DNA of 64,000 bases, taken from NCBI RefSeq assembly GCF_000799565.1, contig NZ_JUHB01000001.1:3847501-3911500 (forward strand). Direction: 5' to 3'. Position 1 is the stretch's first letter, and each line of letters begins with the position of its first letter. Source of the stretch: Cellulophaga sp. Hel_I_12. Its GTDB lineage: Bacteria > Bacteroidota > Bacteroidia > Flavobacteriales > Flavobacteriaceae. The position numbers were made by a program, and so were the translations under genes. Below the pieces are notes generated by a model, which searched no databases, was not told the DNA's origin, and saw nothing but the letters and a program-made list of their open reading frames with translations. Below, piece after piece: positions 1-64,000 of this stretch.

Positions 1-214
1 CACCGTTCCCAACAATATTGATAGCGCCTTTATGAAAAATACCCGATGGTATGGTGTGTAACACATGTTTTATACCGTCAAATTCTAAGGTATGACCAGC
101 ATTAGGCCCCCCTTGAAACCGGGCGATAATGTCATAGTTTTTAGTTAATACATCAACAATTTTTCCTTTTCCTTCGTCTCCCCATTGAAGCCCAAGTAGT
201 AAATCTACTGCCAT
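1..214 (-). CDS. purA: Adenylosuccinate synthetase, N-terminal part (runs off the left edge)
   Basis: PurA joins IMP and aspartate using GTP in the first committed step of AMP synthesis, in the cytoplasm. Only the first 71 codons lie in the window. The reverse strand opens with [20 protein letters not shown], which contains the family's GTP/IMP-binding signature QWGDEGKGK at residues 10-18. It continues with the conserved [10 protein letters not shown] at about residues 33-42, where the His is a known active-site residue. The ATG is 13 bp after the stop of the Fur-family gene, so the two are probably co-transcribed. The frame is open to base 1, and nothing suggests a pseudogene. The identity is very secure; what lies beyond the edge cannot be seen. 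Confidence 0.95.
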
Positions 215-227
215 TCTTGTAATTTGC

Positions 228-695
228 TTAGTTGTTTTTAATTTCTTCTTTGTGCTCGTTTTTATTCTTTGTTCCGTAGAAGTATAGCGAGTGGTTGCTA
301 ATGGTGATATCAAAAACCTCTTCTATGGTTTTTTTTATAGATTGAATTCTAGGATCGCAAAATTCGATAACTTCACCCGTATCGGTCAAAATTACATGAT
401 CGTGCTGCCTATCAAAATAGGATTTTTCGTATTGTGCCTGATTTTTGCCAAACTGATGTTTTCGAACCAATTTACAATCTAATAAAATTTCAATAGTATT
501 GTATAAGGTGGCTCGGCTTACCCTGTAATTTTTGTTTTTCATTTTAATGTAGAGACTTTCTATATCAAAATGATCTTCACTAGCGTATATTTCTTGAAGT
601 ATAGCATAGCGTTCAGGTGTTTTTCTGTGCCCGTTTTCTTCTAAAAAAGTGGTAAAGACATTTTTTACGATGTCTTGGTTCTTGTTATTGCTCAT
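228..695 (-). CDS. Fur-family transcriptional regulator
   Basis: A 155-aa metal-dependent winged-helix repressor of the Fur/PerR/Zur superfamily. The recognition-helix region [15 protein letters not shown] lies at residues 57-71. The metal-binding HDH of the hinge and dimerisation domain is at 98-100, followed by GEVIEF. The usual CxxC structural zinc pair just after HDH is replaced by ILTDTG, so only one nearby Cys (C113) remains. The structural zinc site is therefore absent or rebuilt. Which metal or stress it senses cannot be decided from sequence. It sits between spoT (43 bp upstream) and purA (13 bp downstream), in the same direction, which links metal or peroxide sensing with stringent and purine genes. 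The family is certain; the subfamily (Fur, PerR or Zur) is not. Confidence 0.9.
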
Positions 696-738
696 GAGAA
701 CTTTTGCATCAATCAGGTTACAAATGTACAGCTAAAAT

Positions 739-2946
739 TTAAATTCTACTGACTTTATCAATGCCATTGATGCTCTTTAAATTGTTGATAACTTTTTTAA
801 GAATCTCATTGTTTTTGACCACAACTGTAATTTTTCCTTTAAAAGTACCCCCATCCGTACTAAAATTAATATTTCGCATATTTACATGCATATTTCCTGA
901 AATTACTTCTGTTATTTTACTTACCAAACCTAGATTATCAATACCTGTTAAGTTAATTTCAGAGGTAAATTCTTGTTGGCTCGAGTCAATCCATTTCGCA
1001 GACATAATACGGTAGGCGTAATTGGACTGCAGCGCAATGGCATTCGGACAATTTTTTGAATGCACCTTAATGCCTTCGTTAATACTTACAAAACCAAAAA
1101 CTTCATCTCCTGGAATAGGGTTGCAGCAAGGCGATAACTTGTAGGGTAGTTTTTCTTCTTCTTTTCCAAATACTAAAACATCAAATTTTGACGTAATTTC
1201 TTCTTTATCAATTTCACCAGGAGTTTGCTGTCTTCTTATTTTATTTTTGAAAAAACTAATAAATGCGTTGCTGTAAGACGAAGCAAATTCTTTTATTTTT
1301 TGATTGTCTATGGTCCCAATACCCACCCTGTAAAACAAATCTAGACTTGTTTTTAATTTAAAATAAATCACCATTTTATTGATGGTATCCTCGCTGAAAT
1401 TTATTTTTTGGGATTTTAATTTCCTTCTTAATACCTCTTTACCTTCAAGGGCAACACTCTTTTTTTCTTCTCTTAAAACCGATTTTATTTTTGATCTCGC
1501 CCTAGCAGTAGTGGCATAGTCTAACCAATTTTGATTAGGTTGAGCGCTTTCAGAAGTGATGATTTCTACTTGGTCACCGCTCTGCAATGTGGTATTTAAA
1601 GGTACAAGTTTGCCATTTACCTTGGCACCACGGGTATGCATCCCAACTTCGGTATGTATGTTGAATGCAAAATCTAATGGGGTCGAATTTTTCGGTAGCG
1701 ACTTTAACTCACCCTGAGGGGTAAACACAAATATTTCTTTGGCGTAAAGATTTAATTTAAATTCCTCAACGAAATCTACGGCGTTGGTATTTGCATTTTC
1801 TAAGGCTTCCTGTAGTTTATTGAGCCATTCTTCAATCCCAATTTCTTTTTGGTTGCCATGTTTGTATTTGTAATGTGCTGCGTATCCTTTTTCTGCAATT
1901 TCGTGCATGCGTTCGCTGCGTATTTGAACTTCCACCCATTTCCCTAAAGGTCCCATTACGGTAATGTGCAAGGCTTCATAGCCTGTAGATTTAGGCGAAG
2001 AAATCCAATCGCGTAAGCGCACTGGGTTGGGTGTGAAATGGTCTGTGACAATAGAGTAAATTTTCCAAGCCAGGAACTTTTCGTTTGGTTTATCAGACTT
2101 ATAAATGATACGAAGCGCAAATTTGTCATAAATTTCATCAAAGGTCACGTTTTGAGTAACCATTTTTCTTCGGATAGAATAAATAGACTTCATCCTGCCT
2201 TTTATCGTGTAGTTCAACCCTTCCTTATCTAGAGAATCGCTGATGATCGCCGAAAAATCTTCAATATATTGTTTTTGTTCCTCCTTAGTTTCTTCAATTT
2301 TACCAAGAATATCATTGTAGACTTCGGGCTCTGTATATTTTAAACTTAAATCTTCTAATTCTGTTTTAATATTATATAATCCAATTCTATGGGCAAGCGG
2401 TGCGTAAATATATAAGGTCTCTGAAGCTATCTTTACTTGTTTATGCTCTGGCATGGAGTCCATCGTGAGCATATTGTGGTACCGATCTGCGATTTTGATA
2501 ATGATAACCCGAATATCGTCATTTAAGGTCAAAAGCATTTTTCTAAAATTCTCAGCCTGTTGCGATATGTTCATATCTTTTTTCAGGTGGGCAATTTTTG
2601 TAAGTCCGTCAACAATTCGCGCAACAGTTTCACCGAACATGCGCTCGATGTCATCTAAAGTATATTCAGTGTCTTCTACCACATCGTGGAGTAGGGCAGA
2701 AGCGATAGAGACAGCATCTAAGCCAATTTCAGAAGCTACAATTTTAGCTACAGCAATAGGATGAAATATGTAGGCTTCACCAGATTTTCTCCGCTGATCT
2801 TTATGCGCATCAACCGCAACATCAAAAGCAGTCCGAATTAATTTTTTATCATCGTCGCTTAGTGTTTGGTAGCTTATGCGTAATAACTCTTTGTATTGCT
2901 TGGCAATTTGTTTGTTTTCTTTTTCTAAAGCTTCTTCGGTCATCAT
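739..2946 (-). CDS. spoT: Bifunctional (p)ppGpp synthetase/hydrolase, RelA/SpoT family
   Basis: A 735-aa Rel/SpoT enzyme that makes and degrades the alarmone (p)ppGpp. The N-terminal HD hydrolase domain is intact, with HDVVEDT from residue 87 and upstream HPIAVA, so hydrolase activity is expected. The synthetase domain follows at about residues 235-370, with the conserved YEALHITV and EVQIR stretches. A TGS domain is at about 400-460, a Cys-rich conserved patch (SPCCNPIPGD) at about 615, and a C-terminal ACT domain covers about the last 75 residues. The length matches full-size Rel proteins. It lies 42 bp downstream of the M48 protease gene and 43 bp upstream of the Fur-family gene, all in one direction, so it is probably inside one operon. 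Confidence 0.95.
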   Translation of the reverse strand: MMTEEALEKENKQIAKQYKELLRISYQTLSDDDKKLIRTAFDVAVDAHKDQRRKSGEAYIFHPIAVAKIVASEIGLDAVSIASALLHDVVEDTEYTLDDIERMFGETVARIVDGLTKIAHLKKDMNISQQAENFRKMLLTLNDDIRVIIIKIADRYHNMLTMDSMPEHKQVKIASETLYIYAPLAHRIGLYNIKTELEDLSLKYTEPEVYNDILGKIEETKEEQKQYIEDFSAIISDSLDKEGLNYTIKGRMKSIYSIRRKMVTQNVTFDEIYDKFALRIIYKSDKPNEKFLAWKIYSIVTDHFTPNPVRLRDWISSPKSTGYEALHITVMGPLGKWVEVQIRSERMHEIAEKGYAAHYKYKHGNQKEIGIEEWLNKLQEALENANTNAVDFVEEFKLNLYAKEIFVFTPQGELKSLPKNSTPLDFAFNIHTEVGMHTRGAKVNGKLVPLNTTLQSGDQVEIITSESAQPNQNWLDYATTARARSKIKSVLREEKKSVALEGKEVLRRKLKSQKINFSEDTINKMVIYFKLKTSLDLFYRVGIGTIDNQKIKEFASSYSNAFISFFKNKIRRQQTPGEIDKEEITSKFDVLVFGKEEEKLPYKLSPCCNPIPGDEVFGFVSINEGIKVHSKNCPNAIALQSNYAYRIMSAKWIDSSQQEFTSEINLTGIDNLGLVSKITEVISGNMHVNMRNINFSTDGGTFKGKITVVVKNNEILKKVINNLKSINGIDKVSRI

Positions 2947-2988
2947 AAATGGTACGTATACTATAATAGCTATACTAAGTTACAAAAA

Positions 2989-4221
2989 TTATGCCTTTAA
3001 ATTTTTTATTCTTTCTAGTAAGGTTGGGTGTGAATAATGCATAAATACATAGGCAGGATGTGGTGTTAGATTGCTCAAACTATTTTTTGATAATTTTTTT
3101 AGCGAAGAGATTAAGGGAGACGCGGCAAAAGTAAATTTTGCATAATCATCAGCCTCGTATTCAAATTTACGAGACATAAAGTTCATCATCAATCCAGTAA
3201 TTTCAGAAATAGGACTGTACAAAATTCCAAAGCCAATTAAGGCCGCATGAAAACTAGCTTGTTGTACCCCAATGACCAAAGATACCTCTGGTGTATTTAT
3301 AAAAAGTGACAAAATAAACAGGGTAAATCCTGTAAGAATAATTGAGGCAACTAAATTAAATACAATATGATTTCGTTTATAATGCCCAACTTCATGGGCT
3401 AAAACAGCGACAACTTCATCTTCACTTAAATCGTTGACTAATGTATCGTAGAGCGTTACCCTTTTTTGTTTGCCAAATCCTGAGAAATAGGCATTGGCTT
3501 TCGTCGAGCGTTTAGAACCATCTATGATAAAAATATTGCGCAACTCGAAACCCACTGTAGCGGCATAATGTTCTATTTTACTTTTTAAAGTGCCTTCTTC
3601 TAGCGGGGTTTGTTTATTAAATAGGGGAACAATTAATCTACTGTAAAATAGGTTCATGATTAAGGTAAAACCAGTTACTAGGAGCCAAGCATACATCCAA
3701 AAATTAGTACCAGCCCATTCAAAAAACCAAAGTATTAAGGTCAAAATTGTTCCTCCCAATAGCGCCGTCATCAACCATCCTTTTACTTTGTCAAGGATAA
3801 ATAATTTTTTGGTAGACTTGTTAAAGCCGTATTTTTCTTCAATCACAAAGGTGGCATAGTATGAAAATGGTGTCGTGAGAATATCGCTGCCAATCATAAT
3901 TATTCCAAAAAAAGTTAAAGCGATTACTATTGGGTTATCCGACAAATTTCTAGCCAGTGCATCTATCCATTCAAAACCACCAAATAGCAAAAAGGATAGG
4001 GTAAGTACAAAAGAGAAGGCTGAGGTTAGTACCCCGAAATTATAATTCGTTTGTTTGTATTCTTGTGATTTTTGATAGGCTTCAGAATCATAAACATCGT
4101 TTAATTCATTGGGAATGGCATCTTTATAATGTTTTGCATTTAGATACTCTAAATAGGTTTCAATAATAAATTGAAGTGTAAGAATCGTAATGATGATATA
4201 AAATAAAACTTGCGTATTCAT
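2989..4221 (-). CDS. M48 family membrane metallopeptidase (Ste24/CAAX-protease type)
   Basis: A 410-aa integral-membrane zinc protease of the Ste24/HtpX clan. Several hydrophobic segments occupy the N-terminal half (about residues 5-25, 65-85, 98-120, 150-170, 176-196). The zinc-binding HEVGH is at residues 276-280, inside an AHEVGHYKRNH context. The expected third ligand is the Glu in FEYEAD near residue 354. Two further membrane segments sit between these motifs, as in Ste24. In bacteria the family is thought to act in membrane-protein quality control. No prenylation pathway is implied here. The gene is 38 bp after the RNA methyltransferase and 42 bp before spoT, on the same strand. Confidence 0.9.
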   Translation of the reverse strand: MNTQVLFYIIITILTLQFIIETYLEYLNAKHYKDAIPNELNDVYDSEAYQKSQEYKQTNYNFGVLTSAFSFVLTLSFLLFGGFEWIDALARNLSDNPIVIALTFFGIIMIGSDILTTPFSYYATFVIEEKYGFNKSTKKLFILDKVKGWLMTALLGGTILTLILWFFEWAGTNFWMYAWLLVTGFTLIMNLFYSRLIVPLFNKQTPLEEGTLKSKIEHYAATVGFELRNIFIIDGSKRSTKANAYFSGFGKQKRVTLYDTLVNDLSEDEVVAVLAHEVGHYKRNHIVFNLVASIILTGFTLFILSLFINTPEVSLVIGVQQASFHAALIGFGILYSPISEITGLMMNFMSRKFEYEADDYAKFTFAASPLISSLKKLSKNSLSNLTPHPAYVFMHYSHPTLLERIKNLKA

Positions 4222-4259
4222 TAGCGTGATGGTTTGGTTTGGTTCGTGTGGCCATCGAG

Positions 4260-5069
4260 CTACATAGCTCGTTGTCTTTTGGCTTCAAAGATAATTATTG
4301 CGGCGGAGACCGACACATTCATAGAGTCTATTTCGCCTTCCATAGGAATGATGATATTTTGAGTACTGCTTTCAAGCCATTCTATAGGTAAACCAGTTGA
4401 TTCGGTGCCTACGACAATAGCACTAGCTTTTGTGTAGTCAATTTTCGAATAATTTTCTGAGGCTGTAAGTGCTGCGCAATAGATAAAAATTTTATTTTCT
4501 TTTAAAAAAGCAATCACCTCTTCTGTGCTTCCTGTTGCTATAGCATTAGTGAAAATACAACCTACACTGGAACGAATGATGTTGGGGTTATAGAGGTCGC
4601 CTTTGGGATTGACTATAAGCACCGCATCTAGTCTAGCGGCATCGGCAGTTCGTAATATAGCACCCAAGTTACCTGGTTTTTCGGTGGCATCAGCCACTAG
4701 AATAAGCGGATTTTTATTTTTAAATTTTAAATCGGATAGTAGGTGCGATTTACTTTTTACCAAAGCGATGATACCTTCAGTCGTTTCTCGATAGGCTATT
4801 TTTTGATAAACGTCTTTAGAAACTTTAATGACTTCTAGTTCGCCATGATCAAGCGGAATGATTTTTTCTAATTGATCGCTAGAGAGGATGGCTTCATTAA
4901 AAAAAACAGTTTTAATATCATAATTAGCTTTTAAGGCTAATTGAAATTCTCGTAGTCCTTCTAAAATAAATTCACCTGTTTTTTTACGTTCACGCGACTT
5001 ATCTTTTAGGACTAAAACCTTTTTAATTAATGGGTTTTGTAAGCTACTTATTTCTTTATACCTGTTCAT
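4260..5069 (-). CDS. TrmH/SpoU-family RNA 2'-O-methyltransferase
   Basis: A 269-aa SPOUT-class methyltransferase that transfers a methyl group from S-adenosylmethionine to a ribose 2'-OH of rRNA or tRNA. An N-terminal substrate-binding domain (residues 1-105) is followed by the SpoU catalytic domain. Motif 1 is NLGAILR at 134-140 with the catalytic Arg. Motif 2 is GTESTGL at 221-227. Motif 3 is IPMEGEIDSMNVSVSAAI from 241, where the deep trefoil knot forms. The exact target cannot be told from sequence. It is the first gene of a minus-strand run leading to purA and starts from the divergent intergenic region it shares with the molybdenum-cofactor operon. Confidence 0.9.
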   Translation of the reverse strand: MNRYKEISSLQNPLIKKVLVLKDKSRERKKTGEFILEGLREFQLALKANYDIKTVFFNEAILSSDQLEKIIPLDHGELEVIKVSKDVYQKIAYRETTEGIIALVKSKSHLLSDLKFKNKNPLILVADATEKPGNLGAILRTADAARLDAVLIVNPKGDLYNPNIIRSSVGCIFTNAIATGSTEEVIAFLKENKIFIYCAALTASENYSKIDYTKASAIVVGTESTGLPIEWLESSTQNIIIPMEGEIDSMNVSVSAAIIIFEAKRQRAM

Positions 5070-5151
5070 GCTTTACTAAATGACTACCAAAATAAATTTT
5101 ATAAAAAACAATGCGTTTTTCATTTTATTTACCAGCTGTATCCTTGAAAGT

Positions 5152-5159
5152 CAAAAGTA
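5152..5159 (-). promoter_or_regulatory. Candidate -7 element for the RNA methyltransferase operon
   Basis: The reverse strand reads TACTTTTG, an exact match to the Bacteroidota -7 consensus TAnnTTTG. It lies 82 bp upstream of the start at 5069. No clear -33 TTG is placed at the expected distance, so this is a sequence match only. Confidence 0.4.
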
Positions 5160-5192
5160 TAACAAAATCTACAGAAAGTCTCCGTTAAACAT

Positions 5193-5219
5193 TTGGCAAT
5201 TTTCAGTTTTTATTGCCAA
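5193..5219. promoter_or_regulatory. Inverted repeat in the divergent intergenic region
   Basis: TTGGCAAT (5193-5200) and ATTGCCAA (5212-5219) are perfect 8-bp arms around an 11-bp spacer. The repeat lies between the divergent RNA methyltransferase and mobA operons, just upstream of the minus-strand -7 match. It could be an operator or an RNA hairpin. No U-run follows on either strand, so it is unlikely to be a terminator. Confidence 0.4.
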
Positions 5220-5343
5220 GCATTATCCTTAACTTTCTACCTTAATTTTAAAAGCAAAATTTTAGAAACCTATTGTACCCTATAAGGCGTACCATTTTTC
5301 GAAAAATTTATAAGTACTGCATCAGATAAAAAGTTTATTGAAA

Positions 5344-5943
5344 ATGATTTTCCCAGATACATTATATGGTTTAGTACTTTCTGGCGGTAAAAGCATCCGA
5401 ATGGGAACGGACAAAGGATTAATTACTTATCACAACAAACCTCAACGAGAGTATGTTTATGATTTGTTAGCTAAAGTATGCAACAAAACTTTTTTAAGTA
5501 TCCGCCCAAATCAATTGGATGAGGTTTCTAAAAAATTTGAATTTATCGCAGACGAGGATGAGTTTAGTGGTCCTTTTAATGGGATACTTTCAGCGCATAA
5601 AAAACACCCAAAAGTAGCTTGGTTAGTTCTAGCCTGCGATTTGCCGCTGATGAAAATTGAGGCCTTGGAAGTCCTAATTTCAAAACGGAATAGGTCTAAA
5701 TTAGCCACTGCTTTTGCTTTAAAGGAGAATCCGCTACCAGAACCCTTAGCGGCTATTTGGGAGGCAAAAGGGCTATCACGAGCACTAGATTTTAAAAAAA
5801 GTGAACAGGGTACCGGTCCTCGCAAATTTTTAGTTCACCATGATGTGGAACTTGTTTTTCCGAAGGATGACAACGTACTTTTAAACGCTAATTCCGAATC
5901 AGAGTATGTACATGCCCTTAAATTAGTGAGTAGTTATGAATAG
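5344..5943 (+). CDS. mobA: Molybdenum cofactor guanylyltransferase
   Basis: A nucleotidyltransferase of about 199 aa that attaches GMP from GTP to molybdopterin to give the guanine-dinucleotide cofactor. The signature LVLSGGKSIRMGTDKG at about residues 11-25 is the GTP-binding loop of the MobA/NTP_transf_3 fold. LACDLPLM near residue 100 carries the conserved metal-binding Asp. I chose the ATG at 5344; a TTG two codons earlier (5338) is an alternative. It is the first gene of a four-gene overlapping operon, and the next gene begins 8 bp before its stop. The neighbours (moeB-like, moeA) support a molybdenum role over other nucleotidyltransferases. Confidence 0.9.
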   Translation: MIFPDTLYGLVLSGGKSIRMGTDKGLITYHNKPQREYVYDLLAKVCNKTFLSIRPNQLDEVSKKFEFIADEDEFSGPFNGILSAHKKHPKVAWLVLACDLPLMKIEALEVLISKRNRSKLATAFALKENPLPEPLAAIWEAKGLSRALDFKKSEQGTGPRKFLVHHDVELVFPKDDNVLLNANSESEYVHALKLVSSYE

Positions 5944-7009
5944 CAATCGATATTCAAGGCAAATTCAACTTGCACAATTTGGTGAAAAAGCACAAGAAAA
6001 GCTTTTCAATGCTAAAGTTTTGGTCGTTGGCGCTGGAGGTTTAGGAATTCCGGTACTGACGTATTTAAATGCTATGGGCGTGGGAACACTCGGTATCATC
6101 GATGACGATGTCGTTAACATATCTAATTTACAACGCCAAGTGGCTTATCGTGAATCGGATGTTGGAAAACTAAAAGTAGATGTTTTAACCAAAGTTTTAA
6201 AGGCTCAAAATTCTGAAACCACCCTAATTAAGCATTATGAATTACTGACCACAAAAAATGCCTTAGCGCTCATTAGTTTGTATGATTTGGTCGTCGATGC
6301 CTCTGACAATTTTGGTACACGGTATTTAGTAAATGATACTTGTGTTATTTTAAAGAAACCTTTTGTGTATGGGGCACTACACGGTTTTGAAGGGCAAGTA
6401 AGTGTTTTTAATTACAATGAGGGTCCCACCTATCGTTGTTTATTCCCTGACTTACCAAAAGCGAATACTGTTCCTAATTGTGATGAAAATGGCGTTCTAG
6501 GAGTTATCCCTGGAATTATCGGGAATTTACAAGCCTTAGAAGTTGTGAAAGTGATCACAGGAATAGGGAAAGTGCTTGCTGGAAAATTATTACTTTTCGA
6601 TGCCTTGCAACAAAATTATCAAAAAATAAGCTTTAAAAAAGTACCTGAAAATTTAGAAATAAGCCAATTAAAACAGCATTACGGTTTTGATTGTGCCACT
6701 AGCTTTTCGACGATTGATGCGCATAGCTTTGAATTAATTTTAGGCAAAAAATCGATTCAAGTAGTAGATGTGCGAACCGCAGAGGAATTTCAAGAATTTC
6801 ATTTAGAAAATACCATTCATATTCCACTTTCTGATTTAGAAAACAAGCCAACTGAATTAGATGTCTCCCAAGAAATATATGTACTTTGTGCTTCAGGAAA
6901 AAGAAGCCAACAGGCAATTTTAATTTTAGAAAAGTACTTTCCCCAAACAAATTTTATCAATGTTGTAGGAGGTATTCAAAAATTTAAGCGCTATGATGCT
7001 AAGCACTGA
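5936..7009 (+). CDS. moeB: MoeB/ThiF-type adenylyltransferase fused to a rhodanese domain
   Basis: A 357-aa E1-like enzyme expected to adenylate the C-terminal glycine of the molybdopterin synthase small subunit (MoaD) and pass sulfur to it. The ATP-binding GAGGLG loop is at residues 33-38. NISNLQRQ follows at 61-68 and the conserved Asp pair DASDNF at 121-126. The VPNCDENGVLGVIPG segment contains the E1-type Cys at 182. A C-terminal rhodanese domain (about 260-357) ends in the active-site loop CASGKRS with Cys at 318. This fusion resembles eukaryotic MOCS3/Uba4. The paired CxxC zinc motifs of E. coli MoeB are not seen. It overlaps mobA by 8 bp and the next gene by 17 bp. A ThiF role in thiamine synthesis is less likely given the neighbours. 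Confidence 0.88.
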   Translation: MNSNRYSRQIQLAQFGEKAQEKLFNAKVLVVGAGGLGIPVLTYLNAMGVGTLGIIDDDVVNISNLQRQVAYRESDVGKLKVDVLTKVLKAQNSETTLIKHYELLTTKNALALISLYDLVVDASDNFGTRYLVNDTCVILKKPFVYGALHGFEGQVSVFNYNEGPTYRCLFPDLPKANTVPNCDENGVLGVIPGIIGNLQALEVVKVITGIGKVLAGKLLLFDALQQNYQKISFKKVPENLEISQLKQHYGFDCATSFSTIDAHSFELILGKKSIQVVDVRTAEEFQEFHLENTIHIPLSDLENKPTELDVSQEIYVLCASGKRSQQAILILEKYFPQTNFINVVGGIQKFKRYDAKH

Positions 7010-7763
7010 AAACTTAATATTGCTTTGTTTAGGGTTTTTTGTTGTGGCTACCTTATACTCTTCGGTTGGTTTTGGTGGAGGCTCTAGTTATTTGGCTTTG
7101 TTGACCTTATTTTTTGCGAGTTTTTTTGTCATACGCTCCATTGCTTTACTGTGTAATTTAGTGGTAGTGAGTACCAGTACCTATTTGTATTTTAAACACG
7201 GTCATGCGAAGCTCAAAGACTTTCTCCCATTTGTTGTTACTAGTATTCCTTTGGCCTATGTTGGGGCTAGCTTTACATTAAGTGAAAATGTGTTTTTTGT
7301 CATTCTAGGGATTTCTTTAATCATTTCAGCCTTGGCCTTGGCATGGCAAACCTTTCGTAAAACAAGCTCAGCTATAAAAAATTATCCGTCTTATTTTAGT
7401 TATAGTATAGGGGGGGCTATTGGTTTATTATCAGGTTTGGTGGGCATTGGAGGGGGTATTTTTCTAGCCCCTATTTTAAATCATTTTAAATGGAGTCTTC
7501 CCATAAAAATTGCGGCTTTGGCCAGTTTTTTTATTTTGGTAAATTCGGTTTCAGGTTTGGTAGGTTTGTTTCATGCAGGCACCTTGGTTTTGCCCTGGAA
7601 AGAGGCTATTATTTTAATAATCGTTGTTTTTTTAGGGGGGCAATTGGGCATTAGAATTAGCTTAAAAAAATTGACGCCCAACGGTATTAAAAGAGTAACG
7701 GCACTGCTAGTTTTAGTCGTTGGTTTAAGAGTATTATTAAAAAACGGATTAGAAGTATTATGA
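6993..7763 (+). CDS. TauE/SafE-family membrane transporter
   Basis: A 256-aa polytopic inner-membrane protein with about eight hydrophobic segments in two homologous halves. Both halves carry glycine-rich motifs (SVGFGGGSS near residues 24-32 and GLVGIGGG near 148-155) typical of the TauE/SafE (DUF81) family. Members are thought to move sulfite, sulfoacetate or other small anions. Its substrate here is unknown. It overlaps both neighbours (17 bp and 4 bp) inside a molybdenum-cofactor operon, so a link to sulfur delivery, sulfite or molybdate handling is an inference from context. Confidence 0.85.
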   Translation: MMLSTENLILLCLGFFVVATLYSSVGFGGGSSYLALLTLFFASFFVIRSIALLCNLVVVSTSTYLYFKHGHAKLKDFLPFVVTSIPLAYVGASFTLSENVFFVILGISLIISALALAWQTFRKTSSAIKNYPSYFSYSIGGAIGLLSGLVGIGGGIFLAPILNHFKWSLPIKIAALASFFILVNSVSGLVGLFHAGTLVLPWKEAIILIIVVFLGGQLGIRISLKKLTPNGIKRVTALLVLVVGLRVLLKNGLEVL

Positions 7764-8950
7764 TAACATATGACGAAGCTTTTAGAAGAGTGATGCTTTA
7801 TGCCAAAGAATACGGTGTTGAGTCTGTTCCCTTATTAAAAAGTAATTGCAGAGTTCTTGCAGAAACAATTCACGCAGATCGCGATTTTCCTCCCTTTCAT
7901 CGCGCTACAAAAGATGGAATTGCCATAAATTTTTCAAGCTTCGAAAATGGAACAAACACCTATAAAATTGAAGCTGTTGTGGGCGCTGGAATGCCTCAGA
8001 GCGAACTTCAAAATACTGCCAATTGTTTAGAGATAATGACAGGAGCGGTATTGCCTCAAAATACAGATACCATTATTATGTATGAGGATATTGAAATTAA
8101 GGATGGTTTTGCTACTATTTTAAGTGTTCCGGAAGTGGGTCAGAACATCCATATCCAGGGCGCAGACAAATTAAAAGGTACTGCGCTTTTAGAAAAAGGA
8201 CTAAAAATAACGCCGGCAGAAATTGGTATTTTAGCCTCGGTGGGTAAGCGAAAAGTTAGGGTCACAAAATTACCGAAGGTGCTTGTTATTTCTACTGGAA
8301 ATGAACTCGTGGCAGTATCAGAAACACCAAAGCCACATCAAATTAGGACTTCAAATGTTATATCACTACAAGCAGCATTAAGCGCAGAGCATGTAAGCGC
8401 CAGGCACATGCATATTTCAGATAATAAAAAAACGATAACTAAGAAAATTAAAAAAGCACTAAAAGAACATGATGTTTTGTTATTAAGCGGAGGGGTGTCA
8501 AAAGGTAAGTTTGATTTTATACCCGAAGTCATGGATGATTTAGGCGTAGAGAAAGTTTTTCATAAAGTGTTGCAACGCCCCGGAAAACCTTTTTGGTTTG
8601 GAATTCATGACAACCTACAAACTTTGGTTTTTTCATTTCCCGGAAATCCTGTTTCTACGTTTGTCAATTACCATAGTTATTTTTTGCCATGGTTTAAAAA
8701 TTCTATTGGTATCGGCTATGGCGACCAGTTTGTAAAAATAGATGAAACTGTATCAAATAACACTGGAATGATGCTATTTCATCTTGTAAAAACGTATTGG
8801 GAAAATGGTTCCTTGTATGCATCCATTATTGCCAATAATGGCTCTGGAGATTTAACTAGCCTTTCTGAAGCGGATGGCTTCATTTGTTTGCCGCACAAAG
8901 ACACAGCCTATGAAAAAGAAGCATTAGTGGTTTTTGTGGGTACGAAATAA
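7760..8950 (+). CDS. moeA: Molybdopterin molybdotransferase
   Basis: A 396-aa MoeA enzyme that inserts molybdate into adenylylated molybdopterin. The N-terminal domain holds the family stretch DFPPFHRATKDGIA (about residues 41-54). The MoCF/MogA-like central domain has STGNEL (about 177-182) and LLLSGGVSKGKFDF (about 239-252). FSFPGNPVST (about 295-304) is the conserved loop, and a MoeA C-terminal domain closes the protein. The start overlaps the TauE gene's stop by 4 bp, implying translational coupling. It is the last gene of the operon and is followed directly by a strong terminator. Confidence 0.93.
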   Translation: MITYDEAFRRVMLYAKEYGVESVPLLKSNCRVLAETIHADRDFPPFHRATKDGIAINFSSFENGTNTYKIEAVVGAGMPQSELQNTANCLEIMTGAVLPQNTDTIIMYEDIEIKDGFATILSVPEVGQNIHIQGADKLKGTALLEKGLKITPAEIGILASVGKRKVRVTKLPKVLVISTGNELVAVSETPKPHQIRTSNVISLQAALSAEHVSARHMHISDNKKTITKKIKKALKEHDVLLLSGGVSKGKFDFIPEVMDDLGVEKVFHKVLQRPGKPFWFGIHDNLQTLVFSFPGNPVSTFVNYHSYFLPWFKNSIGIGYGDQFVKIDETVSNNTGMMLFHLVKTYWENGSLYASIIANNGSGDLTSLSEADGFICLPHKDTAYEKEALVVFVGTK

Positions 8951-8982
8951 AAAAGCATCAATTAAAAAATTGATGCTTTTTT
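8951..8982. terminator. Bidirectional intrinsic terminator
   Basis: A 13-bp perfect stem (8951-8963 with 8968-8980) with a 4-nt loop, A-rich on the left and T-rich on the right. It can stop moeA transcription on the plus strand and the convergent amidohydrolase gene on the minus strand. Confidence 0.85.
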
Positions 8983-9007
8983 GATTAAGTTAAATGTTTT
9001 TTATAGT

Positions 9008-10300
9008 TTATTCCCCTTGGTATTTTCCCATATAACGTTTCCAAAGTTCAGTTTGGTGGGTTTCTAATGATATAGCCCTTCCGTCAATATAAGCATGGCT
9101 TAAGAGGTTGGTTCGCATGTCTAAAGCATCACCTTCTGATACAAAAAGGGTAGCGCTTTTACCAACTTCTAAGGTGCCATAATCGGCGTCAATTCCTAAA
9201 ATTTTAGCATTGTTACCTGTGATCATCTGTAGTGCCACTTCTTTATCTAGTCCTTGACCAACGACTTGTCCGGCATAAAAGGGTAGGTTTCTAGTCTGAA
9301 AATTAGCTTTATCTGCGTTTTGCATGCCTACTAAAAGTCCGGCATCTATCAATAATTTTGGATTTTTATATGGCAAATCATAATCTTCATCTTCATGTTC
9401 TGGTATGTTATGCGTGAAATTGGCCAATACCGGAATATTATGTGCTTTTAAAAAATCGGTTATTTTGTAGGCTTCATAGCCACCAACAAGTACTATTTCT
9501 TTTATACCATGCGCTTTTGCTAAGGTAATGGCGTCAATAATTTCGCGTTCACCATCAGCATAAATAAATAGCTTTTGGGTACCACTAAACAAACCTTGCA
9601 TGGCCTTGAAGGCTAAGTTTTCTTCTTTTGCAGTTGATTGGCTGTAAGCGGTAGCATTTTTTAAAAACACGCTAATGTCATCTAGTTCTTTCTTATAGTT
9701 GTCATTAGGTTTAAAGCCGCGCTCTTCGCCAGCCCACCAACGCCCTTGTCGAAAAGCATTTGGCCAATTCATATGAATGCCATCGTCTACTTTTAGTGCT
9801 GCGTCTTCCCAGTTCCAAGCATCAAACTGTACGATCGAAGAGGTGCCCGAAATACGCCCACCTTGTGGCGTAATTTGACCAATTAAGACACCATTTGGGC
9901 GCATACTTTCAACGACCTTAGATTCTGCATTATAAGCGATTAAACTGCGAACGTGCGGAATCATGTCCCCAATTTCATCTTCATCTACACTGGCACGAAC
10001 GGCATCTACTTCGACCAATCCTAAAGATTTGGTAGGAGCAATAAAACCGGGATAAATATGTTTTCCAGTTGCATTGATGACCGTACCATTTCGTGCAATT
10101 TTTGCATTGGCACTACCTATAAAGGTAATTTTGCCGTTTTCAAACATCAAAAGGGCGTTGTCTATAACCTGCCCATTTCCTAAATGCGCTGTAGCACCTT
10201 CAATACTTATGGCTTGAGTTTGTTTTGGTGCTGGTGTTTGTTGTGCAAAAGCAATGCTTGCACAGCAAAACAGCATGAGAGTACATATGTGTTTTTTCAT
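9008..10300 (-). CDS. Secreted amidohydrolase-like protein lacking the HxH metal motif
   Basis: A 430-aa protein with a clear signal peptide (MKKHICTLMLFCCASIAFA, cut before Q). It has the amidohydrolase-superfamily layout, with an N-terminal beta-sandwich strand set (GNGQVIDNALLMFENGKI) leading to GKHIYPGF. The expected HxH after this is instead APTKSLG. The C-terminal part (LGIDADYGTLEVGKSATLFV) is the conserved return of the composite sandwich. With the first metal motif gone, catalysis of the usual type is doubtful; it may be a partner or a diverged enzyme. It lies 130 bp downstream of a larger amidohydrolase on the same strand, and the two are probably co-expressed. The substrate is unknown; imidazolonepropionase or prolidase-like labels would be guesses. 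Confidence 0.8.
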   Translation of the reverse strand: MKKHICTLMLFCCASIAFAQQTPAPKQTQAISIEGATAHLGNGQVIDNALLMFENGKITFIGSANAKIARNGTVINATGKHIYPGFIAPTKSLGLVEVDAVRASVDEDEIGDMIPHVRSLIAYNAESKVVESMRPNGVLIGQITPQGGRISGTSSIVQFDAWNWEDAALKVDDGIHMNWPNAFRQGRWWAGEERGFKPNDNYKKELDDISVFLKNATAYSQSTAKEENLAFKAMQGLFSGTQKLFIYADGEREIIDAITLAKAHGIKEIVLVGGYEAYKITDFLKAHNIPVLANFTHNIPEHEDEDYDLPYKNPKLLIDAGLLVGMQNADKANFQTRNLPFYAGQVVGQGLDKEVALQMITGNNAKILGIDADYGTLEVGKSATLFVSEGDALDMRTNLLSHAYIDGRAISLETHQTELWKRYMGKYQGE

Positions 10301-10308
10301 TTTTTATG

Positions 10309-10395
10309 GCTTTATGCTTTTGGCCTTAAGTGGTATGCTTTAGGCCCTAAGCTTTTTAATTTTATTAGCTTTACGCTTTAGGCGCTATGCCTTAA
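10309..10395 (+). repeat. Degenerate heptamer repeat between two amidohydrolase genes
   Basis: The plus strand breaks into successive 7-nt words: GCTTTAT, GCTTTTG, GCCTTAA, GTGGTAT, GCTTTAG, GCCCTAA, GCTTTTT. After a 10-nt break come GCTTTAC, GCTTTAG, GCGCTAT and GCCTTAA. Eleven words with consensus near GCTTTAN fill most of the 130-bp gap. The gap is probably transcribed, as it lies between same-strand genes. Function unknown. Confidence 0.7.
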
Positions 10396-10430
10396 ACTAT
10401 TTATTTTATTATTTTTCTAACAACGAACAA

Positions 10431-13397
10431 CTAATTACTACTATAGGTCATACTATCGCAATTAAACTCTTCCTTGTCTTTTTTCATTGGTTTTTGAGTA
10501 GGTTTTCCACCTTCTTTTTCGGTCAACATCATGTTAATTAAGGTGTTGCGTTCATTGAGAATAGCCTCTCTTTGTTGTTTGTCTCTATCTATATCAAAAT
10601 ATACGGTACCATCAATAACTGTTTTTTCTGCTTTTGCATAGATCGATAAAGGATGGTCTGACCAAAGTACTAAATCGGCATCTTTGCCTTCTTTAATACT
10701 TCCTGTTCTGTCATCAATATGCAATAATTTTGCAGGGTTTATGGTCACCATTTTCCATGCTTCTTCTTCAGAAACACCACCGTACTTTACAATTTTTCCA
10801 GCTTCTTGATTTAAGCGTCTTGACATTTCACGATCATCACTATTAATAGCCACCGTAATCCCTTGACTGTGCATGATCGCTGCGTTATACGGAATAGCAT
10901 CATTTACTTCGTATTTGTATGCCCACCAATCGCTAAACGTAGAGCCACCAACACCGTGTTCCGCCATTTTATCGGCAACTTTATAGCCTTCTAAAATATG
11001 CGTAAACGTATTGATTTTAAAATTGAATTTGTCAGCTACTTTCATCAACATATTAATTTCGCTTTGTACGTAAGAGTGGCAGCTGATAAAACGTTCTCCG
11101 TTTAAAATTTCGGCCAAAACTTCCATTTCTTGGTCGTAACGGAATGGTTTTCCGCTTTTTTTCAAGGCATCATATTCTTTTGCTCTTTGAAAGTAGTTTA
11201 TAAACACCTGTTCAACACCCATTCTCGTTTGAGGAAAACGACTAAAGCTTCCCCAGTTCGATTGTTTTACGTTTTCTCCAAGTGCAAATTTTATAAACTT
11301 AGGACTGTTATTATAAATCATTTTGTCAGCCGATTCACCCCATTTTAATTTAATAATCGCCGAACGACCACCAATAGGATTTGCTGAACCGTGCAGTAAT
11401 TGCGCAGAGGTTACACCACCAGCTAAGTTGTGATAAATGTTCATGTCCTCATTATCAACAACATCTTCCATTGTCACTTCCGCTGAAGAGTTTTGTCCGC
11501 CTTCGTTTACGGAGGATAGTGCAATATGGGTATGTTCATCTATGATGCCCGCAGTTACGTGTTTCCCTGTGGCATCAACAATTTTTGCGCCACTACTACT
11601 TAAATTTGTTCCTATTTTACTGATTTTTCCGTTTTTAACCAGTACATCAGTATTTTTTAGAACGCCATCATTTTCACCTGTCCATACCGTAGCATTTTTA
11701 AATAAAATGGTTTCTTGTGAGGGTTTTGTAGTATTTCCATAACCAATATTGGGATAGGAAACTGGCATAACTTTTGGCGCTTCTGTAGCTTTTTCTTCCT
11801 TTTCTTTCTCGGTAAAACTTTTGGTTTTTACCGCCTTAAAGGCAGACTCTCGTCCTGTTGGAAGAATTAGTCTTCCAGAAATGTCCTCTGAGTTTTTAGC
11901 GGCTACACCGGTCATTCGATACATTTTCTCTCCTTCGTCTGTGGAAAAAGATAGGTCTATCCAATTGTCAGCATAGCTTAGTTTTGATTTTAATTTTATA
12001 GTGTCTTGTTTTACTTCTACTTTAGGTTTGCTTATTTCTCCTGAAATTGCTAATTGATATGTGTTACCACCAGCAGTTAAGTCATAATCGCCACGAATAT
12101 CTTTTAAATTAATATCGTTAACGATGCTTTTATTTCCTTGAACCCAATTTTCGTAGAGCGTTGTGTTTTTATCAAAAATAGGACCAGAGGTAATTAAAAA
12201 ATTAGCATAACTACCAGCTTGTAATGAGCCTATTTGAGCACTTTTCCCTAAAATTTGAGCGGGGATGGTAGTCAAAGCTTCTAAAGCCTTTGTTTCTGAA
12301 AGGCCGTAAGTGATTGCTTTTAATAAATTTTCTTTAAATTTTGCCGCTGATTTAGAATCGTGCATGGTAAACGAAAATGCAATACCATTATCCGCCATGG
12401 CCTTAGGATTACTTGGTGCTTGATTCCAATAGCGCATATCGGCTAAAGAAACATAACCCGCTTGATAGGGATTAGAAACATCGTAGGCATTTGGAAAATC
12501 TAAAGTCACTATATATTTAGCGTTGGTAGCTTTAATATCTTGAATGTTTTCATATTCGTCACCACCGGCAACGATCACATATTGAACTCCATTGGCATCA
12601 CCAATTTTATCGGCTAATACATCATTTTTTTTGTCTTTCGCTTCAAAAATTTGAACTAGATTTTTATTGGCTATTAAAGCTTCTAGAGAACGGTCTTTAG
12701 TGCTGGAGTTTCCTTGAGCATACCAGCTCATGTCGCTGTACATTTGACGCAGCAAAGCCGTAGTTCCCATAAGAGAGCTTGGGTAGGCTTGACTCGATAA
12801 AACACTTCGATCTAGTGAAAAATATTGTGCAGATTTGCCGTCAATAACACGAGTTGCATCAGTTTCTTCGCTATTTAAGGTAATTAAAACACCTGTTCCA
12901 CGTGCTATACCATCTTGAATGTGCGTGTTTACAACACCAAAACCAGCTTCACGTAAATCTTTTGCTTTTTTATCATCGTATTTGAACGCTGTTAAAGCAT
13001 TATTTTCTGGCATGATGTGGTCATTCCAATAAAAACCCTCACGAGAAGGTTCATATTGTGCATTTCTACCTCCACCAGTAGATCTTTTAGGCTTTTCAAC
13101 GCCAAAATCAGAATACAAATCAATAAAAGAAGGGTAGATAGATTTTCCGCTGAGATCAATCGTTACCGTATTCTTTGGGATGGTAACTGAGTTACCTACT
13201 TGTACAATTTTCCCATTTTGAATGAGTAGGGTTCCATTTTCAATGACCTGAGTAGGGGTTACAAATATTTTAGCATTTGTAAGGGCGGTGTAATTATTGT
13301 TTTTTGATTTTACTCCATCATTTTTGGGGAAATAATCTTGTCCAAACATAGAGCCGGTGCACCATAACAAGGTGAGCACGAGAAGTCTCATTTTCAT
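10431..13397 (-). CDS. Secreted two-domain amidohydrolase family protein
   Basis: A 988-aa exported protein with an N-terminal signal peptide (MKMRLLVLTLLWCTGSMFG). It contains two amidohydrolase-like units. The first (about residues 30-430) has GKSIYPSFIDLYSDFG where HxH would be expected, so it looks catalytically degenerate. A linker of about 100 residues (430-540) resembles a beta-rich insert. The second unit (about 570-960) is canonical, with AGIIDEHTHIA near residue 617 supplying HxH, later His residues (ISCHSYVQSE, FTHILEG) and INSDDRE as the likely metal-binding Asp. It ends in a charged low-complexity tail. The smaller amidohydrolase lies directly downstream. The substrate is unknown; a periplasmic peptidase or cyclic-amide hydrolase is possible. 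Confidence 0.82.
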   Translation of the reverse strand: MKMRLLVLTLLWCTGSMFGQDYFPKNDGVKSKNNNYTALTNAKIFVTPTQVIENGTLLIQNGKIVQVGNSVTIPKNTVTIDLSGKSIYPSFIDLYSDFGVEKPKRSTGGGRNAQYEPSREGFYWNDHIMPENNALTAFKYDDKKAKDLREAGFGVVNTHIQDGIARGTGVLITLNSEETDATRVIDGKSAQYFSLDRSVLSSQAYPSSLMGTTALLRQMYSDMSWYAQGNSSTKDRSLEALIANKNLVQIFEAKDKKNDVLADKIGDANGVQYVIVAGGDEYENIQDIKATNAKYIVTLDFPNAYDVSNPYQAGYVSLADMRYWNQAPSNPKAMADNGIAFSFTMHDSKSAAKFKENLLKAITYGLSETKALEALTTIPAQILGKSAQIGSLQAGSYANFLITSGPIFDKNTTLYENWVQGNKSIVNDINLKDIRGDYDLTAGGNTYQLAISGEISKPKVEVKQDTIKLKSKLSYADNWIDLSFSTDEGEKMYRMTGVAAKNSEDISGRLILPTGRESAFKAVKTKSFTEKEKEEKATEAPKVMPVSYPNIGYGNTTKPSQETILFKNATVWTGENDGVLKNTDVLVKNGKISKIGTNLSSSGAKIVDATGKHVTAGIIDEHTHIALSSVNEGGQNSSAEVTMEDVVDNEDMNIYHNLAGGVTSAQLLHGSANPIGGRSAIIKLKWGESADKMIYNNSPKFIKFALGENVKQSNWGSFSRFPQTRMGVEQVFINYFQRAKEYDALKKSGKPFRYDQEMEVLAEILNGERFISCHSYVQSEINMLMKVADKFNFKINTFTHILEGYKVADKMAEHGVGGSTFSDWWAYKYEVNDAIPYNAAIMHSQGITVAINSDDREMSRRLNQEAGKIVKYGGVSEEEAWKMVTINPAKLLHIDDRTGSIKEGKDADLVLWSDHPLSIYAKAEKTVIDGTVYFDIDRDKQQREAILNERNTLINMMLTEKEGGKPTQKPMKKDKEEFNCDSMTYSSN

Positions 13398-13606
13398 AAA
13401 TTTTGATTTAGTTAATTAGTCGGTCTTAAAAATAAGTGAAATGAATGACACAAGACTCGAATTAAGCTTTTTTTAACAATTGAGAAAAATAGATGTACCT
13501 CCTGGTGCTTATAACAATAGGCGCTGCACTGAATGATGTTTTCTATTTAAATTGGTAAGCCTGATGTAATTTTATGACTAAAAATACTATCCTCTAAAAA
13601 AATCAC

Positions 13607-14674
13607 CTACAGTGGATATTTTTGATGATAACTCACCATTAGTAATACCACTTTGCTATAGCTTTTAATACCATCAGACTGATTGTTAATTATTAAAAAA
13701 GAGTTGAAAATAGCTTTAAAAATAGGTTCTGTACTATTTTCGTAGGCTTGCCAAAAGGCATTTAAAGCCTCGTAATTTTTTAATACCCCTGCATTAATTT
13801 TTGGCAATAAACTTTGAAATAGTGCTTCATCATTTTGTTTGATATCGCTTAAACAATAACTTAGCGCGTAGGCATAGGCTGCGTATTTGAAATACATATC
13901 CTCATTATGTACGGTCACTAAATATCCAATTAAATTTGTTTCATTTTCAGCAGAGTAGCCTAATTGGTGGCCTACCTCATGACCACTAATCACTGGAAAT
14001 CTAAAAGGTGGAATTAAGCTGTTGACCTGTGCTTCATTTGTAAATGGGTTAAGGTACCCACCATACCCCATATAGCTTAAAGGAATACTAAACAATGAAT
14101 TTTTGATACTCGGATTTTCGTACTTTAAGAAAGGATGAACTTTTTCCAAACGTTTATAGCCTTCTATGGTTTTATCAAAAATTTCTTGGTTAGTATAGGG
14201 TGTTTCAATCATAGCCGTACTATCGTTTGCAAGCAGTAGCTGAGTTTCATTGGTTTTGTCAATTAACTCCTGTACAAAAGAGCGCAAGTCGTCACGATTA
14301 CTATTTTCTTTAATACCTATTGCAATGGAAACTGGGAGTCTGTGATAGTTAAGTCCCCAGCACATATTAAAAGTAAAATAGGCTATGGCTACAACAACAA
14401 TTCCGTTTTTTAAAAAGTAAAACGGTTTTCTCACCATACATTTTCTTTTTATAATAAGATATCGAATACTGTAAATTCCAAGTACGGCATAAAGCAAATC
14501 GCCTAGTGAAAAGGGGATCCAACCATTTAAAAACCTAAAAAGCTTAGCACAGTACTGATAAAATCCTAAGCTGTAATAGTTCTCAATAAATTCAGGATAA
14601 AAACTCAACCATTTTACCAATAGTATTTGTGGTAGTAAGGATAGTGCTATTCTGTTTTTAGTTTTTGTTTGCAT
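13607..14674 (-). CDS. DUF3810 membrane protein with HExxH-type zinc motif
   Basis: A 355-aa protein of the Bacteroidota/Firmicutes DUF3810 family. Three hydrophobic segments near residues 10-25, 55-75 and 90-108 anchor it. The remaining domain carries GHEVGHQLG with HEVGH at 232-236 and a downstream ENETNLIGY that may give the third zinc ligand. This is the layout of a zinc metallopeptidase, but no substrate is known to me. It is transcribed away from the pepD-type gene, and a TATTTTTG element lies 19 bp before its start. No partner gene is evident. Confidence 0.8.
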   Translation of the reverse strand: MQTKTKNRIALSLLPQILLVKWLSFYPEFIENYYSLGFYQYCAKLFRFLNGWIPFSLGDLLYAVLGIYSIRYLIIKRKCMVRKPFYFLKNGIVVVAIAYFTFNMCWGLNYHRLPVSIAIGIKENSNRDDLRSFVQELIDKTNETQLLLANDSTAMIETPYTNQEIFDKTIEGYKRLEKVHPFLKYENPSIKNSLFSIPLSYMGYGGYLNPFTNEAQVNSLIPPFRFPVISGHEVGHQLGYSAENETNLIGYLVTVHNEDMYFKYAAYAYALSYCLSDIKQNDEALFQSLLPKINAGVLKNYEALNAFWQAYENSTEPIFKAIFNSFLIINNQSDGIKSYSKVVLLMVSYHQKYPL

Positions 14675-14692
14675 TCAAGAAAATTTCTAATT

Positions 14693-14700
14693 CAAAAATA
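14693..14700 (-). promoter_or_regulatory. -7 promoter element for the DUF3810 gene
   Basis: TATTTTTG on the reverse strand matches TAnnTTTG and lies 19 bp before the start codon at 14674, implying a very short leader. It is back-to-back with a second copy serving the plus strand. Confidence 0.5.
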
Positions 14701-14720
14701 GGCATTTCTATAACTATCCG

Positions 14721-14728
14721 TATTTTTG
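14721..14728 (+). promoter_or_regulatory. -7 promoter element for the dipeptidase gene
   Basis: TATTTTTG matches TAnnTTTG and ends 18 bp before the ATG at 14747. It contains the alternative TTG start at 14726, which argues that translation really begins at 14747. Confidence 0.5.
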
Positions 14729-14746
14729 AGCAAGAATATTAGGATT

Positions 14747-16204
14747 ATGAGCAAAACGATACAAGAATTAGAGCCCAAAGCAATTTGGAAAAATTTTACA
14801 GCCTTAAACGCAGTTCCAAGACCTTCAAAAAAAGAAGCCCGTGTAATTCAGTTTATGCTTGATTTTGGCGCACGGCTAAAATTAGAAACCTTTAAAGATG
14901 AGGTGGGTAATGTAATCGTCAGGAAGCCTGCAACGAAAGGCTATGAAAAGCGAAAAATGGTGACCCTGCAATCGCATTTAGATATGGTGCATCAAAAAAA
15001 TAACGACACGAATTTTGATTTTGATACTCAAGGAATCGAGATGTTTGTCGATGAGGATTGGGTACGCGCTAAGGGTACAACCTTAGGTGCGGATAATGGG
15101 TTGGGAGTAGCCACTATCATGGCACTTTTAGAAAGTGTAGATATTCCACACCCAGCACTGGAGGCTTTGTTTACGATTGATGAAGAAACTGGAATGACAG
15201 GTGCCAAGGGGTTAAAAGCAGGTGTTCTAAAAGGTGATATATTATTAAACTTAGATACCGAAGAAGATGATGAAATTGGCATAGGTTGTGCGGGAGGTAT
15301 TGATGTTACCGCAGAACGAAAGTATAGAAGCAAATCAACATCAAAAAACTCCATGGCATTTGAGATCATTGTTAAAGGTTTGAAAGGCGGGCATAGTGGT
15401 ATGGACATTCACAAAGGACTTGGGAATGCGAATAAAATTATGAATAGAGTATTGCATTTGGGTGCGGAGCATCATAAACTTAGAATAGCTACTATTCAAG
15501 GAGGTAGTCTTAGAAACGCTATACCAAGAGAAAGTGCGGCAACCGTAGTCATCGATAAGAAAAAGCAGAAAGCTTTTCAAAACGATTTTGAAAATTGGTC
15601 AACAACCATTAAGAAAGAAAAATTAATTACAGAACCCGCTTTAGAAATTATGCTTCGGGAGGTGAAGCGACCTAAAGGAGTGCTGCCTCAAAAAGTACAA
15701 ACTAAGCTTTTAAATGCCCTATATGCTGCTCATAATGGCGTTTATGCCATGAGTGCTGCTTTTGATAATTTAGTAGAAACCTCTAATAATATAGCAAGGG
15801 TTGAGGTTGAACAAGGAAAAATTCGTATTTCATGTTTAACACGATCTTCTGTAGACTCTGGAAAATTAGATTTAGCACAATCGCTGCGTGCAGCTTTTGA
15901 ACTTGCGGATTGTAAGGTTAGTTTTAGTGGCGATTATCCAGGATGGAATCCGAATCCCAATTCGGCAATTTTAGAAGTGCTAAAAAACCAGTATATAAAA
16001 ATATTCAAGGCAGCGCCGAATGTGGCCGCTTGCCATGCGGGATTGGAATGCGGAATCTTAGGTCAAAATTATCCAAAAATGGATATGATTAGTTTTGGAC
16101 CCACCATTAGAGGTGCGCATTCACCTGATGAGCGTGTTCAAATTTCATCGGTTCAAAAGTTCTGGACATTTACTTTGGCCATTTTAAAAAATATACCTGA
16201 ATAA
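14747..16204 (+). CDS. pepD: Aminoacyl-histidine dipeptidase (M20 family)
   Basis: A 485-aa cytoplasmic zinc dipeptidase of the PepD/carnosinase-like M20 group, which cleaves Xaa-His and other dipeptides. The first metal motif SHLDMVHQ has His at 77 and Asp at 79. GADNGLG follows with the bridging Asp at 116. IDEETGMTGA carries the catalytic/metal Glu pair at 146-147. A lid/dimerisation domain with the GGHSGMDIH motif is inserted at about 205-380. The C-terminal segment CHAGLECGIL and SFGPTIRGAHSPDE supplies the last ligands. I chose the ATG at 14747 because the upstream in-frame TTG falls within a promoter match. The length agrees with the family. No signal peptide is present. Confidence 0.92.
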   Translation: MSKTIQELEPKAIWKNFTALNAVPRPSKKEARVIQFMLDFGARLKLETFKDEVGNVIVRKPATKGYEKRKMVTLQSHLDMVHQKNNDTNFDFDTQGIEMFVDEDWVRAKGTTLGADNGLGVATIMALLESVDIPHPALEALFTIDEETGMTGAKGLKAGVLKGDILLNLDTEEDDEIGIGCAGGIDVTAERKYRSKSTSKNSMAFEIIVKGLKGGHSGMDIHKGLGNANKIMNRVLHLGAEHHKLRIATIQGGSLRNAIPRESAATVVIDKKKQKAFQNDFENWSTTIKKEKLITEPALEIMLREVKRPKGVLPQKVQTKLLNALYAAHNGVYAMSAAFDNLVETSNNIARVEVEQGKIRISCLTRSSVDSGKLDLAQSLRAAFELADCKVSFSGDYPGWNPNPNSAILEVLKNQYIKIFKAAPNVAACHAGLECGILGQNYPKMDMISFGPTIRGAHSPDERVQISSVQKFWTFTLAILKNIPE

Positions 16205-16302
16205 TGGCTTAGAAGAAAGCCAAACATTTTGAAAAAACAAAGAACGAATCGTAAAAGTGGGTTATCATAAAGGAATAAGCCTTAAAGGTTTTATCTCTTA
16301 AC

Positions 16303-16337
16303 AAAAAATCCTGTTCTGGTAAAGAACAGGATTTTTT
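16303..16337. terminator. Bidirectional intrinsic terminator between pepD and prfC
   Basis: A 15-bp perfect stem (16303-16317 with 16323-16337), loop GGTAA, with an A-run on the left and T-run on the right. The two flanking genes converge here, so it can serve both. Confidence 0.88.
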
Positions 16338-16415
16338 ATGCTTATTTTGCTCAGCTATTGGTACGTTTGTAGGCAGTTTTAAGAGTTTTTAGATGATCTA
16401 TCATTGGCTTTAAAA

Positions 16416-18005
16416 TCACTCAAATTCAGATGTAAATTTAAGTTCTACCGTAGGGTATTTTTGTTGGGTCATTTGTAGCGAAAATTGGGAGTCCGCTAAA
16501 AATACCAATTTTCCACGTTTGTCTTTAGCTAAAAACTTTTGCTTCACACGTTTAAATTCCTTGAATTCGTCGTTTTTAGGGTCTTTTGGGACTACCCAGC
16601 AGGCTTTAAAAACAGGGAAATTTTCATAGGTACATTTCGCACCATATTCATGTTCTAAGCGGTATTGTATTACTTCGTATTGTAGGGCTCCAACGGTACC
16701 TATGACCTTTCTACCATTCATTTCTAGAATAAATAATTGTGCTACCCCTTCATCCATTAATTGATCAATACCTTTTTCTAATTGCTTAGATTTCATAGGA
16801 TCGGCATTGTTAATATACCTAAAATGTTCCGGTGAAAAACTAGGTATGCCCTTGTAGTGAAGGATCTCTCCTTCGGTCAAGGTATCGCCAATTTTAAAAC
16901 TACCGGTATCATGCAATCCTACGATATCGCCTGGATAAGAAATATCTACAATCTCTTTTTTCTCAGCAAAAAAGGCATTGGGACTCGAAAATTTTAATTT
17001 TTTATTACTTCTTACGTGTAAATAGGGTGTATTTCTTTCAAAGGTTCCAGAAACTACTTTAATAAACGCTAAGCGATCTCTGTGTTTGGGATCCATGTTT
17101 GCATGAATTTTGAAAACAAAACCAGTAAAATCTTTTTCGTTGGCAGTGACAAGTCGCTCTTCAGACATTTTAGGTCTTGGTGTCGGCGCAATATCAACGA
17201 AACAATCTAACAACTCACGAACTCCAAAATTATTTAAGGCAGAGCCAAAAAATACCGGTTGCAATTTACTTTGTAAATAATCTTCTCTATTAAATTCTGG
17301 ATAAACGCCATGAACAAGATCTAGATTTTCCCTGAGTTCTTTTGCTGCTTTCGTGCCAATAGTTTTTTCTAACTCCGGACTTTTAATATCGCTAAAAGCA
17401 ATAACATCTTCAATATTTTTTTTACTATCACCACTAAAAAGGTTGATGTTTTTCTCGTAAATATTGTAAATGCCCTTAAAGTCGTATCCCATGCCAATAG
17501 GAAAACTTAAGGGTGTAACGGTTAAGCCTAATTTTTGTTCTACCTCGTCTAACAAGTCAAAGGCATCTTTACCCTCCCTGTCCATCTTATTAATAAAAAC
17601 AATAATTGGAATGTTACGCATGCGGCAAACTTCTACTAATTTTTCCGTTTGCTCCTCAACTCCTTTTGCTACATCAATTACCACAATAACACTATCTACA
17701 GCAGTCAGTGTTCTGAAGGTATCTTCAGCGAAATCTTTGTGACCAGGGGTATCTAAAATATTAATTTTTTTATCCTTATAAATAAAAGCAAGAACAGAAG
17801 TGGCAACAGAAATACCCCTCTGGCGTTCAATTTCCATAAAGTCACTTGTGGCGCCTTTTTTTATTTTATTATTTTTTACCGCTCCAGCTTCTTGAATGGC
17901 ACCACCAAACAATAGTAACTTTTCGGTAAGAGTCGTCTTTCCGGCATCGGGGTGAGATATAATGCCAAAAGTTCTTCTTCTTTTAATTTCACTCTCAAAA
18001 CTCAT
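16416..18005 (-). CDS. prfC: Peptide chain release factor 3
   Basis: A 529-aa translational GTPase that recycles release factors RF1/RF2 from the ribosome. The G1 P-loop SHPDAGKTT is near residues 17-25. The G3 motif DTPGH and G4 NKMD follow, and the RQRGISV segment is the switch I region with its conserved arginines. The beta-barrel domain II and the RF3 C-terminal domain complete the chain. I prefer the ATG at 18005 over 18011. A good promoter (18020-18050) would start the RNA only a few bases before 18011, and 529 aa is the usual RF3 length. It stands alone, converging on pepD. Confidence 0.95.
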   Translation of the reverse strand: MSFESEIKRRRTFGIISHPDAGKTTLTEKLLLFGGAIQEAGAVKNNKIKKGATSDFMEIERQRGISVATSVLAFIYKDKKINILDTPGHKDFAEDTFRTLTAVDSVIVVIDVAKGVEEQTEKLVEVCRMRNIPIIVFINKMDREGKDAFDLLDEVEQKLGLTVTPLSFPIGMGYDFKGIYNIYEKNINLFSGDSKKNIEDVIAFSDIKSPELEKTIGTKAAKELRENLDLVHGVYPEFNREDYLQSKLQPVFFGSALNNFGVRELLDCFVDIAPTPRPKMSEERLVTANEKDFTGFVFKIHANMDPKHRDRLAFIKVVSGTFERNTPYLHVRSNKKLKFSSPNAFFAEKKEIVDISYPGDIVGLHDTGSFKIGDTLTEGEILHYKGIPSFSPEHFRYINNADPMKSKQLEKGIDQLMDEGVAQLFILEMNGRKVIGTVGALQYEVIQYRLEHEYGAKCTYENFPVFKACWVVPKDPKNDEFKEFKRVKQKFLAKDKRGKLVFLADSQFSLQMTQQKYPTVELKFTSEFE

Positions 18006-18019
18006 ACTCAAAATTTCGG

Positions 18020-18050
18020 CAAAAATACGTTAAAATAGATTGAGCATCAA
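18020..18050 (-). promoter_or_regulatory. prfC promoter
   Basis: Reverse strand: TTG (complement of 18048-18050), 20-nt spacer, then TATTTTTG (complement of 18020-18027). This fits the Bacteroidota -33/-7 pattern. It predicts an almost leaderless prfC message. Confidence 0.6.
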
Positions 18051-18454
18051 TTTTTAAAAAAACTAAAATTAATTTTTTGTCGCTTCACATCGTATCACTT
18101 TTTAGGATTATTGGCCAAATAGGTTTGTAGGCCTAAACTGGCATTAGGATTCCTTGTTTACAGCAATAACCTGGGGCTATTTAAGGTTTGTATTCTCCAC
18201 TTTACATCGTTTAAATGCTTTTTTTTAAGATAAACTATAAAAATGAAAAATTGATTTTATCGATAACCTGCTATTACCAAGCTAAGGCATAGGTCATTGG
18301 ACGGTAAAATATGTTTTTTATAGATTTTTAATATATACAAAGCTCGAGAGTAGAATCGATTAAGAATTTAACTATATCTTGCACCATAAAATTAAATTGA
18401 AGTCCCAACTTCTTACATTTACCTAATAGTTAAACCTACAGCCATGGTGATTAG
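18051..18454. other. AT-rich intergenic region before the surface-protein island
   Basis: About 400 bp between the divergent prfC and the first adhesin gene. I see no open frame with coding character, no tRNA-like fold and no clean TAnnTTTG element. It must hold the promoter of the first adhesin operon, but I cannot place it. Confidence 0.5.
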
Positions 18455-18475
18455 TTGAATAAAAAGCTAACGCGT

Positions 18476-21400
18476 ATGGAGATTTTTACTTGGATTAAAA
18501 TTAGTGCCAACAACAAACTTAGGCTTATCATGAGTTTACTGTTGGTATTTTTTGGCATCACCTCTTTTTCTTTTAATGAAGCAGACACTTCTAGTGAGGT
18601 TATTTCTGTGGTGTTTTTAGATACTGATGGTGATGGTATTCCTAACAACGTTGATATCGACGATGACGGTGATGGCATTATTGATACGAACGAAGGATCT
18701 AATGCTAAACCGCCAAGAGATACAGATAAAGATGGTATTCCAGATTATTTAGATATTGATTCGGATAATGATGGAATTTTAGATAATGTTGAAGCGCAAA
18801 CTACGGCTGGGTACATACCACCAAGTGGTAAAGACGTAGATTGTAATGGATTAGACGATGCCTATGAAGAAACCCCAGGGGCTTGTGGCGGTTTAATTCC
18901 TATAGATACAGATAAAGATGGAAAGCCCGATTTTAGAGATATTGATTCGGATAATGACGGTATTTTAGATAATGTTGAAGCTCAACCTACGGTTGGGTTT
19001 ATTGCGCCTTGCGGAGTTGATAATAATAATAACGGCTTAGATGATCACTATGAAAATGGAACTACGAAAGGAATTACACCCGTAGATACCGATGGAGATA
19101 CAAAGCCTGATTTTAGAGATATCGATTCTGACAATGACGGTATTATAGATAACCGAGAAGCACAAAATTCGTCTGGATACACTGCACCTTGTCTAGTAGA
19201 TAAAGATGGGAATGGTTTAGATGATCATTATGAAACCACTCCGGGGTCTGGAGAAGGGTTAACACCTCTAAATTCTGATAACGATACAAATCCAAACTTT
19301 AGAGATATTGACTCCGATAATGATGGTATTCCAGATAACGTGGAAGCACAAACCACAATTGGGTATATACCGCCTTCAGGTAATGATACGGATGGTGATG
19401 GCTTGGATAATGCCTACGATGGTTCGGGGAGTAAAGGCCTTACGCCAGTAAACACGGATGGTACAGATACCCCAGATTATATTGATTTAGATAGTGATAA
19501 TGATTTAGTACCGGATAACAATGAAGGGAACGATTTTAACTTCGATGGTATTCCAGACCAGACTTTTACGGGTACCGATACGGATGGAGATGGTTTAGAT
19601 GATGGGTACGAAGGTGCTAATGTAAATGATGGCTTTGATGTTAACGATGAGATCAATGATCCAGCGAACGACTTGCCAGATACGGATGGTACTGAAGATG
19701 TGAACTACAGAGATTTGGATGATGACGGCGATGGGATTGATACGCCAGATGAAGATGCGAATAACGATGATGACCCAACGAATGACGATACGGATAATGA
19801 CGGTACACCCGATTATTTAGATCCGACCGATGATAGAGGCCCAGACACCGATGGTGATGGTGTTCCAGATGCTGTAGATTTAGATGATGATAATGACGGA
19901 ATATTAGACAGTGTAGAAGATGCTAATACGGATGGTGATAACGATCCCTTAACGAATCCTACGGATACGGATGGTGATGGTAAGCCCAACCATTTAGACA
20001 TTGATGCTGATAATGATGGTATTCCAGATAACGTAGAGGCCCAAACCACTGCTGGTTATGTAGCACCAAACAATGACGATGCAGCAACCTATGCCGCTAA
20101 CAATGGTGTGAATAGCGCTTACTTAGGTGGCCTTACGCCAGTAAACACGGATGGTACAGATACCCCAGATTATATTGATTTAGATAGTGATAATGATTTA
20201 GTACCGGATAACAATGAAGGGAACGATTTTAACTTCGATGGTATTCCAGACCAGACTTTTACGGGTACTGATACGGATGGAGATGGTTTAGATGATGGGT
20301 ACGAAGGTGCTAATGTAAATGATGGCTTTGATGTTAACGATGAGATCAATGATCCAGCGAACGACTTGCCAGATACGGATGGTACTGAAGATGTGAACTA
20401 CAGAGATTTGGATGATGACGGCGATGGGATTGATACGCCAGATGAAGATGCGAATAACGATGATGACCCAACGAATGACGATACGGATAATGACGGTACA
20501 CCCGATTATTTAGATCCGACCGATGATAGAGGCCCAGACACCGATGGTGATGGTGTTCCAGATGCTGTAGATTTAGATGATGATAATGACGGAATATTAG
20601 ACAGTGTAGAAGATGCTAATACGGATGGTGATAACGATCCCTTAACGAATCCTACGGATACGGATGGTGATGGTAAGCCCAACCATTTAGACATTGATGC
20701 TGATAATGATGGTATTCCAGATAACGTAGAGGCCCAAACCACTGCTGGTTATGTAGCACCAAACAATGACGATGCAGCAACCTATGCCGCTAACAATGGT
20801 GTGAATAGCGCTTACTTAGGTGGCCTTACGCCAGTAAACACAGATGGTACAGATACCCCAGACTATATTGATTTAGATAGTGATAATGATTTAGTACCGG
20901 ATAACAATGAAGGGAACGATTTTAACTTCGATGGTATTCCAGACCAGACTTTTACGGGTACCGATACGGATGGAGATGGTTTAGATGATGGGTATGAAGG
21001 TGCTAATGTAAATGATGGCTTTGATGTTAACGATGAGATCAATGATCCAGCGAATGACTTGCCAGATACGGATGGTACTGAAGATGTGAACTACAGAGAT
21101 TTGGATGATGACGGCGATGGGATTGATACGCCAGATGAAGATGCGAATAACGATGATGACCCAACGAATGACGATACGGATAATGACGGTACACCCGATT
21201 ATTTAGATCCGACCGATGATAGAGGCCCAGACACCGATGGTGATGGTGTTCCAGATGCTGTAGATTTAGATGATGATAATGACGGAATATTAGACAGTGT
21301 AGAAGATGCTAATACGGATGGTGATAACGATCCCTTAACGAATCCTACGGATACGGATGGTGATGGTAAGCCCAACCATTTAGACATTGATGCTGATAAT

Positions 21401-22918
21401 GATGGTATTCCAGATAACGTAGAGGCCCAAACCACGGCTGGTTATGTAGCACCAAACAATGACGATGCAGCAACCTATGCCGCTAACAATGGTGTGAATA
21501 GCGCTTACTTAGGTGGCCTTACGCCAGTAAACACGGATGGTACAGATACCCCAGATTATATTGATTTAGATAGTGATAATGATTTAGTACCGGATAACAA
21601 TGAAGGGAACGATTTTAACTTCGATGGTATTCCAGACCAGACTTTTACGGGTACCGATACGGATGGAGATGGTTTAGATGATGGGTACGAAGGTGCTAAT
21701 GTAAATGATGGCTTTGATGTTAACGATGAGATCAATGATCCAGCGAACGACTTGCCAGATACGGATGGTACTGAAGATGTGAACTACAGAGATTTGGATG
21801 ATGACGGCGATGGGATTGATACGCCAGATGAAGATGCGAATAACGATGATGACCCAACGAATGACGATACGGATAATGACGGTACACCCGATTATTTAGA
21901 TCCGACCGATGATAGAGGCCCAGACACCGATGGTGATGGTGTTCCAGATGCTGTAGATTTAGATGATGATAATGACGGAATATTAGACAGTGTAGAAGAT
22001 GCTAATACGGATGGTGATAACGATCCCTTAACGAATCCTACGGATACGGATGGTGATGGTAAGCCCAACCATTTAGACATTGATGCTGATAATGATGGTA
22101 TTCCAGATAACGTAGAGGCCCAAACCACGGCTGGTTATGTAGCACCAAACAATGACGATGCAGCAACCTATGCCGCTAACAATGGTGTGAATAGCGCTTA
22201 CTTAGGTGGCCTTACGCCAGTAAACACAGATGGTACAGATACCCCAGACTATATTGATTTAGATAGTGATAATGATTTAGTACCGGATAACAATGAAGGG
22301 AACGATTTTAACTTCGATGGTATTCCAGACCAGACTTTTACGGGTACCGATACGGATGGAGATGGTTTAGATGATGGGTACGAAGGTGCTAATGTAAATG
22401 ATGGCTTTGATGTTAACGATGAGATCAATGATCCAGCGAACGACTTGCCAGATACGGATGGTACTGAAGATGTGAACTACAGAGATTTGGATGATGACGG
22501 CGATGGGATTGATACACCAGATGAAGATGCGAATAACGATGATGACCCAACGAATGACGATACGGATAATGACGGTACACCCGATTATTTAGATCCGACC
22601 GATGATAGGGTAATGAAAATAGAAGTCAACCAAATGTTGACGCCCAATGCAGATGGTAAAAACGACTTCTTATTTATCAGAAATGTGGATGAGGCTTTAA
22701 ATAATTCTCTGAGAATTTTTAATCGATGGGGAGTAGCAGTTTATGAAGGAACGGGTTATAACAATCAAAACAATGTTTTTGATGGTCGTTCAAAAGCTAG
22801 GTCTACCGTTTCACAAGAAGAGTATTTACCGGCAGGAGTTTATTATTATATCTTTGAATATCAAGATAGAAACAATAAAAATATAACGGATAACGGTTAT
22901 CTATATATCAGTAAATAA
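18476..22918 (+). CDS. Giant thrombospondin-3-repeat surface protein with CHU_C (T9SS type B) sorting domain
   Basis: A very acidic 1480-aa secreted protein. A hydrophobic signal segment ([15 protein letters not shown], near residue 19 of this start) is followed by about 1330 residues of Asp-rich DxDxDG loops such as DTDGDGIPD and DSDNDGI, the calcium-binding signature of thrombospondin type 3 repeats. From base 19438 these are packaged into four exact 231-residue units and a partial fifth. The last ~100 residues ([34 protein letters not shown]) are the gliding-motility/CHU_C domain used for type IX secretion type B. Start choice: TTG at 18455 and ATG at 18476 are both in frame. A PorP/SprF partner follows 31 bp later. 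A role in adhesion or gliding is inferred from the family. Confidence 0.9.
19438..22608 (+). repeat. 693-bp tandem repeat, four full units plus one partial
   Basis: The marker CCTTACGCCAGTAAACAC recurs at 19438, 20131, 20824, 21517 and 22210, exactly 693 bp apart, which keeps the reading frame (231 codons). Units are nearly identical. Differences are a few SNPs such as ACGGATGG/ACAGATGG, with units 3 and 5 sharing the second form together with GACTAT in place of GATTAT. Confidence 0.97.
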
Positions 22919-22949
22919 ACAAATAGTAGTACTGAGAACACTATATATT

Positions 22950-23900
22950 ATGAATAAACCAATATTATTATTAGCACTAGTATGTACATTGTTTTTTATG
23001 GGTAATTCCTACGCACAACAAGATGCGCAGTATACCCAATATATGTTTAATACCATGAGTGTAAACCCAGCATATGCAGGATCAAGAGGTCAGTTGAGTA
23101 TAGCTGCCTTGTACAGATCCCAATGGGTCGGCTTAGATGGGGCGCCAACCTCCCAGACACTAAACATTCATTCTCCTATTCGCAATAGTAGATTAGGGTA
23201 CGGTATTTCAATTGTAAATGACGAAATAGGGGATGGCACAGTTCAGGAAACCTATTTAGACGGGGTTATTTCGTATACCATTGATGTTTCGCGAACAGGA
23301 AAATTATCTTTTGGTTTAAAGGCTGGTGGAAATTTTTTAAATTTAGATTTTAATAAATTAAGAAATTTTGATAACGAATCAGTTTCAGGTGAGAATATAG
23401 AAAATAGATTTTCTCCAAATTTTGGAGTAGGTGTTTATTATCATACCGATAAATTTTATTTGGGATTATCGGCTCCAAATTTATTAGAAACTGATTATTT
23501 TGATAATTCAAATAGAGATGCAAATTCAGTTAGTTTTTTGTCAAAAGAACGGGTTAATTTCTATGCCATCACTGGTTATGTTTTTGATTTATCTAACGAA
23601 TTTAAATTCAAGCCAGCATTATTGACAAAGGTTGTGGGAGGCGCTCCATTACAGGTTGATGTTTCTGCCAATTTTATGTATAATGAAAAATTTACTTTTG
23701 GTGGAGCGTATCGATGGGATGCTGCGGTTAGTGCTTTAGCCGGTTTTCAAGTAAGTGATCAAATTATGATTGGCTTGGCGTATGACAAAGAAACTACAGC
23801 ATTGGGTTCAACTAGATTTAACGATGGTTCCTTCGAGGTTTTTTTACGATATGAACTGGTTAGATCGTTCCGAAAATTAGTATCACCTCGTTTCTTTTAA
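22950..23900 (+). CDS. PorP/SprF-family type IX secretion membrane protein
   Basis: A 316-aa outer-membrane beta-barrel protein with a signal peptide (MNKPILLLALVCTLFFMGNSYA). It opens with the family hallmark QQDAQYTQYMFNTMSVNPAY and then SRGQLSIAALYRSQW. Repeated amphipathic strands and a final aromatic residue (SPRFF) fit an outer-membrane barrel. Homologues such as SprF of Flavobacterium johnsoniae are needed for export or attachment of the CHU_C adhesin encoded beside them. It lies 31 bp after the giant adhesin and 9 bp before the OmpA-like gene, so the three form an operon. A paralogue is at 44462. Confidence 0.92.
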   Translation: MNKPILLLALVCTLFFMGNSYAQQDAQYTQYMFNTMSVNPAYAGSRGQLSIAALYRSQWVGLDGAPTSQTLNIHSPIRNSRLGYGISIVNDEIGDGTVQETYLDGVISYTIDVSRTGKLSFGLKAGGNFLNLDFNKLRNFDNESVSGENIENRFSPNFGVGVYYHTDKFYLGLSAPNLLETDYFDNSNRDANSVSFLSKERVNFYAITGYVFDLSNEFKFKPALLTKVVGGAPLQVDVSANFMYNEKFTFGGAYRWDAAVSALAGFQVSDQIMIGLAYDKETTALGSTRFNDGSFEVFLRYELVRSFRKLVSPRFF

Positions 23901-23909
23901 ATAATAATT

Positions 23910-25847
23910 ATGTTAAAAAATATAGTTTTTACGGTACTCTTAATTTTTGTTACTGCAGAAAACACCTTAGCTCAAGAAAAAATTCTTGAAAGGGCTAATC
24001 AAAAATACAATGAATATTCTTTTAGTCCGGCTATAGATATCTATAAGAAAGTATTAGATAAAGGATTTGTTTCAGCTGATTTGTTAAAGAAGTTGGGTAA
24101 TTCTTATTATTTTAATGCAGACTATAAAGAAGCTTCTTTAATTTACGAACGATTATTGAAAGAATATGAAGGAGAAATAAGCCCTGATTATTTTTTTAGA
24201 TATGCTCAAACCTTACGAAGTTTAAATCAGTATGTGGAGGCAGATAAATTAATGCGAAAATTTTCGGAAATGACTTCGGGAGATGTTAGAGCGAATAGCT
24301 TTCAAACCAAGCGAGATTATAGGACTGAAATAAAAGAAAACTCTGGGCGCTATACCCTAGGTAATTTTGACTATAATTCAGTGTATTCAGAATTTGCACC
24401 TTCTTATACTAATAACGGACTTTTATTTGCATCGGATCGGGATACAGGAAACTTAGCAAAATACAGACATACTTGGAATTCAAAAGACTTTTTAGATGTA
24501 TATGAAGTCAAGGTAGAAAATGCTTCTAAAAATACCGTAGTAAAATTAGATAAAAACATTAATACCAAATTGCACGAGTCAACAACAGCGACAACTAAAG
24601 ATGGTGCCACCTTATATTTTACACGAAATAATGTGGTAGATGGCAAAACCGTAAAAGATCAAGAAGGGATCACTAGGCTCAAAATTTTTAGGGCAAAATT
24701 AGAGGAGGGTATTTTTACAGAAATTGAAGAATTACCCTTTAATAGCGATACCTATTCCGTAGCGCATCCCACCTTAAGCCCAGACGAAAAAACACTTTTC
24801 TTTGTCTCGGATATGCCAGGAAGCTATGGAGAATCTGACATTTTTAAAGTAGCTATCAATATAGATGGTACTTTTGGACCCCCAGAAAATCTTGGAAATA
24901 CCATTAATACAGAGGCAAGAGAAACTTTTCCATTTGTAACGAGTGAAGAAATTCTTTATTTTTCATCTGATGGTCATCCTGGTTTAGGAGGCTTAGATGT
25001 TTTTGCCACAAGAATAAAAAACAAATCTTATACGGGAATTGTTAAAAATGTTGGGGAACCCATAAATAGTAATCTAGACGATTTTACTTTTATTTTTAAT
25101 GAGGAAACACGAACAGGTTATTTTGCCTCCAATAGAGAAAATGGTTTAGGGTATGATGACATATACAGCTTTGTAGAAAATATACCTCTTAAATTAGCAT
25201 GTCAGCAAATAGTAACGGGCACCGTAAGAGATAAGATATCAAATCAGGTGCTGGTAGGGGCTACTGTTAAAATCATTGACGAAAATAATGTAGAACTTTT
25301 AAAAACACTAACTGATGCTAATGGAGATTACAATTTGATGATGGATTGTAATGTGGGTAATTTTGTTCGTGCCTTAACCGATGGGTATGTTCCTGCAGAG
25401 GTCTATATGGGTGCATCTGATGGACAGCCTCAAATCATAGATTTTTATTTAGAACGAGACGTTGTTACTGCTGGTTTTGGAGATGATTTGGCTAAGCTAT
25501 TGCAATTAAGTACTATATATTTCGATTTAAATAAATACAATATTAGGGTAGACGCAGAAGTTGAAATACAAAAAGTAATTGCGGCCATGGATAAATATCC
25601 AAGTTTAAAATTAAAGGTAAATTCACATACTGATAGCAGAGGAAAAGATGCTTATAACTTGTGGTTATCTCAAAAAAGAGCCGAATCTACAGTGGCTTAT
25701 ATGGTTTCTAAGGGCATAGCTAAAGAGCGTCTTCAAAGTGAAGGTTTTGGCGAAACCCAATTGGTGAATCAATGTGGTAACAATTCAAGGTGTTCAGCCA
25801 ATGAGCATGAATTGAACAGAAGATCTGAATTTATAATTTTAGAGTAA
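23910..25847 (+). CDS. OmpA-family protein with TPR-like, PD40 and carboxypeptidase-regulatory domains
   Basis: A 645-aa envelope protein with a signal peptide ending near TLAQ. Residues 30-130 form TPR-like helices (YFNADYKEASLIYERLL). About 140-425 hold WD40-like PD40 repeats such as HPTLSPDEKTLFFVSD. About 430-515 is a carboxypeptidase regulatory-like beta-sandwich (VTGTVRDKISNQVLVGATV). The C-terminal OmpA domain (about 530-645) has YFDLNKYNIR and VNSHTDSRG, the peptidoglycan-binding loop, with a pair of late Cys residues. It resembles PorE-type T9SS anchoring proteins. It closes the first adhesin operon and is followed by a terminator. Confidence 0.9.
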   Translation: MLKNIVFTVLLIFVTAENTLAQEKILERANQKYNEYSFSPAIDIYKKVLDKGFVSADLLKKLGNSYYFNADYKEASLIYERLLKEYEGEISPDYFFRYAQTLRSLNQYVEADKLMRKFSEMTSGDVRANSFQTKRDYRTEIKENSGRYTLGNFDYNSVYSEFAPSYTNNGLLFASDRDTGNLAKYRHTWNSKDFLDVYEVKVENASKNTVVKLDKNINTKLHESTTATTKDGATLYFTRNNVVDGKTVKDQEGITRLKIFRAKLEEGIFTEIEELPFNSDTYSVAHPTLSPDEKTLFFVSDMPGSYGESDIFKVAINIDGTFGPPENLGNTINTEARETFPFVTSEEILYFSSDGHPGLGGLDVFATRIKNKSYTGIVKNVGEPINSNLDDFTFIFNEETRTGYFASNRENGLGYDDIYSFVENIPLKLACQQIVTGTVRDKISNQVLVGATVKIIDENNVELLKTLTDANGDYNLMMDCNVGNFVRALTDGYVPAEVYMGASDGQPQIIDFYLERDVVTAGFGDDLAKLLQLSTIYFDLNKYNIRVDAEVEIQKVIAAMDKYPSLKLKVNSHTDSRGKDAYNLWLSQKRAESTVAYMVSKGIAKERLQSEGFGETQLVNQCGNNSRCSANEHELNRRSEFIILE

Positions 25848-25870
25848 CTTAAAAATAAATTTTACAACCT

Positions 25871-25903
25871 AAAAAAGCAGTTGCCCATAGCAACTGCTTT
25901 TTT
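25871..25903 (+). terminator. Intrinsic terminator of the first adhesin operon
   Basis: A 13-bp perfect stem (25871-25883 with 25891-25903), loop CCCATAG, ending in a T-run, 24 bp after the OmpA-like stop codon. Confidence 0.88.
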
Positions 25904-26026
25904 AGATTTTATACAGTACCAACTAGTAAGTTTTTGCTAAGCCGCAATTTTCTTATTCATAATTTACACAGTAAATTTAGCTGGGCAAACAGCAATATAG
26001 TTGCGCTTCACTAGTCAAATAAGTGA

Positions 26027-26077
26027 CTTCACAACATTTATTTTCGCTCTATGGTTATACCCTTAAATTTGTTAGGT
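26027..26077 (+). promoter_or_regulatory. Promoter region shared in design with the gene at 29612
   Basis: It contains CTTCACAACATT (26027-26038), a TAAATTTG match to the -7 consensus (26064-26071) and TTTGTTAGGT (26068-26077). The same two words, CTTCACAACATT and TTTGTTAGGT, occur in the same order upstream of the other gene with the VITNRR tail. TTTGTTAGGT lies 51 and 52 bp before the first in-frame ATG of the two genes. Confidence 0.45.
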
Positions 26078-26139
26078 GTGTGCTTAAAAATAAAATAGGT
26101 AAGCTCCGTATTTAAGCCATGTTAGTATCCACTTATATC

Positions 26140-29100
26140 ATGAAAAACTATTTTTTTTATCTAATCCTATTTGTAATTTTCTGCATTTCTCATCAAAGTT
26201 TGGCTCAGCAAACCTATTTAGATAATTTCAATACAAGTTCTTACTCGAATAGTAACGGAAGTGAAACGTGGTCAACATCTTGGATTGAAGTGGGTGAAAA
26301 TACCAATCCAAATGGTGGTCGAATTAGGGTTAATTCCAACCAATTGCGATTTTCGAATTTAGATGATAATACATTCATCTATCGATTGATTGATCTTTCA
26401 GGGTTCTCTCAAGTTACTTTAACTTTTCAATATGATGCCACAAATATAAATGGTAAGGGTCTTAACCTCTGGTTAATAGATTCTGGTGGATCATTTCAGT
26501 TTATAGGAACAATAAACAGTGGCACTGGCACAGTTACCTACCCCCTTCCTGCTGGTTTTGTATCTTCCAATAGCGGATTGGCATTCAATAGTTTTGACAA
26601 TGATTGGACGAATTCTGATGTTGCCTTCATTGATAATGTTCAATTTACGATCATTACCGATACAGACGGTGATGGGATTAATGATTCGGTTGATAATTGT
26701 ATTTCTACGTCAAACCCAAGTCAACTGGATACTGATGGCGATGGAATAGGCGATGTTTGTGACAATGACGATGATAATGATGGTATTCTTGATACTGTTG
26801 AAATAGCTTCCTGTTCTGCAACAACAAATGCTTTATTCTACGAATTTTATGATTTGGTACCTTCAGGGTCAACAGTTGACAATATCCCAACAACGGGTGC
26901 CTTAGCAACCGGAACGATAAGTACTTTTGATGTAAATACCTTGCAAAACTCAGTAGATCCAGGTGATACAAATTCTTTTGCTATACGGTATACGGGTACT
27001 ATAAACATAAGCAATGCTGGGAATTATACATTTTATACGAGTTCAGACGATGGTTCAAAATTGTTTATAGACGGAGTGCAAATTGTAGATAATGACGGTA
27101 ATCATGGCATTCAAGAACGCTCTGGTACAGTAAATCTTACTTCGGGTATTCATACTATTCTAGTGCTGTTCTTTGAAAATTCTGGTGGGCAATCGCTTCA
27201 GGTGCAATATCAGGGACCTTCTATTAGCAAGCAAACTTTACCATTTTCTATTTTATCAACCAATACGGGTTGCGATATTGATGGTGATGGATTGATTAAC
27301 TCTTTAGACCTAGACAGTGACGGTGATGGTATTCCTGATAACGTAGAAGCGCAAACCACCACAGGGTACACAGCACCTACTGGTTCAGACACAAATAATG
27401 ATGGTTTGGATAATGCCTATGGTACAAATGGTTTGACTTCTGTAGATACTGACGGCGATGGTATCCCCGATTTTTTAGATACCAATAGTGATAATGAAGG
27501 GGCCAATGATACGGTGGAAGCCGGAATTACCTTATCAGGATCTGATTCGGACGGGGATGGACTAGACAATACCATCGATACCATTAATGGCTATGCAGAC
27601 CCAGGAGGAACTATAGACAATCCTTTAAATACCAATGGAGGTTCTATAGTATTGCCCGATTCGGATAATGATGCTGGCACAGGAGGTGATGTTGATTTTA
27701 GAGATGCTATAGATAATGCTGTGAATGAACCGCCTACCATCACCGCAACAGGTGATCAGGTGTTTTGTCCGGGAACTACCCTGCCAGTTGTTGAAACAGT
27801 AACGATAACAGACCCCGACGACAGCACTATAGCGGCAGTTTATATTCAAATATCAGCGGGTTATGACAATACAGGTGATGAATTGGTATTAACTGGTTCT
27901 CATCCGGGGATAACAGCATCTTGGGATGTTTCTGAAGGAAAATTAAGTCTTGTAGGTCCTGCGAGTTTAGCATCGTTTGAAGCTGCAATTTTGGGGGTTG
28001 TATTTCAATCATCAGTAACGTCTATAGGTGGAACCATGAAAGAAATTTCTATTGTTTTGAATGAGGCCAATTATTTACTAGCTACACAGCATTATTACGA
28101 ATTTATTCCGGCTTTGGGAATTACTTGGACGGCTGCAAGAGATGCGGCAGCACTTAGAACGTTTTACGGACTTCAAGGATATTTAGCCACATTAACAGTT
28201 GCTGAAGAATCTGAATTATTAGGAAAACAGTCTAGTGGTGCAGGCTGGATAGGAGCAAGTGATGCGGCTGTCGAAGGCCAATGGCGTTGGGTAACAGGTC
28301 CAGAAGCCGGCACACTATTTTGGACGGGTACTGCAACAGGTAGCGTAACCGCTCCTTTTAATTACGCAAATTGGAACAATGGAGAACCCAACAATTCTGG
28401 AGATGAAGATTATGCACATATTAATGCTCCGGGGACTGGTTTTGATGGTTCTTGGAATGATTTATCTAATACTGGAGCTGGAAGTGGAAATTATCAACCA
28501 AAAGGCTACCTGGTAGAATATGGTGGTTCAATTGGAGATCCGGTAGCACCTCAGATTTCTGCAGTGACTAGAATTTGGGTAGATAGTGTAAACCCTACCG
28601 CTAGTAATCCAGCAGCACTTACAGTTTTTTGTAGTTCAGATGTTCCAGCGGCCGATATTACTGTCGTCACCGATGAAGCGGACAATTGTACTGTTAATCC
28701 AACAGTAAGCTTTATAAATGATGTTTCTGATGGAGGATCAGACCCCGAAATCATCACAAGAACCTATCGCGTTACAGATGCAAGTGGCAACGCAATTGAT
28801 GTGATTCAAACCATTACGATACAAGCTATTGTTGTTAATACGCAACCCATAAATCAAACCGTAATTGTGGGGAGTTCAGCTACCTTTACTTCAAGTTGGA
28901 CAAATGCCGATACTTATCAATGGGAGGTAAGTACTGACGGTGGTAGTACATTTAGTCCAATTTCAGATGGTTCTGAATATTCAGGAACACAAACGGCTAT
29001 AGTTGTAGTGAACGATACAGCTATTGAAAAAAATGGTTTTGTTTATAGAGTAATAGCGACGAATTCTGCCTCAACATGCCCAAATGGAGTTACTAGTATC

Positions 29101-29175
29101 GGGGCTGTTTTAACAACGAAAGTTGGCACCGTAATCACCAATAGGAGAATAACCTACCGCGTTAAAAATAATTAA
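26140..29175 (+). CDS. Secreted PA14 / thrombospondin-3 / C-type-lectin multidomain protein with VITNRR tail
   Basis: A 1011-aa exported protein (signal peptide [15 protein letters not shown], cleaved after LAQ). Domain order, using this start: a lectin/laminin-like N-terminal domain to about residue 170; Asp-rich TSP3 loops (about 174-220); a PA14-type domain (about 226-360, with [11 protein letters not shown]); more TSP3 loops (about 376-470); a cadherin-like stretch; a C-type-lectin-like domain (about 648-797, with [13 protein letters not shown] and [11 protein letters not shown]); an HYR-like domain; and an Ig-like domain (about 900-990). It ends [17 protein letters not shown]. No CHU_C or Por_Secre_tail domain is seen, so the tail may be its sorting signal. 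ATG 26119 is an alternative start. A carbohydrate-binding adhesin is the likely role. Confidence 0.85.
29131..29175 (+). other. C-terminal [11 protein letters not shown] tail, copy 1
   Basis: Codes for [14 protein letters not shown] and the stop. The first 11 residues are identical to those at 31208-31252, although 6 of the 11 codons differ synonymously. Confidence 0.85.
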
Positions 29176-29204
29176 TAATACAATTGAAACCGATGATTCA
29201 AATA

Positions 29205-29225
29205 TTCCTAAAGCGACTTTAGGAA
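29205..29225 (+). terminator. Hairpin downstream of the lectin-domain gene
   Basis: Perfect 9-bp arms TTCCTAAAG and CTTTAGGAA around CGA, 30 bp after the stop codon. There is no T-run behind it, so termination or RNA protection is uncertain. The rest of the gap to 29579 shows no gene. Confidence 0.45.
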
Positions 29226-29471
29226 CGCTAGTAAAAGTTGTCCTAATTAAAAATTATGTAATTTCTGAACACAGTTCTTTTTGGATTGTCAATTAGGCAA
29301 TAAACCGTATTCTTTCATTTGTTGAATACCTATAATTTTCGATAAATAGGAGTTTTTTTAAAAATTACAGCGCGCTAGTTTTTAAGGTTTTCTTTTCTTT
29401 TTAACACTTTTAAAAATATTTCATTTTTAAATCACTTCATGAACTATTAGGTACACACTGCTTATATAAGC

Positions 29472-29536
29472 CTTCACAACATTAATTTTAATAGGGAAAT
29501 TTAAGCCATAGTTTTGTGCCAAATATTTTGTTAGGT
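29472..29536 (+). promoter_or_regulatory. Promoter region, second copy of the shared design
   Basis: It holds CTTCACAACATT (29472-29483), TAGTTTTG (29509-29516, an exact TAnnTTTG match) and TTTGTTAGGT (29527-29536). The spacing between the shared words is 55 bp here and 41 bp in the copy at 26027. Confidence 0.45.
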
Positions 29537-29611
29537 TTTTATTCTTAAATTTTAAAAACCTACATATTAAACACTCACATGTTAAAAAGTTATGCGAGCT
29601 ATTTCAGTATT

Positions 29612-31252
29612 ATGATTAGAAAATTATTATTGATTATTTTCTTTTTACTTCTTGGCTACCCTATTTTGGCGCAGGTTACTGGTGACTATAGATCAAAAGC
29701 CTCTGGCAACTGGAGTAGTGCTACTACCTGGCAAATATATAATGGTTCTGCTTGGGTAAATGCTACCAATTACCCAGGCCAAAATAGTAATGTGGGCACG
29801 GTAACTATTGGTAGTGGTAATACAGTTACCTTAAATGTAGATATTACCATTTACACTATAAACAAACTTGTTATAGGAGATCGCTCTGGTGGCAACGATA
29901 CCCTGTCATTACCAGATAATGGGAGCTTTCAAGTTAATATTATGCAATTATCAGTGGAAAGTGATGGTATTTTATCTTGGGTCAAGAATGCCGATTTGTA
30001 TTTACCTGCAGGTGCCCAGATTTACAATAATGGAGGACAAATTACTACCGATAAGAATTGTAATTCCTCACAAAGCATATTTATTGGTAACGAAAAGTTT
30101 TCAAATTGTAACGGAAATGGAGGGGCCGATTTTTCTTTTGATGACGTAGAATCTGCACTTCCTCCTCCGACTAGCAATGGGAATATTACTGAGTGTGCCC
30201 AGAACCCTATACAGACCTTAACAGCTTCTGCCACACCACCGTCAGGTGCTTCTGTGGTTTGGTATACCGCTTCTAGTGGTGGTTCTCCAGTTTCTCCAAC
30301 ATTAAATACGGTTGGTAATGTCACCTATTACGGTGAAAGTGTAGATAATTCAAATTCTAGCCGTAGAAGCCTTTTTAGAACTGCTGTTACATTAACCATT
30401 CGTTCAAGCCCTACCATATCGGTCACCACTGCCCCTAATTGTGTTTTTGCTCTATTTTCGCCTACAACCTATAGATTGGAAGTAACGGTCAGTACAGGCA
30501 ATGTTACGAGCACGGCGGGTAACGTCACAAATGTTTCTGGTAATAGATGGTCAATCACCAATGTGCCAAATGGCAATAATATTGTAGTAACGGTAACTGC
30601 GGCCAATGGTTGTACCAATCAACTCCCAGTGACGGCACCTAATTGCTCTTGCCCTGTGGTCAATGCACCTACCAGCGGAGGTAATAGGTCGTATTGTGTT
30701 GGGGATCCAGTGCCAAGTATTACAGCGTCCGTAGGTTTGGGTGAAACGGTAGATTGGTACAGTGCGCCTAGTGGAGGAACCTCATTATTAATAGGTAATG
30801 CAACATATACCCCTTCCGCTCCAGGTACTTTTTATGCGGAGGCTAGGAATTCAACTACTAATTGTCGTAGTGGTTCAAGGACCGCAATAACGGTAACGCG
30901 TGATACACCCTCTACAGCAACTATTGGACCAGATCAATCTATTTTCACAGGAGGTAATGCAATTTTTACGGTCACTGCAACCAACGCCGATACCTATCAA
31001 TGGGAGGTCAGTACCAATGCAGGTGTCACTTTTAGTACAATAGTCAATGGTGCGGAATATGCAGGCACACAATCAACCGCGCTGACTGTAATAGCAGCAG
31101 GGGTAAATAAAAATGGGTACAGGTACCGTGTTTCAGCTTCGAAATCAGGATCGGCTTGTCTGCCTACAATTTCAGCTTCGGCATTATTGACAGTTAAGCT
31201 AACGAATGTAATAACTAATCGAAGAATAACATATCGGGTTGATAAAAACTAG
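29612..31252 (+). CDS. Secreted Ig-like (CHU-type) repeat protein with VITNRR tail
   Basis: A 546-aa exported protein with signal peptide MIRKLLLIIFFLLLGYPILA. An N-terminal beta-rich domain (GNWSSATTWQIYNGSAWVN, about residues 28-140) resembles domains common in Bacteroidota surface proteins. Two Ig-like_CHU-type units follow (ASVVWYTASSGGSPVS near 215 and VDWYSAPSGG near 390). A last Ig-like unit ([14 protein letters not shown]) is clearly homologous to the last Ig unit of the upstream protein. The chain ends [15 protein letters not shown]. No standard T9SS domain is seen. ATG 29579 would add 11 residues and is an alternative. The domain pair and tail suggest it and its neighbour share one export and anchoring route. 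Confidence 0.82.
   Translation: MIRKLLLIIFFLLLGYPILAQVTGDYRSKASGNWSSATTWQIYNGSAWVNATNYPGQNSNVGTVTIGSGNTVTLNVDITIYTINKLVIGDRSGGNDTLSLPDNGSFQVNIMQLSVESDGILSWVKNADLYLPAGAQIYNNGGQITTDKNCNSSQSIFIGNEKFSNCNGNGGADFSFDDVESALPPPTSNGNITECAQNPIQTLTASATPPSGASVVWYTASSGGSPVSPTLNTVGNVTYYGESVDNSNSSRRSLFRTAVTLTIRSSPTISVTTAPNCVFALFSPTTYRLEVTVSTGNVTSTAGNVTNVSGNRWSITNVPNGNNIVVTVTAANGCTNQLPVTAPNCSCPVVNAPTSGGNRSYCVGDPVPSITASVGLGETVDWYSAPSGGTSLLIGNATYTPSAPGTFYAEARNSTTNCRSGSRTAITVTRDTPSTATIGPDQSIFTGGNAIFTVTATNADTYQWEVSTNAGVTFSTIVNGAEYAGTQSTALTVIAAGVNKNGYRYRVSASKSGSACLPTISASALLTVKLTNVITNRRITYRVDKN
31208..31252 (+). other. C-terminal [11 protein letters not shown] tail, copy 2
   Basis: Codes for [14 protein letters not shown] and the stop, matching the tail at 29131 in its first 11 residues. 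Confidence 0.85.
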
Positions 31253-31572
31253 ATTTCGGTAGGCGTAAAACTATCTTAATTGGGTGTTTTTACAAAATAC
31301 TTGTAGTTAAAAGCATTAAAAATATATTTCCGGAATATCTTGTTTTTATTGGCGTTATCGGCAAAACGTATACGCCAAAATTGGAAAATGAGATGTAGGA
31401 AACCTCATGAAATACCCACTAGACCCATAAAAAATATACGTACACAACAATTATTTTCTTTCGGTGCAGCTTATGTTAATATTTGTAGAGTGTAGAAATA
31501 CCTAAGTTTTTAGGATTTGTACCTACGTCATAAATAACCATTTTGAGAATAGAAATAAAGTTAACCCCAATC
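31253..31572. other. Intergenic region before the 3612-aa repeat gene
   Basis: About 320 bp with no gene visible. It holds an imperfect stem (TTGGCGT 31349-31355 with ACGCCAA 31372-31378). No exact TAnnTTTG element was found, so the giant gene's promoter is not placed. Confidence 0.4.
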
Positions 31573-34500
31573 ATGAATAAAAAATTCTTCTTATTAGTCT
31601 TTCTTCTAATATCAACTGTTGCCTTTTCGCAAACTGTAGTTACTTTAGAAGATCAATGTAATTGCGAGGTATTAAGTGGTACAGCTGTAAATGCTCCAGG
31701 CGTTTCAACTCCTTCGGGAGCTGACATTGGTGATATTTATGTCAACACAAATACAGGTGTCATCTATTTTTGGGATGGTAATTCTTGGGAATTAACAAGT
31801 TCCGATAATCAGCAAATTCAAGATTTTAGCTTTAATGGCGCAACAAACCAATTAACACTAACTATCGAAAATGGCGGTTCTATTACTGTTGATTTAAGCA
31901 GTTTAAGTGATTCTTTAGCTGATACCAATACGACTAACACAAGTTTAACGGAAGACGGTACGAACCTTATCATCACCGATAGTGATAACAATACCGTGAC
32001 CTTAGCTTTAGCCGCTATTGCAGCGGTAACAGATACCAATACTACGAATGCAACTTTTGCAGTAGTAGGGACAGACTTAGTCATCACCGATAGTGAAGGC
32101 GCAACAGTTACAGTGGCCTTAGCCGATATTGCAGCGGTTACAAATACCAATACAACTAATACGAGTTTAACAGAAGACGGTACGAATCTTATCATCACAG
32201 ATAGCGACAACAATACGGTTACTTTAGCTTTAGCTGATATTGCAGCAGTAACAGATACCAATACTACGAATGCAACTTTTGGCGTAGTGGGGACAGATTT
32301 AGTCATTACCGATAGTGAAGGCGCAACAGTTACAGTAGCCTTAGCAGATATTGCAGCGGCCACCAATACCAATACAACTAATACGAGTTTAACAGAAGAC
32401 GGTACGAACCTTATCATCACGGATAGTGATAATAATACCGTGACCTTAGCTTTAGCTGATATTGCAGCAGTAACAGACACCAATACTACGAATGCAACTT
32501 TTGCCGTAGTGGGGACAGATTTAGTCATTACCGATAGTGAAGGCGCAACAGTTACAGTGTCCTTAGCCGATATTGCAGCGGCCACCAATACCAATACAAC
32601 TAATACGAGTTTAACAGAAGACGGTACGAACCTTATCATCACCGATAGTGATAATAATACCGTGACCTTAGCTTTAGCAGCTATTGCAGCGGTAACAGAC
32701 ACCAATACTACGAATGCAACTTTTGGCGTAGTGGGGACAGATTTAGTCATTACCGATAGTGAAGGTGCAACAGTTACAGTAGCCTTAGCAGATATTGCAG
32801 CGGCCACCAATACCAATACAACTAATACGAGTTTAACAGAAGACGGTACGAACCTTATCATCACCGATAGTGATAATAATACCGTGACCTTAGCTTTAGC
32901 TGATATTGCAGCAGTAACAGACACCAATACTACGAATGCAACTTTTGCCGTAGTGGGGACAGATTTAGTCATCACGGATTCAGAGAATAATACGGTAACG
33001 GTAGCCTTAGCTGATATTGCAGCGGCTACAAATACGGATGCTCAGACGATTGCATTAAACAATACAACCAACATCCTTACTTTAGGAAACGGAACAGCAG
33101 CAGATACGACCGTAGACTTAAGTGCTTATGTAAGTACTGATGATCAGAATTTAACCAGTGCTACGATAGATGGAAGTAATATTTTAACGATAGCGATTGA
33201 GAATGGTGATCCTGTAACGGTAGACTTAAGTGCTTATTTAGACAATACAGACGATCAGAATTTAACCAGTGCAAGTATCGATGCTAGTAATATTTTAACG
33301 ATAGCGATTGAAAATGGAGACCCTGTAACGGTGAACCTAAGTGCTTACTTAGACAACACGGATGCTCAGACGATTGCATTAAACAATACAACCAATATCC
33401 TTACTTTAGGAAACGGAACAGCAGCAGATACGACAGTAGACTTAAGTGCTTATGTAAGTACTGATGATCAGAACTTAACCAGTGCTACGATAGATGGAAG
33501 TAACATTTTAACGATAGCGATTGAGAATGGTGATCCAGTAACGGTAGACTTGAGTGCTTATTTAGATAATACCGATGAGCAGAATTTAACCAGTGCAAGT
33601 ATCGATGCTAGTAATATCTTAACGATAGCGATTGAGAATGGAGACCCTGTAACGGTGAACCTAAGTGCTTACTTAGACAATACGGATGCTCAGACGATTG
33701 CATTAAACAATACAACCAACATCCTTACTTTAGGAAACGGAACAGCAGCAGATACGACAGTAGACTTAAGTGCTTATGTAAGTACTGATGATCAGAACTT
33801 AACCAGTGCTACGATAGATGGAAGTAACATTTTAACGATAGCGATTGAGAATGGCGATCCAGTAACGGTAGACTTAAGTGCTTATTTAGATAATACAGAC
33901 GAGCAGAATTTAACCAGTGCAAGTATTGATGCTAGTAATATCTTAACGATAGCGATTGAGAATGGAGACCCTGTAACGGTAGACCTAAGTGCTTACTTAG
34001 ACAACACGGATGCTCAGACGATTGCATTAAACAATACAACCAACATCCTTACTTTAGGAAACGGAACAGCAGCAGATACGACCGTAGACCTAAGTGCTTA
34101 TGTAAGTACTGATGATCAAAACTTAACCAGTGCTACGATAGATGGAAGTAACATTTTAACGATAGCGATTGAGAATGGCGATCCAGTAACGGTAGACTTG
34201 AGTGCTTATTTAGACAATACAGACGAGCAGAATTTAACCAGTGCAAGTATTGATGCTAGTAATATTTTAACGATAGCGATTGAAAATGGAGACCCTGTAA
34301 CGGTAAACCTAAGTGCTTACTTAGACAACACGGATGCTCAGACGATTGCATTAAACAATACAACCAACATCCTTACTTTAGGAAACGGAACAGCAGCAGA
34401 TACGACCGTAGACTTAAGTGCTTATGTAAGTACTGATGATCAGAACTTAACCAGTGCTACGATAGATGGAAGTAATATTTTAACGATAGCGATTGAGAAT

Positions 34501-37500
34501 GGTGATCCAGTAACGGTAGACTTAAGTGCTTATTTAGATAATACAGACGAGCAGAATTTAACCAGTGCAAGTATTGATGCTAGTAATATCTTAACGATAG
34601 CGATTGAGAATGGAGACCCTGTAACGGTAGACCTAAGTGCTTACTTAGACAACACGGATGCTCAGACGATTGCATTAAACAATACAACCAACATCCTTAC
34701 TTTAGGAAACGGAACAGCAGCAGATACGACCGTAGACTTAAGTGCTTATGTGAGTACTGATGATCAGAACTTAACCAGTGCTACGATCGCAAGTAACATT
34801 TTAACGATAGCGATTGAGAATGGTGATCCAGTAACGGTAGACTTGAGTGCTTATTTAGATAATACCGATGAGCAGAATTTAACCAGTGCAAGTATCGATG
34901 CTAGTAATATTTTAACGATAGCGATTGAAAATGGAGACCCTGTAACGGTGAACCTAAGTGCTTACTTAGACAACACGGATGCTCAGACGATTGCATTAAA
35001 CAATACAACCAATATACTTACTTTAGGAAACGGAACAGCAGCAGATACGACCGTAGACTTAAGTGCTTATGTAAGTACTGATGATCAGAACTTAACCAGT
35101 GCTACGATAGATGGAAGTAACATTTTAACGATAGCGATTGAGAATGGTGATCCAGTAACGGTAGACTTGAGTGCTTATTTAGATAATACAGACGAGCAGA
35201 ATTTAACCAGTGCAAGTATTGATGCTAGTAATATCTTAACGATAGCGATTGAGAATGGAGACCCTGTAACGGTAGACCTAAGTGCTTATGTTGGTAGTGA
35301 TGATCAAACAGCATCAGAGGTACCATATACACCTTACAAGACTATTAATTCTACAGATACTCAGAATGCTCTTAATGAGATAAAAGATGAAATAGATGCT
35401 TTATCCTTGGCAGCGGGAGCAAATACTGATGATCAAATTATACAAAATTTTTCTGTAGATGCCGTCAATGGAAATTTGAGTATTCAAATAGAAGATGGTA
35501 ATACAGCTACAGTACCTTTAGCTGATATTGCAGCAGAAGTAAACACGGATGCTCAGACGATTGCATTAAACAATACAACCAACATCCTTACTTTAGGAAA
35601 CGGAACAGCAGCAGATACGACCGTAGACTTAAGTGCTTATGTAAGTACTGATGATCAGAACTTAACCAGTGCTACGATAGATGGAAGTAACATTTTAACG
35701 ATAGCGATTGAGAATGGTGATCCAGTAACGGTAGACTTGAGTGCTTATTTAGATAATACCGATGAGCAGAATTTAACCAGTGCAAGTATCGATGCTAGTA
35801 ATATCTTAACGATAGCGATTGAGAATGGAGACCCTGTAACGGTAAACCTAAGTGCTTACTTAGACAACACCGATGCTCAGACGATTGCATTAAACAATAC
35901 AACCAACATCCTTACTTTAGGAAACGGAACAGCAGCAGATACGACAGTAGACTTAAGTGGTTATGTGAGTACTGATGATCAGAACTTAACCAGTGCTACG
36001 ATAGATGGAAGTAACATTTTAACGATAGCGATTGAGAATGGTGATCCAGTAACGGTAGACTTGAGTGCTTACTTGGATAATACAGACGATCAGAATTTAA
36101 CCAGTGCAAGTATCGATGCTAGTAATATCTTAACGATAGCGATTGAGAATGGAGACCCTGTAACGGTAAACCTAAGTGCGTACTTAGACAATACGGATGC
36201 TCAGACGATTGCATTAAACAATACAACCAACATCCTTACTTTAGGAAACGGAACAGCAGCAGATACGACAGTAGACTTAAGTGCTTATGTAAGTACTGAT
36301 GATCAGAACTTAACCAGTGCTACGATAGATGGAAGTAACATTTTAACGATAGCGATTGAGAATGGTGATCCAGTAACGGTAGACTTAAGTGCTTATTTAG
36401 ACAATACAGACGATCAGAATTTAACCAGTGCAAGTATCGATGCTAGTAATATTTTAACGATAGCGATTGAAAATGGAGACCCTGTAACGGTGAACCTAAG
36501 TGCTTACTTAGACAACACGGATGCTCAGACGATTGCATTAAACAATACAACCAACATCCTTACTTTAGGAAACGGAACAGCAGCAGATACGACCGTAGAC
36601 TTAAGTGCTTATGTAAGTACTGATGATCAGAACTTAACCAGTGCTACGATAGATGGAAGTAACATTTTAACGATAGCGATTGAGAATGGCGATCCAGTAA
36701 CGGTAGACTTAAGTGCTTATTTAGACAATACAGACGATCAGAATTTAACCAGTGCAAGTATTGATGCTAGTAATATCTTAACGATAGCGATTGAGAATGG
36801 AGACCCTGTAACGGTAAACCTAAGTGCTTACTTAGACAACACCGATGCTCAGACGATTGCATTAAACAATACAACCAACATCCTTACTTTAGGAAACGGA
36901 ACAGCAGCAGATACGACCGTAGACTTAAGTGCTTATGTAAGTACTGATGATCAGAACTTAACCAGTGCTACGATAGATGGAAGTAACATTTTAACGATAG
37001 CGATTGAGAATGGTGATCCAGTAACGGTAGACTTGAGTGCTTATTTAGATAATACAGACGAGCAGAATTTAACCAGTGCAAGTATTGATGCTAGTAATAT
37101 CTTAACGATAGCGATTGAGAATGGAGACCCTGTAACGGTAGACCTAAGTGCTTATGTTGGTAGTGATGATCAAACAGCATCAGAGGTACCATATACACCT
37201 TACAAGACTATTAATTCTACAGATACTCAGAATGCTCTTAATGAGATAAAAGATGAAATAGATGCTTTATCCTTGGCAGCGGGAGCAAATACTGATGATC
37301 AAATTATACAAAATTTTTCTGTAGATGCCGTCAATGGAAATTTGAGTATTCAAATAGAAGATGGTAATACAGCTACAGTACCTTTAGCTGATATTGCAGC
37401 AGAAGTAAACACGGATGCTCAGACGATTGCATTAAACAATACAACCAACATCCTTACTTTAGGAAACGGAACAGCAGCAGATACGACCGTAGACTTAAGT

Positions 37501-40500
37501 GCTTATGTAAGTACTGATGATCAGAACTTAACCAGTGCTACGATAGATGGAAGTAACATTTTAACGATAGCGATTGAGAATGGTGATCCAGTAACGGTAG
37601 ACTTAAGTGCTTACTTGGATAATACAGACGAGCAGAATTTAACCAGTGCAAGTATCGATGCTAGTAATATCTTAACGATAGCGATTGAGAATGGAGACCC
37701 TGTAACGGTAAACCTAAGTGCTTACTTAGACAACACCGATGCTCAGACGATTGCATTAAACAATACAACCAACATCCTTACTTTAGGAAACGGAACAGCA
37801 GCAGATACGACCGTAGACTTAAGTGCTTATGTAAGTACTGATGATCAGAACTTAACCAGTGCTACGATAGATGGAAGTAACATTTTAACGATAGCGATTG
37901 AGAATGGTGATCCAGTAACGGTAGACTTGAGTGCTTATTTAGATAATACCGATGAGCAGAATTTAACCAGTGCAAGTATCGATGCTAGTAATATCTTAAC
38001 GATAGCGATTGAAAATGGAGACCCTGTAACGGTAAACCTAAGTGCTTACTTAGACAACACCGATGCTCAGACGATTGCATTAAACAATACAACCAACATC
38101 CTTACTTTAGGAAACGGAACAGCAGCAGATACGACCGTAGACTTAAGTGCTTATGTAAGTACTGATGATCAGAACTTAACCAGTGCTACGATCGCAAGTA
38201 ACATTTTAACGATAGCGATTGAGAATGGTGATCCAGTAACGGTAGACTTAAGTGCTTATTTAGATAATACCGATGAGCAGAATTTAACCAGTGCAAGTAT
38301 TGATGCTAGTAATATCTTAACGATAGCGATTGAAAATGGAGACCCTGTAACGGTAAACCTAAGTGCTTACTTAGACAACACCGATGCTCAGACGATTGCA
38401 TTAAACAATACAACCAACATCCTTACTTTAGGAAACGGAACAGCAGCAGATACGACCGTAGACTTAAGTGCTTATGTAAGTACTGATGATCAGAACTTAA
38501 CCAGTGCTACGATAGATGGAAGTAACATTTTAACGATAGCGATTGAGAATGGCGATCCAGTAACGGTAGACTTAAGTGCTTATTTAGACAATACAGACGA
38601 TCAGAATTTAACCAGTGCAAGTATTGATGCTAGTAATATCTTAACGATAGCGATTGAGAATGGAGACCCTGTAACGGTAAACCTAAGTGCTTACTTAGAC
38701 AACACCGATGCTCAGACGATTGCATTAAACAATACAACCAACATCCTTACTTTAGGAAACGGAACAGCAGCAGATACGACAGTAGACTTAAGTGGTTATG
38801 TGAGTACTGATGATCAGAACTTAACCAGTGCTACGATAGATGGAAGTAACATTTTAACGATAGCGATTGAGAATGGTGATCCTGTAACGGTAGACTTGAG
38901 TGCTTATTTAGATAATACAGACGAGCAGAATTTAACCAGTGCAAGTATCGATGCTAGTAATATCTTAACGATAGCGATTGAAAATGGAGACCCTGTAACG
39001 GTAAACCTAAGTGCGTACTTAGACAATACGGATGCTCAGACGATTGCATTAAACAATACAACCAACATCCTTACTTTAGGAAACGGAACAGCAGCAGATA
39101 CGACCGTAGACTTAAGTGCTTATGTAAGTACTGATGATCAGAACTTAACCAGTGCTACGATAGATGGAAGTAACATTTTAACGATAGCGATTGAGAATGG
39201 TGATCCAGTAACGGTAGACTTAAGTGCTTACTTGGATAATACAGACGAGCAGAATTTAACCAGTGCAAGTATCGATGCTAGTAATATCTTAACGATAGCG
39301 ATTGAGAATGGAGACCCTGTAACGGTAAACCTAAGTGCTTACTTAGACAACACCGATGCTCAGACGATTGCATTAAACAATACAACCAACATCCTTACTT
39401 TAGGAAACGGAACAGCAGCAGATACGACCGTAGACTTAAGTGCTTATGTAAGTACTGATGATCAGAACTTAACCAGTGCTACGATAGATGGAAGTAACAT
39501 TTTAACGATAGCGATTGAGAATGGTGATCCAGTAACGGTAGACTTGAGTGCTTATTTAGATAATACAGACGAGCAGAATTTAACCAGTGCAAGTATCGAT
39601 GCTAGTAATATCTTAACGATAGCGATTGAGAATGGAGACCCTGTAACGGTAAACCTAAGTGCGTACTTAGACAACACCGATGCTCAGACGATTGCATTAA
39701 ACAATACAACCAACATCCTTACTTTAGGAAACGGAACAGCAGCAGATACGACCGTAGACTTAAGTGCTTATGTAAGTACTGATGATCAGAACTTAACCAG
39801 TGCTACGATAGATGGAAGTAACATTTTAACGATAGCGATTGAGAATGGTGATCCAGTAACGGTAGACTTGAGTGCTTACTTGGATAATACAGACGATCAG
39901 AATTTAACCAGTGCAAGTATTGATGCTAGTAATATCTTAACGATAGCGATTGAGAATGGAGACCCTGTAACGGTAAACCTAAGTGCTTACTTAGACAACA
40001 CGGATGCTCAGACGATTGCATTAAACAATACAACCAACATCCTTACTTTAGGAAACGGAACAGCAGCAGATACGACCGTAGACTTAAGTGCTTATGTAAG
40101 TACTGATGATCAGAACTTAACCAGTGCTACGATAGATGGAAGTAACATTTTAACGATAGCGATTGAGAATGGTGATCCTGTAACGGTAGACTTGAGTGCT
40201 TATTTAGATAATACAGACGAGCAGAATTTAACCAGTGCAAGTATCGATGCTAGTAATATCTTAACGATAGCGATTGAAAATGGAGACCCTGTAACGGTAA
40301 ACCTAAGTGCGTACTTAGACAATACGGATGCTCAGACGATTGCATTAAACAATACAACCAACATCCTTACTTTAGGAAACGGAACAGCAGCAGATACGAC
40401 CGTAGACTTAAGTGCTTATGTAAGTACTGATGATCAGAACTTAACCAGTGCTACGATAGATGGAAGTAACATTTTAACGATAGCGATTGAGAATGGTGAT

Positions 40501-42411
40501 CCAGTAACGGTAGACTTGAGTGCTTATTTAGATAATACCGATGAGCAGAATTTAACCAGTGCAAGTATCGATGCTAGTAATATCTTAACGATAGCGATTG
40601 AAAATGGAGACCCTGTAACGGTAAACCTAAGTGCTTATGTAAATTCAGACAACCAAACAATAGATGCTTTTGCACTTTCTGGAACTACTTTAAGCCTTTC
40701 ATTAGAGCGAGATGGAGTAGCAGATCAAACTGTAGATTTGGGAGCAACATTTGCCACCGACGCAGAAGTGACTTCGGCTGTAAACGCGAGTGCTGCTTTA
40801 GATTTAGATAAAATAATTGGCAATGAAATAACAAATGCTACTGATGCTACCTTAGTACGAGCAGGTGCAGGAACAACAGCAAGTCCGTATACCTTAGATG
40901 TAGCTGTTTCTGGAATCACTGCGAATGAATTAGCGAGTAATGCGGTAACTACTATAAAATTAGCAGACAATGCCGTTACCAGTGCAAAAATAGCTGACGG
41001 AACTATTGTAACCGCTGATTTAGCAAATAACTCGGTGAACAGTTCAAAAATTATAGATGCAAGTATAGTGACAGCTGATTTAGCTGATAATGCTGTTACC
41101 AGTGCTAAAATAGTAGATGGAACTATAGCAACAGTTGATTTAGCTGATAACGCTGTAACTAGCGCTAAAATAGCTAATAACGCAGTAACGCCTTTAAAGA
41201 TAGATGCCGCTATAGCAGGTTCTGGATTAACAAGAAGTGCTTTGGGTGTGTTATCAGTAAATGGAGCGGCTTTAGCTAATGGCAATATCACTTCATCTGA
41301 TTTAACAGTAACAGGGGGTGCCAACGCAGCTTTCACCAATGTGACGTTAACGATTGCTGATAATGCAGTAACAAGTGCTAAAATAGCAGATGGAACTGTA
41401 ACGATAGCTGATTTATCTGATAACTCAGTAACGAGTACAAAGATTGTTGACGGAACCATTGCAGCAGCAGATATAGCCAATAATGCAGTAACGCCATTAA
41501 AGATAGATGCTACACTAGCAGGATCAGGCTTAACAAGAAATGTTACCACAGGAGTTTTATCGGTCGATGGAAGTTTGGCCACGGATACAGAATTAGCGGA
41601 TGCCATAAATGCAAGTGCAGCACTAGATTTAGATAAAATCGTTGGGAATGAAATTACAAATGCTACTGATGCCACATTAGTACGAGCAGGTGCAGGAACA
41701 ACAGCAAGTCCTTATACTTTGGATGTAGCCCCAGCCGGAATTACAGTAAATGAATTAGCTGATAATGCAGTAACCAGTGCCAAAATACTTAATGGAACTA
41801 TTATAACTGCTGACCTGTCTGATAGCTCGGTAACCTCGGCAAAAATTACTGATGGTACTATTGCAAGTGCTGATTTATCCAATAATGCAGTAACTACAGC
41901 CAAAATAGCTGATGATGCAGTAAGCTTATCAAAATTAGCCAATGGCACCACAACAGGGCAGATAATGCGTTGGAATGGTAGCGATTGGGAATTAGCACAA
42001 CCTACAGCAACCACAGTAAATACTACAGTTATAGATGCTGATGGTGACGGTACTAATGAAGCAAACATCCAACAAGTGGTTGATGCCATTGCGCCAATCA
42101 CATCAAAGGCAGCTAGAATTTTTTATCCACCGTCCATAGCTGTCGATGCATCAAGTACTGGAACCTTACGAACTTTAAATTTATATACTGAATATACAGC
42201 TCAGTACGCTACACCAGCTGTAGCCAGTGCAGGTGCACCATTAGCAATACCAACCTACGCTGCTACGGAACTTTATTATTATGTTACTTATTTTGACACC
42301 AGTGTTTTTGCAAATGTTAGTGTCAATGCCAGTGGCGTCATGACTTATGATGTTATTGGTTTGCCATCAGATTATAATTCATTGATCAATGTAGTGTTTG
42401 TAGTAAAGTAA
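31573..42411 (+). CDS. Giant 3612-aa secreted repeat protein
   Basis: An exported fibre-like protein starting MNKKFFLLVFLLISTVAFSQ, a textbook signal peptide; the in-frame TTG at 31543 is less likely. After an N-terminal domain (GDIYVNTNTGVIYFWDGNSW) come five 74-residue units (LTEDGTNLIITDSDNNTVTL type). Then follow 22 units of about 108 residues, each made of a 34-residue NTTNILTLGNGTAADTTVDL element plus two 37-residue SNILTIAIENGDPVTVDLS elements, interrupted twice by an 86-residue spacer. Residues from about 3023 switch to short NAVTSAKIADGT-type repeats like those of tail fibres. A final domain of about 110 residues ends VVFVVK. No Cys occurs in the repeats. No known T9SS domain is seen at the C terminus. 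A surface adhesin or filament is likely. Confidence 0.85.
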   Translation: MNKKFFLLVFLLISTVAFSQTVVTLEDQCNCEVLSGTAVNAPGVSTPSGADIGDIYVNTNTGVIYFWDGNSWELTSSDNQQIQDFSFNGATNQLTLTIENGGSITVDLSSLSDSLADTNTTNTSLTEDGTNLIITDSDNNTVTLALAAIAAVTDTNTTNATFAVVGTDLVITDSEGATVTVALADIAAVTNTNTTNTSLTEDGTNLIITDSDNNTVTLALADIAAVTDTNTTNATFGVVGTDLVITDSEGATVTVALADIAAATNTNTTNTSLTEDGTNLIITDSDNNTVTLALADIAAVTDTNTTNATFAVVGTDLVITDSEGATVTVSLADIAAATNTNTTNTSLTEDGTNLIITDSDNNTVTLALAAIAAVTDTNTTNATFGVVGTDLVITDSEGATVTVALADIAAATNTNTTNTSLTEDGTNLIITDSDNNTVTLALADIAAVTDTNTTNATFAVVGTDLVITDSENNTVTVALADIAAATNTDAQTIALNNTTNILTLGNGTAADTTVDLSAYVSTDDQNLTSATIDGSNILTIAIENGDPVTVDLSAYLDNTDDQNLTSASIDASNILTIAIENGDPVTVNLSAYLDNTDAQTIALNNTTNILTLGNGTAADTTVDLSAYVSTDDQNLTSATIDGSNILTIAIENGDPVTVDLSAYLDNTDEQNLTSASIDASNILTIAIENGDPVTVNLSAYLDNTDAQTIALNNTTNILTLGNGTAADTTVDLSAYVSTDDQNLTSATIDGSNILTIAIENGDPVTVDLSAYLDNTDEQNLTSASIDASNILTIAIENGDPVTVDLSAYLDNTDAQTIALNNTTNILTLGNGTAADTTVDLSAYVSTDDQNLTSATIDGSNILTIAIENGDPVTVDLSAYLDNTDEQNLTSASIDASNILTIAIENGDPVTVNLSAYLDNTDAQTIALNNTTNILTLGNGTAADTTVDLSAYVSTDDQNLTSATIDGSNILTIAIENGDPVTVDLSAYLDNTDEQNLTSASIDASNILTIAIENGDPVTVDLSAYLDNTDAQTIALNNTTNILTLGNGTAADTTVDLSAYVSTDDQNLTSATIASNILTIAIENGDPVTVDLSAYLDNTDEQNLTSASIDASNILTIAIENGDPVTVNLSAYLDNTDAQTIALNNTTNILTLGNGTAADTTVDLSAYVSTDDQNLTSATIDGSNILTIAIENGDPVTVDLSAYLDNTDEQNLTSASIDASNILTIAIENGDPVTVDLSAYVGSDDQTASEVPYTPYKTINSTDTQNALNEIKDEIDALSLAAGANTDDQIIQNFSVDAVNGNLSIQIEDGNTATVPLADIAAEVNTDAQTIALNNTTNILTLGNGTAADTTVDLSAYVSTDDQNLTSATIDGSNILTIAIENGDPVTVDLSAYLDNTDEQNLTSASIDASNILTIAIENGDPVTVNLSAYLDNTDAQTIALNNTTNILTLGNGTAADTTVDLSGYVSTDDQNLTSATIDGSNILTIAIENGDPVTVDLSAYLDNTDDQNLTSASIDASNILTIAIENGDPVTVNLSAYLDNTDAQTIALNNTTNILTLGNGTAADTTVDLSAYVSTDDQNLTSATIDGSNILTIAIENGDPVTVDLSAYLDNTDDQNLTSASIDASNILTIAIENGDPVTVNLSAYLDNTDAQTIALNNTTNILTLGNGTAADTTVDLSAYVSTDDQNLTSATIDGSNILTIAIENGDPVTVDLSAYLDNTDDQNLTSASIDASNILTIAIENGDPVTVNLSAYLDNTDAQTIALNNTTNILTLGNGTAADTTVDLSAYVSTDDQNLTSATIDGSNILTIAIENGDPVTVDLSAYLDNTDEQNLTSASIDASNILTIAIENGDPVTVDLSAYVGSDDQTASEVPYTPYKTINSTDTQNALNEIKDEIDALSLAAGANTDDQIIQNFSVDAVNGNLSIQIEDGNTATVPLADIAAEVNTDAQTIALNNTTNILTLGNGTAADTTVDLSAYVSTDDQNLTSATIDGSNILTIAIENGDPVTVDLSAYLDNTDEQNLTSASIDASNILTIAIENGDPVTVNLSAYLDNTDAQTIALNNTTNILTLGNGTAADTTVDLSAYVSTDDQNLTSATIDGSNILTIAIENGDPVTVDLSAYLDNTDEQNLTSASIDASNILTIAIENGDPVTVNLSAYLDNTDAQTIALNNTTNILTLGNGTAADTTVDLSAYVSTDDQNLTSATIASNILTIAIENGDPVTVDLSAYLDNTDEQNLTSASIDASNILTIAIENGDPVTVNLSAYLDNTDAQTIALNNTTNILTLGNGTAADTTVDLSAYVSTDDQNLTSATIDGSNILTIAIENGDPVTVDLSAYLDNTDDQNLTSASIDASNILTIAIENGDPVTVNLSAYLDNTDAQTIALNNTTNILTLGNGTAADTTVDLSGYVSTDDQNLTSATIDGSNILTIAIENGDPVTVDLSAYLDNTDEQNLTSASIDASNILTIAIENGDPVTVNLSAYLDNTDAQTIALNNTTNILTLGNGTAADTTVDLSAYVSTDDQNLTSATIDGSNILTIAIENGDPVTVDLSAYLDNTDEQNLTSASIDASNILTIAIENGDPVTVNLSAYLDNTDAQTIALNNTTNILTLGNGTAADTTVDLSAYVSTDDQNLTSATIDGSNILTIAIENGDPVTVDLSAYLDNTDEQNLTSASIDASNILTIAIENGDPVTVNLSAYLDNTDAQTIALNNTTNILTLGNGTAADTTVDLSAYVSTDDQNLTSATIDGSNILTIAIENGDPVTVDLSAYLDNTDDQNLTSASIDASNILTIAIENGDPVTVNLSAYLDNTDAQTIALNNTTNILTLGNGTAADTTVDLSAYVSTDDQNLTSATIDGSNILTIAIENGDPVTVDLSAYLDNTDEQNLTSASIDASNILTIAIENGDPVTVNLSAYLDNTDAQTIALNNTTNILTLGNGTAADTTVDLSAYVSTDDQNLTSATIDGSNILTIAIENGDPVTVDLSAYLDNTDEQNLTSASIDASNILTIAIENGDPVTVNLSAYVNSDNQTIDAFALSGTTLSLSLERDGVADQTVDLGATFATDAEVTSAVNASAALDLDKIIGNEITNATDATLVRAGAGTTASPYTLDVAVSGITANELASNAVTTIKLADNAVTSAKIADGTIVTADLANNSVNSSKIIDASIVTADLADNAVTSAKIVDGTIATVDLADNAVTSAKIANNAVTPLKIDAAIAGSGLTRSALGVLSVNGAALANGNITSSDLTVTGGANAAFTNVTLTIADNAVTSAKIADGTVTIADLSDNSVTSTKIVDGTIAAADIANNAVTPLKIDATLAGSGLTRNVTTGVLSVDGSLATDTELADAINASAALDLDKIVGNEITNATDATLVRAGAGTTASPYTLDVAPAGITVNELADNAVTSAKILNGTIITADLSDSSVTSAKITDGTIASADLSNNAVTTAKIADDAVSLSKLANGTTTGQIMRWNGSDWELAQPTATTVNTTVIDADGDGTNEANIQQVVDAIAPITSKAARIFYPPSIAVDASSTGTLRTLNLYTEYTAQYATPAVASAGAPLAIPTYAATELYYYVTYFDTSVFANVSVNASGVMTYDVIGLPSDYNSLINVVFVVK
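31924..33033 (+). repeat. 222-bp tandem repeat, five units
   Basis: Units begin at 31924, 32146, 32368, 32590 and 32812, exactly 222 bp (74 codons) apart. The first four are close copies. The fifth changes near its end (SENNTVTV in place of SEGATVTV) and leads into the next array. Confidence 0.95.
33037..35289 (+). repeat. 324-bp repeat array A, seven units
   Basis: Units start at GATGCTCAGACG: 33037, 33361, 33685, 34009, 34333, 34657 and 34978. The spacing is 324 bp, except for 321 bp in the sixth, where one codon is lost (TIASN for TIDGSN). The last unit runs into the 258-bp spacer. Confidence 0.95.
35290..35547 (+). repeat. 258-bp spacer, copy 1, inside the giant gene
   Basis: Codes for 86 residues (VGSDDQTASEVPYTPYKTIN and on) unlike the 324-bp unit. 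A copy that looks identical base for base occurs at 37156-37413. Confidence 0.92.
35548..37155 (+). repeat. 324-bp repeat array B, five units
   Basis: Units start at 35548, 35872, 36196, 36520 and 36844. One carries SGYVST instead of SAYVST. Together with the following spacer it makes an 1866-bp higher-order unit. Confidence 0.94.
37156..37413 (+). repeat. 258-bp spacer, copy 2
   Basis: It appears identical to 35290-35547 and lies 1866 bp away from it, which points to duplication of a whole block rather than of single units. Confidence 0.92.
37414..40638 (+). repeat. 324-bp repeat array C, ten units
   Basis: Units start at 37414, 37738, 38062, 38383, 38707, 39031, 39355, 39679, 40003 and 40327. 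The third is 321 bp and carries the same TIASN codon loss as in array A. The fifth carries the SGYVST variant seen in array B. Confidence 0.94.
40924..41930 (+). repeat. Short NAVTSAKI-type protein repeats
   Basis: About ten copies of a ~20-residue motif (DNAVTSAKIADGTIVTADLA and variants), in two blocks separated by LTRS/LTRN segments. Such repeats are seen in fibre and tail-like proteins. At DNA level they are far more diverged than the upstream arrays. Confidence 0.75.
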
Positions 42412-42440
42412 TAGGTACGAATAAAAAATAGACAACAAAT

Positions 42441-44456
42441 TTGAAATCAATCAACACATATAAGTTTTTATTCGTTCTTCTCTTTGGATTGCTCTGCGCT
42501 AATTTAGCTAGTGCTCAATATTTGCTGCAAGCACCAAATAGTACCGATGAAAATAATTATCGATGGTTTAATGCTTCCGATACCAATACGGTTTTAGGTA
42601 CTGATTTTTTCTACGAAGTAAATCAACCTGGGGTTTATTTTGCTACCTATGACGGAACAGCCTGTGGAAAAAATGCAACTACGTATTTTATTTTAACAGA
42701 CTGCAATGCACCTGATAATCAAGTGACTTTAGATATCGCAAACAATGTTCCTCCGGGAGCGAGCATTACTTGGTCACCAGCCTTAACAGGGGATCAAAAC
42801 GCACCTACCATTACAGCAACGCAAGATGTTATTAAATATGTCGCCACATTGGTAAAGGCAGGAAACTCAAAATTATTACCGAGTTTTACGGTGGTTTGTA
42901 TGAGTCAATCCAGTACCTTGTTAAATGATGTGGCAACGGTAGATGAAGATTCATTTGTAGTGATTGATATTCTTACTAATGATACTGATGTACCCAATTC
43001 GGGTACCTTAACTACGTCTAGCCCTGCTAATGGTTCAGTAACGATTGATGACAATGGAACACCAAATGATCCGTCTGACGATCGTGTTACCTATACACCC
43101 AATCCTGATTTTAATGGAGCAGATAGTTTTACCTATACCGTATGTAACGCTTTAGGAGATTGTAGTACGGCAACCGTAACGATTGATGTATTGCCAATTT
43201 TAGATACCAATGATGACGTTGTAAGCATTAATGAAAATCAAATTATTGTCATTGATAACTGGGATGTAAATGATAATGACCTTCCATCAAGTGGAACATT
43301 TACAACGACCTCACCTACCAATGGTAGAATCGTTATTGACACAAATGGAACTCCTAACAACCCATCGGATGACATAGTTACGTACACCCCTAATAATGGT
43401 TTTGTAGGCACAGACACTTTTCAATATACCGTTTGTGATACCGCGGGCAACTGCAGCACATCAACCATAACTATAGTAGTTTCGAATGCCTTAGATTTAG
43501 ATAGCGATAATGACGGTATTTTAGATGCATGGGAAGATTTGAATACTGATAATGATAATGATCCAGCAACTAATGCTACCGATTCTGACGGCGACGGAAT
43601 TCCTGATTATTTAGATATTGATTCTGATAATGACGGAATACCGGACAATGTAGAAGCGCAAACCACGGCAGATTATATCGGGCCAAGCGGCGTAGATGCA
43701 AATAATAATGGTTTAGATGATGCTTATGAACAAAATGGTAACCTTGGTTTAATCCCTGTAAATACGGATAACTCAGATTTACCAGATTATTTAGATGAAG
43801 ATAGTGATAATGATGGTGTTCCTGATGCCATTGAAGCGCACGATCACAATCATGATGGTATTCCAGATGTGGTATTATTAGGATTGGATGAAGATAACGA
43901 CGGACTTGATGATGGTTATGAAGGTAGTAATACCAATGATATTGATCCTAATGATGAAATAGATAATCCTTTTACAGATCTTCCAAATACAGATGAAGAT
44001 GATGAAGTAGATTATAGAGATGATGATGACGATGATGATGGTATCGCGACTATCGATGAAGATGTAAATGGTGATGGTAACTGGGCTAATGATGACATTA
44101 ATAATAACGGAATTCCAAATTATTTAGATCCTGATTTAGTGGTTGCGGGTGATAGTATAAAAGTGTATAATGTGGTCACACCTAATGGTGATGGTGCTCA
44201 TGATGTACTTAGAATTGATGGATTAGAAAATTATCCTAATAATACGGTTAAAATATTTAACAGATGGGGTGTGATGGTGTTTGTAACGAAAGCATACAAT
44301 ACCCAAGGAAACGTATTTGATGGTACTTCTAATGGTAGAGTAACTATTGATAAGGACAATAAACTTCCTGTGGGTACCTATTTCTATATCATAGATTATC
44401 AAGATGCCGTCAATAATATGAAAAAACTTACAGGATACATTTACATAAACAGATAG
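42441..44456 (+). CDS. Second CHU_C (T9SS type B) surface protein with tandem Ig-like and TSP3 repeats
   Basis: A 671-aa exported protein starting at TTG. The resulting signal peptide [20 protein letters not shown] is complete and no ATG gives one. After about 130 residues of unassigned sequence come two cadherin/Big-like tandem domains (about 155-245 and 250-350). Both have the DDxVTYTPNxxFxGxDxFxYTVC pattern. TSP3 Asp-rich loops follow (about 350-565) and a CHU_C domain (about 570-671, with [24 protein letters not shown] and [12 protein letters not shown]). It starts 29 bp after the giant gene's stop, so it may be co-transcribed with it. Its PorP/SprF partner is 5 bp downstream. It is an adhesin or gliding-type surface protein by family. 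Confidence 0.9.
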
Positions 44457-44461
44457 TATAC

Positions 44462-45415
44462 ATGAAAAACCCCAATCATCATACTTATTTTAACTCACTA
44501 TTTGCCTTACTATGCTTTACACTATGTGTAACAACTAGTAGTGTTTTTAGCCAGCAAGACGCACAGTATACGCAATACATGTACAACACAGTTAGTGTAA
44601 ATCCTGCCTATGCAGGTTCACGTGGACATATGAGTATTGCAGCCCTGCATCGTTCGCAGTGGTTAGGCTTAGAAGGTGCGCCAACAACGCAAACACTAAA
44701 TGTACATACACCAATTGGGTATAGGGGCATGGGTTTAGGAGTATCCATAGTAAATGATCAAATAGGACCCACCTCTGAAACAAATTTAGATGTTGATTTT
44801 TCATATACCATTCAAACCTCAAGAGAAGGGAAACTGAGTTTTGGACTTAAAGCAAGTGCTAACTTATTAGACATTCGATTTTCACAGTTAGATCAATATG
44901 TTCAGAACGATCAAACCTTACAACAAGATGTCGACAATAGGTTTTCCCCGAATATTGGTGCAGGTGTGTATTATCATACGGATAAATTTTATTTAGGCTT
45001 GTCAGTACCAAGAATATTAGAAACATCTCATTTTGAATCTTCCTCTTTATCGACGGCTAGTGAACAGATGAATTTTTATTTTATTACTGGGTATGTTTGG
45101 GACCTAAATCCTTTCTTAAAATTTAAGCCAACAGTGCTAACTAAAATGGTTCAAGGAGCGCCCTTACAAGTAGATGCATCCGCTAATTTTATGTTTGATA
45201 ATAAATTTATACTCGGTGCGGCATACCGCTGGGATGCTGCACTTAGTGCTCTAGTAGGCTTTCATGTTTCTGATGAGTTGCTCATTGGAATAGCCTATGA
45301 CAGAGAAATTACCGAATTGGGTAATGCTGCCTTTAATGACGGTTCCTTTGAAATTATTTTAAGATATGATTTAGTAAAGACCAGAGGTAACCTAAGATCA
45401 CCTAGATTCTTTTAA
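44462..45415 (+). CDS. PorP/SprF-family protein, second copy
   Basis: A 317-aa paralogue of the protein at 22950. It has a signal sequence ending near VFSQ, the hallmark QQDAQYTQYMYNTVSVNPAY, then SRGHMSIAALHRSQW, and the same SPRFF C terminus. It starts 5 bp after the CHU_C protein's stop, which implies coupled expression. By analogy to SprF it should help export or hold the adjacent type B cargo. Two paralogous pairs at the two ends of the island suggest duplication of a cargo/partner cassette. Confidence 0.92.
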   Translation: MKNPNHHTYFNSLFALLCFTLCVTTSSVFSQQDAQYTQYMYNTVSVNPAYAGSRGHMSIAALHRSQWLGLEGAPTTQTLNVHTPIGYRGMGLGVSIVNDQIGPTSETNLDVDFSYTIQTSREGKLSFGLKASANLLDIRFSQLDQYVQNDQTLQQDVDNRFSPNIGAGVYYHTDKFYLGLSVPRILETSHFESSSLSTASEQMNFYFITGYVWDLNPFLKFKPTVLTKMVQGAPLQVDASANFMFDNKFILGAAYRWDAALSALVGFHVSDELLIGIAYDREITELGNAAFNDGSFEIILRYDLVKTRGNLRSPRFF

Positions 45416-45723
45416 AACGATAAGTTTTTTTTACCAAATTTCACTTCGCTTTTTACTGGTCATCCAATATAAAATAGGCCTAAAGCATTTTTTTGTCTGA
45501 GCTGCTATTCCATAAAAAAATACATCCTCATAGAACTATTAGGTTTTTATATCTTCTTTCTAGTGCTTGTTTTATTGTAACACATGTCTATATATTGATT
45601 TCATAAGGTCTTTAATCATATCCACAGCAATATTTTAGGTTTTCATTATAAATTATAACTTAAAGGTATTATTTTTGTCCTGCGATGTAGTATCGCAATT
45701 GCTAAGATTTAAAGAAGATAAAA
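45416..45723. other. Intergenic region after the island
   Basis: 308 bp without a gene. The right end carries a promoter match (45670-45677) and a small inverted repeat. No clean terminator for the second adhesin operon is visible. Confidence 0.5.
45670..45697 (+). promoter_or_regulatory. idi promoter -7 element with adjoining inverted repeat
   Basis: TATTTTTG (45670-45677) matches TAnnTTTG. Just after it are TGCGAT (45681-45686) and ATCGCA (45692-45697), perfect 6-bp arms around 5 bp. They sit where an initiation-site operator or the top of the leader RNA would be. Confidence 0.45.
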
Positions 45724-46257
45724 TTGAAAGAAGAACGTGTCATACTCGTTAATGAATTAGACGAACAAATTGGTACCATGGCAAAAATGGAAGCTCACGA
45801 AAAGGCCTTACTTCACCGTGCTTTTTCTGTTTTTGTGATGAACGATAAAGGCGAAACTATGTTGCAACAAAGAGCAGCGCATAAATACCACTCTCCTTTA
45901 TTATGGACCAATACCTGTTGCAGTCATCAACGTGTGGGGGAATCAAACATTCAAGCAGGAAAAAGAAGGTTACAAGAAGAAATGGGTTTTACAACCGAAT
46001 TAAAAGAACTTTTTTCATTCATTTACAAAGCACCTTTCGATAATGGGTTAACAGAACACGAATTAGATCATGTGATGATAGGTTATGCCCATGATGCGCC
46101 ACAGATTAATTCTGATGAAGTTGCCGATTGGAAATGGATGAAACCTGAAGCTATAAAAGCAGATATGATTGAAAACCCAGACCGGTATACGGCATGGTTT
46201 AAAATTATTTTTGATAAATTTTACAATCACATTACTGAAAATAATTTTATACAATGA
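45724..46257 (+). CDS. idi: Isopentenyl-diphosphate delta-isomerase, type 1
   Basis: A 177-aa Nudix-fold enzyme that interconverts IPP and DMAPP for isoprenoid synthesis. Metal and catalytic landmarks are HEKALLHRAFSVF (His near 25 and 31), NTCCSHQRVGE with the catalytic Cys near 65-66, the reduced Nudix box RRLQEEMGF, and EHELDHV with paired Glu near 111-113. The start is TTG. The next ATG would remove the conserved EERVILVNELDE N terminus, so the TTG is favoured. It overlaps the next gene by 4 bp. Confidence 0.93.
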   Translation: MKEERVILVNELDEQIGTMAKMEAHEKALLHRAFSVFVMNDKGETMLQQRAAHKYHSPLLWTNTCCSHQRVGESNIQAGKRRLQEEMGFTTELKELFSFIYKAPFDNGLTEHELDHVMIGYAHDAPQINSDEVADWKWMKPEAIKADMIENPDRYTAWFKIIFDKFYNHITENNFIQ

Positions 46258-46661
46258 AAGTAAAAGTAAGTAGAAAAGCACATTTTAATTCCGCACATAG
46301 ATTATACAGACCAGATTGGAGTTTTGAAAAGAATGATGCTGTTTTTGGTTTGTGTAATAACCCTAATTTTCATGGCCACAATTACGAACTTATTGTAAGT
46401 GTTACCGGTGAAATCGATAAAGAAACAGGATTTGTTATGGATGTAAAAATCCTAAAAGATTTAATTAAAAGCGAAATTGAAAATGCCTTTGATCACAAAA
46501 ATCTAAACGTAGAGGTTCCTGAATTTAAAAACCTAAATCCCACAGCTGAGAATATTGCAGTGGTCATTTGGGATAAATTAAGACCACATATTGATCAAGA
46601 TAAAGAGTTAGAGGTGGTGCTCTATGAAACCCCAAGAAACTTTGTGAGCTATTCAGGATAA
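46254..46661 (+). CDS. 6-pyruvoyl/6-carboxy-tetrahydropterin synthase family protein
   Basis: A 135-aa T-fold enzyme acting on 7,8-dihydroneopterin triphosphate. Zinc ligands are His15 (FNSAHRLYRP) and the HGH at 40-42. The catalytic Cys34 sits in CNNPNFHGHNYE, giving a CxxxxxHGH motif. From memory of the COG0720 family, this five-residue spacing is that of mammalian-type 6-pyruvoyltetrahydropterin synthase, while QueD of queuosine synthesis has CxxxHGH. Annotation as queD is therefore not safe. The start overlaps idi by 4 bp, and manA follows 14 bp after, so the three form an operon of unrelated cytosolic enzymes. Confidence 0.88.
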   Translation: MKVKVSRKAHFNSAHRLYRPDWSFEKNDAVFGLCNNPNFHGHNYELIVSVTGEIDKETGFVMDVKILKDLIKSEIENAFDHKNLNVEVPEFKNLNPTAENIAVVIWDKLRPHIDQDKELEVVLYETPRNFVSYSG

Positions 46662-46675
46662 ATAAAAAAATAAGC

Positions 46676-47641
46676 ATGTACTACCCACTAAAATTTAATC
46701 CTATTTTAAAAGAGCGCCTTTGGGGTGGTACTAAGCTAAGGGATATTTTTGGCAAACCTATAGCTAGCGATAGTGTTGGCGAAAGCTGGGAAATATCAAC
46801 TGTAGAAGGCGATATTTCGGTGGTTGCCAATGGCGATTTAGCCCATACATCGCTACAACAATTAATCGACGAAAACCCAGAGGCCTTGTTAGGTAAAAGT
46901 GTCGTAGAACGATTTGGCACTGCATTCCCTATTCTGATTAAATTTATTGATGCGAAACAAGATTTGTCGATCCAATTGCATCCTAATGACGAATTGGCAA
47001 AAAAACGTCATAACTCTTTTGGCAAAACCGAAATGTGGTACATCATGGACGCTGAAACAGATGCCGATTTAATTGTTGGATTTAATAAAACGGTCACAAA
47101 AAAAGCCTATCAAAAGAGTCTAGAAAATAACACCTTATTAGAGCTGCTGCATTATGAAAAAGTGAAAGAAGGGGATACTTTTTTTATCAATACAGGAAAA
47201 ATACATGCTATTGGAGCAGGAGTTGTGCTGGCAGAAATTCAGCAAACCTCTGATGTGACCTATCGAGTTTTTGATTTTAATAGAAAAGATAAAGCTGGTC
47301 AATTAAGAGAATTGCACACTGATTTGGCTTTAGACGCTATCGATTACGAGAAGAAAGATGATTTTAAGGTTGTATATACCACCGATACAAATACTGTAAA
47401 TTCTATGGTAGATAGTCCTTATTTTAAAACAAATTATCTACAACTTACAGAAAATATGAATTTCGACTTGAGTCAAAGAGATTCATTTACCATTTATATG
47501 TGTGTAGCAGGGGAAGCAACTATCGTTAACGAGCATGGCAAAGCACATTTAAATAAAGGAGAAACGATACTCCTATCCGCGAGTTCAACAAAAGTGAGTA
47601 TTCATACCCAAGATGCTACCTTATTAGAAGTAACGATTTAA
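46676..47641 (+). CDS. manA: Mannose-6-phosphate isomerase, class I
   Basis: A 321-aa cupin-fold zinc enzyme converting mannose-6-phosphate and fructose-6-phosphate, feeding GDP-mannose and surface glycans. The expected zinc ligands are all visible: Gln100 and His102 in SIQLHPNDE, Glu119 in GKTEMWY, and His177 in NTGKIHAIGAG. The length fits the short bacterial form. It follows the pterin-synthase gene by 14 bp on the same strand. Confidence 0.93.
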   Translation: MYYPLKFNPILKERLWGGTKLRDIFGKPIASDSVGESWEISTVEGDISVVANGDLAHTSLQQLIDENPEALLGKSVVERFGTAFPILIKFIDAKQDLSIQLHPNDELAKKRHNSFGKTEMWYIMDAETDADLIVGFNKTVTKKAYQKSLENNTLLELLHYEKVKEGDTFFINTGKIHAIGAGVVLAEIQQTSDVTYRVFDFNRKDKAGQLRELHTDLALDAIDYEKKDDFKVVYTTDTNTVNSMVDSPYFKTNYLQLTENMNFDLSQRDSFTIYMCVAGEATIVNEHGKAHLNKGETILLSASSTKVSIHTQDATLLEVTI

Positions 47642-47659
47642 TTCTATTCGATAGTACTA

Positions 47660-47685
47660 TTGTACTATTAAAAAGATTACTTTTG
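47660..47685 (+). promoter_or_regulatory. Promoter of the 89-aa conserved protein gene
   Basis: TACTTTTG (47678-47685) matches TAnnTTTG and lies 20 bp before the ATG. A TTG at 47660-47662 is only 15 bp upstream, a short spacer, so the -33 part is doubtful. Confidence 0.45.
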
Positions 47686-47705
47686 CAAAAAATAAAATTA
47701 GTAAA

Positions 47706-47975
47706 ATGGCAAGTATTCAAAATTTAAAAAAAGATATCAACTACGTTTTAGGTGATATTATTGAAGCAGTATATTTTTGGGAAGCTTCAAATAACAAAAA
47801 AAGTTCAAAAGAAGGTTCTGCCCTTATAGATGATGCAATTAAAACTTTTGACGATTTAATTGTTGAAGTAAATAATAAAAAGGTAGATAACAGAAGTAAG
47901 CATCTTAAAAAAGTGCGCGTTGAGTTAGAAGAAAAAGCAACAACTTTGGTTGAGAGATTAAACAAATTGGGTTAA
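47706..47975 (+). CDS. Small conserved helical protein of unknown function
   Basis: An 89-aa charged protein, rich in Lys and Glu, with no signal peptide or Cys. It starts MASIQNLKKDINYVLGDIIE and reads as two or three amphipathic helices (YFWEASNNKKSS, then DDAIKTFDDLIVEVN, then KHLKKVRVELEEKATTLVERL). I recall similar short proteins in many Flavobacteriia but know no function. It has its own promoter match and a strong terminator, so it is a single-gene unit. A nucleoid or ribosome association is possible from its charge, but that is a guess. Confidence 0.85.
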   Translation: MASIQNLKKDINYVLGDIIEAVYFWEASNNKKSSKEGSALIDDAIKTFDDLIVEVNNKKVDNRSKHLKKVRVELEEKATTLVERLNKLG

Positions 47976-48000
47976 GCTAGGTATTCAACGATACAAAACA

Positions 48001-48032
48001 AAAAAGCATCCAATTTAATTGGATGCTTTTTT
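48001..48032. terminator. Intrinsic terminator
   Basis: Palindromic arms 48001-48015 and 48017-48031, A-run on the left and T-run on the right. It is shared by the 89-aa gene and the convergent DUF4369 gene. Confidence 0.88.
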
Positions 48033-48062
48033 GTTTTCTATTAAAAAATACAGATAAAGATT

Positions 48063-48779
48063 TTAATTTTTTGCCTTTTTTACTTCTTCAATATGTTGTT
48101 TTAATTTTTTACCGTATTTAGAAGCTGCTACTTCTGGTGTAAGCATTTTGTAAATAGAGTCTAAATATTTTACGTTCGATTCTGCCACCTCATTTACAGC
48201 AACGTAAGGAGCTACATAAGAATCTTTGTTATTTAAAGCAAAATTTAAACCGTAGGCATAACTTCTATATAAATTTTTATCACTTAATTTTAGTAAAGAG
48301 TCTATAGCTAAAGAGTCATTAGAAAACTTAGGATTAAATTGAGCCTGTAATAGTTCTAAATCTTTTGCATTATAGCGAGCCATTCCTTTTCGATACTCTT
48401 CATATTTTTCGTTCGATGTTGACCCTGGTCCCGTTATTTTAGCCTCAGCTTCAAATGAATTCCAAGAGCTTGTAATAGTAATAATACCGGGCTCACCAAA
48501 AAAAGTAATTCTGTCATTGATATCATTATTATCATCTTTAGTTAAATAAAGGTAAAATATATCTGGATCACTAAGCCTTGTAGAAAAACTAAAATCGCCA
48601 CTTCCCTTTATTTCTAAGGAGTCTAAGTTTTTAAGAATAGTATCTTGAATTTGCTGCAAGTATAAGGTTCCTTTTTTTAAGCCTTTAATAGTGCCGTTAA
48701 CCACCATGGTATTTTTATCATCACTACCACAAGAAGCAACTAAAAGTCCTACTAAGGACCATAAAATTAAGTTTTTCAT
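48063..48779 (-). CDS. DUF4369-type lipoprotein
   Basis: A 238-aa lipoprotein when started at MKNLILWSLVGLLVASCGS; the lipobox is LVASC with Cys17. Upstream in-frame ATGs (48785, 48803) would only lengthen the n-region. Residues 25-120 (VNGTIKGLKKGTLYLQQ, GSGDFSFS) match the DUF4369 beta-domain normally found in front of a TlpA/ResA-type thioredoxin domain. Here the second half is helical and lacks a CxxC, so the redox domain is missing. It is probably periplasmic and membrane-anchored. Function unknown. Confidence 0.82.
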   Translation of the reverse strand: MKNLILWSLVGLLVASCGSDDKNTMVVNGTIKGLKKGTLYLQQIQDTILKNLDSLEIKGSGDFSFSTRLSDPDIFYLYLTKDDNNDINDRITFFGEPGIITITSSWNSFEAEAKITGPGSTSNEKYEEYRKGMARYNAKDLELLQAQFNPKFSNDSLAIDSLLKLSDKNLYRSYAYGLNFALNNKDSYVAPYVAVNEVAESNVKYLDSIYKMLTPEVAASKYGKKLKQHIEEVKKAKN

Positions 48780-48843
48780 CTTCATAAATTTTAACCAACT
48801 CATTGTATTTTATGGAAAAAGTTGGAACGTATTAGTTGTTTTA

Positions 48844-48866
48844 TGAAGGTCTATTTTAGACCTTCA
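48844..48866 (-). terminator. Hairpin downstream of the DUF819 gene
   Basis: Perfect 10-bp arms TGAAGGTCTA and TAGACCTTCA with a TTT loop, 64 bp beyond the DUF819 stop. The following bases are A/T-rich but not a pure U-run, so it is a probable rather than sure terminator. Confidence 0.5.
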
Positions 48867-48929
48867 CTTTAATTAGTTTAGAGGGCAAATATCACTATTT
48901 TTTTTATTTAAACTAAGTTAAATCGTATT

Positions 48930-50192
48930 TTAAAAATGAGAAGCAACTTCCATCAAATAGGCACAAAGTAAAGCACCACCAGTACCCACCACATAACCAA
49001 AAACAGCTAATAAAACTCCAACAGAGGTCAATGAGGGGTGAAATTCGGCAGCAACGACTGGAGCAGAAGCAGCGCCACCTACATTGGCTTGACTACCCAC
49101 GGCCAAAAAGAAGTATGGCGCCTTAATCAGTTTGGCGACAAGAATAAGCAAACCGGCATGAATGCTGATCCAAATAAAACCTATGATTAATAAACCCGGA
49201 TTTTCTAGTACTTTACTTAGATCCATTTTCATACCAATAGTGGCCACAAGGATATAAATAAAAACACTCCCAATTTTACTGGCTCCAGCTCCTTCATAAT
49301 TTTTTGCCTTGGTAAAGGATAGTACAATGCCCAGCACAGTGGCAACAACTACCATCCAAAAGAAACTAGATCCTAAAAATGATAGAAAGTTACTAGGATC
49401 TGCCACAGAACTACTATTTTTTGTTAAGTAGTCACTGATACCATCTCCGAAGAAATGAGAAATACCTACAGCTGTAAAAGCAAAGAATAACAACATCATA
49501 TAATCTTTTAAGCTAGGTACACGTGTAATTTTCTCAGAAAATAGCGTTACTTTTTTTCGCAATTCTTCAATGGCAGACGTGTCGGCCTTAAGCCATGTAT
49601 CGATTTTTTTTGTTTTTCCAACACCAAATAAGATGATCGCCATCCAAACATTAGCCACAACAATATCCACTAAAACCATTTTGCCATATTCATCAGGATT
49701 ATACTGAAAAATTTCAAGCATGGCAGCCTGGTTGGCACCACCACCAATCCAACTACCTGCAATCGTAGATAAACCTCTCCAAATAGCATCAAAATCATTA
49801 CCGCCAACTGTTTCAGGAGAAAAAATAGATACGATTAAAATGGCCAATGGACCGCCAATAATGATACCTACTGTTCCTGTAAAAAACATAATTAAGGCTT
49901 TTGAGCCTAAGCTGGCAATTGCTTTTAAATCGATACTCAATGTCATTAATACCAATGCTGCTGGGAGCAAGTATCTACTCGCCATAAAGTAAAGATTAGA
50001 TATCTCATCAGAGATAACCCCAGTGCTTGTTAAAATTGCAGGCAGTAAATAGCACATTAAAACGGCAGGTACAACGCTATAGAATTTACTCCAAAAACCT
50101 TTAGAGATCGACGATGTGTAAAAAATAAGACCTAAACATAGGGTGAGTAATCCAAAAACTACGGTATCGTTGGTAATAAGTGTTTCGTTCAT
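48930..50192 (-). CDS. DUF819 family polytopic membrane protein
   Basis: A 420-aa inner-membrane protein with about ten to twelve hydrophobic segments and two half-repeats. Family landmarks include GSWIGGGANQAAM (about 154-166) and, in the second half, GSQANVGGAASAPVVA (about 367-382), both glycine-rich re-entrant-type loops. A cytosolic charged linker (KKIDTWLKADTSAIEELRKK) joins the halves. A transporter role is generally assumed; the substrate is unknown. It has its own promoter match, just behind the HAD gene's hairpin. Confidence 0.85.
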   Translation of the reverse strand: MNETLITNDTVVFGLLTLCLGLIFYTSSISKGFWSKFYSVVPAVLMCYLLPAILTSTGVISDEISNLYFMASRYLLPAALVLMTLSIDLKAIASLGSKALIMFFTGTVGIIIGGPLAILIVSIFSPETVGGNDFDAIWRGLSTIAGSWIGGGANQAAMLEIFQYNPDEYGKMVLVDIVVANVWMAIILFGVGKTKKIDTWLKADTSAIEELRKKVTLFSEKITRVPSLKDYMMLLFFAFTAVGISHFFGDGISDYLTKNSSSVADPSNFLSFLGSSFFWMVVVATVLGIVLSFTKAKNYEGAGASKIGSVFIYILVATIGMKMDLSKVLENPGLLIIGFIWISIHAGLLILVAKLIKAPYFFLAVGSQANVGGAASAPVVAAEFHPSLTSVGVLLAVFGYVVGTGGALLCAYLMEVASHF

Positions 50193-50211
50193 AATTTTTT
50201 AAAGCTTTTGT

Positions 50212-50219
50212 CAAATATA
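50212..50219 (-). promoter_or_regulatory. -7 element for the DUF819 gene
   Basis: Reverse strand TATATTTG matches TAnnTTTG, 20 bp before the start at 50192. No -33 TTG is evident. Confidence 0.42.
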
Positions 50220-50222
50220 ATT

Positions 50223-50249
50223 AGAACAGTTGAAATTTACAGCTGTTCT
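50223..50249 (-). terminator. Hairpin at the end of the HAD phosphatase gene
   Basis: 10-nt arms with one mismatch (AGAACAGCTG and CAACTGTTCT on the reverse strand) around TAAATTT. The hairpin spans the HAD stop codon and is followed by an A/T-rich stretch. It separates this gene from DUF819. Confidence 0.42.
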
Positions 50250-51037
50250 TTTATGAATCTAGCAACACCATCATCAGTATTTTTTGCTGTAATGTAATTT
50301 GCTATTTCTTTTACAGTATCACGAGCATTAGCTACAGCAACGCCACAACCTGCATATTTAAGCATATCAAAATCGTTATAGTTATCGCCAAAGGCAATGA
50401 CCTGGTCTAAGGTTTCATTAGGCGCCAATAATAATTGTATAGCGGTTAATTTAGAGACCGATTTTGGGGCTATTTCAATGAGCGTTTCGTTAGATCTGTA
50501 AATAGCAATGGCATCACTAAGTGTATCTTGTAAATCTTGAAATAGGGAGTCAGTTGTGTCTTCGGCTCCCATTAACATTACTTTGTGTGCTCCAGAAATT
50601 TGTCGCGCTTCCCAATCGCTCAAGGTGTCCGTAGTACTTCTAAATTCTGGGTGGTTTTTTGTATAGTTAATTTCTTTTGCTACCCGTTCTGAGTCTTCTT
50701 CTACAAACCATTCATTTTTATAATACAAACCTAATTTAATACCATGAACGGCTGCAAGCTGGTGAATTCTGTTTAAAATTGTAAGGGGAATAGTGACCGA
50801 GCTTATTTCATTTTCTCCATGTACAACAAGTGCTCCATTATAACAAATCATTGGCTCTTTTTCAATTCCTAAGCTTTTCTGAAGGTAGGTCATGGCCTTA
50901 GGCATTCTAGCAGAAACTAAAATAACGCGAAGTTTGTCTTTTATCCTTGAGATTTCAGAAATGGTAAATGCAGACACATCACTTTTTGTAGAAAGTAGGG
51001 TGCCATCCAAATCAGAACAAAGTAGTTTGTAATTCAA
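50237..51037 (-). CDS. Cof-type HAD-IIB hydrolase
   Basis: A 266-aa cytoplasmic phosphatase of the Cof subfamily. Motif I is CSDLDGTLLS with nucleophile Asp9 and acid/base Asp11. Motif II is VSARMPKAM near 41-49. The C2B cap occupies about 85-190. Motif IV is AFGDNYNDFDML near 215-226. Substrates of such proteins are usually sugar phosphates or flavin precursors and cannot be fixed here. It lies 11 bp downstream of the DUF5916 gene and probably shares its transcript. Confidence 0.9.
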   Translation of the reverse strand: MNYKLLCSDLDGTLLSTKSDVSAFTISEISRIKDKLRVILVSARMPKAMTYLQKSLGIEKEPMICYNGALVVHGENEISSVTIPLTILNRIHQLAAVHGIKLGLYYKNEWFVEEDSERVAKEINYTKNHPEFRSTTDTLSDWEARQISGAHKVMLMGAEDTTDSLFQDLQDTLSDAIAIYRSNETLIEIAPKSVSKLTAIQLLLAPNETLDQVIAFGDNYNDFDMLKYAGCGVAVANARDTVKEIANYITAKNTDDGVARFIKEQL

Positions 51038-51048
51038 TGAAGTGTACT

Positions 51049-53247
51049 TTATATATTTAACCAGTAGGTAAATTTAAGATTTAAAGATCTATTTCTTGGT
51101 TGAAAACTATTTACAAAATAATTGTCGTTATAGACGATAAACAGGTCAGATAAAGGAGCAAAACGCCATTGTAGTCTAGAATTAAATCCTAAATTATCTC
51201 TCTGGTTGCTGTATTGTACCAACGTAGACCAAAAAACGGACTTACTAAAGGTAAAGTCGAAACTTGGACTCAATAGCCAAAAATTAGCGCTAGAATAGGG
51301 CTGTGGTAAGTCTACTTGGTCGTAGTTGAGCGCTAATGAAATATTGGCTTTGGGCTGTAATCGCAAACTCATTTCAAAGCCTGCAGCGTATCGGGTACCA
51401 TTAAAAAACTCACCATAGGCTTGTTGAAGTTCAAAAGAAAAAACCTTTCTCCGATCTGATCGAAAACTTGTTTCAGCCCCAGAATAGTAGTATCCCACAT
51501 CGGCAGGAAGAGGTGTTGCACCCTCTTTTCTACTGGGATCAAAACTACCTAATAAAAAGGTGTAGTTATTTTCGATACTTGCGTTTAATCTAGATTGATT
51601 TTTAAATTCTGCTCCCCATGAAAGTTTAACGGTATAGTCTGTTGTTTGGAAATCGAGGGATGGGTTTAAGGTGAAGACTGGAAATAACTCAAAGCTATGC
51701 TGATTTATTTTCCCAGAACTAGGCCAGAAAATTTTTTCAAACCCTGTTACGAACTTAAAGATATCTTTTCGTCTAATAAAACCTAAGTCCGAATTAAAAT
51801 TCTCCCCAATGTATACCCAATCGGTAAAAACATTTAGTTTTCGGGTTTTATACGACATGAAGGCACCCGTAGATAGGTCATTACCATCACTATCTGGATC
51901 AAATGATTTGTGTACATAAAACTTGCCATTCCAAACGTTATCCTCGGAGGCTAAATTGTAATCAACCCCTAAAACACGGTTGTAACGATCTTCGGGAGCT
52001 AAAAAATCATAATCTTTAAAACTTTCCCTATTGATAAAAAAGAGGCCAAAGTTAGATCTTGAAAAGACTTTCTTTTGAATAGCTAACATCATGTTATTGT
52101 TCGATGCAATTTCGTTTTCTAAATCTTCTGCCGTTTGCATATTTAAAAAACCTAAACGCCAATTTTCATTTAATTTACCACTCAAGCGAACGCCGCCAAT
52201 AATTTTATTTTCTACAGAATTTCCATTTTCGTCCGTAGCAATACCAATTCGCCGTGAGAAAAATGGATTTGCATCTCTACCACCACCAAAACTCGCAAAT
52301 AAATCTCCATTATCTACAAAAAATTGCCTTCTTTCAGGTAAGTTAACCTCAAATCGAGTAAGGTTGGTAAAAAGATTATCTACTTCAACATTAGAGAAGT
52401 CTGGATTTAGGGTAACATCTAAATTCATTCCATTACCTATGGCTATCTTGGCATCACCACCAAAGTTAGCTTTCGAAAGGCCTTCATCGGTTTCAAAGTT
52501 TTTTTGTGACAAGCCATTTACGTAGGGAATAATAGCTATAGGTGTTCTGTATTTTCCGAGAGGTTTCTCAAAAGTCATAACTCCCATAAAAGCTAAACTA
52601 TAGATCGATTGATTTTGTGGTATTCTAGCCCAAGTGCTCGTCTCATTAGATTGGGTGTCAAAGCGGTAGGCGTTGAACCTAAACTTAGTTTCACCTTCTT
52701 TAAATTTTAATGAGGTAAGGGGAATGGCTAATTCAGCTGTAAAATAATTTTCAAAAGTTTTAGCCTCACCACGCCATTTAACATCCCAAGAAGTATTAAA
52801 ACCGCCATCGTCTCCACCACCATTTGAAATTAAGGCTTCTCGAATTACGCCATAAGGATTGATGCCAAATAAAAATGCATTTGTGGCATCATTAAAGGTA
52901 TCGAACATTAAACTAATATTATCATTGCCACCAGCTCTAAAATCTCGCCGTAGGGAAGGAGTGACATAATTATTCCCTGAGGTGTTTAATTTTAATGCTA
53001 CATACAACGTAACACCATCGTAATACATTTTTATACCAGTATCTTTATTGGCTAAAATAGTATCTGCTGGAAAATATTGTTGAAATTGGTTCACCTCTTC
53101 AATCTCATCCCAAACAGCTTCGTCGAGAATGCCATCTATTTGAGGAATATCGGCAAAAAATTTAACAGTAAATTTTTTATCTTCATTTTGGGCATTAGAG
53201 GTGTAAAAAAAGAAAATTGTTATAAAAAAACAATAAAACCTGGCCAT
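51049..53247 (-). CDS. DUF5916 outer-membrane protein with N-terminal CBM9-like domain
   Basis: A 732-aa exported protein (signal peptide ending YTSNAQ). Residues about 25-215 form a carbohydrate-binding family 9-like beta-sandwich (PQIDGILDEAVWDEI is the usual opening). The rest, about 235-732, is the DUF5916 part, with many amphipathic strands and a terminal aromatic-rich LKFTYWLNI consistent with an outer-membrane barrel. RNIF-type catalytic motifs are absent. Function unknown; it may bind or pass glycans. A TATTTTTG promoter match lies 25 bp upstream. Confidence 0.87.
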   Translation of the reverse strand: MARFYCFFITIFFFYTSNAQNEDKKFTVKFFADIPQIDGILDEAVWDEIEEVNQFQQYFPADTILANKDTGIKMYYDGVTLYVALKLNTSGNNYVTPSLRRDFRAGGNDNISLMFDTFNDATNAFLFGINPYGVIREALISNGGGDDGGFNTSWDVKWRGEAKTFENYFTAELAIPLTSLKFKEGETKFRFNAYRFDTQSNETSTWARIPQNQSIYSLAFMGVMTFEKPLGKYRTPIAIIPYVNGLSQKNFETDEGLSKANFGGDAKIAIGNGMNLDVTLNPDFSNVEVDNLFTNLTRFEVNLPERRQFFVDNGDLFASFGGGRDANPFFSRRIGIATDENGNSVENKIIGGVRLSGKLNENWRLGFLNMQTAEDLENEIASNNNMMLAIQKKVFSRSNFGLFFINRESFKDYDFLAPEDRYNRVLGVDYNLASEDNVWNGKFYVHKSFDPDSDGNDLSTGAFMSYKTRKLNVFTDWVYIGENFNSDLGFIRRKDIFKFVTGFEKIFWPSSGKINQHSFELFPVFTLNPSLDFQTTDYTVKLSWGAEFKNQSRLNASIENNYTFLLGSFDPSRKEGATPLPADVGYYYSGAETSFRSDRRKVFSFELQQAYGEFFNGTRYAAGFEMSLRLQPKANISLALNYDQVDLPQPYSSANFWLLSPSFDFTFSKSVFWSTLVQYSNQRDNLGFNSRLQWRFAPLSDLFIVYNDNYFVNSFQPRNRSLNLKFTYWLNI

Positions 53248-53271
53248 TTGTTAGTTTTTTGGATGGTCCGC

Positions 53272-53279
53272 CAAAAATA
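53272..53279 (-). promoter_or_regulatory. -7 element for the DUF5916-HAD operon
   Basis: Reverse strand TATTTTTG matches TAnnTTTG, 25 bp before the start codon at 53247. No matching -33 TTG was found. Confidence 0.45.
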
Positions 53280-53311
53280 AGGATTTATCTAGTTAAGAAA
53301 ATCTTAAAACC

Positions 53312-53482
53312 TTAGTCTTTTTCTGATTTGTTTTTAGGTTCGCGTTTAGCATCCTTTAAAGTTTTCATTAACATCCATTCTATTTGTCCATTTGTGCTAC
53401 GGAACTCGTCTGTTGCCCATTTTTCAATGGCCTTCATCATATCTTCATTTATCCGTAATGCAAATGGTTTTTTTTTAGCCAT
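53312..53482 (-). CDS. Arc-like ribbon-helix-helix DNA-binding protein
   Basis: A 56-aa basic protein starting MAKKKPFALRINEDMMKAIE; an ATG at 53500 would add six residues. KPFALRI is the DNA-contacting beta-strand. MMKAIEKWATDEF and NGQIEWMLMKTL are the two helices of an Arc/MetJ-type fold. The tail is Lys-rich. It is the last gene of a three-gene cassette (SPFH protein, DUF4177 protein, this regulator) in the same direction, so it may autoregulate that cassette. No toxin partner is present. Confidence 0.85.
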   Translation of the reverse strand: MAKKKPFALRINEDMMKAIEKWATDEFRSTNGQIEWMLMKTLKDAKREPKNKSEKD

Positions 53483-53545
53483 AGCTGTATTTTTAGCCAC
53501 TAAATTAAACTATAATTAATGCTTTTATTCGTGTAATTTTTCTAT

Positions 53546-53716
53546 TTAATATTTTTGCCGTTCTAAAATGACTTTTAGCAAATGGGTGTGAGGGTTAGAG
53601 GTGGAACTAATTACCGACCACCCTTCACGAGCAAAATCATTCAAAATTGTTTCAAACTCCTCATCTTTATTTCTAAATAAGCCTCCTTTTTGGGCTATAA
53701 TTTTATATTCTTTCAT
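53546..53716 (-). CDS. DUF4177-type small protein
   Basis: A 56-aa protein: MKEYKIIAQKGGLFR, then EEFETILNDFAREGWSVIS, then HTHLLKVILERQKY. The beta-strand, helix, GW motif, strand order (residues 3-10, 19-30, GW at 32-33, 44-53) fits the DUF4177 family. Its start is 10 bp after the SPFH gene's stop (53726) and its stop is 64 bp before the RHH gene's start, all minus strand. Function unknown; the conserved setting suggests work with the SPFH membrane protein. Confidence 0.82.
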   Translation of the reverse strand: MKEYKIIAQKGGLFRNKDEEFETILNDFAREGWSVISSTSNPHTHLLKVILERQKY

Positions 53717-53725
53717 CAGGTTTTA

Positions 53726-54586
53726 TTAGTGGTTTAAAGTTCCTGAATTGACTACAGGACTTACATCTTTATCAGAACATAATACCACCATCAGGTTGCT
53801 CACCATGGCTGCTTTTCGTTCTTCATCGAGTTCAACGACTTGTTTTTTATTCAACATATCAATGGCCATTTCCACCATGCTTACAGCACCTTCTACGATT
53901 TTGTGACGAGCCGCGACTATGGCTGTGGCTTGTTGGCGTTTTAACATGGCACTCGCTATTTCTTGCGCATAGGCCAAATATCCAATTCTCGCCTCTAACA
54001 CCTCAATACCAGCCATTGCCAAGCGCTCTTGAACTTCTTTTTCTAATGCTTCACTTACCTCATTAACACTCGACCTTAATGTAATATCCTCTGTATGCCC
54101 TTCATCAGCAAAATTATCATAGGGGTACATACTTGCTAATTTCCGAACAGCAGCATCGGTTTGTACTCGTACAAAATTTTTATAATCATCTACTTCAAAA
54201 GCCGCCTTATAGGTATCAGTAACCCGCCATACCAAAATGGTGCTAATCATGACAGGATTTCCAAGTTTATCATTAACTTTTAAGCGTTCACTATCAAAAT
54301 TACTAGCCCGTAGTGAAATTTTACTTTTTGAATAAAATGGAAGGACCCAGTAAAACCCGTTTTCTTTTATCGTTCCAATATACTTACCAAAAAGCAATAA
54401 AACCCGTGACCCATTTGGGTTAACCAAAATAAAACCGGGAAGTAAAAATAGGGCTAGGACTATACCAATAATATAAATCGGATTTTGTTGTGAAATTATA
54501 AAATAGACGCTTAGTCCGATAAGCAGGAATACGAGAAATAAAAATAAATAACCGTTGGCAGGTTTGGTGGTTTTTTCGTTTGTCAT
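53726..54586 (-). CDS. SPFH-domain (band 7/stomatin-like) membrane protein
   Basis: A 286-aa membrane protein with two adjacent N-terminal hydrophobic segments (about 12-30 and 33-55) and then the SPFH domain (about 57-225, LVNPNGSRVLLLFGKYIGTI onward). The family scaffold helix AMLKRQQATAIVAARHKIVEGA is at about 213-235. Members form large ring or cage oligomers in membrane microdomains. It heads a cassette with DUF4177 and RHH genes. The upstream region is AT-rich and holds three TGATAT words, a possible operator. Confidence 0.9.
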   Translation of the reverse strand: MTNEKTTKPANGYLFLFLVFLLIGLSVYFIISQQNPIYIIGIVLALFLLPGFILVNPNGSRVLLLFGKYIGTIKENGFYWVLPFYSKSKISLRASNFDSERLKVNDKLGNPVMISTILVWRVTDTYKAAFEVDDYKNFVRVQTDAAVRKLASMYPYDNFADEGHTEDITLRSSVNEVSEALEKEVQERLAMAGIEVLEARIGYLAYAQEIASAMLKRQQATAIVAARHKIVEGAVSMVEMAIDMLNKKQVVELDEERKAAMVSNLMVVLCSDKDVSPVVNSGTLNH

Positions 54587-54599
54587 GATTTCTTAAATT

Positions 54600-54643
54600 T
54601 GATATTAAAATGATATCATAAATATATTAAAATAAAATGATAT
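54600..54643. promoter_or_regulatory. TGATAT repeat upstream of the SPFH cassette
   Basis: TGATAT occurs at 54600-54605, 54611-54616 and 54638-54643. The middle copy is inside the perfect 10-bp palindrome ATGATATCAT (54610-54619). The last two are both preceded by AAAA. The position, 14-57 bp before the SPFH start codon, suits an operator. The base composition is very AT-rich, so chance is not excluded. Confidence 0.35.
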
Positions 54644-54726
54644 TTTAAACTGTTATATATTTTATTTTTTTTAAATCGTATGGAGACAGGACTTTTTTAG
54701 TTGTTATTCTTATACATAAACTATGC

Positions 54727-56124
54727 TTACTCTACTTGCTTTTTGATCCAAGTAGTAATTGCTTCTAAAGCCATAGGGGAGAAGGTTTGTTCAATGCTAG
54801 CATATTCAGAAGGCGCACCTGTTTGTGATTCTTGAAATAAATGGTTTAGATTAGGAAACTCAATAGTCGTTAGCTTTTTATTTCCACCTTTTGCTAGCGC
54901 ATTTTTAATAGCCGTTAAATTTTCTTTAGGCGGAACTTGTAAATCTTTTTCTCCATTGACCGCCAAAACAGGACATTTTACTTTTTCTAATGCAGGAGCT
55001 GGGTCGTATTTTATAAAGAATTTCATCCAAGGATTTAAAATTTGATTCAATTGTTGCGCCACATATTTTTCTTTTGTCATGCCATCAGGAATTACAATAC
55101 TGGCATCATTTTCAATAGCTGTATGGATTAGTTTTGACAAATCATCATTCAACTTTTCACTGTTCTTAGAAGTAGCGACTAAATTAAAAATAACTTTATT
55201 TACGTCGTAGGTCTTTTTTATTTCGGATTCAGAGATTCCAGAAGCTCTAGCGATTAATTCTTGCTGTAAGAGTAGTATTTCACCTCCTGAAATTCCAGTT
55301 CCAGCTAGTAAAACAATAAAGCTCACATTTTTCGATGTTGAAGCAACCATCGGTGCAATTAAGCCACCTTCACTATGCCCTACTAAACCAATTTTATTTT
55401 TATTGATTTCTTTTCTAGTATTTAAATAGGCAATAGCACTTTCTACATCTGTGGCAAAATCAGCAGAGGTTGCTGTAGTGAAATCTCCTTTTGATGCACC
55501 AACGCCTCTGTCGTCGTACCTTAAAACTGCAATTCCGTTTTTGGTGAAGTGGTCAGCTATTACCAAAAAGGGTTTGTGGCCTAGCAGTTCTTCATCTCTA
55601 TTTTGGGGTCCACTCCCTGAAATTAGAATAACTGCCGGATATACACCTTCTTTTTTAGGGAGTGTTAGTGTGCCTGATAAAGAAATATTTGCTTTGGCGT
55701 TTTGAAAACTAATATCTTCTGAATAGTAAGAATAGGGTTTTTTAGGCTCTTGTGGTCTTTTTAGTACTAATTTTTCAATCTCATTCCGAGATAAATTCAT
55801 AGCAAATGCTTGTCCGCTCTGAGAAAAATTACCGATGATCTCATTATCTTTTAATTCACCAACATAGCTAATAAGTAAGTTTGCGACTTCAAATTTTATG
55901 CGATTGTTTTCAAAGGTGGTTTTGGTAACAGGAATGTCAAAGGCGCCTTGGTCTGGACTGTCCATGGTGGAACTAAATCCGGCATCTGATTTATCCACAT
56001 TAAAAGCGAGTCGCAATTGTGTTCCTTGAACTTTTAAAACACCATTCCATTTTCCAGTAATTTCTTGGGCATTTACAGTAAAAAATGTACCCACGATTAG
56101 GAGTAAAATTGTAGCTTTTTTCAT
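54727..56124 (-). CDS. Exported alpha/beta hydrolase (S9/S33-like)
   Basis: A 465-aa secreted esterase or peptidase-like protein with signal peptide MKKATILLLIVGTFFTVNA. Residues 21-115 form a small beta-rich N-terminal domain. The hydrolase domain starts near 140. The nucleophile elbow GHSEGG is at 249-254 with Ser251. The acid is probably the Asp of NGEKDLQVP near 410, and the base the His of NLNHLFQ near 430. The LRYDDRGVG oxyanion-side motif is at 201-209. The substrate is unknown. It is downstream of the membrane protein gene on the same strand, separated by 109 bp. Confidence 0.87.
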   Translation of the reverse strand: MKKATILLLIVGTFFTVNAQEITGKWNGVLKVQGTQLRLAFNVDKSDAGFSSTMDSPDQGAFDIPVTKTTFENNRIKFEVANLLISYVGELKDNEIIGNFSQSGQAFAMNLSRNEIEKLVLKRPQEPKKPYSYYSEDISFQNAKANISLSGTLTLPKKEGVYPAVILISGSGPQNRDEELLGHKPFLVIADHFTKNGIAVLRYDDRGVGASKGDFTTATSADFATDVESAIAYLNTRKEINKNKIGLVGHSEGGLIAPMVASTSKNVSFIVLLAGTGISGGEILLLQQELIARASGISESEIKKTYDVNKVIFNLVATSKNSEKLNDDLSKLIHTAIENDASIVIPDGMTKEKYVAQQLNQILNPWMKFFIKYDPAPALEKVKCPVLAVNGEKDLQVPPKENLTAIKNALAKGGNKKLTTIEFPNLNHLFQESQTGAPSEYASIEQTFSPMALEAITTWIKKQVE

Positions 56125-56233
56125 GATGGATATGTTTAGTATTTATTTTTCTTGTCGCAAGGCTGTATGCTCTGAGTACTTCTGTGAAATGGGTGTTAAA
56201 GTAAACCTCTAAGCATGTTTTAGTATAAATAAA

Positions 56234-56827
56234 TCAATACGGAAAATTAACAATGATAACTTTTGTCATAATTTCCGCTAAAATAAGTGCCAAACAAAAG
56301 AATAAAATAGTTAGTCCGCCTTTTGCATTAGAAGCAATTTTATAGCCATTGAATAGTAAAATGATATACCAAACTAATGCTACAAGAGATATCAATGCAA
56401 AAACGCTAATGATTATTAATGAGCTTACGGGAATAACTGCCATATTGATATTTATGGTATCACCAACAATAGCCATCATTTGGTCTGTCGCCTTCGAAAT
56501 AGTGTTGTTTATATTCAGTAAGGGAACTAAATAATAGGGAATTCTCGCAATCAGCACCGCATTTAAAATATCAACAGCTCTTGTTTTTTTATTGTGGTAT
56601 TTTGCCAACACAAATAGCACTACAAACAGCGTTGCGATATTAATGCTATTGTCAATAAAGGGCTGCCAAAGGTTAATATCGGGTGTAAAATGTAAATCAA
56701 TCGCCCCGTCAAAACGCGCAAAAAAAATATAGGCGACCAAGGACCCTAAAAGCGTGGCAATGATTCCAATAACTAACAAGGTATTTTCTTGGTATTTTTT
56801 AAAGGGATTAAAAAGTATGGTTTTCAT
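56234..56827 (-). CDS. Five-TM membrane protein, Yip1-like
   Basis: A 197-aa inner-membrane protein with about five hydrophobic segments (near 17-36, 58-78, 90-103, 129-152 and 175-192). It starts MKTILFNPFKKYQENTLLVIG. The N-terminal amphipathic NPF.. segment before the first membrane span and the overall layout resemble bacterial Yip1-domain proteins, but I am not sure of the family. It begins 5 bp after the DUF2089 gene and is almost certainly its operon partner. Confidence 0.72.
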   Translation of the reverse strand: MKTILFNPFKKYQENTLLVIGIIATLLGSLVAYIFFARFDGAIDLHFTPDINLWQPFIDNSINIATLFVVLFVLAKYHNKKTRAVDILNAVLIARIPYYLVPLLNINNTISKATDQMMAIVGDTININMAVIPVSSLIIISVFALISLVALVWYIILLFNGYKIASNAKGGLTILFFCLALILAEIMTKVIIVNFPY

Positions 56828-56832
56828 AGTTT

Positions 56833-57099
56833 TTATAGCTTAGGTTGTAGTTTTTCAATAATATCATCTAGCTTATTCCGCATGGTAGGGTAACTGATTT
56901 CCATTTGTAAAGCCATTTTTTTAAGACTTCCGCTGTGCAGCACAAATTGAAGTATAAAGTCTTGATCTTCTTGTGGAAGTTGCATTAATTTCGGTAATGG
57001 ATAACTACCAGAAATTAAGGTATCACACGTTAAACAGGAAAGCTGGCTTACATGTAAATGCTGTTCGCAACTCGGGCATTTGACGGGTAATTTACTCAT
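56833..57099 (-). CDS. DUF2089-type zinc-ribbon/HTH regulator
   Basis: An 88-aa protein with an N-terminal zinc ribbon (CPSCEQHL and CLTCDTLI, two CxxC pairs at residues 9-12 and 22-25) and a C-terminal helix-turn-helix (SGSLKKMALQMEISYPTMRNKLDDIIEKL). This is the DUF2089 layout of small DNA-binding regulators. It precedes the five-TM protein gene by 5 bp and likely controls it. The upstream TAAATTTG on its strand (complement of 57153-57160) is a candidate promoter. Confidence 0.87.
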   Translation of the reverse strand: MSKLPVKCPSCEQHLHVSQLSCLTCDTLISGSYPLPKLMQLPQEDQDFILQFVLHSGSLKKMALQMEISYPTMRNKLDDIIEKLQPKL

Positions 57100-57152
57100 A
57101 ATAAAAGTATTATTATGATGTAAATATACTATTTATTTAAATAAAGTTAAAA

Positions 57153-57160
57153 CAAATTTA
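57153..57160 (-). promoter_or_regulatory. Candidate -7 element for the DUF2089 operon
   Basis: Reverse strand TAAATTTG matches TAnnTTTG, 54 bp before the start at 57099. The surrounding 60 bp repeat the word TTTAAATAAAGTTAAA in imperfect direct copies, so the match may be incidental. Confidence 0.35.
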
Positions 57161-57179
57161 AATAAAGTTAAATAAATAA

Positions 57180-59426
57180 TTAATTATCTTTAAAATTTTT
57201 AGTTCTCTTTTTGTCAGGATTTTTGAAAAGTCGCTTTAAAAATCCGTCTTTTTTAATAGGATCACAGTCTAATTTATCGAGCACATTAGCCGAAGGGGTT
57301 TCAAACTGTGCCTTGGTAATCTCTGAAAATTGTTTGTCTTTATTCAATTTCTGCATAAAGATGGCGAACATGGGAAGTGCTGCATTAGCACCTTGTCCTA
57401 AACTCGTATTTTTAAAACCGAGTTCGTAATTATCTAGTCCAACCCAAGTGATGTGTATTAATTTTGGAGTTATACCCACAAACCAAGCATCTTTATTATC
57501 TTGTGTAGTTCCTGTTTTACCGGCAATGGCATTAGGCAATTTATAAGTGCTTCTGATTCTTGATGCTGTTCCAGTGTTGATGGTGCTTTTCATCATCTCG
57601 AGCATTAGTTGTCTTGTTTCTGATGAAAATGCTTCAGGTACATTGATAGTTGGTTTAAAAACCTGAACAATAGCATCTTTGCTATTGACAATTTTTTCAA
57701 TTAAATAGGGGGTTACGGGCTTACTTTCATTGACATAACTTGCGTATGCACCTGCTAGTTCTGTAATTTTTATTTCTCCAGTTCCTAAAGCTAATGATGG
57801 TTCGTTGGGTAGCTTTTCTAAAATACCCATTTTACTGGCTTGACGAATTACGTTTAAGATACCGACATCTTCTAATACTTTTACGGCTACAGTATTTACG
57901 CTGTTACTTAAGGCTTCTTCCATGGAGTAGTTTAAGTAGCCTTCCTCTTTAGTTCCAGAATTACTAGGGGACCAGCCTTTTAAATTTTTGTATTCCACTT
58001 CTTGAGCCGAAAAATAGGTACAAGGTGAAATACCATCTTCTAGGGCGGCAGTATAAACAATAGGTTTAAAAGTAGAACCTACTTGGCGTTTGCTTTGTGA
58101 AATATGATCGTATTTATAATATTTAAAATTGATACCACCTATCCATGTTTTCACCGCACCGGTTGTAGGATCTATACCTAATGAACCCGTGTTTAGGAAT
58201 TTCATATAATGTTGCAAACTGTCAATGGTACTTACCATACTGGATTTCTCACCATCCCAATCAGCTAAGATGATCGTTTTTTTAATCTCCATGGAATCCA
58301 TGATTTGAGAAGAAGTAAGTCCCATTGCTCTAAGCTTTTTATAGCTTTCAGTTCTTTTTAAAAGTTTATCGATTAGCTTTTGATCACGCAGCCAAGGTGG
58401 ATTTTTACCATAGCTTTCTTCAAAATTTTTCTGTAAAGCAGTTAAATGCTCTACCATAGCCTGCTCTGCGAGCACCTGCATGTCATAATTTAGCGTGGTG
58501 TATATTTTTAAGCCGGAGGTATAGATATTGTAATTGGCACCTTTTTCATTTTCACTTTTTGTCCATACCAATAGTTGTTTTCGTACCTCTTCTCTAAAGT
58601 ACGGTGCCAAGCCATCACTGTAGTTGTAATCCTTATAATCTAATTTTAGTGGAATTTGTAGTAGACTATCTTTTTCAACTTCTTTTAAAAAACCATTAGA
58701 AAACATCGCTTGTAACACCAAATTTCTTCGTTTTAAACTATTTTCAGGATAAATTCTGGGATTATAGCCATAAGTAGCTTTTAGCATTCCTACTAAGACC
58801 GCAGCTTCTTCCGTTTTTAACTGTTTGGCTTTTTTGTTGAAGAATTTTAACGAGGCACTTTCAATACCAAAGGTGTTATCACCAAAACTTACGGTGTTTA
58901 AATAGTGATAAAGAATATCTTCTTTGGAGTAATTAGCTTCTAACCGAGAGGCAATCATCATTTCTTTTAGTTTATCAACAACAATATTGGTTTTTGTCCT
59001 ATCTTTTCGTGGATATAAATTTTTTGCTAATTGTTGTGTTAAGGTGCTTCCTCCTCCAGCAGATTGGTCTTGCATTAAGATAGACTTAAAACCTACTCTC
59101 ATTAAGCTTTTATAATCAATACCAGAATGCTCGTAAAAACGCTCATCTTCAATGGCGATCAATGATTTTAATAAATGTTCAGGGAATTCTGTATAAGCGA
59201 TTGGCTGTCGATCAAATAAATAATACTTTCCAATTAAAACACTATCTGCTGTATACACCTCGCTAGCTTTTTGGTATTCTAAGCTTGAGAGTTCTTTTTT
59301 AGATGGAATTTTTCCCCACAACCCGAGGTAAACAGAGCCAATAAAAAGTAATAAAAATACAAGTAAGGCCCCTAGTATTAGGATGCCATATCTAAAAATG
59401 GGTGATTTTATTCGGTTAAATTTCAA
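57180..59426 (-). CDS. Class A penicillin-binding protein (bifunctional transglycosylase/transpeptidase)
   Basis: A 748-aa peptidoglycan polymerase of the PBP1A type. One transmembrane helix (about 13-34) anchors it in the inner membrane. The GT51 domain has AIEDERFYEHSG with catalytic Glu93 and GGSTLTQQLAKNL at about 125-137. The transpeptidase domain has the SxxK box STFK with Ser451, SVN at 509-511 and KTGT at 637-640, all intact. A charged C-terminal tail ends the protein. It is transcribed divergently from the S1/P1 nuclease gene. Whether it is PBP1A or 1B by function cannot be told. Confidence 0.93.
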   Translation of the reverse strand: MKFNRIKSPIFRYGILILGALLVFLLLFIGSVYLGLWGKIPSKKELSSLEYQKASEVYTADSVLIGKYYLFDRQPIAYTEFPEHLLKSLIAIEDERFYEHSGIDYKSLMRVGFKSILMQDQSAGGGSTLTQQLAKNLYPRKDRTKTNIVVDKLKEMMIASRLEANYSKEDILYHYLNTVSFGDNTFGIESASLKFFNKKAKQLKTEEAAVLVGMLKATYGYNPRIYPENSLKRRNLVLQAMFSNGFLKEVEKDSLLQIPLKLDYKDYNYSDGLAPYFREEVRKQLLVWTKSENEKGANYNIYTSGLKIYTTLNYDMQVLAEQAMVEHLTALQKNFEESYGKNPPWLRDQKLIDKLLKRTESYKKLRAMGLTSSQIMDSMEIKKTIILADWDGEKSSMVSTIDSLQHYMKFLNTGSLGIDPTTGAVKTWIGGINFKYYKYDHISQSKRQVGSTFKPIVYTAALEDGISPCTYFSAQEVEYKNLKGWSPSNSGTKEEGYLNYSMEEALSNSVNTVAVKVLEDVGILNVIRQASKMGILEKLPNEPSLALGTGEIKITELAGAYASYVNESKPVTPYLIEKIVNSKDAIVQVFKPTINVPEAFSSETRQLMLEMMKSTINTGTASRIRSTYKLPNAIAGKTGTTQDNKDAWFVGITPKLIHITWVGLDNYELGFKNTSLGQGANAALPMFAIFMQKLNKDKQFSEITKAQFETPSANVLDKLDCDPIKKDGFLKRLFKNPDKKRTKNFKDN

Positions 59427-59495
59427 TGCTGATAAGATTTTGTTAAATGCTCATAAACTATATACGCGTTAAGGCTGAATTTAAGATCTATTCTC

Positions 59496-59503
59496 TATTT
59501 TTG
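59496..59503 (+). promoter_or_regulatory. -7 element for the S1/P1 nuclease gene
   Basis: TATTTTTG matches TAnnTTTG, 39 bp before the ATG at 59543. No exact -33 TTG was found. Confidence 0.45.
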
Positions 59504-59542
59504 AGGCTTATTTAACGCAAATATTGACGAAATTTTTAAACC

Positions 59543-60316
59543 ATGAAGAAAATATCCATTTTATTACTAACACTATTGGCTCAATTAACTTTTGCTAATG
59601 AGTATGATTGGTCAAAAACTGGTCACAGAACCACGGGTGAAGTAGCACAAAGACATCTTACAAAAAAAGCGAAAAAGGCAATTGCTGAAATTTTAGACGG
59701 CCAAAGTTTGCCGTTAGTGTCTACGTATGCGGATGATATCAAATCAGATCGAACCTATAAAGAGTTTAGTGCTTGGCATTACGTGAACTTTCCTGCGGAT
59801 AAAAAATATACCGATGTAGCTCCTAGTCCATATGGCGATATTGTGTTGGGTATAGAAAAATGTATGGCCATCGTAAAAAATGAAAATAGCAGCAAAGAAG
59901 ACAAAGCTTTTTACTTAAAATTATTAGTTCATTTAGTGGGCGATTTACATCAGCCTATGCACGCTGGGCGAGAAGAAGATAAAGGCGGTAACGATATTCA
60001 ATTGCAATGGTTTGGCAAGGGAACTAACCTACACCGACTTTGGGACAGTAATATGATTGATGATTATGGAATGAGTTATACCGAATTAGCAGATAATTTG
60101 CCAGCCGTAAATAAGAACCAAATCAAAGAAATTCAAAAAGGAAATGTATTTGATTGGGTAGAAGAATCTCAAGACCTAGCCAATGAATTATACAATTCTG
60201 TAGAGGTTGGCGAGAAGCTGGGCTATGACTACAGCTATAAATATTGGGGTATGGTCGAAACGCAACTTCAAAAAGGAGGTTTACGTTTGGCTAAGGTGCT
60301 GAATGATTTGTTTTAA
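59543..60316 (+). CDS. Exported S1/P1-type nuclease
   Basis: A 257-aa trinuclear-zinc nuclease that degrades single-stranded nucleic acid, probably in the periplasm or outside the cell. The signal peptide is MKKISILLLTLLAQLTFA. All nine zinc ligands of P1 nuclease have spaced equivalents: Trp23, His28, Asp64 or 65, His79, His130, Asp134, His140, His164 and Asp168 (segments WSKTGHRT, WHYVNFP, HLVGDLHQPMH and NLHRLWDSN). In mature P1 nuclease the Trp is the N-terminal residue, but here a few residues precede it, so processing is unclear. It is a stand-alone gene with its own promoter match and terminator. Confidence 0.93.
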   Translation: MKKISILLLTLLAQLTFANEYDWSKTGHRTTGEVAQRHLTKKAKKAIAEILDGQSLPLVSTYADDIKSDRTYKEFSAWHYVNFPADKKYTDVAPSPYGDIVLGIEKCMAIVKNENSSKEDKAFYLKLLVHLVGDLHQPMHAGREEDKGGNDIQLQWFGKGTNLHRLWDSNMIDDYGMSYTELADNLPAVNKNQIKEIQKGNVFDWVEESQDLANELYNSVEVGEKLGYDYSYKYWGMVETQLQKGGLRLAKVLNDLF

Positions 60317-60340
60317 TAGATAGTAATTAGTACCTAAAAT

Positions 60341-60374
60341 AAAACCCCTAAGCTTAAAAAAGCTTAGGGGTTTT
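60341..60374. terminator. Bidirectional intrinsic terminator
   Basis: A 15-bp perfect stem (60341-60355 with 60360-60374), AAAA loop, flanked by A- and T-runs. It lies between the nuclease gene and the convergent susD gene. Confidence 0.9.
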
Positions 60375-60459
60375 TTACTAATCATAATTAGAATCACTTA
60401 TTTTAAACCGATTGGGTTATCATTAAGCTTTTTAATAATCATATTTATTCATTGATTAT

Positions 60460-61947
60460 TTATAGTGGATTTTGCTCTAAAAGTGGGTTTGCATTTAAGG
60501 CATCCTGAGGGATTAGCCATTGCCATCTGCTATCTCCAGCAGGAACTTGAAATACATCAGATATTAAATCTGCACTATGATTTGAACCCCTGCGATCTAA
60601 AGGAAGGTTTAACCTCTTTAAATCATAAAATCTAAATCCTTCTCCCCAAAGCTCAATACGTCTTTGAACGTATATTTCTTCCTTTAAAGCTGGACCTGAA
60701 TTTGTAGATAAGGTATAATTTGGATCTCTATTAGAAGCCAATTCAAAGAGTACCTGTCTGGCTGCTGCTTCGTCACTGTAGGAAAGTGCTTCTGCTTCTA
60801 TAAGATACATTTCGGCAGCTCTCATATAAGGAGTGTCCATTCTACTGTCTCCAGTACCTGCCGCTAAAAACTTTTGGTTCGTATAAGGTCTTCTCGAGTG
60901 TGCAGAACTTATTTCAATACCAGCAGGTAATACTGGATGTGCACCTGTTGGATCCCATAATCTTTTTCGAACATCAGTCGCTGCTATTTGGTCATATAAT
61001 AACCTGCTTATAGCTTTTGGATTACCACGAATATTTGATGAACTAAAGTTACGTGAAATATAAGCGCCAAAATTACCAAAAACATCAGTTTGATCTTCCT
61101 GAATAAAGCTGCCCCACATCCATTCCACATTATTATAATCACTAAAATTATTAAAATAAGTGTCATTATCCATTAATTGGTAACCATCTTTTGCTTGTGA
61201 TGCAAAATCTGCGGCTATACCGTAATTACCTTGTACTAGTGCCACTCGAGCTTTTAAACCTCTGGCAACACTTACATCTAAATGCGATTTATTAGGTCTA
61301 GTATAGTTGCTAAATACAGCGATTGCATCGTCTAAATCTTGATTTACCTGTGTATAAACCTCTTCAACAGTATTTCTTGCCAATGGCTCATTATCAGGCG
61401 TAAGACGAATAGGAATTCCTAATTGGCTGTTGCCTCCTCCTGGCACATAACGCTGACCGTATAATTGTACCATTTGAAAATGAGCCCAAGCTCTATAGGT
61501 CAGTGCTTGACCTACAGCTGCATCTCTTTCGGCCGCATCCCCAACAGCATTTTCAGCCCCATTAATAATAACATTGGCATTTCTAATGATCCTATAGTAG
61601 GTTCTATATGGGAATAAATCATCAGCGGCCGTTGCATTTGTATGTGATTGCCAACCACTAGTAGCTATAAACCAACCATTGGCTCTGGCTGTATTGACGT
61701 AATCTTCACCAAGATTCTCATTCTGAAGCATAAGGGAACTAATACCCGTTCTACCCTGTGCTCCATACCTAATATATAGCGATCTATGAATTCCATTAAT
61801 CACTAAAAATAAGTTACCAGTGGTTTCTGTAGCACTGGCAGTGGCCACACCTTCTGTGGGCACTTGATCTAAATATTCTTTTTCACATGAAGTAACTAGG
61901 ACTCCCGTAAAAAGAACAAAAATTAAAATAAAACTAAATTTTTTCAT
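60460..61947 (-). CDS. susD: RagB/SusD-family nutrient-binding lipoprotein
   Basis: A 495-aa outer-membrane lipoprotein that caps a TonB-dependent SusC channel and binds substrate. The signal/lipobox MKKFSFILIFVLFTGVLVTSC places the lipidated Cys at 21. The TPR-rich SusD fold is seen in TYRAWAHFQMVQLYGQRYVP (about 149-168), RGLKARVALVQGNYGIAADF, and the C-terminal ELWGEGFRFYDLKRL and [18 protein letters not shown]. It starts 11 bp after the susC stop. The glycan or peptide it binds is unknown because no degradative enzyme is visible beside the pair. Confidence 0.93.
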   Translation of the reverse strand: MKKFSFILIFVLFTGVLVTSCEKEYLDQVPTEGVATASATETTGNLFLVINGIHRSLYIRYGAQGRTGISSLMLQNENLGEDYVNTARANGWFIATSGWQSHTNATAADDLFPYRTYYRIIRNANVIINGAENAVGDAAERDAAVGQALTYRAWAHFQMVQLYGQRYVPGGGNSQLGIPIRLTPDNEPLARNTVEEVYTQVNQDLDDAIAVFSNYTRPNKSHLDVSVARGLKARVALVQGNYGIAADFASQAKDGYQLMDNDTYFNNFSDYNNVEWMWGSFIQEDQTDVFGNFGAYISRNFSSSNIRGNPKAISRLLYDQIAATDVRKRLWDPTGAHPVLPAGIEISSAHSRRPYTNQKFLAAGTGDSRMDTPYMRAAEMYLIEAEALSYSDEAAARQVLFELASNRDPNYTLSTNSGPALKEEIYVQRRIELWGEGFRFYDLKRLNLPLDRRGSNHSADLISDVFQVPAGDSRWQWLIPQDALNANPLLEQNPL

Positions 61948-61958
61948 ATGTATATTTT

Positions 61959-64000
61959 TTAAAATGTAACATTAAGTCCTACGGTAATAGCTCTGGAAGG
62001 TGTAAACCTATTGCTTGTTGTTCCTTGGAAATTTTGAACAACATCCAAACCTTGTCTTTTATTTAATAAAAATAAATTCTCACCAGCTAAAAATATTCTT
62101 AATCCATTTAAGCCAATGCTTTCTGAAACTTTTTTATCAAAACTGTAAGCTATGTTTGCTTGTCTCAGGGATAAGAAATCTGAATCTACTAAAAATCTAT
62201 CAGAACCAGCTCCAAACTGTGCAATTTGATTCGAATCTAACCTTGGTACATCAGTAATATCTCCAGGTTGTTGCCATCTTCTTAAAATTTCGGTGCTTAA
62301 AGCATCGCCAGCGCTACCAGGGTCCATTAGATTTGCCCAAGTAGTGTCATAAGTACTTCCTCCTAATTGGTAGGTAAATGTAAAACCTAATTCAAAACCT
62401 TTATAAGCAAAGGTATTGGTAAATGCTCCAAACACGTCTGGAGTAGCAGAACCTACAAAATCAAAATTAGCTTTATTTTGGTTGGTCGTAACATCGTTTC
62501 CGTCAATTTGTCTAACATCGGCATCACCAACAGCTCCTAATTCTGGATCTAAAACGTAAAGCGCTGAACCATCAGCTGGATCTACCCCATACCAATCTCT
62601 AAGCCAAAAATCAAAAATATCACCTCCTACAATTAGCTTTTTAGAACCATTAATCAATTCTTCTTGTGGCAATACCGTAATTTCATTATTTAAGGTTGAG
62701 GCATTTATATTTAAATTCCAAGAAAAATCATCTGTCCTAATAATCCCTAAATTTAAGTCTAGTTCGATACCAGAGTTTGTCCAACTACCAATGTTCGAAG
62801 ATACTTCATCCAAACCGGCACTTACTGGTAAGGGTACATCAAATAATAAATCTGTCGATTCTCTTGTGTAATACTCCAAAGTTCCAGAAATTCTATTCTC
62901 TAAAAAGCCAAATTCCAAAGCAACATCTGTTTGAATGTTCGTTTCCCATCTTATGTCTGGATTACCTGCCGCGGAGGCAAGAATACCACCTTCACCTGCA
63001 TTATTGTTACCAAGAGCAAAAAGTGCTTGACTTGGAAAGAAACCACCTATTTCATCATTACCAACCTCACCATAGGAAGCTCTTAGTTTTAATGCATTAA
63101 TCCAAGAAATATTATCCATAAAATTTTCTGAATCTATTCTCCAAGAAGCCCCTAGAGAGTAAAAATCACCCCATCTAACATTTTCATCAAATCTAGAGGA
63201 TGCATCTCTTCTATAAGAAGCAGAAAGGTAATATCTGTCATCAAAATCATAATTTACACGAGAAAAATAGCCTTCTCGCGTAAGGTTTCTTCTATAAGAT
63301 TCTAAATCTGTTGTAGTAGTAAAATTAATAAGCTCTGTGTTACCATCAACAATAATATCTTGTCTTGTTCCTGTTAGTAATTCTATTTTAAAGTCATAGT
63401 TTTCATGACCTAATAGCACACCTACAGAGTGTTGTCCAAATTCTTTATTGTAGTTCAATAACTGATTGTAATTGATGGTAGTCTGTATCGAAGAAGTTTT
63501 AAGGGACCTTCCAGCAGGGTTACCATCGCCTACCACTGGCGTTTGAAAACGCTCTCTATAGAAAAAACGCTTATCTAAAGTGGCGTTAGCTGTAAATGTA
63601 AAATCTTTTAAGAATTTTATTTCAGCAAATGTTCTCCCTGATAAGTTATCAGTTTGTTGTATGTCTGTATTTAAAATAGTTTCTAAAATGACATGTCTTC
63701 CTGTTGTATTACCTACTCTGCTGTCATTACGGAAATCATATATGCGGTCTCCATTGCCATCAAGTATAAACTCTCCCGTTACAGGATCATGCTCAAATAC
63801 TGGGTAAATCGGGGCAATAGATCTTGTGGTGAAAAATGGATTTACAAAAGAATTTGATCCCCCATCAGATGCTTGGTTTGATACGGCAGTAGAGGCAGAA
63901 ATATTTACGCCAGTTCTCAACCAATCTGTAACATTTGAATTTACATTAACACGTCCTGTAATTCTTTCAAAACCTGAATTAATAATCCAACCTTCATCAT
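61959..64000 (-). CDS. susC: SusC/RagA TonB-linked outer-membrane protein, C-terminal part (runs off the right edge)
   Basis: The frame is open from 61959 to the window edge (about 680 residues). The Leu codon (TTG) at 63920 is not a start: upstream codons continue in frame as GFERITGRVNVNSNVTDWLR, a typical SusC barrel segment. The visible part is the outer-membrane barrel, with strand-rich repeats (YYLSASYRRDASSRF, LKLRASYGEVGN) and the family C terminus RAITVGLNVTF. The plug, carboxypeptidase-like N-terminal domain and signal peptide lie outside the window. It pairs with the SusD gene 11 bp downstream. Confidence 0.93.
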   Translation of the reverse strand, partial: DEGWIINSGFERITGRVNVNSNVTDWLRTGVNISASTAVSNQASDGGSNSFVNPFFTTRSIAPIYPVFEHDPVTGEFILDGNGDRIYDFRNDSRVGNTTGRHVILETILNTDIQQTDNLSGRTFAEIKFLKDFTFTANATLDKRFFYRERFQTPVVGDGNPAGRSLKTSSIQTTINYNQLLNYNKEFGQHSVGVLLGHENYDFKIELLTGTRQDIIVDGNTELINFTTTTDLESYRRNLTREGYFSRVNYDFDDRYYLSASYRRDASSRFDENVRWGDFYSLGASWRIDSENFMDNISWINALKLRASYGEVGNDEIGGFFPSQALFALGNNNAGEGGILASAAGNPDIRWETNIQTDVALEFGFLENRISGTLEYYTRESTDLLFDVPLPVSAGLDEVSSNIGSWTNSGIELDLNLGIIRTDDFSWNLNINASTLNNEITVLPQEELINGSKKLIVGGDIFDFWLRDWYGVDPADGSALYVLDPELGAVGDADVRQIDGNDVTTNQNKANFDFVGSATPDVFGAFTNTFAYKGFELGFTFTYQLGGSTYDTTWANLMDPGSAGDALSTEILRRWQQPGDITDVPRLDSNQIAQFGAGSDRFLVDSDFLSLRQANIAYSFDKKVSESIGLNGLRIFLAGENLFLLNKRQGLDVVQNFQGTTSNRFTPSRAITVGLNVTF

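Follow-up and report, generated by a model that had tools for sequence, protein, structure and literature searches.

A portable C-terminal tail on secreted-type Flavobacteriaceae proteins and its co-occurrence with a conserved C-terminal hub domain

Two neighbouring secreted-type proteins of Cellulophaga sp. Hel_I_12 end in the same short tail, which recurs as a C-terminal tag on otherwise unrelated proteins of the Flavobacteriaceae. The tail is portable, it is conserved as a peptide, in the genomes sampled it keeps company with a domain (hub-C) at the end of a repeat protein (the hub), and hub and tail genes form a conserved gene pair. We somewhat favour the interpretation that the tail serves hub-C as a docking or sorting peptide, by which interchangeable adhesins would be recruited to a surface fibre.

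The window (the whole stretch of 64,000 nucleotides that was analyzed) contains the features listed in Table 1, genes here and below being called mechanically. A first-pass annotation had described two adjacent secreted-type proteins (here called clients) with a common tail, and both tails are indeed present; a degenerate DNA pattern for NRRITYRV, with up to two mismatches allowed, matched exactly twice in the window, compared with a mean of 0.05 matches in 100 shuffles. As had been noted, six of the 11 core codons differ synonymously between the two tails (ATC/ATA, ACC/ACT, AGG/CGA, ACC/ACA, TAC/TAT, and CGC/CGG), and across the genus the peptide is encoded by many different combinations of codons, which agrees with the earlier proposal of selection on the peptide instead of a recent copy. 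The starts of both products look like signal peptides when judged by eye (24 residues in client 1; MIRKLLLIIFFLLLGYPILAQ in client 2), and the final 112 residues, that is, the homologous Ig-like unit plus the tail, are 51% identical, so that these parts of the annotation also hold. Client 1 further yielded PA14 and thrombospondin type 3 matches, as well as sub-threshold C-type-lectin and HYR matches; client 2 contains two Ig_7 stretches, followed by its Ig-like unit. The feature extends well past position 31252, where its end had been set, because it also takes in the repeat gene and the CHU_C and SprF genes that follow immediately.

Table 1. Features of the window, with coordinates counted from its first nucleotide.
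Feature	Position	Strand	Basis or remark
Repeat protein, C-terminal type B T9SS region	18455..22918	+	TIGR04131, 34.8 bits (cut-off 35)
PorP/SprF-family carrier	22950..23900	+	NCBIfam/Pfam match
PorE/CHU_0125-like OmpA protein	23910..25847	+	under both curated NCBIfam cut-offs
Tail-bearing client 1	26140..29175	+	ORF opens 26119, likely start 26140
Ig-like unit preceding tail 1	28837..29130	+	alignment A4
Tail 1 (14 residues)	29131..29172, stop 29173-29175	+	ORF translation, DNA pattern
Tail-bearing client 2	29612..31252	+	ORF opens 29579, likely start 29612
Ig-like unit preceding tail 2	30914..31207	+	alignment
Tail 2 (14 residues)	31208..31249, stop 31250-31252	+	ORF translation, DNA pattern
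Hub ('GIANT') gene, repeat gene, 10.9 kb	31573..42411	+	ORF opens 31543 (TTG); recurrent neighbour of tail genes
Hub-C domain, KAARIFYPPS...INVVFVVK	42106..42408	+	profile searches; putative receptor for tail
Type B T9SS (CHU_C) protein	42441..44456	+	domain match
PorP/SprF-family carrier	44462..45415	+	Pfam match

Neither client of the window matched the T9SS type A CTD (TIGR04183/PF18962) or the type B CTD (TIGR04131/PF13585) at E ≤ 1, as the annotation had stated, and the tail lies outside the described models, its region being without NCBIfam or Pfam match at the same threshold. NCBIfam holds a curated model for the type C CTD, and no such model was among the matches of the two proteins in release 20.0 (E ≤ 1). 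The type C CTD has been named before (PMC10202324). Other tail proteins were scanned as well (three with Pfam and NCBIfam, five with NCBIfam only, and six with Pfam only), none of which had a type A CTD at the C-terminus or any type B match; one internal TIGR04183 match (0.015) was obtained for L058. On the basis of these model scans, a known CTD was rejected as the identity of the tail. With a home-made heuristic, a signal peptide was called for 66/87 tail ORFs with an apparent start versus 190/412 other ORFs, or 97/301 when recurrent neighbour clusters were removed from the latter; among the 21 misses are several whose start resembles a signal peptide on visual inspection, and others in which the ORF is cut or called late. 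Fragments of the tail and hub-C sequences were not found in the literature text searched, which means only that those letters are not printed there.

The tail behaves as a module that can be joined to different proteins. Two further copies were found in the same genome, one at the C-terminus (ITNRKITYRVKKE) of a secreted-looking protein of 333 residues and one in an orphan frame of 31 codons (L012 and L009, respectively). The tail pattern was present in 16 of the 18 genomes of the genus, its reversed control in none of the 18. Scanning genome contigs with the DNA pattern yielded at least 117 stretches, which are not independent, some being on one contig; 111 of the stretches listed carry names that we take to be those of Flavobacteriaceae. 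Tails are also present in L119, L125, and L032, the taxon names of which are broader or doubtful; the stretches of L031, L094, and L109, from other groups, contain no C-terminal tail. Among the matches listed, the motif occurred in frame 131 times over L001-L130. Its C-terminal position held for 123 of these, with the motif ending 2-5 residues from the stop (exactly three in 104 cases), and did not hold for eight: seven motifs, all from Aquimarina records, are internal with 119-122 residues still to come before the stop, and one, 21 residues from the stop, is a chance frame. When the 90 residues preceding the tail were compared for 115 proteins among the matches listed, they fell into 12 clusters without BLAST similarity, which are read as Ig-like, 'TSEFSP', DUF11-like, lectin-like, cadherin-like, and others. 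The suggestion of a further sorting or anchoring signal therefore stands in outline, in that the tail is a portable C-terminal module with a strong positional constraint, and its conservation concerns the peptide, not the DNA. The DNA pattern fixes most core residues by construction, and conservation counts from that scan are therefore biased, which is why diverged pairs were gathered via hub-C.

The distribution of the tail was compared with those of hub-C and SprA in a sample of 249 Flavobacteriaceae genomes. The profiles used (A1 and A2; E ≤ 0.01 for the tail, E ≤ 0.001 for hub-C) had been built from loci containing both tail and hub, and the species of some of these loci may also be represented in the sample. 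Hub-C was detected in 56 genomes, in exactly one copy each, and the tail in 43, all of which were among the 56 (hypergeometric 5e-37, phylogeny ignored). SprA was present in 244/249 genomes, including 56/56 hub genomes, and in 26/26 further hub-bearing genomes, so that its presence discriminates little. As many as 188 SprA-positive genomes of the sample lack hub-C, whereas 43/43 tail genomes have it; the tail thus tracks hub-C more closely than the T9SS. Of the earlier idea of a T9SS sorting signal, it remains that all tail genomes sampled carry SprA, but a general T9SS signal is disfavoured by the distribution, with SprA in 244 genomes of the family and the tail in 43.

One tail match was found in nine genomes, two in 19, three in 11, and four in four genomes, counts that include a few fragments and orphan frames (the orphan frame of the Hel_I_12 genome; two contig-end fragments among the four of G067). 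Thus, 34 of the 43 tail genomes have 2-4 tail matches versus one hub. Tails can be far from the hub: on the same contig, distances exceed 100 kb, for example, in Hel_I_12, G231, G208, G160, and G218, and several are hundreds of kilobases. Where a tail was on the contig of the hub, a same-strand tail was within 13 kb in 16/20 genomes; in 23 genomes, every tail is on a contig other than that of the hub, and linkage in them can therefore not be judged.

The hub product starts with a signal-peptide-like sequence and a conserved N-terminus (VTLEDQCNCEVLSGTAV...GDIYVNTNTGVIYFWDGNSWE), continues with long repeats, and ends with hub-C. Irrespective of the length of the open frame, which spans 168 to 4622 residues in the hubs (some being cut by contig ends), the conserved ~100 residues of hub-C are at the end. 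Hub-C has no meaningful relative in Pfam, NCBIfam, or PDB; the best E-value in PDB was 0.13, and 1 of 16 rows matched in Pfam, at 0.14. It was also considered whether hub-C is a hidden CTD, which was rejected for want of profile similarity to the CTD sets: hhalign probability was 0.7% against 25 CHU_C sequences and 0.05% against a type A set that, with just three sequences, is too small to count for much and leaves this half of the comparison weak.

Hub homologues were the commonest neighbours of tail genes, being present at 51 of the 118 loci surveyed (4/122 were left out), followed by a CHU_C-type cluster at 46, PorE/OmpA-like proteins at 20, and PorP/SprF proteins at 11, all among the matches listed. 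What unites the second of these clusters is, in our reading, the CHU_C type B domain, with the Pfam check covering L052. Directly downstream, on the same strand, of 127 tail ORFs among the matches listed was a CHU_C-cluster gene (28), a hub gene (25), or another tail gene (9); 61 were followed by some other gene and four by none in view, so that tail genes often stand alone. The order hub, tail, CHU_C-like, SprF-like, PorE-like was found in L138, L140, L142, L146, and L155, with CHU_C assigned by a model match above (L138) or below (L146) the cut-off and otherwise by eye. The hub-tail pairs of L144 and L145 have no CHU_C neighbour in view. Residues 1-150 of the type B protein downstream of the hub in the window are 56-66% identical to the post-hub proteins of L143, L147, and L148.

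Because 13 hub-positive genomes gave no tail match, their loci were read directly. In seven, the protein adjoining the hub ends in a relative of the tail (FLITNPMIYQKVD, LLITNPHIYQRVKNN, MVITNPMLPSKAK, TVITNPMLPSRAKQ, ALVNPHLPTKVKD, TVITNRNKTFRVNRD, and IPVNRNIRSYFQ), and in an eighth the end reads PVNRNVRSYFSGSYLGGS. No tail-type gene was present between hub and CHU_C-like gene in L137, L139, and L149, and no tail was seen in L143 and L147, where the hub is near a contig end. Hub-C was also detected in 14/395 genomes of a phylum sample and in 36/296 of an order sample, which led to a second family. There, the hub is only about 190-240 residues long, and the next gene, 9-140 bases on in the pairs listed, encodes tails such as CVISNKNVTQKIIR, CIITNRMIYTKLNSN, CSVISNPMLPANAQ, and PSMINPGLPIRNY. 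In other genera and in another family, the diverged tail takes the form [VI]I[TS]N[PRK]x[LIV]....

The diverged and second-family loci comprise 53 hub genes when those sharing the same final 80 residues are taken as one. Of 52 same-strand downstream neighbours of hub-C genes, 40 end in [TSIQV]N[PRKMI]x4-12, compared with 27/405 other ORFs at these loci (17/192 when only secreted-like ones are considered), with the motif having been chosen post hoc and many loci coming from related species. The script defining the tail window demands Asn after T, S, I, Q, or V, and the invariance of Asn is therefore partly by construction. The 12 neighbours outside the motif comprise near misses (L145 and L198), a tail upstream of the hub (L148), a hub paralog (L154), contig edges (L143 and L147), and six loci where no client was seen beside the hub (L137, L139, L149, L201, L206, and L208). 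Searching seven diverged-tail genomes with two patterns revealed no extra clients in trans; the one extra match was inside a frame and is not a tail.

The variation of the tail was also compared with that of hub-C. Over 57 hub-tail pairs (10 hub genes without tail partner were left out), tail distance correlated with hub-C distance (rho 0.36; 0/1000 permutations); for pairs with unrelated client bodies, the trend was weak (rho 0.11; 51/1000 permutations). Midpoint rooting split the hub-C tree, with support 100/96, into 16 and 41 rows. On the 16-row side, all tails are of the N-P type, and on the other side, 39 have another residue after Asn (mostly N-R/K) and two have N-P (L154 and L221). Both bacterial families are present on each side. 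Only two label changes on the tree are required, and plain co-inheritance could therefore also yield the N-P split; the match with the tree demonstrates joint inheritance of hub and tail subtype and suggests contact between hub and tail but does not prove it. Several hubs can coexist in one genome, each beside a client with its own distinct tail (for example, three in each of G847, G803, and G737), and G870 has two hubs with the same tail on homologous clients.

Taken together, these observations are compatible with the following mechanism. Secreted adhesin-like clients would carry the tail as their final ~14 residues, to be recognized, most likely as an added beta-strand, by hub-C at the end of a fibre-like or repeat protein, the gene of which adjoins that of one client. 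A strand-like basic peptide with a conserved Asn, which is terminal or, in Aquimarina, precedes a domain, would fit a beta-strand added to a groove, and the seven internal tails fit strand addition, not recognition of a free C-terminus. In the lineage of the window, one hub gene would serve one to four clients, some at separate loci, and would thereby keep tail and hub-C nearly fixed; with one client per hub, the tail would drift along with its own hub. A shared hub would accordingly explain why the tail is near-frozen with several unlinked clients and variable with one client per hub. The hub would add the stalk and the clients interchangeable adhesive ends. In Flavobacteriaceae, the pair often has type B T9SS cargo, a PorP/SprF carrier, and a PorE-like anchor as neighbours, and surface display of the complex, with attachment to outer membrane and cell wall, is therefore probable. 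Physical binding of the tail to hub-C, strand addition, surface display, and the outer-membrane route are what we infer from sequence and gene order. That all this constitutes an undescribed peptide-receptor system for surface assembly, in which a C-terminal plug of ~14 residues pairs with a ~100-residue socket carried by a fibre of variable length, some species having one socket for several unlinked, exchangeable adhesins and others several separate plug-socket pairs per genome, is, as a whole, given slightly less than an even chance. Such a system possibly includes a coupled export step of its own, operating alongside type B cargo of the T9SS.

Alternatively, the tail could be a new, short signal for T9SS export that the translocon or a carrier reads, with hub-C being a second cargo or an accessory and the two not binding each other. 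The scanned clients look secreted and adhesin-like despite lacking C-terminal type A and B domains, their neighbours in Flavobacteriaceae are frequently CHU_C, SprF, and PorE-like genes, and every hub genome, including the 26 further ones, is SprA-positive, all of which would be expected of such a signal. It is nevertheless rather unlikely, considering the many SprA-positive genomes of the family without hub-C and the absence of any sampled tail genome without it. Moreover, the five loci of the second family that were viewed in full (L150-L154) showed, by eye, neither a CHU_C nor an SprF gene, and known T9SS CTDs comprise roughly 70-100 residues or more, far exceeding the ~14 of the tail. Tail and hub-C could also each bind a third surface or periplasmic partner and thus be part of one complex without direct contact, as might be suspected from the larger gene sets with CHU_C, SprF, and PorE-like proteins in which the pair is embedded. 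In the second family, however, the genes stand as a pair, 9-89 bases apart (with one exception, L207, at 140), and inspection by eye of the same five loci revealed no other recurrent neighbour, which makes a third partner distinctly improbable.

Two further explanations were already disfavoured. The tail follows an Ig-like unit in both window proteins, and the first-pass annotation had considered it as the end strand of that unit; this, or more generally a closing strand of the client's own last domain, is very hard to reconcile with 12 unrelated regions preceding the same tail, and the rows of alignment A4, as we read them, suggest that the usual last strand of the Ig-type clients precedes the tail. 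Adjacent genes with homologous ends could in principle result from recent copying of one gene end, or the tail could reflect a DNA-level feature such as a recombination site, but the six synonymous codon differences and the many codon combinations across the genus, on which a gene copy was rejected, render this scarcely credible.

For secreted Bacteroidota proteins that have neither type A nor type B domains, it is difficult to establish the route or the anchor, and a short tag plus partner domain, both unmatched by Pfam and NCBIfam, would make such proteins findable by sequence. Like the tail, the type A and B CTDs (PF18962/TIGR04183 and PF13585/TIGR04131) are C-terminal, portable, and present on secreted modular Bacteroidota proteins, and type B genes adjoin SprF and PorE-like genes, as is the case here; the tail differs in its length, in matching no CTD model, and in a distribution that follows hub-C more than SprA. 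Type V pili of Bacteroidia employ C-terminal donor-strand docking, and passing a C-terminal strand to a partner subunit would be a similar mode of action, but no fimbrillin family was among the Pfam matches of the scanned clients. Dockerin and cohesin form a hub-and-client system, which resembles the present one in having one scaffold domain, several unrelated clients, and a short shared module; sequences and size are different, and no enzyme clients are established here. The SprC-SprD gene order of Flavobacterium johnsoniae presumably resembles the hub-tail pair. SprD is disfavoured as a tail protein: a primer stated to start at the last 33 bases of sprD (PMC9870892) reads GKMAIVK in one putative frame, translated by hand, which differs from the tail. 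No link was seen to two tandem F. collinsii genes for colony spreading in the accessible portion of that report (PMC9950754).

Such sets have been shown to form complexes: PG1035, PorP, and PorE form a complex (PMC9143113), Fjoh_3952 with its shuttle Fjoh_3951 forms static foci, the presence of the PorE-like Fjoh_3950 in the Fjoh_3952 complex is a speculation of the authors, and one shuttle can serve several orphan substrates (PMC12618676). Both sets share the gene order CHU_C, SprF, PorE-like with the window. Unlike in such type B/shuttle/PorE sets, hub and tail genes are extra here, and neither is mentioned in the available part of PMC12618676. With the repeat protein read as a hub, a whole class of very large, variable repeat genes would gain a role, and adhesin exchange on a single stalk would become open to direct test; diverged pairs coexisting in one genome, should they prove specific, are possible orthogonal peptide-domain couples. 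As a separate observation on the hubs, PHROGs contained one tail-fibre match, to the hub of L155 (5e-6).

At four loci (L137, L139, L149 and L201), inspection by eye placed a CHU_C-like gene directly after the hub gene, and no tail protein was present beside the hub in this gene order. Perhaps the client was lost there, or the hub acts alone. Another arrangement was observed at L154 (genome G530), where a tail protein of 4233 residues has a hub-C paralog on its upstream side and two more downstream, on the same strand. In the Cellulophaga genome itself, the tail also occurs at the end of an orphan frame of 31 codons (L009), for which no upstream gene is visible; the frame may be what is left of a client that has disappeared.

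The hub-gene repeats differ greatly in length among species, a comparison in which several hubs stop at contig edges. Collagen-like GATGATG stretches lie within the repeats of the L078 and L147 hubs, and the L155 hub gave a PHROGs tail-fibre match (5e-6), which is in keeping with a fibre-like stalk.

In seven Aquimarina records (L015, L029, L045, L063, L089, L106 and L124), 119-122 more residues follow the tail. In the five printed in full, these extensions are alike, ending C[GS]C[IV][ST]F[YF]K[LI], although the bodies ahead of them differ. In the window, a protein with a borderline type B T9SS end carries several long, near-identical repeats, rich in DxDxDG motifs resembling calcium sites.

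Coordinates of the features discussed
Feature	Position	C-terminal end
L009 orphan frame	G000:C1:1266766-1266810	[17 protein letters not shown]
Hub-gene repeats	31573-42000	
L155 hub	L155:1-630	
Repeat protein	18455-22918
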